Shown here piece by piece: positions 1 to 36,325 of a stretch of 36,325 bases of DNA. How positions within the stretch are numbered: the first letter of the stretch is position 1; each line of letters starts with the position of its first letter. Source of the DNA: Myxococcaceae bacterium (GTDB lineage Bacteria > Myxococcota_A > Polyangia > Polyangiales > Ga0077539); NCBI GenBank assembly GCA_004297725.1, contig SCUS01000043.1, positions 1 through 36,325 on the forward strand, read 5' to 3'. A program made the translations under genes and the position numbers. The notes beneath the pieces were generated by a model, which was not told where the DNA came from, did not search any database, and worked only from the letters and a program-made list of their open reading frames with translations.

Positions 1-3000
1 CGGTCGCCCGCCCCAACGCGGGCCGATCGGCGCCGACGCCCTACGCGGCGAACCGCAGGCAGCAAGGATGCCGCGCTCGGGACCCTACGAAACCAGCGCC
101 CCCGCTTTCGCGGAAGAGCCCGAAATTCGTTGGAATCGAAGTCCCCGCCGAGGGCCTCTAGCTGCGACCGGTCTCGGAATATCTCGGAGTCTGAAGCCAT
201 GTTGAACACGCCTTGCATGAAACTCAAATCCCACGGATTCCCTCCGGCAACGTTTTCGCGCCAAAGCACCCCCGTCCTCCGGTAGATCTGTGCATTAAGC
301 GCCGCATCCCGCTGGAACTGGAAGATCGGGCAGTTAAGGCTATTCGGGTTAATCGCCTCAATGTCCTCCGGCGAGAGCGAGAAGTGGCGGCTTGGCAAGC
401 TAAGCTCGGTCACCGAATGGCCTTGAAAGAAGAAGTCCGGCGCGCACTCGACGATGGAACGACCTGCGACGGTCAGCAGCGCGAATCGGAGCATGTGCCC
501 CTTGCCCGCAGTAAAGAACCCATCGTTCTCAAACTCCCAAAGCGATACCAGCATCCGATCTGAGATCATCGACTGGAAAATGAATCTTGTGTTGTCGTCT
601 GTTGCGATCCCACTCGGCACGATGAAACCGGCAAGGCCATCAGCCCGAAGTAGAGCGCGGTTGTGCTCTGCGAATAGCGCGTAAGTATTGATTCGTCCCC
701 GTGCGCACAGCGGGAATCTGCCCGACGATCGATAAAAGGCATTCTCCCCATCTACAAGGCGGAGCGCTGCCGCGAACTCAGCATGAAGATCGGGATCGCT
801 GATCTTCAACGCGTCGATCATGCGCTTCCGCATGGCTGCGTTGGTTGCGCCTGAAATTTCCGAAGAAAGAACGGCGAACCACTCTTGCTCCTTAACTTCG
901 ACGTGCTCCCAAGGTGGGTTGCCCAGCACCACATCAAAGCCGCCGCGCGCAAATACTTGAGGAAAGGCGAGATGCCAATGGAAAAACTGGTAATCCTGCG
1001 CAAGATCCTTGGTCGTACTGGCCGTCAGTTCCGGTGCAACTCGTCGCTGGTCGCGCATCGCCAGCCACAGATCGTTTGTCGGGGCCGATTCCACGAGAGA
1101 ATCTCTCTTGATCGCCTGAAACGCCATAGAATCGCCTGACGGTGGTGGTTTCGGCCACACAAAGGCAGCACACCAAGAGTCGGCGACGAACTTCTGGTGC
1201 CGGAACGATGGCGACGTGAGGACATCTCCCCACGTCTTCGCTTTACCAACGACTGAGTCGAGGTCGTCGTCCGCGGAGCGGTCGACAGCCTCGACATTAC
1301 GGGCGAGCTCGCTGTACGCATCTGTGGAGTCTACCCATCCAGTCTTAATCTCGAGTTGGCGTGTATTGGGTGCCTTGTTGCGCTTCTTGAGAGCGGCAGC
1401 GACCTTTCTGTCGTCGCCCTCGATGGGGGCCCAAGCCGTGTCGGGAATGCCTCGCTCCAGGAGCTCAGGTGTCGCCCCGAAGAGGGCATTGCCCATTTGC
1501 ACGTGTGAGTCCAGGAAGGACAGCGGCAGTCCAGGCTCCACGGCCTCCATCCAGAGACTTACCTTGCAGAGTTCGACCGCCATCGGGTTGAGGTCGACCC
1601 CGTAGATGCAGCGCCCGACTACCTGCCGCAACGCATGGCGATACTGCGCTGCCGAGGGCGTTCCGCTGGCCTGGAGGCGGGCGACGTGGACCGCGAGTCG
1701 ACGGGCCGCCGCGAGCAGGAAGTGCCCGCTACCACACGCCGGGTCGACCACCGACAGCGAGAGCAGCGCCTCGACGGGGTCACCCTGATTCGCCGCGATG
1801 GTGTCCTTCACGACGGGCTCAAGGGCGCTGTCGAGGAGCACCTGCACCAGCGAGTCGGGCGTGTAGTAGCTGCCCGACGTCTTGCGGGCGTTGCCCTTCG
1901 TCTCCGCCCCCGTCGCGAAGCTGAAGCGGCGCCCCTCCAGCGACACCTGCGGAACCAGCTCCAGCAAGCTCTCGTACACGCTCCCGAGCTCTTCGGGTCC
2001 CATGTCGCGCCAGTTGACCCGGGAGAGTCCGGTCGACCCGAGCAGCCACGAGAGCTTGAAGACGCCCAGCAAAAGGTGGCTGTTGGTGAGCTTCGCCCCG
2101 TCGAGCGAGGGGCACTGACCCTCCGAGAAGAGTCCACCGAGGGCGGGCAGCGCCAGGGCGGGCTCACCCCGCGCGGCCCCGCGGAATACGATCTTCAGCC
2201 CCTCCCAGAGGTCGGTGAAGCGGTCGTGCGCGCTTCGGCGCACCGAGCGCTCGCGCAACCGTCGGAGGCTGTAGCCCTGCTCGTAGAGTGCGCGCGCCGT
2301 GGCACTGGCGTCGGGAGCATGGAGCACCCATCGCTCCTCCGCGGTGATCAGGAAGATCAGACGATACGCGAGGCGCAGCAGCTCCTGATAGAACGCCATG
2401 CGGGAGAGCGTCCCGGCCTCGATGGACGCGCGCAGCGCCGCGTTGTCGGGGTGGGCGATGAAGCCCTGCCCGAAAGCCAGGAGCGCATCCTCGACGCCGC
2501 GGCGGAGGTGATCGCGGGCACGGGTTCCCTCTTCACGGCCGGCGGTGCGCCAGGTCTCCAGCGGGCAGTCAGGCGGAGACGCTTCGGCGTTGCCGAAGCG
2601 CGTCTCGTGAACGAGGAGCCAGAGCGCCGCGAAGTCGGCGTAGCGCTCCTCGGCGAAGATGCGCCCGAGGTCGGCCTCGATCCAGGCGGGTCGGGTGAGA
2701 CTCGCATTGTCGCGCAGGATGCGCAGGGTGACGCCGTCGCACGCGATACCCCACAGGGCCTCGTCGGTGGCGTTGAGGAACTCCTGTGCGAGCCCGAAGG
2801 CGCTCCGCTTGCGCCCGGCCTCGCCGAAGCGCGGCGACGGCGTGTCGAGCCCGGAGTCAGCTGCGGCGATGACCACGGGCACCCGAGTCCCCAGCGCAAA
2901 GGTGGTGACCGGGAAGAGCCGCCCCTCGCGTTCGACGGGCTCTGAGGGCTTGAGCGAGCCGAAACCGAAGACGTCCTTGAGCAGCGAGGTGACGAAGCGC

Positions 3001-3263
3001 TCGCCCAGTGCGACCGGCTCAGCGTGGCGCGCGCGCCCGTGATCGAAGTCCGACCAGTGGGCCTGCGCAATGCGCCAGAAGCGCCCGATTTCGTCGCGAA
3101 GGTTGAGTCCGCGAGGCACCCGGTAGTCCGGCTCGGCTTGCTGCCCGGCGTCGAGCTGCGCGAGGCGGGCGAGCCACTCGGGCGAGAGGAGACCGCCCTC
3201 GATGGACAGCGCCTCGAAGGATAGCTGGGAGGTGCGGGCAGAGGGCTTGCGACGTGAGTTCAC
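1..3263 (-). CDS. Eco57I/PglX-like N6-adenine DNA methyltransferase (DrmMI-like), C-terminus beyond the window
   Basis: Class I SAM-dependent DNA adenine methyltransferase, expected to modify host DNA as the self-marking arm of the helicase operon. Seen: an open frame of about 1087 codons that leaves the left edge. Residues near 460-475 read GSYYTP, near 507 the SAM motif DPACGSGHF, then GVDLNPMAVELC, and near 782 the catalytic NPPWE. This motif order is typical of Eco57I/PglX/DrmMI enzymes of 1200-1500 residues. The start is GTG at 3263, forced by an in-frame stop just upstream (3270-3272). It overlaps the stop of the SNF2 gene in a GTGA, so translation is coupled. The segment from about 1.3 kb to the left edge, which holds NPPWE and the target-recognition part, is visibly richer in A/T than the N-terminal half. 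That fits replacement of the specificity region. I see no nuclease motif in the visible part, so whether it also cleaves (type IIG) is unknown. Confidence 0.85.
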   Translation of the reverse strand, partial: MNSRRKPSARTSQLSFEALSIEGGLLSPEWLARLAQLDAGQQAEPDYRVPRGLNLRDEIGRFWRIAQAHWSDFDHGRARHAEPVALGERFVTSLLKDVFGFGSLKPSEPVEREGRLFPVTTFALGTRVPVVIAAADSGLDTPSPRFGEAGRKRSAFGLAQEFLNATDEALWGIACDGVTLRILRDNASLTRPAWIEADLGRIFAEERYADFAALWLLVHETRFGNAEASPPDCPLETWRTAGREEGTRARDHLRRGVEDALLAFGQGFIAHPDNAALRASIEAGTLSRMAFYQELLRLAYRLIFLITAEERWVLHAPDASATARALYEQGYSLRRLRERSVRRSAHDRFTDLWEGLKIVFRGAARGEPALALPALGGLFSEGQCPSLDGAKLTNSHLLLGVFKLSWLLGSTGLSRVNWRDMGPEELGSVYESLLELVPQVSLEGRRFSFATGAETKGNARKTSGSYYTPDSLVQVLLDSALEPVVKDTIAANQGDPVEALLSLSVVDPACGSGHFLLAAARRLAVHVARLQASGTPSAAQYRHALRQVVGRCIYGVDLNPMAVELCKVSLWMEAVEPGLPLSFLDSHVQMGNALFGATPELLERGIPDTAWAPIEGDDRKVAAALKKRNKAPNTRQLEIKTGWVDSTDAYSELARNVEAVDRSADDDLDSVVGKAKTWGDVLTSPSFRHQKFVADSWCAAFVWPKPPPSGDSMAFQAIKRDSLVESAPTNDLWLAMRDQRRVAPELTASTTKDLAQDYQFFHWHLAFPQVFARGGFDVVLGNPPWEHVEVKEQEWFAVLSSEISGATNAAMRKRMIDALKISDPDLHAEFAAALRLVDGENAFYRSSGRFPLCARGRINTYALFAEHNRALLRADGLAGFIVPSGIATDDNTRFIFQSMISDRMLVSLWEFENDGFFTAGKGHMLRFALLTVAGRSIVECAPDFFFQGHSVTELSLPSRHFSLSPEDIEAINPNSLNCPIFQFQRDAALNAQIYRRTGVLWRENVAGGNPWDLSFMQGVFNMASDSEIFRDRSQLEALGGDFDSNEFRALPRKRGRWFRRVPSAASLLPAVRRVGRRRRSARVGAGD

Positions 3264-6067
3264 GAGGGGTCACCGGCCTGGGGCATGAGGACGTAGACGC
3301 CGATCACGTCGGCCGGCAGGAGCGCCTTCACCCCGTACCGCCCGCGCGCCTCGGAGGCGTCGCGCACCTCGCGGTGCTCCTTGAGCAGCGCGTCAGCGCG
3401 GCGCTGGGCGAAGGCGTCGAGGTCGGCCGTGCGCTCGCCGACGAAGCCGAGGGCTTGGGACGCCACCCGGGTTCTCGCGGCGGCCGGGAGGTCGCCGGCT
3501 GGGGGCGGGACGAGGAGCGCCAGCGCCGCGTCGCCCTCGACGAGCCGCGGCGTCGTGGCGCCCACCCATGCGAGCGCGGCCGCCTCCTCGACGAGCAGGC
3601 TGCTCACCACCCCAGCCCGCTGAACGGTGAGCTGGTGGCGCAGCCGCAGGATCGCCACGACGGTGCGCTTCGTCACCGCGGAGGATACCCAGCACCCGGC
3701 GCGGCCGAGCACCCCGAGGTCGTCCTGAGCGCCCACGGCGCCCGCAGCGAGCGTGCGCTCGAGGAGGGCCTCGGCGAGCACCGACACCAGCGGGTGGCTG
3801 CGGTGCACCGCGTGGCAACGCGCCGGGGGGGGATAGGCGAAGTCGATGAAGAGGGTGCCCGCGAGCCCCTCGGCGTCGAGCCGTTCCCGGAGGTCTGGGG
3901 GGAGCGTCGAGAGAGGGGCCTTGAAGCCGCTGCGCAGCGCCTCGAGGCCCGCGCCGAAGCGGGCCAGGGCCGCTCCGACGAAGCGCTCGACCTCGGCGCG
4001 GCCACCCACCGCCGCGAGCGCCTTCTTCCACTCGACGAGAACGTCTTCGGGCTTCATGCGGCGCTGCGCGAAGATCGTGAGGTTCTGCCTCGCCTTCTCG
4101 GCGGCGTCACTCCAGCGGGTGTCGAGCGTGAGGGCGTCGGGGCTCGCACCGAAGTCCAGGGACTGCTGCCGCATGTCGCCGCGCTTGCGCAGGAGAACGG
4201 CCTTCATGAGGGCCTGCGTCAACGTGTGGTTGTCGTCAGGGAGCGGCACCGACACGCCGAGCTCCTCGCGGATCTTGGTGGCCTTGCGGAGGATCACTTC
4301 GAGCACGGCCCCATCGACGGGGTTGTTCGCGCCGTAGATGAGCGTCGCGCGTACGGTCTTCTTCTTCTGCCCGAAGCGATCGACGCGACCTTCACGCTGC
4401 TCGTGGCGCGTGGGGTTCCACGAAAGGTCGTAGTGCACGACCGCGTCGAAGGCGTCCTGGAGGTTGATGCCCTCGGAGAGGCAGTCGGTGGCCACAAGCA
4501 CGCGGGACTGCTCGCTCTCGCCAAGCGCGTCGACCTTCTCGCGGCGCTCGTCGGAGGTGATCTCGCCGGTAACGACGCCGACGGCGACATTCTTCAGGCG
4601 CTCCTGGAGGTGCTTCGCCACATATCGCGCGGTGGCGATGTACCGGCAGAACACCACGGGGTTGAAGCCCTCCTCGACGAGCTTCTTCACGTGGTCGGAG
4701 AGCAGCGCGAGCTTGGGGTCGCCCGCCGTGCCGGCGAGATGCTCGGCCTGCGCGATGAGCGCGTCGAGCGCGGGGGCGTCGGATGCGACGGGAGGCTCGA
4801 GGTCGTCGTCGTCGAGCCGATCGGCGGCCCCGTCGAACACGCGGTCGACCAGGGTCTCGTCCTCACTCGCCTCGGTACCCGTTCCCGCGCGGGTACGCAG
4901 GGCCAGCAGGGCCGCCGCGGGCGACGAGGCGACGCAGCGCATGAGCGCGAGCGTCCCCCAGAAGTTGAGCCGCTGGCGGCGTGCGTCGCCCTCCGCCGCC
5001 GCGACGACCGTCGCGCAGTAGTCGAGCACGGCACCGAAGAAGCGCTCCCACGCGCCGCCGAGCTTGTAGGTGAGCTCCGTGGTGAGCCGCCGGGGGAAGA
5101 GTTCGCCTTCGCTCCACTCGGCGATGTCGGGTCGGCGGCGCTGGACGAAGTGCTTGGAGAGTTCGTCGCGGAGCTGGCGATGGGCTCCGCTCTGCGCGCC
5201 CTGCAGCGTCGCGAACGCCGGGTCGAGCAGCCCGAGCAGGCGGTAGAACGCCCCCTCGTCGCCGCTGTGCGGCGTGGCTGTGAGCAGCACCAGCTGCCGC
5301 TTTGAATCGGTCGCGAGGTCGGCCAGTAGCTGGTAGCGCTTCTGTTGTCCCTGGCCGGTGCCGGCGCAGGCGTGGGCCTCGTCAACGATCACGAAGTTGG
5401 GGCACGCCCGCAGGAAGTCGCTGCGCCGCTTGTCGTTCTTGATGTAGTCGAGGCTCACCACGGTGAAGGGGTGGGCGTAGAAGATGCTGTCTCCGACGGG
5501 CAGATCGCGCTCGAGGCGCGCGGCCCCGGTGGCCGTGACGGGTACCGCGCGGAGGTGGAAGCGCTCGTCGAGTTCGGCGGTCCATTGCTCGACGAGGTGC
5601 GGGGGGCAGAGGACGGTGAAGCGGTCGATGTCGCCGCGGTCGACGAGCTCGCGCGCGATGAGCGCGGCCTCGATGGTCTTGCCGACGCCGACGTCATCGG
5701 CGATGAGGAGGCGCACGACGTCGAGCTTGAGCGCCATGAGCAGCGGCACGAGCTGGTAGGCCCGCGGCTCGACGGCGATCTGACCGACCGCACGGAAGGG
5801 ACCGGCGCCCCGCCGCAACGAGAGCAGGAGCGCGTCGCGCAGGAGTGCCGCGGCACCGTGGCTCGCGACCTGATCGACGGTCGGAAGGGGGAAGGTCGCG
5901 TCGGTGACGGGCTCGACCTCGAGGCCCAGGTGCAGGAACGTCTGATCGGCCTCGGACCCGGAGATGGGACGTACGCGAAGCACCTCGGCGTCGCTGCCGT
6001 TGAGGACGATCCACTCTCGTCCGCGGGCGCGGACGAGGGAGCCGGGGCTGAACTGGGCAGTCGTCAC
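3260..6067 (-). CDS. SNF2-family helicase/translocase, DISARM DrmD-like
   Basis: Superfamily 2 Swi2/Snf2-type dsDNA translocase of 935 residues. Motifs in order: Walker A ADDVGVGKT (about 123-131), DEAH (229-232), LLTATPHSGDE (about 261-271), a helicase C-terminal half with VATDCLSEGINLQ (about 525-537), and the arginine-finger motif QREGRVDRFGQ (about 557-567). The DEAH/TATPHSGD/EGINLQ combination and the length match DrmD, the class 1 DISARM SNF2 helicase (family knowledge). The start is GTG at 6067, overlapping the DUF1998 helicase stop in a GTGA; the 3' end overlaps the methyltransferase start the same way. The three genes are thus one coupled operon. Inferred role: tracking on incoming DNA together with the large helicase, with methylation state separating self from non-self. 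RapA-like helicases are a more distant alternative; the context argues for defence. Confidence 0.88.
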   Translation of the reverse strand: MTTAQFSPGSLVRARGREWIVLNGSDAEVLRVRPISGSEADQTFLHLGLEVEPVTDATFPLPTVDQVASHGAAALLRDALLLSLRRGAGPFRAVGQIAVEPRAYQLVPLLMALKLDVVRLLIADDVGVGKTIEAALIARELVDRGDIDRFTVLCPPHLVEQWTAELDERFHLRAVPVTATGAARLERDLPVGDSIFYAHPFTVVSLDYIKNDKRRSDFLRACPNFVIVDEAHACAGTGQGQQKRYQLLADLATDSKRQLVLLTATPHSGDEGAFYRLLGLLDPAFATLQGAQSGAHRQLRDELSKHFVQRRRPDIAEWSEGELFPRRLTTELTYKLGGAWERFFGAVLDYCATVVAAAEGDARRQRLNFWGTLALMRCVASSPAAALLALRTRAGTGTEASEDETLVDRVFDGAADRLDDDDLEPPVASDAPALDALIAQAEHLAGTAGDPKLALLSDHVKKLVEEGFNPVVFCRYIATARYVAKHLQERLKNVAVGVVTGEITSDERREKVDALGESEQSRVLVATDCLSEGINLQDAFDAVVHYDLSWNPTRHEQREGRVDRFGQKKKTVRATLIYGANNPVDGAVLEVILRKATKIREELGVSVPLPDDNHTLTQALMKAVLLRKRGDMRQQSLDFGASPDALTLDTRWSDAAEKARQNLTIFAQRRMKPEDVLVEWKKALAAVGGRAEVERFVGAALARFGAGLEALRSGFKAPLSTLPPDLRERLDAEGLAGTLFIDFAYPPPARCHAVHRSHPLVSVLAEALLERTLAAGAVGAQDDLGVLGRAGCWVSSAVTKRTVVAILRLRHQLTVQRAGVVSSLLVEEAAALAWVGATTPRLVEGDAALALLVPPPAGDLPAAARTRVASQALGFVGERTADLDAFAQRRADALLKEHREVRDASEARGRYGVKALLPADVIGVYVLMPQAGDPS

Positions 6068-9000
6068 GAGGCTCTCCCGAGATGGCGCGCGAGCACCGCG
6101 AAGCTCTCGCTCCAGCGAGCTTCATCCGCGGCAAAGGCAATGATTTCGAACCCCTGATCCGCGAGCGCGGCGACTGCCTCGGCGGGTGCCTCGCCCACGG
6201 TGGCGGCGACGTAGTGGTTGCGCCACACGAGGTCGAGGGTCACCGCCGCAGAGACGATCGGGCGGGCGTCGGGCCCGGGCAGGCCGAGCGCGGCCGCCTG
6301 CTCGAACCAGCGCGCCCCCTGGGGTGAGAGGCCGTCCCTGGCTGCGACGACAGCGGGGGCCGCGCCGTCGCCACCGGCGGGTGCGACGATGTGCATCGTT
6401 GCGCGCGCGAGACGCAGGAGGATCTCTCGCGCAGCCTTGTCGCGCCGGTTGAGCAGCTCGTGGTCTGGTTGGTTGTAGTACGAGAGCAGGCAGCGGTAGC
6501 AGCCCGCCACGCAGGCGGTGTCGGGCTCATCGACCAGGCCCTCGATCGATCCGGGGAGCGCGGCATCCTCGACGTCGAGGTGAAGAATGGCGAGCGCCTT
6601 TCGCGCCACCGACGCGATCGCGCCCGGCTCGGCCACCAGTCGCGAGAGCACCCCGGCGCCCCCTTCGGTCGCCTCGTAGAACAGGAAGCCGTTGCGCCGT
6701 TCGCGCGAGGGCATGGGCTCGGCGAGCACCTCGCCCTCCTCAAGCTGGTAGACAGACTCGATGCCACGAAGCAGCGCGTGCTGCACGGTGGCCGCGGTGG
6801 CCTCTGCGGGGGTCGCGCCGGGGAGCTGCACCAGCAACGCGTTCTTCTGATCGCGCACGATCGGCACGATCTGCTGCCGTGCGGCCGCCGTCGGGTCGGG
6901 CGGCCCCTCGTCGTTCTCGTCTTCGCCCCGTGCCCAATAGCCCGAAATGGGATCGATGGTGTACCCGAGCTTCGACCGGTCGACCCGGCGCCGGAGGCCC
7001 TTGTTCACCCGGGTGATGCTCGCACCCGCGCCGTAGGCGAGGCGCACGATGTCGCCGTCCTGGTCGGCAGCAGCGCCCCGGCGCACGTCGAGGCCGTGAT
7101 CGCGCACGGCCCACTCGAAGGTCGTCTGCAGCTCGAAGCCTTGGCGCTGGCGCTCTTCGACGTTGGCCGTGATGCGCTCGGCCGGCTGGGTTGCGACATT
7201 CTCGATGCGGTAGAGGTTCTCGATGCGCTCGGCTTCGCTGAGCGGAAGGCCGCACGCATGGCAGACCGATGGCGCCTCGTCGAAGTGTCCGGCGCCGCAC
7301 GACCGGCAGATTCGCACCGCCTTGGTGGGCAGGTGCGCTTCGGCTGTGGAGCTATCGCGCTGCCCGAGCGTGAGCATCGCGCGGGCGACGCGGAACGCGC
7401 GGCCCTCGTGGTAGACGAGGCTCCGGGGGCCGAACTCCGAGAGGGCCAGGAAGCGCGGTCGCTGGAGGTACGTCTGCCGTCCGCGGTTGTCCTTGGTGCT
7501 CGGGATGAACGCCATGAGCGGCAGCCGCGGGAAGTTGTAGCCGGGGAGGAACCCCTCGGTGGCGAGGTAGCGGTACGTGTAGAAGTCGTTCGTCGAGCTG
7601 CCGCTGTCCTTCTGGAGAAGGGAGAGCTGCTCTATCGCTTGTGCGTGTCGCCCCTGCGCGCTCCGCCGATCCTGCGGGGGCGCCGCGTAGTCGTCCATCG
7701 TGCGGCGCGCGGCGTCACGCTGCTCCTCGGCGGCGGAGAAGAGCTCGCGCCAGCGATTGAAGGCGCGCTCGAATCGGCCGAGGCTCTGCGCCGCGAGGTC
7801 GGCAGCGTACCGATCTCGCCCCGTGTACCAGGGCGCGGCCGAGGTCGTCAGGTCGTCGGTGAGCATGTCGAGCACGCGCCCCATGCGGGCGGCGGCCTCG
7901 TCGGCGACTCGAGGACGCGCGAGGGGCGCGCGCACCTCGGGGCGCAGCGGGCGCCCGACGGCTTTCAGGTCGAGGAGCTCGGCGATCGAGCCGTCGAGGG
8001 GCTCCTCGGAGGCCGCGAGCCACACGGCCTGAAGGTGACTATCGACGAGGTCGCGGTTGGCGAGCTCGAGGGTCGGCGGCCTGACCTCGCCGTGCACCAT
8101 CGCCTTGGGATTGCGGAAGAAGTACTGGTCGTGGGGCCCCTGCGCGGAGCAGTAGGTCAGCACGAGCGCGGCCTGGCCGCTGCGGCCCGCGCGCCCCGAT
8201 CGCTGGGCGTAGTTGGCGGGCGTCGGCGGGACGTTGCGTAGGTACACGGCGTTGAGCGCCGAGATGTCGACGCCGAGTTCCATCGTCGGCGAGCAGAAGA
8301 GCACGGGGAGAAAGCGGCCGGCCTCGCCCAGCTCGCGTAGGTGCTGCTTGTCCTGCTCGAGGGCGGCCTTCTCTTCGGTCCCGTAGCGGAAGCGCTTCTC
8401 GCGCACGGCGCGGCGTTCACCGTCGACCTGCGCGGTGTGCTCGCGCGCCTCGAACCCGAACAGAGGATGCACGGGCGCGCGCAGCATCGCGGCGAGGTTG
8501 GCGTAGTAGTCGCGGAAGAAGGGGTTGGCCTTGTCGGTGGGCGTGCCGACCTTGAAGAGCACGCACGAGTCAACGAGCTGCCAACCCTGCGCCCCGTCGA
8601 AGGGGGTGGACTCCTCAGATACCAGCCCGTGCTCCTTGGCGGTCGCGAGGAGCGCGTTGATGAGCGCTTCGAACTCTGCCGTCTTCAGGTCGCGAATCGC
8701 GCCGGTGCTCCAGAGCTTCGGTCGCCGCAGGAGCTTGCCGAGCGCGCTCCGAGTGCCGCCGCGCACGACGAGGTCTTCGTCGCGGAGGGTGGTCTCCTTG
8801 GGGGCGGGCGCCTTCACCATGAGATAGCGCCCGGGCCGCGGGTGCTCGTCGGAAGCGAAGCCCCACGGTGAGCGCAAGCGGCTGTGCGATCGCGCCGCCA
8901 TCTTCTCGATCTCCTGCCCGTCGAGCACGAGGCTCTTGATCGCCATGCCCTGACGAAGGTGGTCGAAGAGGGCATGGAAGACCTGCGCCCGTACGGTGGG

Positions 9001-11385
9001 CGACGCGTGGCGGAGGAGGGACGGAGCGCTGGCGAAGAGCGCCTCGTCCTCGGCCAGAGCTTCGAGGCCGTCGTACTCGACCGCGAGGAGACCGAGCTGT
9101 TCGAGGTTGGGGTTCGTGAAGCGCCAGCCGCGGCGCTGATCAAACCAGACCCGGTAGGCGAGCACCTCGCGCAGCGTGCGCTCGGCTTCGGTGAGGTTGT
9201 GCCCCTTGAGGTCGGGCTCGTGCAGCCACTCGGCGCGCACGTCCGCAGTCCGACGGTCGAAGCCGAGCGCCTTCTGCTGCGCCCCGCCGAGCTGCTCGCT
9301 GCGGAGGCCCTCCGGTCCCGCCTGCAAGAGCGCGCCGAGGAAGCCCGCGCGCACCAGGCTCACGAACAGGAAGTCGTTGAAGTGCCCCGCTTGCAGGGCC
9401 GCGTCCTGGCGGTTGTCGGTGAAGCCGAGGAGCTTCCGCTTGTCGGTGTCGAGCTTGGACTTTCCGCCATGCATCCATCGAAGGACGCTGCCGACCAGCA
9501 CCGTGGTGGCGGAGCTGCGCCCTTCCGCGGAGAGCGAAGAGAGCCGGTTGCGGTCGCGGGCGGAGGTACCGACGGTGTCGCCGCAGCGCAGGCAGAACCG
9601 ATATTTCCCCGGTAGAAACCACGCGCGTGCACCACTCCGTGCGGTGCCGTCAGGGGAGACCCGGCACGCCTCGGCGCGGGCCTTGCGGTAGTTGGGCTTG
9701 AGCTTGGGGTTGCCCGCGGCGTCGAACTGCACCCACGCCTCGGGGTAGTCCTCGATGCGGTCGTCGAAAGTGAATTCCGGGTCGGCGCCGTGGAGCGTCA
9801 GGAAGCCGAAGCGCTCCCTCGAGTCGCCCTGCTCGGTGCGATCGGTCGGGTCGCTGTCCGGTCGTTCGGGAACGCTATCGTCGATGTCGCGAGGCACGAA
9901 GCGCAGCGTGCCGTCGTCGTCGAGGCGGCGGACGGGATGATACTCGTGGCCACACTCCCGACAGAAGTGCAGGGGGTAGAGCCGCTTCTCCGGGCTGCCC
10001 GGCAAGAATAGCTGCCCATCGACGGTCACCACGCGCTGGCCGGGGGCCTCGAGCGTCGAGAAGGCGTGCCCGGCTCCGGAGATGAACTGGTGGAGCTTGA
10101 ACGGGAAGAAGCTGCGACCGCTCGCGGTGTCGACGCCGGTGCGGTCGATCTCGGGGACGCTCGAGATGAGGAGCATCTCGCGGAGTGCCTTGCGGCATGC
10201 ATCGGGCGATCGCCCGGCGTCGGCTGCGAGGGCATCGACGGCCTGGGTGAGGGTCTTCGGGCGCGCGCGGAGCCAGCGCTGGTCGGCGTCCGAGAACGTG
10301 ATGCCGAGTCGCGTCTCGACCCACACCGCGAGCGGATGAACGCGCAGCGACGCATCGGAGACGCTGGGCGCGAGGGCTTCGTCGATGGCGGGACCGAGGG
10401 CGCCGCGCACTGACTCCGCGGTCTGCATCGCGTCGGTGGTGCGCTCGAGGGTTTCGGCGATGACGTTGGTCTCGGCGATGGCCAACGAGAAGAGCTTCGT
10501 CGCGACCTGCCCGACCACCCGGTTCTTGTCCACGAGGGTGCCCTCGCTGGCCATCGTGGCCGAGGTGCCGATGCACTGGAGGCGCTCCGGCGAGAGGCGT
10601 TCGCGGACACGTCGCACGAGCAGAGCGACGTCGGCGCCCTGGCGGCCGCGGTACGTGTGGAGCTCGTCGAGCACGAGGAACCGCAAGCCCGCGCAGTGCT
10701 CCATCACGCGGCGGTCGGTCTCGTCCTGCCGGGTCATCAGCAGCTCGAGCATCATGAAGTTGGTGAGCAGGATGTCCGGCGGCTCGGACGCGATGCGCTT
10801 GCGCTCCTCGTCCTTCTCCTGCCCCGTGTAACGGGCGATGCTGACGGGAGCATCGCCCTGCACGTTCTTCAGGAACTTGTTGATCTCCTCGAGCTGGCTG
10901 TTGGCCAGCGCGTTCATCGGATAGATGATGATGGCGCGTGTGCGCTTCGGGCCGCCGCGTGACCTGGCTTCGAGGATCGCGCTGACGATCGGCACGAAGA
11001 AGCAGAGCGACTTGCCCGATCCGGTGCCCGTGGTGACGACGAAGCTCTCACCACGTGCGGCCACCGCCACGGCCTGCTCCTGGTGCTTGTGCAGCCGCAA
11101 CGTCTCGCCGCGTGTCGCGCCCGGGGCGGCCGGCGCGCGGAAGATGTCCGCGCAGCCCGGGTGCAGCCCGCCGTTGGCGACCAGCGCGTCGATGGTGAGG
11201 CCCGGCCGGTAGTTCGGGTTGATCTGCAGAAGCGGTTCGGGCCAGTAGCGCGCCCCGGCGTAGATGGCGTCGATCTGCTGCTGGATGTCGGCCGCGAAGA
11301 TGGTGGTGAACGACGTCGCGAACCGCTCGTACTCATCGACGACGGTGTCTCGCAGCGAGAAGACGTCCATACTCTGTGCGCTCAT
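6064..11385 (-). CDS. Giant DEAD/DEAH helicase with DUF1998-type Cys motif (DruE-like / DrmA-DrmB-like fusion)
   Basis: Superfamily 2 helicase of about 1773 residues. N-terminal region (1-100) precedes Walker A TGTGSGKS (119-126) and a DELH box (240-243). After a long insert, the second RecA lobe has MELGVDIS and QRSGRAGR (about 1025-1065). CxxC pairs lie near 472 (FCRECG), 596 (FCLRCG) and 1358-1380 (ICRSCG, CHACG). Near 1620-1640 the DUF1998 signature CVAGCYRCLLSY appears. The size and helicase-plus-DUF1998 layout match Druantia DruE and long defence-island relatives; DISARM splits these parts between DrmA and DrmB. The start is ATG 11385, preceded by GGTGGAG about 7 nt upstream; an in-frame ATG 177 nt upstream has no ribosome site and a low-complexity Arg-rich leader. 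First gene of the leftward operon with the SNF2 helicase and methyltransferase. Probable function is ATP-driven recognition or remodelling of phage DNA; no nuclease motif is seen. Confidence 0.87.
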   Translation of the reverse strand: MSAQSMDVFSLRDTVVDEYERFATSFTTIFAADIQQQIDAIYAGARYWPEPLLQINPNYRPGLTIDALVANGGLHPGCADIFRAPAAPGATRGETLRLHKHQEQAVAVAARGESFVVTTGTGSGKSLCFFVPIVSAILEARSRGGPKRTRAIIIYPMNALANSQLEEINKFLKNVQGDAPVSIARYTGQEKDEERKRIASEPPDILLTNFMMLELLMTRQDETDRRVMEHCAGLRFLVLDELHTYRGRQGADVALLVRRVRERLSPERLQCIGTSATMASEGTLVDKNRVVGQVATKLFSLAIAETNVIAETLERTTDAMQTAESVRGALGPAIDEALAPSVSDASLRVHPLAVWVETRLGITFSDADQRWLRARPKTLTQAVDALAADAGRSPDACRKALREMLLISSVPEIDRTGVDTASGRSFFPFKLHQFISGAGHAFSTLEAPGQRVVTVDGQLFLPGSPEKRLYPLHFCRECGHEYHPVRRLDDDGTLRFVPRDIDDSVPERPDSDPTDRTEQGDSRERFGFLTLHGADPEFTFDDRIEDYPEAWVQFDAAGNPKLKPNYRKARAEACRVSPDGTARSGARAWFLPGKYRFCLRCGDTVGTSARDRNRLSSLSAEGRSSATTVLVGSVLRWMHGGKSKLDTDKRKLLGFTDNRQDAALQAGHFNDFLFVSLVRAGFLGALLQAGPEGLRSEQLGGAQQKALGFDRRTADVRAEWLHEPDLKGHNLTEAERTLREVLAYRVWFDQRRGWRFTNPNLEQLGLLAVEYDGLEALAEDEALFASAPSLLRHASPTVRAQVFHALFDHLRQGMAIKSLVLDGQEIEKMAARSHSRLRSPWGFASDEHPRPGRYLMVKAPAPKETTLRDEDLVVRGGTRSALGKLLRRPKLWSTGAIRDLKTAEFEALINALLATAKEHGLVSEESTPFDGAQGWQLVDSCVLFKVGTPTDKANPFFRDYYANLAAMLRAPVHPLFGFEAREHTAQVDGERRAVREKRFRYGTEEKAALEQDKQHLRELGEAGRFLPVLFCSPTMELGVDISALNAVYLRNVPPTPANYAQRSGRAGRSGQAALVLTYCSAQGPHDQYFFRNPKAMVHGEVRPPTLELANRDLVDSHLQAVWLAASEEPLDGSIAELLDLKAVGRPLRPEVRAPLARPRVADEAAARMGRVLDMLTDDLTTSAAPWYTGRDRYAADLAAQSLGRFERAFNRWRELFSAAEEQRDAARRTMDDYAAPPQDRRSAQGRHAQAIEQLSLLQKDSGSSTNDFYTYRYLATEGFLPGYNFPRLPLMAFIPSTKDNRGRQTYLQRPRFLALSEFGPRSLVYHEGRAFRVARAMLTLGQRDSSTAEAHLPTKAVRICRSCGAGHFDEAPSVCHACGLPLSEAERIENLYRIENVATQPAERITANVEERQRQGFELQTTFEWAVRDHGLDVRRGAAADQDGDIVRLAYGAGASITRVNKGLRRRVDRSKLGYTIDPISGYWARGEDENDEGPPDPTAAARQQIVPIVRDQKNALLVQLPGATPAEATAATVQHALLRGIESVYQLEEGEVLAEPMPSRERRNGFLFYEATEGGAGVLSRLVAEPGAIASVARKALAILHLDVEDAALPGSIEGLVDEPDTACVAGCYRCLLSYYNQPDHELLNRRDKAAREILLRLARATMHIVAPAGGDGAAPAVVAARDGLSPQGARWFEQAAALGLPGPDARPIVSAAVTLDLVWRNHYVAATVGEAPAEAVAALADQGFEIIAFAADEARWSESFAVLARHLGRAS

Positions 11386-11912
11386 CGTGGCTCCACCCCC
11401 CGTCAGGCCGATCGACAGGGGCGAGAGGATAGCGGCTCCGTCGCGCGATGTGCAGCCCGAAGTTTTTCTGCCTGCGCGCGAAACACGCTGGCCGCCGCGT
11501 GAGACGACGGCGCTCGCGGCACGCATGGTTGCCTCCAGCGAGATGGAGCGACGGACGAGCATCTCCTCGTCGGCCGCGTCGCGGCGGTGATGTGAACGGG
11601 ATGGCCACCGAGCGTTGCGCGGGGCGGCTTCTCGGGGCGTTGTCCTGGGCCAACGAACGGGACGCGGCGGCGCTCCTGGCGGAATTGGCGGATGATGCGG
11701 AGCCGCACGTGCTCAGAAGCCACCAGCCGAGCCGCGCCTCGTCGTCGATCAGATCTTCCAGATCGTCGCGCAGGGGTTACGGGGTTGCGCCAGGAGAGGT
11801 GGGCGAAGTGCGTCGGACCACCCGGCAAGGGCTTCAGCGCTCGCGAGCTTTGGTTCTTCCAGAGTTTGTGCGGAGCATCAGCGCGCCGAGCACCCGTGCG
11901 CGCTCGAGTCAC
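11386..11912. other. Intergenic gap between the two leftward operons
   Basis: About 530 bases with no gene I can support. Open frames on both strands are Arg/Pro/Ser-rich and lack motifs or ribosome sites. The promoter of the large helicase operon should lie at its left end; no clear -35/-10 pair is visible. A short rightward stretch near 11.8 kb reads somewhat protein-like and could be gene debris. Confidence 0.5.
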
Positions 11913-13505
11913 CTATGCCGGAACGCTGACGGCCTGCTCGACCCAGGTCGCGAGCACCTCGCACAGCACGAGCGCGTCCGCTGGGTTTGCTATCTTGTTC
12001 TGCGAGAGGGTGTACGACAGGCCCGCGAGCTGGAGCAACGCAACGTCGAGCAGTTGCACGGCATAGGCGGCGCCGTCACATCTCGACAGGGCCTCTCGCC
12101 GAAGGGCCCGGACAAGCGCTCGGGTGGACAGGTATTGCTCGGGGAGCCCGGGCGGGACGGAGGCCTCGGCGACGTCGCGACCATCGAAGAGATCCCGACA
12201 GCACTCCACCAGGCTCTGCGCACCGTCGCAGCGCTGGTGGAGCACCAGGCTCACCTCCAGGGTCGCGAGGTCGCGACCGTAGATCGCGGGACTCGGTCCA
12301 CCCGCGTCGATGACGTAGGCCCGCGCGCCTTGCCCGGGATCTATGTCGATCGCGACGTTGTCGATGTGCAGATCGCCATGGTGGTAGGTCTGCGCACGGA
12401 CCGGTCGGCGAGCCTGGACACGTGCCAGCCGAACGTAGAAGGCGATGAGCGTGTTGACCTGGTCGGAGACGCGAAGCGCCTCCGCGGCGCGACGTAGGTC
12501 CGCCTCACGATTGATCCCGTTCGGCGTCGCGAGGAGGGACGCAACCGCCCTATCCTCCTGGCGAAGATCGGACAGGCCCTCCAACTGCTGCGCGACGTCC
12601 GCGGCAAGCTGGTCCACCTCCGACGCAGCTCGAGGCTCGCGCGAGAGGAGATCGCGGAGGGGCATGGGTTCACGATCGCTGAGAACCGCATTGTCCGTCA
12701 CGAGCAGTCCCCGGCTGTGGCTTCCGATGCTGCCCACGACACTGACATGGCGCAGCTTCTGCGCCGATCGCTTCGCTGCAAGGGCGGATACGTCGGCGCT
12801 CGCGCGCGGTTCCAGCTTGAAGAACCGCGAACAGGAACGCTCATACCCATCGCGGAGGAGCACGCGTCCGAAGAAGACCTTCGTCCACTCTGCGAGCGCA
12901 CCGGAGCGCGGCCGGGTCGCGCTCCACCACCGCAGATCGAGCCCTATCTGCTCGCGGCGCGTCAGGACGTATCGCCGGAGCAGGTCGTCCTCCCGGGGAC
13001 TCAGCGTCGGGCGGGGTTCGTCCCCGTTCTCGCGCACGTGAACCCCAACGTCCACATACTCGCAGGCCTTCTCGCACGCCGCTCGCAACCCTGCGTCCAG
13101 GTTGTCCGCCGCCTTGTTGAGCGTTGCACCATAGTGGAACTGTTCTCGCAACTGCGTCCCCAAGCCCTCCAGGTTGGCGACGTGGTTCAGCCGTCCGGTG
13201 ACGATCACGAGAGCCGGCACCGGGAACTCGTCCCGCTGCGCGAGCGTGCGGACGAGTGCGAGTCCCCGTACTTGTCCCTCCTCGGCGTCGCCGCCGCGCG
13301 ACTCCGGCAGCCCGAGGTCCAGCACAACGACGTGAAAGATCTGCGGGCCGGCGAGGATGGACACCGCGTCGTCGTAGGTCGCTGCGTAGCGCGCGGTGAT
13401 GCCGGGAAAGTCCTTCTCGAGGACACGCACGTGCGTCCGGTATGCCTCGACCATCCGGTGCTCGTCTTCGATCACCAGCAACTGGAGTGCGCGCGGATAG
13501 CTCAT
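11913..13505 (-). CDS. Response-regulator receiver domain fused to an APH-like kinase fold
   Basis: 530 residues in two parts. Residues 1-135 form a REC domain: acidic pair E13/D14 (VIEDEH), phospho-acceptor D63 (VVVLDLGLPES), conserved Thr near 103 (VIVTGR) and Lys near 131 (TLNKAAD). Residues about 190-530 look like an aminoglycoside-phosphotransferase-type kinase: possible ATP lysine K230 (FFKLEP), Brenner motif HGDLHIDN (376-383), a metal-binding Asp in YVIDAGG (397-403) and RDLATLE (411-417). Known: REC outputs are usually DNA-binding or enzymatic; REC joined to an APH kinase is not a standard pair. Inference: phosphorylation by the adjacent histidine-kinase-like protein switches the kinase domain on or off. 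The start ATG overlaps the stop of that gene in an ATGA, so the pair is made in a fixed ratio. The substrate is unknown; resistance by drug phosphorylation seems unlikely in this context. Confidence 0.8.
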   Translation of the reverse strand: MSYPRALQLLVIEDEHRMVEAYRTHVRVLEKDFPGITARYAATYDDAVSILAGPQIFHVVVLDLGLPESRGGDAEEGQVRGLALVRTLAQRDEFPVPALVIVTGRLNHVANLEGLGTQLREQFHYGATLNKAADNLDAGLRAACEKACEYVDVGVHVRENGDEPRPTLSPREDDLLRRYVLTRREQIGLDLRWWSATRPRSGALAEWTKVFFGRVLLRDGYERSCSRFFKLEPRASADVSALAAKRSAQKLRHVSVVGSIGSHSRGLLVTDNAVLSDREPMPLRDLLSREPRAASEVDQLAADVAQQLEGLSDLRQEDRAVASLLATPNGINREADLRRAAEALRVSDQVNTLIAFYVRLARVQARRPVRAQTYHHGDLHIDNVAIDIDPGQGARAYVIDAGGPSPAIYGRDLATLEVSLVLHQRCDGAQSLVECCRDLFDGRDVAEASVPPGLPEQYLSTRALVRALRREALSRCDGAAYAVQLLDVALLQLAGLSYTLSQNKIANPADALVLCEVLATWVEQAVSVPA

Positions 13506-14521
13506 CGTTCGATGGTCGGAAGGGAAAGTACAACGCGATGGCGGCGTGCGGGCACCTCTCGCAGCTCGGCCGACCCGCCGAGCCGCGTGACCGCGTCCCA
13601 GACCTCGAGGAGCCCTCGACCGCGGCGGCGGCCACCCTTCGTGCTGAACTGAAGGACAAACGCGCGTTCGACGTCCGCGGTCGGAAAGCCGGGACCGTTG
13701 TCGAGCACGGTGAGCAGCAGCGAGCCTCCCGTCGCGGCGACCGAGACGGTGATCTGGCAGGGACCGGTCACCGCTTGCCGGGCGTTGTGCCAGAGGTTGG
13801 TAAACGCGGTGTCGAGAAAAAACTCGCTTGACGCAACGCGACGCTCGCGCGCGTTCTCGTCGGCGAGAACCTCGTAGCCCATGCCGCCGAACGCGGCGGC
13901 GAAGGACCGCAGGTGTTGCTCGATCCAGGCGCAGAGCCGAACGGGCCGTACCTCGAAGTACTCGTCACCCTCCTCGACCTCGATCGAGCGTCCGAGCTGG
14001 CGAAGCGCGTCCCTGACCGCGGCAAGGTAGGGCTGCACGCGGGCCAGCAACTGGTCTCCGCCTGCCGCGTGCAACTCAGACGTCAGCCGATCGACCGAGA
14101 GTCCCGCGGGAGGGAGGCCGTTGCGAACGCGGTGCTGGAGCCGCCCTGAGACGTACCGGTACGTCTCGAGGATCGAGGGCGGCGAAGCCGCAGGGCCCCG
14201 GCGCGAAGAGGGGGGGCGTTCGTCCTCCGCGAGGGCGGCTTGGATCGCGCGCAGTGCGAACTCGTCCGTCTCCGTGCGTCGCCACTCGGCGACGATCTCG
14301 ATGACGCTGGAGCGCGCCGGATGGCCCATGAGGGCGCGCGCCACGAGCTGGCGCAGGCGTCCGTCGGCGGGTGAGCGGAGGCGGGCCATGACCTCCCGAA
14401 CGAGGCCGAGCGCCGCGCTGTCGAGCAGCGCGGAGATTCGCGCCTTGGCGGCCAACGGGTCCGCGAACGCGAGTTCGCGGAGCTGCCGAATCGTCGCGTC
14501 GGCCTCGTCAGCTGCGGCCAT
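13502..14521 (-). CDS. Cytoplasmic histidine-kinase-like ATPase
   Basis: 339 residues. Residues 1-100 are helical and HEAT-like (short repeats around VREVMARLRS, LVARALMG and FALRAIQAALAE). A DHp-like helix follows with LQHRVRNGL, where H130 is the best phospho-acceptor candidate. The GHKL ATPase domain has an N-box (NLWHNARQA, N246), a G1 box (LDNGPGFP, D274) and FSTKGG plus GRGLLEVWD as the G2 region. No membrane segment or signal peptide, so the sensor is cytoplasmic. The start ATG 14521 overlaps the SMC-like ATPase gene by 14 nt; a longer frame to 14617 lies wholly inside that gene and is rejected. The stop overlaps the REC-kinase start. Likely role: relay from the ATPase (or a ligand of the HEAT-like part) to the REC domain. 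DHp assignment is inferred from one motif and position; the ATPase boxes are clear. Confidence 0.8.
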   Translation of the reverse strand: MAAADEADATIRQLRELAFADPLAAKARISALLDSAALGLVREVMARLRSPADGRLRQLVARALMGHPARSSVIEIVAEWRRTETDEFALRAIQAALAEDERPPSSRRGPAASPPSILETYRYVSGRLQHRVRNGLPPAGLSVDRLTSELHAAGGDQLLARVQPYLAAVRDALRQLGRSIEVEEGDEYFEVRPVRLCAWIEQHLRSFAAAFGGMGYEVLADENARERRVASSEFFLDTAFTNLWHNARQAVTGPCQITVSVAATGGSLLLTVLDNGPGFPTADVERAFVLQFSTKGGRRRGRGLLEVWDAVTRLGGSAELREVPARRHRVVLSLPTIER

Positions 14522-16409
14522 AGCGCTGGCGACGAAGGTCGAACGCCGCCGCGCCTCCCTCGAGCAACTCGATGATGTCCTCGCGGCACTCGTCGAGAGA
14601 GCCAACCTTTCGCACAAATCCGCGTCGGCCGTCGGAGTCCATCACGACGATGCAATCGGCCTCACCCAGCACGGGGATGTTCGCGTTGTGCGTGATGAAC
14701 AGCAGCTGACGCGTGGGCTTGAGGCGGCGAATGCTCTCGACCACAGTGCGGAAGATGAAGGCGTTGTCGAGGTTGTCCTCGGGCTGGTCGACGACGAGCG
14801 GCGTGCGGCGACGCGCGAGCAGGAGCGGCAGCAGCGCGGTGCACTTCTGGCCGCGCGAGAGGTGAGCGGCGTCTCGGTAGATCGCGTCGTCGGGCGTGCC
14901 CACGTTCAGTTCGATCGAGACCACGTCGTCGGACGGCAGCACCTCCAACGTCAGCGGGTCGAGCGCCTGGCGAAGCGCGTCGAGCACCCGCTTCGCGCGG
15001 TCGGCGCCGAAGCGGCAAACCGCCTCGAACTCGCCCAGGTTGTCCGCGCGGACGATCTGCGCGAGCTCGTCGGGCCGAAACCGCGTCACGCTCTCGACGA
15101 TCGCGTCGTGCTGGCGGAGCCCGGACCCGTGGAGCGCCTGGCTCACCAGCTGCTGGTACTCGAGGGTGTCCGCGCTGCGACGCAGGCCGAGTCGGACCTG
15201 GCCGGGGACCACAGCCATCAGCTCGCCAACGACCTCCTCGCGGAGCGCTGAAACGCGCTCGCGTAGCACGAGATACTTGGCCTTGAGGGACTGGCGTTCG
15301 ACGAGCAACGCCTGCTCGTCGCCCCGTGCCGCGGTCTGTCGCGCCTCGAGTTGCGCGAGTCGAAGGACCGCGCGCTCTGCGTCCGAACGTTCTCGCACAG
15401 CGGCTTCGGCGACGCGGTCCCGCTCACGCAGCTGTGCCGAGGCTGAGGCCTGACCGAGATGCGCCTCGGCGAGCAATACCTCCGACGCGCGCAGCGCCAC
15501 GCGGGCCGCGTCGATGGCCCCCTGGATCGCCGCGACATGCTCGGTGACAGCGGAGTGCAATACGGCCAGCGTCTCGTGGAGCGAGGCCGCGAGCGCGGCG
15601 TTCGCGGACTGCGCCGCGGCGATCTCCGTCGGCACGTCTCGCGCCGCGGTGGTCGCCACCCTGAGGCAATCCGCCTCGACGCCCGCGAGCGCGTCGAACA
15701 GTTTACGCGCACGCTTCTGCTCCGCCTCGTTGTGAAGCCGCTGCTGGTCCGCCGTGGCGAGAGCAGCTGCGTGCTCGGAGGCCGGCGCCACCGGGAGCGC
15801 CGCGAGGCGGTCCCGCGCGTCCACCAGCGCCTGCGCTTCCTCGGTGAGGTCGACGAGCCCGCGGCGGGACGCCCTGATGCGGTCCGCGCTGGCCTCGAGC
15901 CCGCGTCGTGCTTCCGCGATCTCGCCTTGGATCTCCAGCAGGTCCGTCGCGCGCAACTCGTCGAGCAGGCCCCGGCGCCTGGGCCCAAGCGTCTCGTCGG
16001 CGATCGTCTCAATCTCGGCGCTGGTGTACGCATCCAGGGGCAGGAACGTGCCGCGATCTAGCGCGACCGCCGAGAGGACCTTGCCCTCGCCCGTCGTGAG
16101 TACGGCGGGTTGGCGGCCCTCGCGTCGGACGACGAACGTCTGACCGTCATGCTCCGAGCGAGCGCGCAGGGTGATCGCCGACTTGGCGAGGTTCGAGCGG
16201 AAGAGTTCCTGCCGGTCGCGCGAGGCCCCTTCGACGCCACCGAGCCCGCCGCGGATGGCTTCCGCCAGCGTCGACTTCCCGCTCCCGCGCGGGCCGATAA
16301 TGCACGTCAGGCCCTCGGGGAGTTCAATCGAAACAGCCTCAAGAAAGCCACCGCGGATGTCGATCGAGCTGAGGAACCAACGATTCTCCACGGGGTGATT
16401 CAATCCCAT
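14508..16409 (-). CDS. SMC/RecF-type coiled-coil ATPase
   Basis: About 633 residues with split ABC-type ATPase halves. Walker A GPRGSGKS lies at 39-46. A long Ala/Glu/Arg-rich coiled coil fills about 120-420. The C-terminal half has ABC signature LSRGQK (517-522), Walker B PLVVDQPED (537-545) with NLDN, and H-loop ITHNANIP (572-579). The DQPEDNLDN and THNANIP strings are characteristic of the TrlF/RecF-like ATPases found in phage-defence genes; the PHP nuclease domain of TrlF is absent. First gene of a three-gene operon. I chose ATG 16409 because the fold begins there (VENRWFLSSIDIRGG); a GTG about 50 nt upstream (near 16455) is possible, and the extension to 16640 is low-complexity. Inferred role: sensing DNA ends or unusual DNA structures and passing the signal to the kinase-like partner. 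Confidence 0.83.
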   Translation of the reverse strand: MGLNHPVENRWFLSSIDIRGGFLEAVSIELPEGLTCIIGPRGSGKSTLAEAIRGGLGGVEGASRDRQELFRSNLAKSAITLRARSEHDGQTFVVRREGRQPAVLTTGEGKVLSAVALDRGTFLPLDAYTSAEIETIADETLGPRRRGLLDELRATDLLEIQGEIAEARRGLEASADRIRASRRGLVDLTEEAQALVDARDRLAALPVAPASEHAAALATADQQRLHNEAEQKRARKLFDALAGVEADCLRVATTAARDVPTEIAAAQSANAALAASLHETLAVLHSAVTEHVAAIQGAIDAARVALRASEVLLAEAHLGQASASAQLRERDRVAEAAVRERSDAERAVLRLAQLEARQTAARGDEQALLVERQSLKAKYLVLRERVSALREEVVGELMAVVPGQVRLGLRRSADTLEYQQLVSQALHGSGLRQHDAIVESVTRFRPDELAQIVRADNLGEFEAVCRFGADRAKRVLDALRQALDPLTLEVLPSDDVVSIELNVGTPDDAIYRDAAHLSRGQKCTALLPLLLARRRTPLVVDQPEDNLDNAFIFRTVVESIRRLKPTRQLLFITHNANIPVLGEADCIVVMDSDGRRGFVRKVGSLDECREDIIELLEGGAAAFDLRRQRYGRS

Positions 16410-17127
16410 CCGTTCAGGCGCGGCAACTTCGATCGGTTCCGTGTCGCGGACCACCGACGCGTGGGCGGCGCGCGTGCAGCCGCAACCCGTCCGCGATGGG
16501 CGTCTTGATGGCCTGATGCGCTCGTGCCCGGCGCCGATGCTCCAGGTTCGCCGTGTCCGTCTTCGGGGTGGGCTACGGCGTCGCCCGCGATGGACGAGGC
16601 GACGCTCCGGTCGAAGCTCCACTAGATCGAGGCGCTGCACGCTGGCACCACCATCGACCGCGAGCGCGAGGCCGCGCGCCTCGCCGCCTGCGCATCTGAG
16701 CTCGGCTCGCGGCGCAGCGCACCGAGTGGCGGGACATCGTCATGTCCTGCAACTGAGGCGCACCCGCCCGTGTCCACTGGTGGGTCCAGCCGGAGAGAGC
16801 GCCCTCGACCGCGCAGATTGCTGTCACGAGGGCCCCGGGGTCAGGCGCAATGCGCCGGCGACTCTCGGCGATACACGCCTGGATCCCGCAGTCGTCGGCG
16901 GCGGGAGTCGACGCGGCCAGGTGTCGGACTCCACCTCCGGGATCCCGGTAGGGAAGGCCATTCGGTCGATGTGGAAACGGGGGGACATGGTCGAGCGCGC
17001 CGCTGTCTGTCGGAACGCCGTGGTCGCGGTAGTGCCCGAGGGCAGGACGCAGGTGAGCCGGTCGTGTCGCCATCGGCGCCGTACCGGACGCGGTACCGAA
17101 CGTCGCCGCGTCAGGCGGGCACGTCGT
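16410..17127. other. Gap containing gene debris between the ATPase operon and the PLD-helicase
   Basis: About 700 bases without an intact gene. It contains the decayed rightward gene annotated separately (16590-16756). The remainder, 16757-17127, shows no motif-bearing frame on either strand. The leftward operon's promoter presumably lies in the left part, but no convincing -35/-10 pair can be pointed to. Confidence 0.45.
16590..16756 (+). pseudogene. Decayed small gene with a nonsense codon and a frameshift
   Basis: Reads rightward from ATG 16590 as MDEATLRSKLH, then TAG at 16623, then IEALHAGTTIDREREAARLA in the same frame. The reading then shifts frame and continues as ARLAAQRTEWRDIVMSCN to a TGA at 16754. 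The pieces join into a plausible protein of about 55 residues, helical, charged and Ala-rich, with a pattern (KIEAL...GEREAA) that I associate with N-termini of DUF2786-like or myxobacterial hypothetical proteins. That assignment is from memory and weak. One stop and one frameshift within 170 bases show it is not a working gene. It marks past insertion or deletion between two defence operons. Confidence 0.45.
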
Positions 17128-20073
17128 TCATGCCAGCTCAAGTTCCCAGATGCCGTCCTCGACGCGCCGGAGGCGCAGGCTGCGGCCCTTCGCGTCGCCG
17201 ACGCTGTCGCTGCCCGTGGCGAGACGGAGGACACCCGTCGCCACGTTCTCTGTCCCGTCGCCCTCGCGGATCACGTTGATCGCGACCTTCGCGACTTTCG
17301 CGCGGTAGCGCTTCGACTCCCAGGCGATCGTGACCCACGCGCCGATCGCGCCGCAGACGCGCGCCTCGGGACCCAGCATGAGGCACAGGTGGTCGTCGCC
17401 GTTGCCGAGCACCTTGCCGACGACCTCGCCATGCCCCGGTCGCCGACGCGCGAACTCATACAACCTTGCGTCGGTGCGCTCGACCATCGCCCCGAAGACG
17501 ACCGGCGCCGGGACGTCGTCGGCCCGCCGTACGCTGAACTCCTCGCCCCGCAGCGTGAAGGTCCGCGGGTGCGCCTCGGCGAGCACCGCCATCGGGTAGC
17601 GGCGCGGAATCTCCGTGGAGTCTGCCTCGTCGAGTCGGCTGCGCCCGGTGGTCGGGTCGACGAAGTAGCGCCCCACGGCGGGGTGACGCGATGCGATCCG
17701 TTCGCGAAAGAGCCCAGCGCCCTCACGCACGGTAACCCGATCGGCACCCCGATCGGCCATGGCGCCGAGGAGCACCATCTTGTGCGGTCCCGTGAGGTTC
17801 GTGCTCTCGATGGTGGCGAGCAGCTCCCTCGCGGACGCGGAGCGGGCGAGCTGCAGGTCGGCGGCGTCGCCCACCCCGGCCTGGAGAAGCAGGTCGAGCC
17901 ACGAGCCGAACAGCTTGACGATGGTCGCCGTCGAGAGCCCGGTGCGCGAGAGCACCGCCGTCAGCGAGGGGCGCCCTCCGTCGGCGTGGAGGGCCTGCAC
18001 CGCGGCGACGAGGCGCGCCCGCGGTCCCTGCGCAGCGCGCTCGATGGCCCGCACGGCGTCGAGGGCCTCCGGGGTGAGGTGGACTTCGCGGCCATCGTTC
18101 CATTGCCGCGCGTAGGTCGCGTTGGGGGGGGCACGCGCGATTTCGTCCGACGAGACGCCCAGGAGCTCGAGACGCGCCCGCGCGCGACGGTGGTTGCCCA
18201 CGAGGTCGAGCACCGTGAGCGCCGTCTTGCCGGGGTGAAGCCGCAGGCCGCGGCCGATCTGCTGGAGGAAGACCGTCGGCGAGTCCGTAGGGCGCAGCAG
18301 CACCACGCGGTCGATCTCGGGCACGTCGATGCCCTCGTTGAAGACGTCGACCGCCACGATCGCGTCGAGCCTCCCCGCGCGCAGATCGTCGAGGGCCCGC
18401 CCGCGCGCCGCCGCACCGGGGCCGCTGTGCACGCACGCGACGCGCATCGAGGCTCCGCGCAGCGCCTTCGCGGTGTGCTCGGCGTGGGCGATCGACACGC
18501 AGAACACCAGGCTCCGCGTGCCCGCGTGGCGCGGGTCGGCGAGGGCCGCGAGCACGCAGTCGGTCCGCGCGCCGCGGAGCATCGCAGCCTCGAGGTCGTC
18601 GTCGCGGTACCCGGTCGGGCCGCGGGTGGCCGTGAGCTTCGAGTAGTCGACGGGGTCGGGCACGCCGAAGTAGTGGAATGGGACGAGCCAGCCCACGCGA
18701 ATGGCTTCGAGGAGCGTGCGCTCCCAGGCCACTACGCCGTCGAAGAGGGGATAGATGTTGGCGCCGTCGAGGCGCTCGGGGGTGGCGGTGAGGCCCAGCA
18801 CGAAGCGGGCGCGCGATCGCGTGAAGAGACGCTCGTAGCTGCCGGCCGCGCCGTGGTGCGCCTCGTCGACGACCACGTACGCGAAGTCCGCGAGGGTGGC
18901 GTCGTCGATCGCGTCGAGGCTCCACACGGAGGCGTACACGTGGTCGGATCGGACGGACTTTTCGTCCTGGTGCACGAAGCCGTGCGTACCCGTGCGGACT
19001 CGCTCGAAGGCTTCGCGCGCCTGCACGAGCAGCTCCTGACGGTGCGCGACGAAGAGCACGCGACCTTGGCCGGGCGGGACGACCACGAGGGAGTCGAGCG
19101 CCGCGAGGATCGTCTTGCCGAGTCCCGTCGCCGCCACCACGAGCGCCCGCGTGAAGCCCTGCGCGCGCACCGCGGCGAGTGCGGCGAGCACCTCGCGCTG
19201 CGCCTCGTTGGGGGTGACCTCGTCGCGGGTGGGCTCCGGGTCGAGGAGCGTCGCCGGAGGTAGGAAGGTGCGCGCCCGCGCCTCCCACCGGGCGATCGCG
19301 GCGGCGTCGAGGGGGACGCCCTCGCGCCCGAAGAGGACGTCGAGGCGGTCGCGCGCCTCGTCGAGAAGGGAGGCCGCGCTTGCGTCGTCGAGGGCGAGGT
19401 TCCACTCGAGGGCGTCGTGAGCGCCCGTGAGGGCGCTGCTCGAGAGGTTCGACGAGCCGACGAAGAGACTCACGAAGCCGCCGCGCGTGACGATGCGATA
19501 GACCTTCGGGTGGAAGTGCCGATCGGGGTCCTCGACGAAGCGCACGTGCGCCTGGGGGAAGTGCGCGGTGAGGGCGTGGAGCGCGTGCAGCGCGTCGGGC
19601 CGCGTTCCACCGAGGTAGCAGCCGGCGAGCAGGCGGAGGGCGCAGCCGCGGTCGAGCGCGTCGCGGAGCTCGCGCTGCACGAGCGCGACGCCGCCGCGGG
19701 TGACATACGCGACCACCACGTCGAGGTGGGTCGCCTCTGCGAGGAGCGGACGCAGGCCGTCCCACAAGGACGGCGCGTTGCCGGCGAAGAGCCGCGCGCC
19801 GTCGCGCGCCGCGAAGACCGACGGCGCAAGGGCCTCGCCCCGGACGAGGCTCCGCTCAGGCATCGCGGGGCGCGTGAGAACGTCGGCGAGGGCGCGCAGC
19901 TCGGCAGCGTGGCGCGCGGCGTCGCTGGAGTCTCCGCGCAGTTCGGCGCGCGCGAGGAGCCCGGCCACGCGGTGGGCCTCCTGCGCTGCCGCGACGCGAT
20001 AGGAATCGGCGGGCAGGCGAACCACCGAGTCAGGCTCGCAGGGGTCACCGAGCCATCGAAGACGATGAACCAT
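17128..20073 (-). CDS. PLD-family nuclease / DEAD helicase / DUF3427 protein
   Basis: 981-residue fusion. Residues about 110-250 form a phospholipase D-type nuclease half with H188-x-K190 (HFHPKVYRI) and GSSNLSSSAL (206-215). The SF2 helicase follows: Walker A AATGLGKT (314-321), DEAHHG (403-408), FVLGLTATPERLDG, the second lobe with VDVFNEGIDVPEID and the arginine motif QQIGRGLRLH. The C-terminal part (about 780-981) has the length and place of DUF3427. Such proteins are common defence-island ATP-dependent nucleases. One HKD motif per chain implies a dimeric active site, as in other PLD enzymes (family knowledge). The start is ATG 20073 with a weak GAGGG 4 nt upstream. It stands alone on the minus strand, with about 700 bases to the next leftward gene, so it is probably its own unit. 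It could supply the nuclease missing from the helicase-methylase operon, which is inference. Confidence 0.86.
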   Translation of the reverse strand: MVHRLRWLGDPCEPDSVVRLPADSYRVAAAQEAHRVAGLLARAELRGDSSDAARHAAELRALADVLTRPAMPERSLVRGEALAPSVFAARDGARLFAGNAPSLWDGLRPLLAEATHLDVVVAYVTRGGVALVQRELRDALDRGCALRLLAGCYLGGTRPDALHALHALTAHFPQAHVRFVEDPDRHFHPKVYRIVTRGGFVSLFVGSSNLSSSALTGAHDALEWNLALDDASAASLLDEARDRLDVLFGREGVPLDAAAIARWEARARTFLPPATLLDPEPTRDEVTPNEAQREVLAALAAVRAQGFTRALVVAATGLGKTILAALDSLVVVPPGQGRVLFVAHRQELLVQAREAFERVRTGTHGFVHQDEKSVRSDHVYASVWSLDAIDDATLADFAYVVVDEAHHGAAGSYERLFTRSRARFVLGLTATPERLDGANIYPLFDGVVAWERTLLEAIRVGWLVPFHYFGVPDPVDYSKLTATRGPTGYRDDDLEAAMLRGARTDCVLAALADPRHAGTRSLVFCVSIAHAEHTAKALRGASMRVACVHSGPGAAARGRALDDLRAGRLDAIVAVDVFNEGIDVPEIDRVVLLRPTDSPTVFLQQIGRGLRLHPGKTALTVLDLVGNHRRARARLELLGVSSDEIARAPPNATYARQWNDGREVHLTPEALDAVRAIERAAQGPRARLVAAVQALHADGGRPSLTAVLSRTGLSTATIVKLFGSWLDLLLQAGVGDAADLQLARSASARELLATIESTNLTGPHKMVLLGAMADRGADRVTVREGAGLFRERIASRHPAVGRYFVDPTTGRSRLDEADSTEIPRRYPMAVLAEAHPRTFTLRGEEFSVRRADDVPAPVVFGAMVERTDARLYEFARRRPGHGEVVGKVLGNGDDHLCLMLGPEARVCGAIGAWVTIAWESKRYRAKVAKVAINVIREGDGTENVATGVLRLATGSDSVGDAKGRSLRLRRVEDGIWELELA

Positions 20074-20576
20074 TCGCCCTCGAGAGTCGCAGCTTCACGA
20101 GCCCCGCGGGGATCACAAAGTCACGAGGCCGCCACGGCGTCATTCGGCGGCTCAACTTGCGTGGCGTCGCGTTGGTCCCAGCCGGGGTTGTACGTGCGAC
20201 CGTAGGTGCCCCCAATGACCCCAGGTCCGGAGGCTCCGCGTGATGGGGAGCGGGAAGGATCGTTGATCGGCAAGTGCCACGGACCCGAGTCCCGTGGTGT
20301 CGCCGCGCGAAGCACCCAGCAGATGGAGCCCCGCTGCCCGGAACGATCGCCGCCTGTTCAGCTGTCGGCGCACCGATCAGGCCATCAACACAGCTCACAG
20401 GCACCACGACGACCGACCAAGGGGGCGACGCGGATCCGCACACCTCACCGGCGCGCGTGCCAGGTCACTCGGGAGGAACCCGCGTCGGCGAGGGAACCCT
20501 CGAAGTGGTTGTTCGGGGACTACGGCCCCACGGAGCGCTCGACGCTCGCGTTCGGGCCGGTGTACGTCCCTCCGTC
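20074..20576. other. Intergenic gap upstream of the PLD-helicase
   Basis: About 500 bases between divergent genes, so promoters for both should be here; no clear -35/-10 pair is seen. A leftward frame ending at 20121 has a protein-like tail (GVIGGTYGRTYNPGWDQRD) but no start signal or upstream coding character, and may be the tail of a lost gene. Confidence 0.4.
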
Positions 20577-21083
20577 ATGCCACTGCCGAAGCCGATCCGG
20601 GTGTTGTCCCCGGACGAGGTGCGGATTTGTCGCGACGGCGACGCCGCGATCCTGGAGCCCGCGGACGCGGCCGTCGGAACAACCCGCTTCGTCCTGGGCG
20701 CCGAGCGCGTGGCGCGCATGACCGACGCGGAGATCCTCGCCGCGTGGAACGAGTCCGTGACCGCGCAGCAGGACTACGCGGACGCCCTGGACCTTCCCAC
20801 GATCGAGATCCCCCTGGGGCGCCCCCAGCTCGATTTCCACCCGCGCGCCCGCCAGTGGGTACCGCGCGGCCACGTCGTGCGCATGGAGATTCTCGGCACG
20901 AGCGACGCCGGCCCGGACGAGCCCTGCGTCTGCGTCGATGGCCGCGACCTCACGGTGTCCGAGTTTCTGGGGATGCTCAACACCTTCGCCGGCTGGGGTG
21001 CGCGACTGACCTTCGTGGATGCCCACGCGACCCACGTCGCACCGGAGGTCGAGGTGCGCGAGCCGATGGAGCCGGAACGCTGA
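20577..21083 (+). CDS. Hypothetical protein, 168 residues
   Basis: Not recognised. The sequence reads as a soluble, acidic globular protein: MPLPKPIRVLSPDEVRICR at the start, a helical segment (RMTDAEILAAWNESVTAQQD), a central IPLGRPQLDFHPRARQW and an acidic C-terminus. Amino-acid composition is balanced, unlike the Arg/Pro-rich antisense frames in this DNA, which is the main reason to accept it. ATG 20577 is chosen because upstream codons in the same frame look non-coding; no good ribosome site is visible. It diverges from the PLD-helicase gene. No signal peptide, membrane segment or cysteine cluster is seen. Function unknown. Confidence 0.55.
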   Translation: MPLPKPIRVLSPDEVRICRDGDAAILEPADAAVGTTRFVLGAERVARMTDAEILAAWNESVTAQQDYADALDLPTIEIPLGRPQLDFHPRARQWVPRGHVVRMEILGTSDAGPDEPCVCVDGRDLTVSEFLGMLNTFAGWGARLTFVDAHATHVAPEVEVREPMEPER

Positions 21084-21421
21084 GCCTGGCCCCGCGTGCG
21101 CCGCCTCCCGCGGCGTCGACGCTGCCGAGCGACACGCGTCGCGATGATCGCGCGCGCCTCGCCGAGGACGCCATGATTACCAGCGGCGATGCCCTCCCGG
21201 CGATACGGTCCCGCGGCACCCGCACCTCGACGAAAACACCGATCTCGAGCCGCTCGACGCGGGGCTGCGTGCCGACCTCGCGCCCTACGGCGACTCCTCC
21301 CCGGGCTGGGTCGAGCACCTTCTCGCGACCAACAGGCCGGCTGAGGGTGGCGCGACATCCCCGCTGGGAGATCAGGCAACTACTGCCCCGAACCTGCGGA
21401 CTCGCGCGGTAGATCCATGCC
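21084..21421. other. Gap with a protein-like fragment
   Basis: No intact gene. Around 21200-21330 one rightward frame reads LDENTDLEPLDAGLRADLAP and then YGDSSPGWVEHLLATN, which is protein-like, but no start codon or ribosome site belongs to it and the ends look random. Likely gene debris, consistent with the frameshifted gene directly downstream. Confidence 0.35.
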
Positions 21422-21920
21422 GTGCGCCGTGATCGAACCCCTCCAGCACCGCCGCGCGAACTCGCCACGCGCGTCCGGCGCCTCGCCGCCCTGGCGGCCG
21501 AGGCGAAGACCACGGACTTCGGAAGAATCCCGGTCACGCGGCTGACCGTCCTCAAGGCCCTCTGCCGCGACGCGGACGCCGCCGCGCACTTTCTGGTGCA
21601 CCTCGCCGCCGCGGCCTCGCGCGACCGACTCCTCCGCGACCGACGTCCCCAGCACCTTCCCGAGGTCGAGTGGCGGCACGACCAGGGCCTCGCGACCCGC
21701 GCCGTCGGGCGCATGGAGCGCCGCCTCGCGTCCCCGCGGAAGGGCGATGCCACAGCGCTGCCCACCTGCCTCGACGAGGTCGCGCGCGTCCGGGCGGAGA
21801 CCCGCGACGCCCGACGAGGGCGGGCTCATCTGGGAATGCCGACCGAGCTACCCCTCGCTCGACGACGCCCTCGCGGCCCTGGAGCGGGGCATCGCACCCT
21901 GGTTCGCGCGGAACCGCTGA
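21422..21920 (+). pseudogene. Frameshifted hypothetical gene (about 165 residues when joined)
   Basis: From GTG 21422 the frame reads ELATRVRRLAALAAEAKTTD, then VTRLTVLKALCRDADAAAHF and CLDEVARVRAETRD, up to about 21800. It then turns into Arg/Pro-rich noise. At the same place another frame becomes protein-like: ATPDEGGLIWECRPSYPSLD, then DALAALERGIAPWFARNR and a TGA at 21918. Joining the two gives one plausible helical protein. Either a real frameshift has inactivated it or the assembly has a one-base error in the GC-rich stretch near 21790-21815. The start is uncertain: an ATG at 21417 in another frame gives a short MPCAVIEPLQHRR leader. Function unknown. It converges on the toxin gene. Confidence 0.45.
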
Positions 21921-21954
21921 GCCCTGCGACTGCGCCACCGAGAGCACGCACTAC

Positions 21955-22320
21955 TCAGGCGCGTCGAAGAACCGCGACGCGATCGCGCTCCAACATCACC
22001 ACGCCCGCGTCGTCCCGACCCAGTTCAGCGCCCAGCACGGGCCAGGCTTCGTCCAGGAGTCGCAGAAGCGTCTGCGTCGAAGCGTTGCCCACACCGAGAA
22101 GGAGCACCACCGGAGGTGCGCCCCGCACCGCCGCGAGGTCGAGAAAGTCCTTGTCCTTGCTGACGACGACGGCCCCCTCTTCGGCGGCGAGCCGCCAGAT
22201 CTCAGCGTCGGGCAGGCGCAACCCGTCCGGCAGGTCGACGACGTGTCGGGCCTCGTGACCGCGGGCGACGAGCCAACCGACAAGCCTCGGCGGCAGCTGC
22301 GCGTCGATCAGGAACTTCAC
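21955..22320 (-). CDS. DUF5615 PIN-like toxin
   Basis: 121 residues. Starts VKFLIDAQLPPRLVGWLVAR, then GHEARHVVDL, LPDAEIWRLA, VVVSKDKDFLDLA and VVLLLGVGNAST. This is the DUF5615 (Mut7-C/PIN-like) pattern, with acidic residues at D6, in DAEIW and in KDKDFL forming the presumed nuclease pocket. Members are predicted RNases of type II toxin-antitoxin pairs. GTG 22320 overlaps the antitoxin stop in a GTGA, giving strict coupling; an upstream in-frame extension lies inside the antitoxin gene and is rejected. Its place next to the att site fits a stabilisation or addiction function for the neighbouring island. Confidence 0.87.
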   Translation of the reverse strand: MKFLIDAQLPPRLVGWLVARGHEARHVVDLPDGLRLPDAEIWRLAAEEGAVVVSKDKDFLDLAAVRGAPPVVLLLGVGNASTQTLLRLLDEAWPVLGAELGRDDAGVVMLERDRVAVLRRA

Positions 22321-22550
22321 GCCGCGTCGCGGCGGATGGGCAGCTCCTCGCGCCGCGCCTGTCGAGCCGCGAAGTCGAGGCAGGCGGCGATGTCCTCGCG
22401 TTCGAGGTAGGGGTAGTCCGCGAGGATCTCCTCGGTGGTCATGCCGCCGGCGAGGAGTTCCAGGACGTCGGCCACCGCAACGCGCAGACCCCGGATGGTG
22501 GGCCGACCGCCACAGACGCCGGGGACGAGGGTGATGCGGAATTCGGACAT
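22317..22550 (-). CDS. DUF433 antitoxin
   Basis: 77 residues. ITLVPGVCGGRPTIRGLRVA, then VADVLELLAGGMTTEEILAD and YPYLEREDIAACLDFAARQA form the classical DUF433 layout: a short beta start followed by a winged-helix-like core. Partner of the downstream DUF5615 toxin and probably the operon's autorepressor, as in VapB-like antitoxins (family knowledge). ATG 22550 has GGAGA about 8 nt upstream. The two genes form a complete type II pair. Confidence 0.88.
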   Translation of the reverse strand: MSEFRITLVPGVCGGRPTIRGLRVAVADVLELLAGGMTTEEILADYPYLEREDIAACLDFAARQARREELPIRRDAA

Positions 22551-22745
22551 TGGTGATCTCTCCGGAACGCGGGCCGACGTGACGCTCGCAGGCTACCACC
22601 AGGACCGACGTGGCGCGTACGCGAGCGTGCCCGCGCTCGGTACCATCGGTGCTCGACGGACAACGTCATGGACCTCACGTTCACGAGCCCCCCGCTGCCG
22701 TCCGCGGCACGTGGCGCTGCCCCCCACTTTGCCCCCCTCGAAGAC

Positions 22746-22821
22746 GAAACGGCTGGAACGACCGGGTACGCCTCAGAAACGGGTTGTGCCGTCATCGAAA
22801 CGGGAAGTGACGCCTCGAAAC
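22746..22821 (+). repeat. Four direct GAAAC-centred repeats beside the att core
   Basis: GAAAC occurs at 22746, 22776, 22797 and 22817, each preceded by C or A and three of the four followed by GG, as in CGAAACGGG. Spacings are 30, 21 and 20 bases, about two to three helical turns, so the copies face nearly the same side of the DNA. They end about 10 bases before the tRNA-derived core. This arrangement resembles arm-type integrase sites or excisionase sites; that role is inferred. Confidence 0.5.
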
Positions 22822-22830
22822 GCTTTCCGG

Positions 22831-22879
22831 GCGGCTTCCCAAGCTGAACGTCGCCGGTTCGATCCCGGTCGCCCGCTCC
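22831..22879 (+). other. Attachment site: 3' half of a tRNA-Gly(CCC) gene
   Basis: Contains the anticodon arm GCGGC-TTCCCAA-GCTGA (22831-22847) with anticodon CCC, a 5-nt variable loop, T stem-loop GCCGG-TTCGATC-CCGGT (22853-22869), acceptor strand CGCCCGC (22870-22876), discriminator T and CC. The acceptor end and anticodon arm match tRNA-Gly(CCC) genes such as E. coli glyU. No D arm or 5' acceptor (GCGGGCG) precedes it, so it is a fragment, not a tRNA gene. It starts in the anticodon arm, the usual crossover place for one class of tyrosine integrases, and an integrase gene ends 60 bases away. Read in tRNA orientation, such a fragment is the far end of an element lying to the left, or the shared core between two tandem elements. 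Confidence 0.82.
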
Positions 22880-22900
22880 GAGAAACCTCTAGAGAATCGT

Positions 22901-22933
22901 GGCCCGTTGCGAGTGACACTCCAACGGGCCTTT
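22901..22933 (+). terminator. Rho-independent terminator after the tRNA-Gly fragment
   Basis: Perfect 8-bp stem GGCCCGTT (22901-22908) and AACGGGCC (22923-22930) with a 14-nt loop, followed by TTTG. It is oriented with the tRNA fragment and probably was the terminator of the original tRNA-Gly gene. The integrase stop codon lies 6 bases beyond it, so the hairpin also sits at the end of the leftward operon. Confidence 0.65.
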
Positions 22934-22938
22934 GTCGT

Positions 22939-24282
22939 TCAGGGGGAGTTTCCCACCACCTTTCCCACCACCTCTCCCTTCGACTCGTCGACGCGCAGGG
23001 CTTCGCGGAAGCCTGCGAGCGAAACCACCCGCGCGAGGCTCGCGCGCTGCTCGGTCTCGCCGACGGTCGAGTAGTGGCGCTGCATCTCCTCGGTGGCGTG
23101 GCCGGAGATGGAGCGCGTGACGAGGTCGCCCACCGCGGCGGCACGGGCGAGGTCCTGGAAGGTCCGGCGCATCGCCCGCGGCGTGATCCGCTTGCGAAGC
23201 CCCAGCGCCTTCCGCACCAGGGCGAAGGGCTTGTCGAGCGCCGAGGGCGCTCGGAAGCCGCCGAGGTCCGAGGGGAAGAGCAGCTCGCTCTTCTCGATCT
23301 CCTCGTCCTCGGGGAGCGTGTCGACGTGCCAGCGCAGGATCGCGACGAGATCCTCGGGGATCGCGATCCGCTGGCGCTGTCGCGTCTTGGTCGTGTTCAT
23401 CACCTCATCGCCCACCGTCTGGGAGCGGCGGACGAGGAGCACCCCTTCGTCCCACAGGACGTCGGCCTTCGACCCCTTGCGGCGCAGGGGCCGGAGGGTC
23501 GAGGGTCGGAGCCCCGTCGCGAAGCCGAGGGCGGTCATCGCGAAGTGCTGCGGGCAGAGCTCGCGCATCTTCGAGAGGAACCGCTTCGCCTCCTCCACCG
23601 TGAGGCTGTTGGGCTCCTCCTCGGTGTAGGTGGGGTGGTCGCTCGTATCGAGCGGGTGGATGCCGCGCATCGGGTTCCGGTCGAGATCGTGCTCCTCGAC
23701 GAAGGCGTTCACGATGACGCGGAGGATCGCGAGCCGGATGTTGACCGTGCGCGGCGCGACCTTCGCCACGCGCGATCGCTTCTTCGGGGTGTTCGCCACG
23801 AGCACCCTCTCCTCCTCCGGCTTCCGCAGGCCCGTCGCCTGCGCGTCGAGCCACTTCTGGATGTCCGCCCGGCGGATCTCATGAACGGCGAAGGTCCCGA
23901 AGGCCGGGACGAGGTGCTGGGCGAGCACATCGCCCCAGAGCCGCCTCGTCTTGGCCGACTTGATCTCACCGCGATCGATCTTCCGCGCGAGCAAGGACAC
24001 CCCGTAGTCGGCGAAGAGCACCTTCGACGGAGTCGGCGCCGCCACGGTCGGGTTCCTCACCGCCCGCAACAGCTCCTGCAGGTGGCTGTAGGCCACTGCG
24101 GGGTCGTCCCCGTCGAGGGCGCGCATCACCTCGCGCTGCTTCTTCGTGCGCGGGTCCGTGGCGCGGCCCCGCACCAGGTACCCTCCTTCCTTCTTGCGCC
24201 ACACGCCCGGCAGGGCCGGGGTGAGCGCGATCTCGTAGCCCCAACGGTTCACGTACGTCGCCTTCTGCTGCTTCGTCTTCAT
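22939..24282 (-). CDS. Tyrosine recombinase / phage-type integrase
   Basis: 447 residues. N-terminal AT-rich-DNA/arm-binding part (1-80), SAM-like core-binding domain (about 88-200) and catalytic domain (225-430). Catalytic residues: R259 in ATGLRPSTLR, K299 in NTTKTRQ, R372 in the box TPRAMRRTF, H395 in SGHATEEM and Y404 in QRHYSTV. The first box II position, usually His, is Arg369. ATG 24282 follows AAGGAGG with 8-nt spacing, an excellent site; the frame extends further upstream but without coding character. Its 3' end lies next to the tRNA-Gly att fragment, the arrangement common in ICEs where int ends beside attP. Catalyses integration and, with the HTH protein just upstream, excision. 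Confidence 0.93.
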   Translation of the reverse strand: MKTKQQKATYVNRWGYEIALTPALPGVWRKKEGGYLVRGRATDPRTKKQREVMRALDGDDPAVAYSHLQELLRAVRNPTVAAPTPSKVLFADYGVSLLARKIDRGEIKSAKTRRLWGDVLAQHLVPAFGTFAVHEIRRADIQKWLDAQATGLRKPEEERVLVANTPKKRSRVAKVAPRTVNIRLAILRVIVNAFVEEHDLDRNPMRGIHPLDTSDHPTYTEEEPNSLTVEEAKRFLSKMRELCPQHFAMTALGFATGLRPSTLRPLRRKGSKADVLWDEGVLLVRRSQTVGDEVMNTTKTRQRQRIAIPEDLVAILRWHVDTLPEDEEIEKSELLFPSDLGGFRAPSALDKPFALVRKALGLRKRITPRAMRRTFQDLARAAAVGDLVTRSISGHATEEMQRHYSTVGETEQRASLARVVSLAGFREALRVDESKGEVVGKVVGNSP

Positions 24283-24526
24283 CGGGTGCGCCTCCTTCGG
24301 CGGAGGGCAGAGCCGGATGTCCCGCGCTCGATGTAGCAGGCGGATGACCCGTGAGAAAGCGATCGAGATCGGCCCGCCAGAACATGTGCGTGCCGTGCCC
24401 TCCGCGCCTTCCCGCGAAGGCGAGCCGCCCGTCGAATACGGCCTTGCGGATGCCGTCGGGCGTCTTGTACCCGCAGTACGCGGCGGCCTCGCGGGTCGTG
24501 AGAAGCGGACGATTGATCGATGACAT
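23966..24526 (-). CDS. Excisionase-like HTH (MerR/HTH_17-type) DNA-binding protein
   Basis: From ATG 24526, with GGGAGG 7 nt upstream, reads MSSINRPLLTTREAAAYCGY, then KTPDGIRKAVFDGRLAFAGR and MFWRADLDRFL. This is the AlpA/Xis-style HTH_17 fold: helix-turn-helix, then a wing ending in a W-R-x-D-LDRFL helix. The domain ends near residue 70. The frame then stays open for 186 residues and overlaps the integrase gene by about 317 nt, where it becomes Gly/Arg/Pro-rich. The functional protein may therefore be the first 70-100 residues with a disordered tail, or the frame may be shifted in the data. Likely role: recombination directionality factor and regulator of int. It is co-directional with int and 5' to it. 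Confidence 0.72.
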   Translation of the reverse strand: MSSINRPLLTTREAAAYCGYKTPDGIRKAVFDGRLAFAGRRGGHGTHMFWRADLDRFLTGHPPATSSAGHPALPSAEGGAPDEDEAAEGDVREPLGLRDRAHPGPAGRVAQEGRRVPGAGPRHGPAHEEAARGDARPRRGRPRSGLQPPAGAVAGGEEPDRGGADSVEGALRRLRGVLARAEDRSR

Positions 24527-24695
24527 ACGACGACCTCCCGGCCCATGGGGCCGACGAAGTGGACGACGAGACGGCACGGCGCCGGGCGCCCTCGCAGCCG
24601 AAAGGGTGAGCCCCTTCAATCAGGCCGAACCCCACACATACAGGTTTCGCGTGCGTGCACGATCGGCCTGCCTTCCAGCCGTTTTCGCGCACTTG

Positions 24696-24765
24696 CCCCG
24701 CCCTTGCGGTTGGGGCGGGGGTGAAGGGCACCCTTCGCGCGGATGCTGCCTCGTCGGAGGAGGCA
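24696..24765. repeat. Three consecutive hairpins between the HTH gene and the upstream operon
   Basis: CCCCGCCC (24696-24703) pairs with GGGCGGGG within 24712-24720. GAAGGG (24723-24728) pairs with CCCTTC (24731-24736). TGCCTC (24747-24752) pairs with GAGGCA (24760-24765). They follow the stop of the replication-relaxation gene. No T-run follows on the minus strand, so they are not a standard intrinsic terminator. They could be a rho-coupled terminator, an mRNA stabiliser, or part of a transfer or replication origin. Confidence 0.45.
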
Positions 24766-24817
24766 TGTGGGAGCGTGAGGTCGTCACGCATCCAGGTGCC
24801 CGATGCAATGGGCGAGG

Positions 24818-25708
24818 TCATGCCCCGCCTCCGGCTGCGGTCGGCAGCACGCTTCGCGCGAAGATGGGAGGCTCGCCCCTCGGCGTCCCGGCGATGTCCG
24901 TCATCGAGGCGTATGCGGGGCCCAGGGGACCGCGCGCGGCGACGAGGTCGAACGACGAGCCCCACCACAGGTCCCCCGCCCCCTCGTCGACGAGCGCACG
25001 CGCAACGCCTCGCAGGCGGGCAACCGACGGCGCCAGGAAGAGCGGTCGCCATCCGTGCGGCAGTCCCCAGAGCGGAGCTCGTGCCTGCTGGAGCGCGAGC
25101 GTGACGTGTCCCTTCTTGCCGACGATGCGCGGGCTGTAGTGCGAGAGGTCGATCTCGACCGCGAGACCGACCGGAGGCTGACCCCGCTGGGTGATCTGCA
25201 CGATCGCGTCGGGCACCAGGTCGGGCGTGTTCGAGCCGCTCAGCCGGCGCAGGTCGTGGTCGGCCAGAAAGCACGAGGTCGACGCGCCAAGGCGCTCGTC
25301 GCGGCACGCCAGGGTGAGGGCCGCGCGGAACTCGTTCAGACGCTCCAGGTGTTGCAGGGTTTCGGCACTGGGGAGCCGGCCCGTGAAGAGCGACTCCTCC
25401 GCGACCTCCTCGGCGATGAGAACCTCCGCACCGCGCTCGGAGAGCGTGTACCAGTTGGCCGCGTTGAGGTGCTCGACGTGGCACTTGAGCATCCCGGCGC
25501 CGACGAGGCGGGCGAGACGGCGGGAGCAGGTCGACGGCTCGCTGAAGTGGAGCGCGGCGATGATGGGGGTCTGCACCGCGCGGCAGCGACCGACGAGTTC
25601 GAGCACCGCGAGATCGCGGTCGGTGAGGCGTCCGACCTGACGTGAAGGCTTCTCATCCCGGCGGCGGCGCGCGGACTTTCGGGGGGCGTCTTCCATGGTC
25701 GTCTCCAT
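24818..25708 (-). CDS. Replication-relaxation family protein
   Basis: 296 residues. A basic N-terminus (KSARRRRDEK) leads into a winged-helix region (GRLTDRDLAVLELVGRCRA, then LHFSEPSTCSRRLARLVGAG and WYTLSERGAEVLIAE). An alpha/beta domain follows with LVPDAIVQI and VGLAVEIDLSHYSPRIVGKK, the PD...E-x-D...K pattern of the replication-relaxation (Replic_Relax) family, which resembles a PD-(D/E)XK nuclease fold. The family accompanies plasmid and ICE replication or transfer genes, mostly in actinobacteria and other high-GC hosts. ATG 25708 overlaps the upstream stop as TGATG. Start alternative: ATG 25696. It lies between the transfer ATPase genes and the integrase module. Confidence 0.75.
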   Translation of the reverse strand: METTMEDAPRKSARRRRDEKPSRQVGRLTDRDLAVLELVGRCRAVQTPIIAALHFSEPSTCSRRLARLVGAGMLKCHVEHLNAANWYTLSERGAEVLIAEEVAEESLFTGRLPSAETLQHLERLNEFRAALTLACRDERLGASTSCFLADHDLRRLSGSNTPDLVPDAIVQITQRGQPPVGLAVEIDLSHYSPRIVGKKGHVTLALQQARAPLWGLPHGWRPLFLAPSVARLRGVARALVDEGAGDLWWGSSFDLVAARGPLGPAYASMTDIAGTPRGEPPIFARSVLPTAAGGGA

Positions 25709-26025
25709 CACAGCGAGGGGTTCCGAATCGAGAGGCCGCAGGTCGAGCAGGGCGTGTGGCCGTAGGCCGCGTCGCAGTGGCTGCATCGCCACACCGAGCC
25801 CTCCCCCGTGAAGCCGCAGGCGCTGCAGCGGACGAGCCCGTACGTGGGCGTCACATGGCCGCGCCCACAGAGTGCGTGGGGGGCGAGCTCGCGGGCGGTC
25901 GACGCCAGGGCGCGCAGCGTGCCGACGAGCGCGAGGAGCACGAGCACGACACCCGGGATCCAGCCCAGCGCGAGGTACGCGACGAGCGCGAGGGCGTACA
26001 TCGCGGCGGTGACGATCCGCCTCAC
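25708..26025 (-). CDS. Small membrane protein with zinc ribbon
   Basis: 105 residues. The N-terminal 40 residues are one or two hydrophobic helices (AAMYALALVAYLALG, then VVLVLLALVGTL). The C-terminal half is a cysteine-rich ribbon: a lone Cys in ALCGRGH, then CSAC, CSHC and CSTC, enough for one or two zinc sites. GTG start at 26025 overlaps the ATPase stop in a GTGA, and its own stop touches the next start in a TGATG. Function is unknown. Position in the operon suggests a membrane-anchored accessory of the transfer ATPase. Confidence 0.75.
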   Translation of the reverse strand: MRRIVTAAMYALALVAYLALGWIPGVVLVLLALVGTLRALASTARELAPHALCGRGHVTPTYGLVRCSACGFTGEGSVWRCSHCDAAYGHTPCSTCGLSIRNPSL

Positions 26026-27713
26026 GAGCGACCCCCGCCGTGCTTGCCCCAGCGAGCCGCGCGCCCGACCGCGTCCGGGGTTTGCGACACCGTGCCCTTG
26101 GGTTGTCCGCGCCGGCGCCCCCCTGCCGCAGGGGCACCGTCTCCGACGTCTGCGGAGTCGCCCCCGAAGCGCGCCATCGCGTCGGCTTCCATCGTCCGGG
26201 CGCGCTCGATGAGTTCGTCACGCGGCACGCCGGTGGCGCCCCGTTCAAGCGCTTCGCGAAGGCCCGCCGGAAGGGCGTCCCATGGGGGCGGGTCGAAGGG
26301 GCGCGCGACGATCTCCCTCGGACCGAAGGGCGCGGTCCGCTCGGTCACGATGAAGTGCCTGCCCGCCATCGTCCCCAGCGACGTCACCCTCGATTCGGTC
26401 TCCTCCGCTCGCGAGAGGAACTCCACTCGTTCCGGCGGCGGGCCGAAGGGCGGACGGGCCTTCGGCACGCGGCCGGTCCGCGGAAGGAACTCCGAGGACA
26501 GCACGGCGTCTTCGCGACCCGAGCGTCCCAGGAAGCGCCAGCGGAGGTTCGTCGAGAGCAAGTGCAAGAAGTCCCTCGGAACCTGGACGAGCGACTGGTT
26601 GATGAAGTGGAGGCCCACCCGAAACTGCCGCACGGTCGGCAGCGCGGTTTCGAGCGTCCGCACCGTCGCAGGCGTGAAGGCGAGCTGCGCCTCGTCGAGG
26701 AAGACGAGGGTGTGTCCGCGGATCTGCCGGGACGACGAGAGCGCGGCGAAGCAGAGCGACTGCAGCGCCAGCGCCGCGATCGCCCGCCGCGCCCCTTCGG
26801 CGCCGAGCGGCGTCCCGGAGAGGTCGAGGACCGAGACCGACCCGGGCTCGAACGCGCGCTCGAACGAGATCGTGGACGACGCGCAGAGAGCGCCGCGGAT
26901 CCCGGCATCGAGCGCCAAAAGTCGTTCGATGCGGCTTCCCAGGCCATCGATCGTCGCCGCAGACTCTCGGGAGAAGCGGTGCAGGATGTAGGAGGCGACG
27001 AGCGGCTCCTTCGAGCGGCGCGCGAGATCCTGCAGCACGGTCGGCTCGTGCAGGCAGAGGCGCAGGAGGTTGATCGGCATCGCGTGCTCGATGGCAAGCG
27101 CCAGGAGCATCGTGAGCGCGGTCTCCTGCCGTCCGCCCAGCGCGGACCCGAGCGCGTTCTCCAGCACCTCGGCGATGGTGCCCGCCTGCACGATCGGCGG
27201 CGCGTGGGGCGTCGCCGCAAGGATGTTCCACTCGGGCAAGGTCTTCCCGCGGAAGAACTGCGCCGTGAGCAGCCGCGAGAGCACGGCGCGGCGGCGCTCC
27301 GTCGAGGCACCTTGTAGCCGCGCCCCGAGCGCACGCAGCACGAGGTCGGCGAAGTTCCCCTGGAGCGCGATGACGATGACGGCGACGGGCTCGCCGGACA
27401 CGAGGTGTTCGAGAACCGAATCGACGAGTGCTCCTGCGGCACGCGTCTTGCCCGAACCCGTCGATCCGCTGGTGAACCCATGTGTTCCGTCGAGATCCGT
27501 CAGGGGGATCCGATAGGGCACCCTGTCGAGGCTCTCCCCGAAGGCCACGTGCGGCGTACGGGCGCGGCGGTGCATCTCGTCCCTGAAGGCGTGGTCCTCC
27601 GCATCTCGATCCCCGAGGAGGAGGGTCCGGTCGCGCGCGATCTGCTCGCGGGCGCGTCGCACCTCCTCGCTCCGAGGGACACCGAGGAAGAAGCGGGTCA
27701 CGCGACCGCTCAC
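26022..27713 (-). CDS. HerA/TraD-like ATPase
   Basis: 563 residues, P-loop ATPase of the FtsK/HerA/VirD4 group. Walker A GSTGSGKT at 83-90 is preceded by GTHGFTSG; Walker B HTLVFLDEAQLAF lies at 334-346; FINQSLVQVP downstream corresponds to the sensor/Gln motif of coupling proteins (ITQ-like). The C-terminus is a Gly/Arg-rich disordered tail. No membrane helix, so if it is a coupling protein it depends on the neighbouring membrane proteins. The start is GTG 27713, in a GTGA overlap with the upstream membrane gene; the stop overlaps the next gene the same way. Most likely a DNA-translocating coupling ATPase of the integrative element. A HerA-type defence ATPase is possible, but no NurA-, SIR2- or DUF4297-like partner is seen. 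Confidence 0.8.
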   Translation of the reverse strand: MSGRVTRFFLGVPRSEEVRRAREQIARDRTLLLGDRDAEDHAFRDEMHRRARTPHVAFGESLDRVPYRIPLTDLDGTHGFTSGSTGSGKTRAAGALVDSVLEHLVSGEPVAVIVIALQGNFADLVLRALGARLQGASTERRRAVLSRLLTAQFFRGKTLPEWNILAATPHAPPIVQAGTIAEVLENALGSALGGRQETALTMLLALAIEHAMPINLLRLCLHEPTVLQDLARRSKEPLVASYILHRFSRESAATIDGLGSRIERLLALDAGIRGALCASSTISFERAFEPGSVSVLDLSGTPLGAEGARRAIAALALQSLCFAALSSSRQIRGHTLVFLDEAQLAFTPATVRTLETALPTVRQFRVGLHFINQSLVQVPRDFLHLLSTNLRWRFLGRSGREDAVLSSEFLPRTGRVPKARPPFGPPPERVEFLSRAEETESRVTSLGTMAGRHFIVTERTAPFGPREIVARPFDPPPWDALPAGLREALERGATGVPRDELIERARTMEADAMARFGGDSADVGDGAPAAGGRRRGQPKGTVSQTPDAVGRAARWGKHGGGRS

Positions 27714-28123
27714 AGCGCACCTCCATCAAGATCCGGCGGTGGGAGACGCCCTCGCTCGCGGCGACGATCCGCGTCGCGCTGCTGCGCTGCGCGGCGCCCC
27801 TCCTCCCCGCGCGCACGACGGCGCAGGAGCCAGATGCCGATCGCGACGTGCCCCGCGACGACAAGGGCGCCGCTCGCGAGGTGCTCGGGGCCGACGACCA
27901 CGACCCGCGGCAACGGCGTAGCCGAGGTACCGGACGCGATGCCCTGACGGACCGCCCCGACTTCGTGCCGTACGAGCGGAAGGCACACGAGGGCGAGCAC
28001 GACCGCGGACCCCGCGCGAGCGGCCAGTCCTTCGAGCTCCCGCCACCCGACGACGCGTGCGAGCGCACCCGCCGCGACGATGAGCATGACGAGACTCCAC
28101 AAGAGTCCTTCGAGCGATTGCAT
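27710..28123 (-). CDS. Small membrane protein, 137 residues
   Basis: Three hydrophobic stretches (LLWSLVMLIVAAGALARVV; AGSAVVLALVCLPLV; GALVVAGHVAIGIWLL) and a basic C-terminal tail (LLRRRARGEEGRRAAQQRD) that should face the cytoplasm. ATG 28123 has AAGGAG 10 nt upstream. Its stop overlaps the ATPase GTG. Not recognised as a family; topology and coupling suggest a membrane anchor or channel part for the ATPase. Confidence 0.7.
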   Translation of the reverse strand: MQSLEGLLWSLVMLIVAAGALARVVGWRELEGLAARAGSAVVLALVCLPLVRHEVGAVRQGIASGTSATPLPRVVVVGPEHLASGALVVAGHVAIGIWLLRRRARGEEGRRAAQQRDADRRRERGRLPPPDLDGGAL

Positions 28124-28240
28124 GGGCACACGACTCCTTCCGCTCCGGGCACGCGCCGCGTGACCCCGGAGCACCAGTGGCGGTTCGATCGAGAAGGCGG
28201 GGCGTCGCGCCTGTTGGTGAGGGCGCCCCGCGAGGGCGTG

Positions 28241-29302
28241 TCAGTCCGACGTGAGGACGGGCGAGGTCGGGGTCAGGGTGTCGGAGCGCAGGGTGTCGAT
28301 CGCGAGCGTCGCGTCCCGTCCGTTCGACGAGCCGGACCCGCGCAGGAGCGTCCCGAAGAGCAGCTCAAGCGCGTTGCCACGAGCGAGTTCGGGGCGCTCG
28401 GCCAGCATCCGGACGATCGCGGGGGGCTCGCGGAGCGACCTGAGCGTGCGTCGATCGTCGATCGTGGTCGTGGCCCGCCAGGAGAGCCGCCCATCGACCT
28501 GCCGCCGCCGGGCCTCGTGGATCCGCAGCCCGCCGTCCGTCACCTCCGCAACGAGGAAGTTCATCCCCCGGCGGAGCGGCACGGCGGGCTTCTTTGCGAC
28601 CGCCTCGATCACCGCGCCGGGCTCCCCGAAGGAGGCCCGCACGTCGATGAGCAGCGGCATCGAGGTCTCGCCGTCGAAGGTCACGTCGATCGGTGCGTGC
28701 TCCGGCAACACCCCGGCCGTGAGGCGGGCGAGTTCTTCCCCCGTGTGACGGGCGAAGGCCGCGCGCAGGCGCGGCTCCATGAGCTGGTGGGACGCGCGGG
28801 CGTTCTCCCCGAACACCTCTCGGGAGCCCGACCGGGCCGTGACCCGGGCGAGCGACTCGAAGAAGGCCCGCGCCTCCGCCCGCCGCTCGTCCTCCCCCGC
28901 CGGGAGGACGAAGCGCAGTCCGAGCATCCTCCCCGTCGAGGGCACCATGATCAGGTACCCGAGCGAGGGAAGGCGGCGCTGTCCGAGGACCACGAGGCCG
29001 CTCGCGAGGGTGGCCGCGTTGTCGACGTGGAAGACGTTCGCGTCGACCACCTCACCCGAGAGCACGTCCTCGGCGCGTGCCTCGATCGCCTCCGCCTCGA
29101 TGCCCCCCCGCCGGGCGAGCTCGGCGGTCTCCTCCGCACGGCCCGGCGCGGGGTCGGCGTACAGGACCTCGATCTCCGCGGCGACCGAGGTGCCGTTGAA
29201 CGTCTGCAAGGCGGTGAGGTTCTCGCGGGCGCCGCGGTTCGCGCCGCTGTTCAGGAGGCGCTTGCGCGAGCGGGACCGGACCGGGATCTTCGTGCTGGCC
29301 AT
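28241..29302 (-). CDS. Hypothetical protein of the element operon, 353 residues
   Basis: Not recognised. It starts MASTKIPVRSRSRKRLLNSG, basic, followed by a mixed alpha/beta body (AAEIEVLYADPAPG; LGYLIMVPSTGRMLGLRFVL) with no membrane segment, no Cys cluster and no P-loop. ATG 29302 follows AAGGAGG with 6-nt spacing, one of the best sites in the window, so expression may be high. It sits 11 bases after the upstream membrane-protein gene and 117 bases before the next one. A structural or cytoplasmic-adaptor role in the transfer machinery is possible but only by position. Confidence 0.7.
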   Translation of the reverse strand: MASTKIPVRSRSRKRLLNSGANRGARENLTALQTFNGTSVAAEIEVLYADPAPGRAEETAELARRGGIEAEAIEARAEDVLSGEVVDANVFHVDNAATLASGLVVLGQRRLPSLGYLIMVPSTGRMLGLRFVLPAGEDERRAEARAFFESLARVTARSGSREVFGENARASHQLMEPRLRAAFARHTGEELARLTAGVLPEHAPIDVTFDGETSMPLLIDVRASFGEPGAVIEAVAKKPAVPLRRGMNFLVAEVTDGGLRIHEARRRQVDGRLSWRATTTIDDRRTLRSLREPPAIVRMLAERPELARGNALELLFGTLLRGSGSSNGRDATLAIDTLRSDTLTPTSPVLTSD

Positions 29303-29313
29303 AGGTGCCTCCT

Positions 29314-30276
29314 TCAGCGTCCGTTCGAGGGGGTGAGGGCACCGGCGCCACGGGGGCCGTCGCCCGCGTCGGGACGCTCGGTCGCCAGTGCGAGCTCGTA
29401 AGCCGTCCCATACCCGGCGCGCAGCTCGGCGTTCGCGCGCGTCCAGCGGCCCTGGGCCCGATCCAACCGCGTGAGGAACTGCTCGGCCGCCTCGACGCGG
29501 CGCTGCTCCGCCCGGAGACGCCCGCGGACGAGGGCGACCTGGCGCGCGAGTTCGAGCGCGGGGGCTCGCTTGCCCTCCAACCAGACCGCGGCGAACGACG
29601 GACCGCACGCGATCGCGATCATGATGACGGCCTCGCTCCACGCGACGAGCGGCGGCACGTCGGCGGCGTCGGACCCCATGACGCGCGCGAAGGCCACTGC
29701 GGCGACGAGCCCCCCGAACACGAGGGGGAGCAGGTAGCGTCGCAACGGAATGGTCGCGAGCGCGGAGAGCGGGCGGCGCGCGACGGGATCACTCCCCTTG
29801 CTCGCCGCGGCGCCCGGAGCCCCAGGCTCGGGGTCGTCGTCGGGCGGCACCGGTACCGCCGGCTGGCTCGGCGTCGACGTCGCGGCGACCGTGACCTTGG
29901 TGAGGCCGATCATCGCGAGGGTAAGCGCGAGGGCCGGGAGCGGACGGTGCTCGGCGGGGACCCCGAGGGCCCGGAGGATGAGGAAGCTGCCCGCCACCTC
30001 AAGCCCCCAGACGACAACGAGCCCCACCGTGTATCGCCAGGGCGTTCCGACGAGGGCCTGGACGTCCTCGCCCCGGCGCAGGTCCTCCCGCAGCTCCTCC
30101 AGGCGGCCGGTGTCCGCCACCTGCCGGATCGCGGTCCGGTACTCGTAGCTCTCGCGGGCCACGTCGGCGGGAGGGAGCCCGAGCGTGTTGGTGATGAAGC
30201 GGTCCTTGCCATCGACGCGACCGCGCGCGTGCCGCTTCGCTTGAGACATGGCGAACAGGTTGCCAATGATGTTCAT
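29314..30276 (-). CDS. Four-helix membrane protein with coiled coil
   Basis: 320 residues. Predicted membrane segments at about 82-104, 112-134, 180-200 and 210-233. Between the second and third is a Pro/Asp-rich loop (about 137-165). The C-terminal 85 residues form a coiled coil (VRGRLRAEQRRVEAAEQFL and on). ATG 30276 overlaps the upstream stop in an ATGA. No family recognised. The layout (membrane block plus cytoplasmic coiled coil) fits an inner-membrane scaffold of a secretion or transfer apparatus, as inference. Confidence 0.7.
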   Translation of the reverse strand: MNIIGNLFAMSQAKRHARGRVDGKDRFITNTLGLPPADVARESYEYRTAIRQVADTGRLEELREDLRRGEDVQALVGTPWRYTVGLVVVWGLEVAGSFLILRALGVPAEHRPLPALALTLAMIGLTKVTVAATSTPSQPAVPVPPDDDPEPGAPGAAASKGSDPVARRPLSALATIPLRRYLLPLVFGGLVAAVAFARVMGSDAADVPPLVAWSEAVIMIAIACGPSFAAVWLEGKRAPALELARQVALVRGRLRAEQRRVEAAEQFLTRLDRAQGRWTRANAELRAGYGTAYELALATERPDAGDGPRGAGALTPSNGR

Positions 30277-31301
30277 CGAGTCCTCGTGGTGCTGCTGGGA
30301 GTGGTGGTGACGGGACCGGGCGTGCCGGCGTCGGCGACGTCGGCGAAGAGCTGGCCGAAGTCGGGCAGCTCCGTGTGGAACGTGACTTCACGAGCCCCGG
30401 CGCCGCGGAGCGCGGTCGTCCAGAGCAGCATCAGGGCGCGCTCGCGCCCCATGGTTACGGGGCAGTGGCGACGAGCGATCGGGCCGCGCTCGCCCACGAC
30501 GAAGTGGACGCGGGTGTTGGCGTAGGTGCCCGGACCCAGGAGCCCCCGCCGCCTCAGGCGCGCCACGAACTCCTGCGGAGTCGGCAGACGACCGCACTCG
30601 AAGTCCCCGACGTCGGAGAACTGGCGGAGGTCGGTCGCGGCGACGACCTCGACGGGGATCCCGCGGGTGGGCCCCAGGGCGAGCTTGTCCAGAGACTCCG
30701 CGATCGGACTCCGCAGGGGAGCCACGGCGACGAGCGCCGCCCCGAGCGGAGCACACAATGTCGGACGGATGCTCCGCACGAAACGATCCTCCGCAGCGCG
30801 CGCCGCGCGCTCTCCCCGCTCCTCCCGCGGGGGAATCGACACCGAGCCCAAGAGGCGCGTCGCCGCCACCGACTCGCCCATCAGGTGCACTTCGAGCCGG
30901 GACCCGGGGCGCTGGTAGACCTCGTGAGCCAGCCCCGAGACCGTCTGAAGCGCCAGACCGTGGTCGCAGGGAGCGACCTCGCTCCGATCGCAGAGGAAGC
31001 GGACGATGCGAGGGGCCTGCACGGGCGAGTCCTCGACGCCGAGCGTCGTGAGGGTCCGATGGAAGGCGTTCGCGTCGCGCTCCTTGCAGCCCGCGCCGAC
31101 GCCGGCCTGGACGACCGCGGCGACGGCGAGCGTGAGCCGGAGCGCCCGCGAGACGAGCGTGAGCGAAGCGCAGACCCCGGGCGCTTTCCCCGCCCGCCTT
31201 CCCCCGGTGCTGAAACGGACGGCGAGTCCGTACTCCGTGTCCCCGACGCAGCGCCGCCCGCCTGTCGACCCCAACAAAGTCCGTGCGATCACGTTGGCCA
31301 T
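30273..31301 (-). CDS. Putative lipoprotein, first gene of the leftward element operon
   Basis: 342 residues from ATG 31301, which follows GGAGGAGG with 6-nt spacing. A hydrophobic stretch (LTLAVAAVVQAGVGAGC, about 56-72) ends in a lipobox-like VGAGC followed by KERDAN, so Cys72 would be the lipidated residue. The leader before it is unusually long (about 55 residues); an internal start just before LTLVSRALR would be more normal but has no ATG/GTG in frame. The rest is soluble and probably extracytoplasmic, with paired Cys (FLCDRS, APCDHG, TLCAPL, FECGRL). It has a TGT-rich repeat-free body and a Thr-rich tail. Function unknown. Confidence 0.68.
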   Translation of the reverse strand: MANVIARTLLGSTGGRRCVGDTEYGLAVRFSTGGRRAGKAPGVCASLTLVSRALRLTLAVAAVVQAGVGAGCKERDANAFHRTLTTLGVEDSPVQAPRIVRFLCDRSEVAPCDHGLALQTVSGLAHEVYQRPGSRLEVHLMGESVAATRLLGSVSIPPREERGERAARAAEDRFVRSIRPTLCAPLGAALVAVAPLRSPIAESLDKLALGPTRGIPVEVVAATDLRQFSDVGDFECGRLPTPQEFVARLRRRGLLGPGTYANTRVHFVVGERGPIARRHCPVTMGRERALMLLWTTALRGAGAREVTFHTELPDFGQLFADVADAGTPGPVTTTPSSTTRTR

Positions 31302-31741
31302 GACGTTCCTCCTCCAGCGATGGGAGGCCCCGACGCTTCCGCGCGATCCCGAGGCGAACCACTCGCCAGGACCGGGAAGTGCCGTGCTTCTCACGCCGCT
31401 GCCCCCGCCCCCGACTCCCGTCGGCGGACGACTTCGCAGCGGCCTACCTACCTTTGTGGGTGGACCGAGACGACCGTTACAAAACACCCTCGCGCACTGC
31501 CTCGACGGGCTGACGTTCCCGCTCGACGCTTTTCGGAGAACCTTCCCGGAACCTGCGGACGGACGCGTTGTCACGACGCCGGACCCCCGCGAGTCCCCCC
31601 CACACGGAGCACACGACCACCGCAGATCCGCCGCGCTTCGGCGCTACCAGTTCAGGATAGTCACCGGCAGACGCTGTCCTCCGCTTCTGAGCTGCCCCCT
31701 CAGCACCGAGCTTCGGCCGGTGAACCGTGGCGGAGAACTCC
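31302..31741. other. Divergent intergenic region
   Basis: About 440 bases between the leftward element operon and the rightward sigma-like gene. Promoters for both must be here or just outside. Direct repeat CCTACCTACC lies near 31443. No convincing -35/-10 pair and no gene can be supported. Confidence 0.4.
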
Positions 31742-32407
31742 ATGCCGATCCTGAGCGGTGTCCAACAGCCCCTTCGTGTCATCCCGCGGAACCTCAAGAC
31801 GCGCCTCGCGAAGCTCATTCAGAGGCGCTTCGTGTGGATCGTCCCACTGCGACCGAAGACCCCAGGAGAGCGCAAGCGGCTCCCGTCGTGGGTGCGAGAG
31901 GTGTTCGCGCACGATCCGCACATCACCGAGACGGTGCTGGCGGATGTCGAGCTCGCCCTCCGCAGGACCGAGAACGCGCCAACAAGCGAAGACGCGTTGT
32001 GGCCCTGGCTGAAGTGCGTGGCCTACCGGATCACGCGTGAGCACGCGTTCGCGGAGGCCCCCCACCTCGCCGCCTTGGAGTCGCCACCCGAACAACAGTT
32101 CGACGCCCCAGACCGGAACGACGACCCGCCGGAGTTGGACGAGGATCCCGCCTCGTCCCGGCCCACGCCATCGGAGATCGTCGAGATGCGCGAGCTGCTC
32201 GCGCACGCTCTCGCGGCCTGGGGTGACAGCGAAAGGGACCACAACCTGCTCAGGACGTTGCTCAGTGAGAACGAGGACGGGAACGAGGGGAAGCAGGAAG
32301 GTGCCCAAGGGGCCGCCTGCCGCCGCAGAAACCTCGCCTACCGCCGCCAGCGGGTGCGAGAGTCGGTCGACTTTTCGCTAGACTACGCGGTAAAACGAGC
32401 CGCCTAG
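31742..32407 (+). CDS. Sigma-factor-like regulatory protein, 221 residues
   Basis: The body carries a segment (DALWPWLKCVAYRITREHAF) that resembles ECF sigma region 2 helices (WL...A.R..R.). After an acidic Pro/Asp linker come EIVEMRELLAHALAAW and a basic C-terminal helix (CRRRNLAYRRQRVRES). A standard region 4 HTH is not obvious, so the sigma assignment is tentative. ATG 31742 has GGAG 6 nt upstream; GTG 31727 is the alternative. It is divergent from the element operon and upstream of the 63-residue gene. Position and content suggest a transcription regulator of one or both flanking operons. Confidence 0.55.
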   Translation: MPILSGVQQPLRVIPRNLKTRLAKLIQRRFVWIVPLRPKTPGERKRLPSWVREVFAHDPHITETVLADVELALRRTENAPTSEDALWPWLKCVAYRITREHAFAEAPHLAALESPPEQQFDAPDRNDDPPELDEDPASSRPTPSEIVEMRELLAHALAAWGDSERDHNLLRTLLSENEDGNEGKQEGAQGAACRRRNLAYRRQRVRESVDFSLDYAVKRAA

Positions 32408-32416
32408 CGCGCTGCC

Positions 32417-32445
32417 TTGACTGATGTAGGTGGATGTGGTAGGGT
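32417..32445 (+). promoter_or_regulatory. Candidate sigma-70 type promoter
   Basis: TTGACT (32417-32422), 17-base spacer, TAGGGT (32440-32445). It lies 10 bases after the sigma-like gene and about 245 bases before the 63-residue gene, implying a long 5' leader or a small transcript in between. The -10 box is weak. Confidence 0.35.
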
Positions 32446-32689
32446 AGCTCGTTGATCGCGCTATCCGAGGCAGCCGATCGGCGGTAGCATCCTGCAGCGC
32501 CCATGTCAGTCAGCGATCGTCCTCTCCAACGGACCGTCCGCATCCCGCCAACTGCGAAGCAACGTCTTCGCGCGGGCTGGGGGCGGTTCGTCTCGACCAG
32601 ACATGAGGTATCGGAGTGCATGCGGCATCTTCCGGCGACCTCCGTCTCGTTGAGGCCGGACTCCTTCAACCCCATCAGAAGGAGCGTTC

Positions 32690-32881
32690 ATGACTGACAA
32701 GCATTCACTCACGCCCACCGCAGAGAGTGTTGCCTTCTGGCGGCGTCACAACGCGTTCTTCGACGCGACCGTGGACGCCTTCCTCGCATCGGGTCCGAGC
32801 CACGCCAACGAGGCGTACAACCTCGACGACTTCGACGACGAGATGCCCGATGGCAAGGAAGGACACCGAGAGGCGAAGTAG
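32690..32881 (+). CDS. Small acidic protein, 63 residues
   Basis: Begins MTDKHSLTPTAESVAFWRRH, then FFDATVDAFLASGP and an acidic tail (NLDDFDDEMPDGKEGHREAK). AAGGAG sits 5 nt before ATG 32690, a very strong site for a gene this small. One amphipathic helix then a disordered acidic end. No family recognised. Followed by two hairpins and then the three-gene Lon-like operon, so it could be a regulator, an inhibitor or a leader peptide. Confidence 0.65.
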   Translation: MTDKHSLTPTAESVAFWRRHNAFFDATVDAFLASGPSHANEAYNLDDFDDEMPDGKEGHREAK

Positions 32882-32885
32882 AGCA

Positions 32886-32908
32886 GGTCGGGGCTGCACT
32901 GCCCGACC
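32886..32908 (+). repeat. Hairpin upstream of the terminator-like hairpin
   Basis: GGTCGGG (32886-32892) pairs perfectly with CCCGACC (32902-32908), 9-nt loop. It begins 5 bases after the 63-residue gene's stop and 4 bases before the next hairpin. Confidence 0.55.
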
Positions 32909-32911
32909 CAC

Positions 32912-32942
32912 GAGGAGCCAACTACGGCTCCTCGTTTCTATT
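32912..32942 (+). terminator. Intrinsic terminator or attenuator between the small gene and the downstream operon
   Basis: GAGGAGCC (32912-32919) and GGCTCCTC (32926-32933) form a perfect 8-bp stem with a 6-nt loop, followed by GTTTCTATT. The next gene starts only about 30 bases later, so this either ends the small transcript or attenuates read-through into the Lon-like operon. Confidence 0.65.
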
Positions 32943-32970
32943 CCAACCAAGAACCTGAAGGGAGCACTCG

Positions 32971-33924
32971 ATGGAGCCGGTCCAGCGGAGAGTTATTCGG
33001 ATATTCGATGAGGACGGCGATCACCCTCGTATCGAGCACGTGACTACTCGCCGCCCGGGAACACCGACGGTGAGCTATCAGTGCACGGATGCCACCAGCG
33101 TGAAAGACAAGAACCCGGACAACTTTCCGGGCTGGGTGCTGGTTGACAGCAGCTTTCCGGGCTTCTCGAATCCCAGCCTCCTCATGAACTACATCCGGAT
33201 CCTGAAGAGCGAAGACGAGCCCCGTCGCAGCAACTGGGCGCGTGGGCAAGAACTCGAACAGCACCTCCGCACGCTTCGCTCGATCTTCACTCCATCCGCA
33301 CCGTATTCCAAGAATCATCCGGCAAAGACCAGGTTGGGTCCCGATCAGGGCTGGTTGCGCCGCCTCAAACCTCCCGTCGACCGACACCGTCACAAGGCCA
33401 ACCTCGAAGCCACTTTTGAGATCCTCGGCAAAAGCGGTTGGAAGGCTCCGGCGCAGGGCGAAGTTTTCCAACCGCCTTCAGCGCACCCTCGCTTCGGCCG
33501 AAACCGCTTCCTCGTCCTTTCCAACACCCTTTTCAATCAAACGTACTTCTACCCGGAGATCATCGTTGGAGCGCTGACCCCCCTGGCGAACCCCGAAGCC
33601 GATCGTGCCCAGGCAGAGGCCGAGGGACTCATCCCGGTCGAGGTAGAGTCGCTCGGAGGAACCTTCGTGCTATGGCCCAGCCTCGTCCAGACGATCTCCT
33701 TCTCGGTCTCATGGTTCGAGGAATGTTACGGATGTCACGATCCCGAGAACCATCGCCCAGAGCGGTGGCGAATCGAGGGAGGGGCTCTCGACGGGCATTG
33801 CCTGTGCTGTGATGGCGCCGTCGACGGACCCATCTGGCCCCAGCTGATCGGAAAGGTCGCCGACGAGGACATGAAGCGCGCCATCGACGGGGTCACTCGT
33901 CACTTAAGGCTGCTGTCATCATGA
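32971..33924 (+). CDS. Hypothetical protein with C-terminal Cys cluster, 317 residues
   Basis: First gene of a coupled three-gene operon. N-terminal half is mixed alpha/beta (MEPVQRRVIRIFDEDGDHPR; FPGWVLVDSSFPGFSNPS). In the middle, QTYFYPEIIVGALTPL; towards the end, a Cys/His cluster CYGCHDPENH and CLCCDG (about 252-285) that could bind one zinc. No transmembrane segment. Good ribosome site (AGGGAG, 7 nt). Stop overlaps the next start in an ATGA. Not recognised. Codon use includes more A/T-ending codons than the left part of the window. With its neighbours it may form a small conflict or proteolysis module. Confidence 0.72.
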   Translation: MEPVQRRVIRIFDEDGDHPRIEHVTTRRPGTPTVSYQCTDATSVKDKNPDNFPGWVLVDSSFPGFSNPSLLMNYIRILKSEDEPRRSNWARGQELEQHLRTLRSIFTPSAPYSKNHPAKTRLGPDQGWLRRLKPPVDRHRHKANLEATFEILGKSGWKAPAQGEVFQPPSAHPRFGRNRFLVLSNTLFNQTYFYPEIIVGALTPLANPEADRAQAEAEGLIPVEVESLGGTFVLWPSLVQTISFSVSWFEECYGCHDPENHRPERWRIEGGALDGHCLCCDGAVDGPIWPQLIGKVADEDMKRAIDGVTRHLRLLSS

Positions 33925-34382
33925 GTACCGGCAAGTTTGAACCGCCGACGGATTGGATCATCCCGGTAAATCGGCATCCGACTTACTCCGTTGAGGACTT
34001 CGTCGACACACCCTATCCGCATCCAACGGCGGTCCTTCCCGTGGGCGCTGGCAAGCGAGCCGGCGCGCTCGCGGACTGGCAGTTCCAAAGCGTCGCGGGC
34101 GACTCGCGGAAAAACGCGTTTGATGTCCGCGCCAGATGGAACGACAGTCTGATCGTCGTTGGGTGGCGCATCCACCGCTACGTCGCCGGCGGGCACGTGT
34201 GGATCGGCGTCGGCACTGTGTCCGACCAGACGACCGAGCGGTGGTTCGAGGCTGATATCGCGCGCCCAGGTTGGCAGACCTGGGACCTGGACGTGATGGA
34301 GTTGCCCTTTGTCCCGACCAAACACCCCTGGTGGCTCGAGATCGTCCTGAATCCCCCCGCACGTCGTGACCGCTCGACATGA
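33921..34382 (+). CDS. Hypothetical protein, 153 residues
   Basis: Begins MSTGKFEPPTDWIIPVNRHP. Central part is beta-rich (VVGWRIHRYVAGGHVWIGVG; RWFEADIARPGWQTWDLDV) with many Trp residues, like a small beta-sandwich or beta-barrel. No Cys cluster, signal peptide or membrane segment. Starts in an ATGA with the upstream gene and ends in an ATGA with the Lon-like gene, so the three proteins are made together and probably act together. No family recognised. Confidence 0.72.
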   Translation: MSTGKFEPPTDWIIPVNRHPTYSVEDFVDTPYPHPTAVLPVGAGKRAGALADWQFQSVAGDSRKNAFDVRARWNDSLIVVGWRIHRYVAGGHVWIGVGTVSDQTTERWFEADIARPGWQTWDLDVMELPFVPTKHPWWLEIVLNPPARRDRST

Positions 34383-36325
34383 TGGAAACAGCGATCGGCT
34401 TCCCCTGCGTCGACGAGAAGGACGAGGTGTCCTTCGTTTCTCTTCGTCTCGGCGGAGGCAAGGATTGGGTCCCGCTGACCTACGATCAAGAGGTGAATCT
34501 TGGTTTGCAGACTGCCCGCCTGAACGTAGTCTCTCTCTTCCCCGACTGGACATTGGAGGCAGTCTGGAGCGTCAGACTTGATTCGGCTCAGACGCGGCGC
34601 CCCGTGGAAGGGCTGTCGGCGACCCTCGCAGGGATGTTGGCCGCTGCCGCGTTCGATCACGGACGCTACGAGCTTCGATCGCCGTGGAGGAGTACTCCCA
34701 AGCTCTGGATGACCGGACTCGTCCAACGCCCCGAGTTGAAGCTCGCGGCCGTCGACGCGGATGGATTCTCAAAGAAACTCCACGCGTTCCTGCAGGCTCC
34801 CGACGATTGCAGGGTCTTCGTCGTACCTGCCACGAATGCGCCGGAAGACGTCCTACGACGAGTGCCTCAGGGATGCCGAGTGACGGTCGTCCCTCTGTCG
34901 CATGCGGCGGAGCGCATGGAGGCTGCACAGGAGGGCGAGAAGGTGATCGTCACCGTGGGCGAGCATGAGATAGCAGCGCTGTTTTACGTCCTCTTCGGGG
35001 TGGAGGCGGGTCCTTCGCGCACGACGCAGTCGAGTGGTTCGAGCGGTATCGAAGACGTGGCCAGTGCGCCGAAGGTTGACGATCTCCACGCTGTCGACGG
35101 GCGCATCCAACGTGCGAGGCAGGCCGAAGACTGGAGCGTGCTCTCCGAACTCCTCGCGGAGAAGTCCGGAGGCGATGCGCCGCCCGAGGCAAAGGCGCTC
35201 CTCCTTGTGGAGAGGGCGAATGTGCTACTCCACCAAGGGCAGGATCCCGCGAGCGCGGCGGCCGTGTGCACCTCTGCACTCAATCTGCATTCCGCCAACG
35301 TTTCGGCGTGCGCGATCCTCGCCGAACTCCTGGAGTCCCATGCTGGGATCTCCGACGATCTAGTACCCATCGCCGAGAGGAGCGCGCAGAACCCTTTCGT
35401 TCCGGTCGCCACCCGGGACCGTCTCTGGATGGCGCTTGCCCATGCGCACATCCGCGCATGGCGACCGAACGAGGCCCTGGAAGCGTGGGCACAATGCGCG
35501 GAGATGCCTCCAGAACTGGCCCTGCAATGCTCAAGGCTTCTCGTTTCGAATGGTCGACACTCGGATGCCTTAGAGGTTCTCACGTTCAAGGTGCGGGTGG
35601 ATAAGATCCAACCGGCGAAAGCTCGGACCGCCTTCTTTCTGTCAGCGATGGACATCTGCGACTCCTGCATCGACGGGGACTCCCCGATACTTGGTCTAGC
35701 GCCGAGCTATTGGATGGAGAGGCTGCTGGCTGAGGAGTGGTTGCTGGCTAGCCCTCCCTCCTCGCCGGACGTCCACGAGACCCTGATACGCTTCGCGAGT
35801 CGTCACTTTTCCGGCGGCGAACACACCTCGATCCTGTGCCGACGCTACCTGCTAGAGTTGCTCCAGCGGCACTCCCCGGACCGTGAGTTGCGCATCACTT
35901 CCGCTATGAAGCTGCTATCCGATCACTACTACGACGAGAGCTGTCGTTCGCAACGCGCGCAAGTTCTCCTCGACCTCGCAGAGGAGTATTCGCCTACGAA
36001 CCAGCGCGAGACCTCTCGTTTGTGCGCGGAGGCGTACTTAGCGGCGCCCAGAAACGAAACCGTCCGTCGCTGGTTTATGCTCGCCCCTGAGGAAGAACGT
36101 CGCGAGCTTGACGACGATCATCTCCTGCTTCTCGTCTGTGATCGAAAACTCGACAAAGAGGCCATGGGTTCTGCGGTAAACCTGCTCTATGAGCACTGGG
36201 AAAAATCGGCTCTTCCGCGAAAGCGGGGGCGCTGGTTCACGCGGCCTGACGCTGCGGCGGGGGTTGCAGGCCGAGGGCGAGGAATCGCTGGATGCCGTCG
36301 TCGCTGCGAATCGGATTGGCAATCA
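34379..36325 (+). CDS. Lon-type (S16) protease domain fused to helical repeats, 3' end beyond the window
   Basis: At least 600 residues. Residues 1-180 follow the Lon proteolytic domain: AVWSVRLDSA, then PVEGLSATLAGML, where S80 aligns with the Lon catalytic Ser (in Lon, DGPSAG), WMTGLV (Lon MTGE), AVDADGFSKKL with the candidate catalytic Lys 132/133, VFVVPATNAPEDV and VTVVPLSHAAERM. The strands and the Ser-Lys order agree with Lon, with a gap of about 52 instead of about 43 residues. No AAA+ module precedes it. From about 230 on there is TPR-like helical repeat sequence (LLLVERANVLLHQG; ALAHAHIRAW; LLVSNGRHSDALEVL). After the G-run at 36225-36229 a neighbouring frame (LTLRRGLQAEGEESLDAVVA) reads more protein-like, so a frameshift near the edge is possible. 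Likely a protease activated by partner binding. Confidence 0.72.
   Translation, partial: MMETAIGFPCVDEKDEVSFVSLRLGGGKDWVPLTYDQEVNLGLQTARLNVVSLFPDWTLEAVWSVRLDSAQTRRPVEGLSATLAGMLAAAAFDHGRYELRSPWRSTPKLWMTGLVQRPELKLAAVDADGFSKKLHAFLQAPDDCRVFVVPATNAPEDVLRRVPQGCRVTVVPLSHAAERMEAAQEGEKVIVTVGEHEIAALFYVLFGVEAGPSRTTQSSGSSGIEDVASAPKVDDLHAVDGRIQRARQAEDWSVLSELLAEKSGGDAPPEAKALLLVERANVLLHQGQDPASAAAVCTSALNLHSANVSACAILAELLESHAGISDDLVPIAERSAQNPFVPVATRDRLWMALAHAHIRAWRPNEALEAWAQCAEMPPELALQCSRLLVSNGRHSDALEVLTFKVRVDKIQPAKARTAFFLSAMDICDSCIDGDSPILGLAPSYWMERLLAEEWLLASPPSSPDVHETLIRFASRHFSGGEHTSILCRRYLLELLQRHSPDRELRITSAMKLLSDHYYDESCRSQRAQVLLDLAEEYSPTNQRETSRLCAEAYLAAPRNETVRRWFMLAPEEERRELDDDHLLLLVCDRKLDKEAMGSAVNLLYEHWEKSALPRKRGRWFTRPDAAAGVAGRGRGIAGCRRRCESDWQS

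Follow-up and report, generated by a model that had tools for sequence, protein, structure and literature searches.

The stretch of DNA analysed here (the window, 36,325 nucleotides from a Myxococcaceae bacterium) carries three consecutive genes coding for an SMC/TrlF-like ABC ATPase, a histidine kinase, and a protein that joins a receiver to an APH/choline-kinase-like domain (REC-APH), the features of which are collected in Table 1. The ATPase and kinase genes share 14 nt, the kinase and REC-APH genes overlap via an ATGA, and the same gene order is found elsewhere, which bears out the claim of the first-pass annotation that the three constitute one operon. Its domain assignments, i.e., an SMC/TrlF-type ATPase, a histidine kinase and a receiver-APH fusion, were likewise upheld by profile searches and predicted structures.

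Table 1. Features of the three-gene operon, in positions of the window.
Feature	Position	Strand	Remark
Trio of overlapping genes	11913..16409	(-)	ATPase 633 aa, histidine kinase 339 aa, receiver-APH kinase 530 aa
SMC/TrlF-like ABC ATPase, 633 aa, without PHP domain	14508..16409	(-)	predicted sensor
ATPase Walker A codons, residues 39-46	16272..16295	(-)	G39-S46 invariant, n=5 sequences
Histidine kinase, 339 aa	13502..14521	(-)	helical-repeat N-terminus, DHp helix pair, HATPase_c
Kinase helical-repeat (HEAT-like) N-terminal domain, residues 2-101	14219..14518	(-)	predicted structure and profile alignment
Kinase H130 codon, predicted phospho-accepting histidine	14132..14134	(-)	invariant in 13 and in 11 sequences
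REC-APH gene, receiver and APH/choline-kinase-like domain, 530 aa	11913..13505	(-)	predicted output enzyme
REC-APH receiver domain, residues 4-153	13047..13496	(-)	
REC-APH D63 codon, predicted phospho-accepting aspartate	13317..13319	(-)	invariant, n=34
REC-APH APH/choline-kinase-like domain, residues 166-527	11925..13010	(-)	
REC-APH HGDLH catalytic loop, residues 376-380	12366..12380	(-)	HGDL invariant; N383 and D400 downstream, also invariant

The ATPase displays a Walker A motif (GPRGSGKST), a signature motif (LSRGQK), a Walker B region (DQPEDNLD) and an H-loop (THN), and resembles the heads of Smc and Rad50; across 28 trios Walker A is present in all, and the signature and Walker B in 27. 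The TrlF profile (NF045780) aligns with residues 12-631 at 265.5 bits, under the curated cut-off of 350, and the match spans only positions 289-944 of its 944, the N-terminal part of the profile being without alignment. The Ppl profile (NF042955) also falls under its curated cut-off (94.7 against 1000 bits). The relatives of the ATPase considered are those among the matches listed, 120 of 307.

The second protein has the hallmarks of a histidine kinase, with a phospho-accepting histidine on a DHp helix followed by a HATPase_c domain with N- and G-boxes; H130 and the residues of both boxes are invariant across 13 kinases. AlphaFold places this DHp-CA core behind a helical-repeat domain, with six helices in the N-terminal domain. 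No membrane segment was seen by eye in the kinase, and its input is therefore probably internal. PADLOC gave no match for this protein (P0002).

In the third protein, AlphaFold predicts a receiver plus an APH/choline-kinase fold. The receiver has the acidic pocket, phospho-Asp and Lys of its class, and the second domain combines the fold of the APH/choline kinase superfamily with its HGDxxxxN...D catalytic residues; D63, K131, HGDL, N383 and D400 are invariant over 34 REC-APH sequences. Thus, the earlier suggestion that H130 and D63 are the likely relay residues stands, given their conservation in 13 kinases and 34 REC-APH proteins, respectively. Structural matches include APH(3'), APH(4), choline/ethanolamine kinases and maltokinase at about 10-18% identity, and in view of this low identity and the attached receiver an antibiotic-resistance enzyme was set aside. 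The protein (P0003) matches nothing in PADLOC or NCBIfam. The TCAD9 profile PF19974.5 scores 24.9-35.0 bits, against a cut-off of 40, in 5/5 relatives scanned and 29.9 bits on the window DNA, where P0003 is not listed in the Pfam protein scan; in the database, PF19974.6 is attached to 53/78 relatives. A TCAD9 reading was provisionally set aside, the PF19974.5 matches being both sub-threshold and non-specific, with sub-threshold matches also in 7/14 control genomes.

Four further loci (L002-L005), from Acidobacteriota, Planctomycetota and Armatimonadota, keep the trio in the same order and retain the overlap of the kinase and REC-APH genes; the co-occurrence elsewhere that the first-pass annotation had predicted is thus observed, and its failure, named there as the refuting outcome, is not. 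A fifth locus (L041) has the kinase and REC-APH only, without the ATPase. Together with the sister loci described below, this recurrence rules out a chance neighbourhood. REC-APH is nevertheless patchy: three genome scans, which, like the other genome scans of this analysis, scored the best 3-7 candidates per genome so that further copies may be missed, found it at full length in 1/282, 1/392 and 2/396 genomes, leaving out of these counts the 38 of 39 matching genomes in one scan that had partial matches only (<=27.2 bits). Carriage by phages or plasmids was set aside: tblastn of P0003 against a phage collection and a plasmid collection gave no match, and one IMG/VR scan confirmed no relative.

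The locus lacking the ATPase also bears on an explanation that we regard as improbable, namely that the operon is a poison-control unit in which a growth-stopping REC-APH, comparable to HipA, is held in check by the ATPase and histidine kinase and is freed when a phage causes their loss or blocks them. The tight gene overlaps would suit such a unit, as would a kinase that looks active from its catalytic residues, and HipA-family kinases act in defence according to the cited part of PMC13092281. However, an ATPase that is dispensed with at L041 is hard to fit as a restraint, and the invariance of D63 and K131 speaks for a phosphorylation switch.

The trio belongs to a larger family as one of its branches. 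In the 392 genomes around G283, all 22 loci found with a PHP-less ATPase have an adjoining histidine kinase, and 20 of the 21 that could be tested encode a receiver protein. The receiver is missing at L073, and an ATPase at L106 stands without partners. Among the sister receivers scanned, Response_reg passes in 10/10 and the APH domain is found in none of the 10, while an HTH is over the cut-off in 3, just under it in 2 and absent in 5. The kinases, too, are related: a profile alignment of the window-type with the sister kinases covers 302 columns with a probability of 99.1; a sister-kinase profile gives four window-type kinases only 12-23 bits and misses that of L005. Of the four sister kinases scanned, two pass for HEAT_2 and two stay sub-threshold; Pfam does not detect it in the window kinase. 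Distances among the ATPases, kinases and receivers correlate at 0.90-0.93, values reached in 0/5000 permutations, and the ATPases of the REC-APH loci form a single clade (support 100/100). At L089 and L109, where the ATPase relatives are longer, the protein encoded next is instead of the Schlafen AlbA_2-HATPase kind. The idea that sister loci have an upstream operator in common was set aside, as the upstream DNA of four small sister groups (15 loci) yielded no convincing shared motif.

Hence, within a larger family of ATPase, histidine kinase and receiver, the window trio represents the branch with a kinase output; the earlier view of the trio as one functional unit survives in that the trio recurs, but was incomplete, as sister receivers lack the APH domain and some carry an HTH instead. 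On account of these receivers, the module looks like a two-component system predicted to sense DNA, with an exchangeable output.

The genomic surroundings speak to what the module might be for. In the window the trio adjoins DruE-, DpdE/DrmD- and DrmMI-like genes and a PLD-helicase. Genes of restriction/BREX type (BrxL, type I RM, and type III RM with an OLD-like ATPase) are found next to the sister loci L068, L079 and L086, and L041 has SoFic-like and PDC-M21B genes (PADLOC matches) some 2-6 kb upstream. On the other side, none of the scanned neighbours of L087 matched PADLOC, and at the four remaining complete REC-APH trios the 10 neighbours checked gave no match either. Recombinase/integrase genes adjoin the trio at L070, L078, L082 and L087 and lie about 2 kb off at L068; the neighbours for both the defence scan (five loci, L041 and L087 among them) and the recombinase scan (ten proteins) were picked by eye. 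The earlier defence reading therefore emerges weakened, with the window, three sister loci and L041 in its favour and the 0/10 neighbours at the other complete trios against it, and a defence role for the trio is plausible from such sequence contexts.

The lack of PADLOC matches among those 10 neighbours would suit a host regulator of DNA damage or replication stress, in which the same relay manages chromosome stress rather than immunity, the sister branch turning on repair genes and the APH branch tuning a metabolite or protein by phosphorylation. The likeness of the ATPase to Smc and Rad50 heads and the predicted DNA-binding HTH over cut-off in 3/10 sister outputs point the same way. We nonetheless hold this to be rather unlikely: unlike core stress genes, the module is patchy within phyla and has near-identical extra copies inside one genome (L072/L077, L080/L082), and it keeps the company of the restriction/BREX-type genes and, with the caveat of the by-eye choice, of the recombinases noted above. 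Far less credible still is an accessory part that regulates the neighbouring helicase-methyltransferase system (3-11562), despite the shared strand, the distance of some 0.35-0.5 kb and the DruE/DpdE/DrmMI-like neighbours: blastp with the window-cluster proteins finds nothing related in the roughly 10 kb around the L002-L005 trios, and neighbours differ at the other loci inspected. Outright membership in the flanking cluster was also set aside, as the window helicase, SNF2, MTase and PLD-helicase have no blastp match at L002-L005, L041 or L042.

We accordingly prefer, at a probability of roughly 0.58, a reading of the trio as a predicted DNA-sensing ATPase, an H130-to-D63 relay and an APH-like output that likely serves in defence against mobile DNA. 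The SMC/TrlF-like ATPase would sense an abnormal DNA state, i.e., invading or damaged DNA, probably by binding DNA and contacting the helical-repeat domain of the kinase, and would thereby trigger the latter; H130 would then hand its phosphate to D63, which would turn on the APH-like kinase fused to the receiver, with phosphorylation presumably activating rather than repressing the output. The output kinase, in turn, might modify a nucleotide, metabolite or protein such that the growth of the phage or plasmid, or of the host cell itself, is stopped. More tentatively, and with rather more doubt than belief, the family might represent an unnamed class of intracellular DNA-surveillance immune relays built of an SMC-like ATPase, a HEAT-type histidine kinase and an exchangeable receiver output; just as tentatively, that output could switch transcription in some branches and, in that of the window, be a kinase acting on small molecules or proteins.

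Signalling by two-component systems is very common in bacteria, and the inputs known for it are for the most part chemical or envelope signals. A conserved cassette pairing an SMC-family ATPase with a histidine kinase is a concrete candidate, open to testing, for a phosphorelay that senses DNA, and the difference in output behind related sensors provides a ready comparison for finding the signal, while the kinase branch points to a target of its own and possibly a new antiviral chemistry. If the reading is true, this would be the first two-component system with DNA as its input, through an SMC-type ATPase, and the first case in which a bacterial phosphorelay directly drives an APH-type kinase. 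Open-access PMC full text yielded no description of the trio, weak evidence of absence given that several queries returned no paper at all, and a figure legend of DefensePredictor (PMC13092281, the part cited) names HATPase and REC among its predicted systems, so that an overlap with the trio is possible.

Among known proteins, APH(3'), APH(4), choline/ethanolamine kinases and maltokinase have their fold and catalytic motif in common with REC-APH, which differs in its extra receiver domain and the low identity given above. The TrlF/Ppl (PHP-SMC) ATPases are related to the window ATPase, which lacks the PHP domain and lies under both cut-offs. The Detocs effector is reportedly fused to the receiver, as Rousset et al. 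2023 are said to have described, and effectors other than PNP are said to exist, which makes a Detocs-like mode of action possible for the trio. Like Detocs, a defensive two-component system according to the cited part of PMC11249213, the trio has a three-gene two-component layout with an enzymatic effector. In terms of description and domain content, it differs in having an SMC/TrlF-like ATPase as an extra gene and an APH-like kinase in place of the ATP-cleaving PNP that is the best-described effector of Detocs; no PNP domain is listed in the Pfam scan of the three window proteins. The PorX protein of PorXY is similarly a response regulator carrying an enzymatic output, but in this case a PglZ phosphodiesterase, and the cited passages of PMC12839542 mention no SMC-like ATPase for PorXY. 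Finally, the VMAP/iSTAND ternary conflict systems have receiver and APH-type kinase domains among their effectors, but, in the parts of PMC7159879 and PMC8195603 drawn on here, they are centred on MoxR-vWA and their receivers come without histidine kinases, whereas the window encodes an adjoining histidine kinase.

Alignment scanning of genome contigs with REC-APH, the receiver fused to an APH-like kinase, uncovered four loci (L002–L005), all four of which carry the ATPase, the histidine kinase and REC-APH in the window's gene order, with the kinase and REC-APH genes overlapping at 10001–10004 in each. Support for this recurrence, independent of the locus scan, comes from matching protein clusters by longest contig: in 14 of 78 REC-APH clusters this is exactly as long as that of one among the 120 listed ATPase clusters (of 307), against a chance level of mean 0.5 and maximum 4 (lengths shifted by 1–50 bases, 2000 rounds). 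At L041 (genome G933), a remnant or reduced form of the trio, an ATPase match is absent while REC-APH and a kinase with its frame shortened at the start are present. Full-length REC-APH is rare: within the window's phylum one genome among 282 has it, namely the window's own, as do one of 392 in the phylum of G283 and two of 396 in that of G282. The window is one entire contig of a 9.39-Mb assembly, in which REC-APH and the ATPase have one match each.

Coordinates and placement of the trio genes, their neighbours and related loci
Locus	Feature	Coordinates	Strand	Remark
Window	ATPase	14508–16409	-	overlaps kinase gene by 14 nt
Window	Kinase	13502–14521	-	14-nt overlap with ATPase gene
Window	REC-APH	11913–13505	-	ATGA overlap with kinase gene
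Window	PLD-nuclease-like + helicase protein	17128–20073	-	best PADLOC match: type IV methyl-directed restriction enzyme
Window	Helicase/methyltransferase cluster	3–11562	-	large
Window	DUF5615/PIN-like protein + integrase	21955–24546	-	
Window	Phage-type integrase	22939–24546	-	
L002	REC-APH locus			Bryobacteraceae; held by G282
L003	REC-APH locus			Planctomycetota; held by G283
L004	REC-APH locus			Fimbriiglobus
L005	REC-APH locus			Armatimonadetes
L041	Kinase + REC-APH	11799–14356		
L069	HNH_2 endonuclease gene	3608–4789	-	
L089	Long TrlF-type ATPase	3210–7213		PHP sub-threshold
L104	Ser/Thr protein kinase gene	8184–9011		
L109	Long TrlF-type ATPase	3–4228		

The window ATPase contains AAA_21 and AAA_23 (Pfam), with an SMC_N match over residues 24–578 just below cut-off and no PHP domain; its nearest NCBIfam model is TrlF, at 265.5 bits (cut-off 350) and over the model's ATPase part only. 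The Walker A pattern is present in 28 of 28 trios, and the LSxGQK signature and Walker B region in 27 each, the sister trio L107 deviating. The kinase model (mean pLDDT 81.4, pTM 0.52) comprises six helices (residues 2–101), a helix pair (115–179) bearing the invariant H130 and, for the remainder, the HATPase_c domain. No membrane segment was seen by eye in its sequence, and Pfam detected no HEAT repeat, returning instead a weak EAD1 match (16.6 bits).

The REC-APH loci are one branch of a larger family that also includes the sister trios. An ATPase search of 392 genomes around G283 gave 24 loci in 16 genomes; 23 lie outside G283 itself and, with the longer PHP-type protein of L089 set aside, 22 are left (L062, L068–L088). 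A kinase lies directly downstream of the ATPase at all 22 (split across two frames at L084), and a receiver follows at 20 of the 21 with enough contig, L073 being the exception and the L062 contig stopping after the kinase. Position served to recognise eighteen of the 22 kinases, and these eighteen then went into the profile; those outside the profile (L081, L084, L086 and L088, with L104, L105 and L107 from the window's phylum) score 158–363 bits, and five of these seven score 169–324 bits with a cleaned profile. Profile–profile alignment joins the window kinase to the sister kinases over 302 columns from residue 23 on (probability 99.1, E 1e-18); single-profile search is weaker: of the five window-type kinases, four score 12–23 bits and that of L005 has no match. 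HATPase_c is found in all four sister kinases scanned with Pfam, and HEAT_2 scores above cut-off in L071 and L083 and below it in L068 and L107.

Among ten sister receivers scanned with Pfam (L068, L074, L075, L083, L085–L088, L104, L107), Response_reg is over cut-off in all and APH is listed for none; an HTH family is over cut-off in three (L068, L075, L087), just below it in two (L074, L086) and absent from five. To the eye, the shorter receivers resemble winged-helix proteins in their C-terminal parts. At L104 the receiver gene is followed, some 0.2 kb on, by a Ser/Thr protein kinase gene, and the kinase function here may be a separate fourth gene; at L069 an HNH_2 endonuclease gene directly follows the receiver gene, possibly as a further output.

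ATPase matches occur in 9 of 250 genomes of the window's phylum and comprise the window, three further trios (L104, L105, L107), an ATPase that lacks both partner genes (L106) and four proteins with long frames, of which three were retrieved; around G282 the matches (4 of 159 genomes) are G282 and three with long-frame proteins. Directly after the long ATPases of L089 and L109 comes a protein with SLFN_AlbA_2 and HATPase_c_4, and at L108, L110 and L111 the next gene's start resembles, by eye, that of this protein; thus, there seem to be two distinct modes in which this family of ATPases partners GHKL-fold proteins.

Distances between the 28 trios, taken separately for ATPase, kinase and receiver, correlate from one protein to another at 0.933, 0.900 and 0.931 (reached by 0 of 5000 permutations), values inflated by near-copies and a deep split in the sample; the 23 sister trios by themselves give 0.912, 0.868 and 0.907. 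In the ATPase tree, whose bootstrap is not fully settled, the five REC-APH loci cluster together (100/100), separate from sister and PHP-type loci. The simplest reading is one swap of the output domain, in either direction, on a conserved sensor–kinase pair. Near-identical trio copies occur within single genomes (L072 and L077, about 93 kb apart in G637; L080 and L082 in G650), which suggests recent duplication or transposition.

The window trio sits between the PLD-helicase protein, which has a sub-threshold homing-endonuclease-associated repeat, and a cluster that seems to blend components of Druantia, DISARM and Dpd: an Eco57I/DrmMI-like methyltransferase truncated by the contig end, a DpdE/DrmD-like SNF2 helicase (DpdE 600.7 bits) and a DruE-like DEAD helicase of 1832 aa with an MZB domain. 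The DUF5615/PIN-like protein and integrase hint at mobility of the island. Among neighbours chosen by eye for scanning, a BrxL gene ends some 24 bp before the sister trio of L068, that of L079 adjoins a type I RM pair, and that of L086 starts some 33 bp past an OLD-like ATPase itself beside a type III enzyme; SoFic-like and PDC-M21B genes lie upstream of the incomplete L041 copy. At L070, L078, L082 and L087 the trio has a recombinase or an integrase as its immediate neighbour, and at L068 the distance is about 2 kb. These settings speak for a defence role; against it stand the choice of these neighbours by eye, the secretion genes with no PADLOC match upstream at L087, and the result that none of ten neighbours tested at L002–L005 has a PADLOC match. 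A defence role of the trio is plausible.

In characterised relatives, SMC-type heads shut on ATP and act on DNA; HEAT repeats mostly provide protein–protein surfaces. From these properties we infer, at every step past domain identification, a relay in which the ATPase acting on DNA would signal to the histidine kinase, the kinase would pass the signal to D63 of the receiver, and D63 would switch the APH-like kinase output on or off.

Searches of the full text of open-access papers found no account of the ATPase, kinase and REC-APH set. The closest known idea, likened by description, is Detocs, a three-gene defensive two-component system (PMC11249213): the two are alike in their three genes and two-component layout, but the best-described Detocs effector differs from that of the trio.
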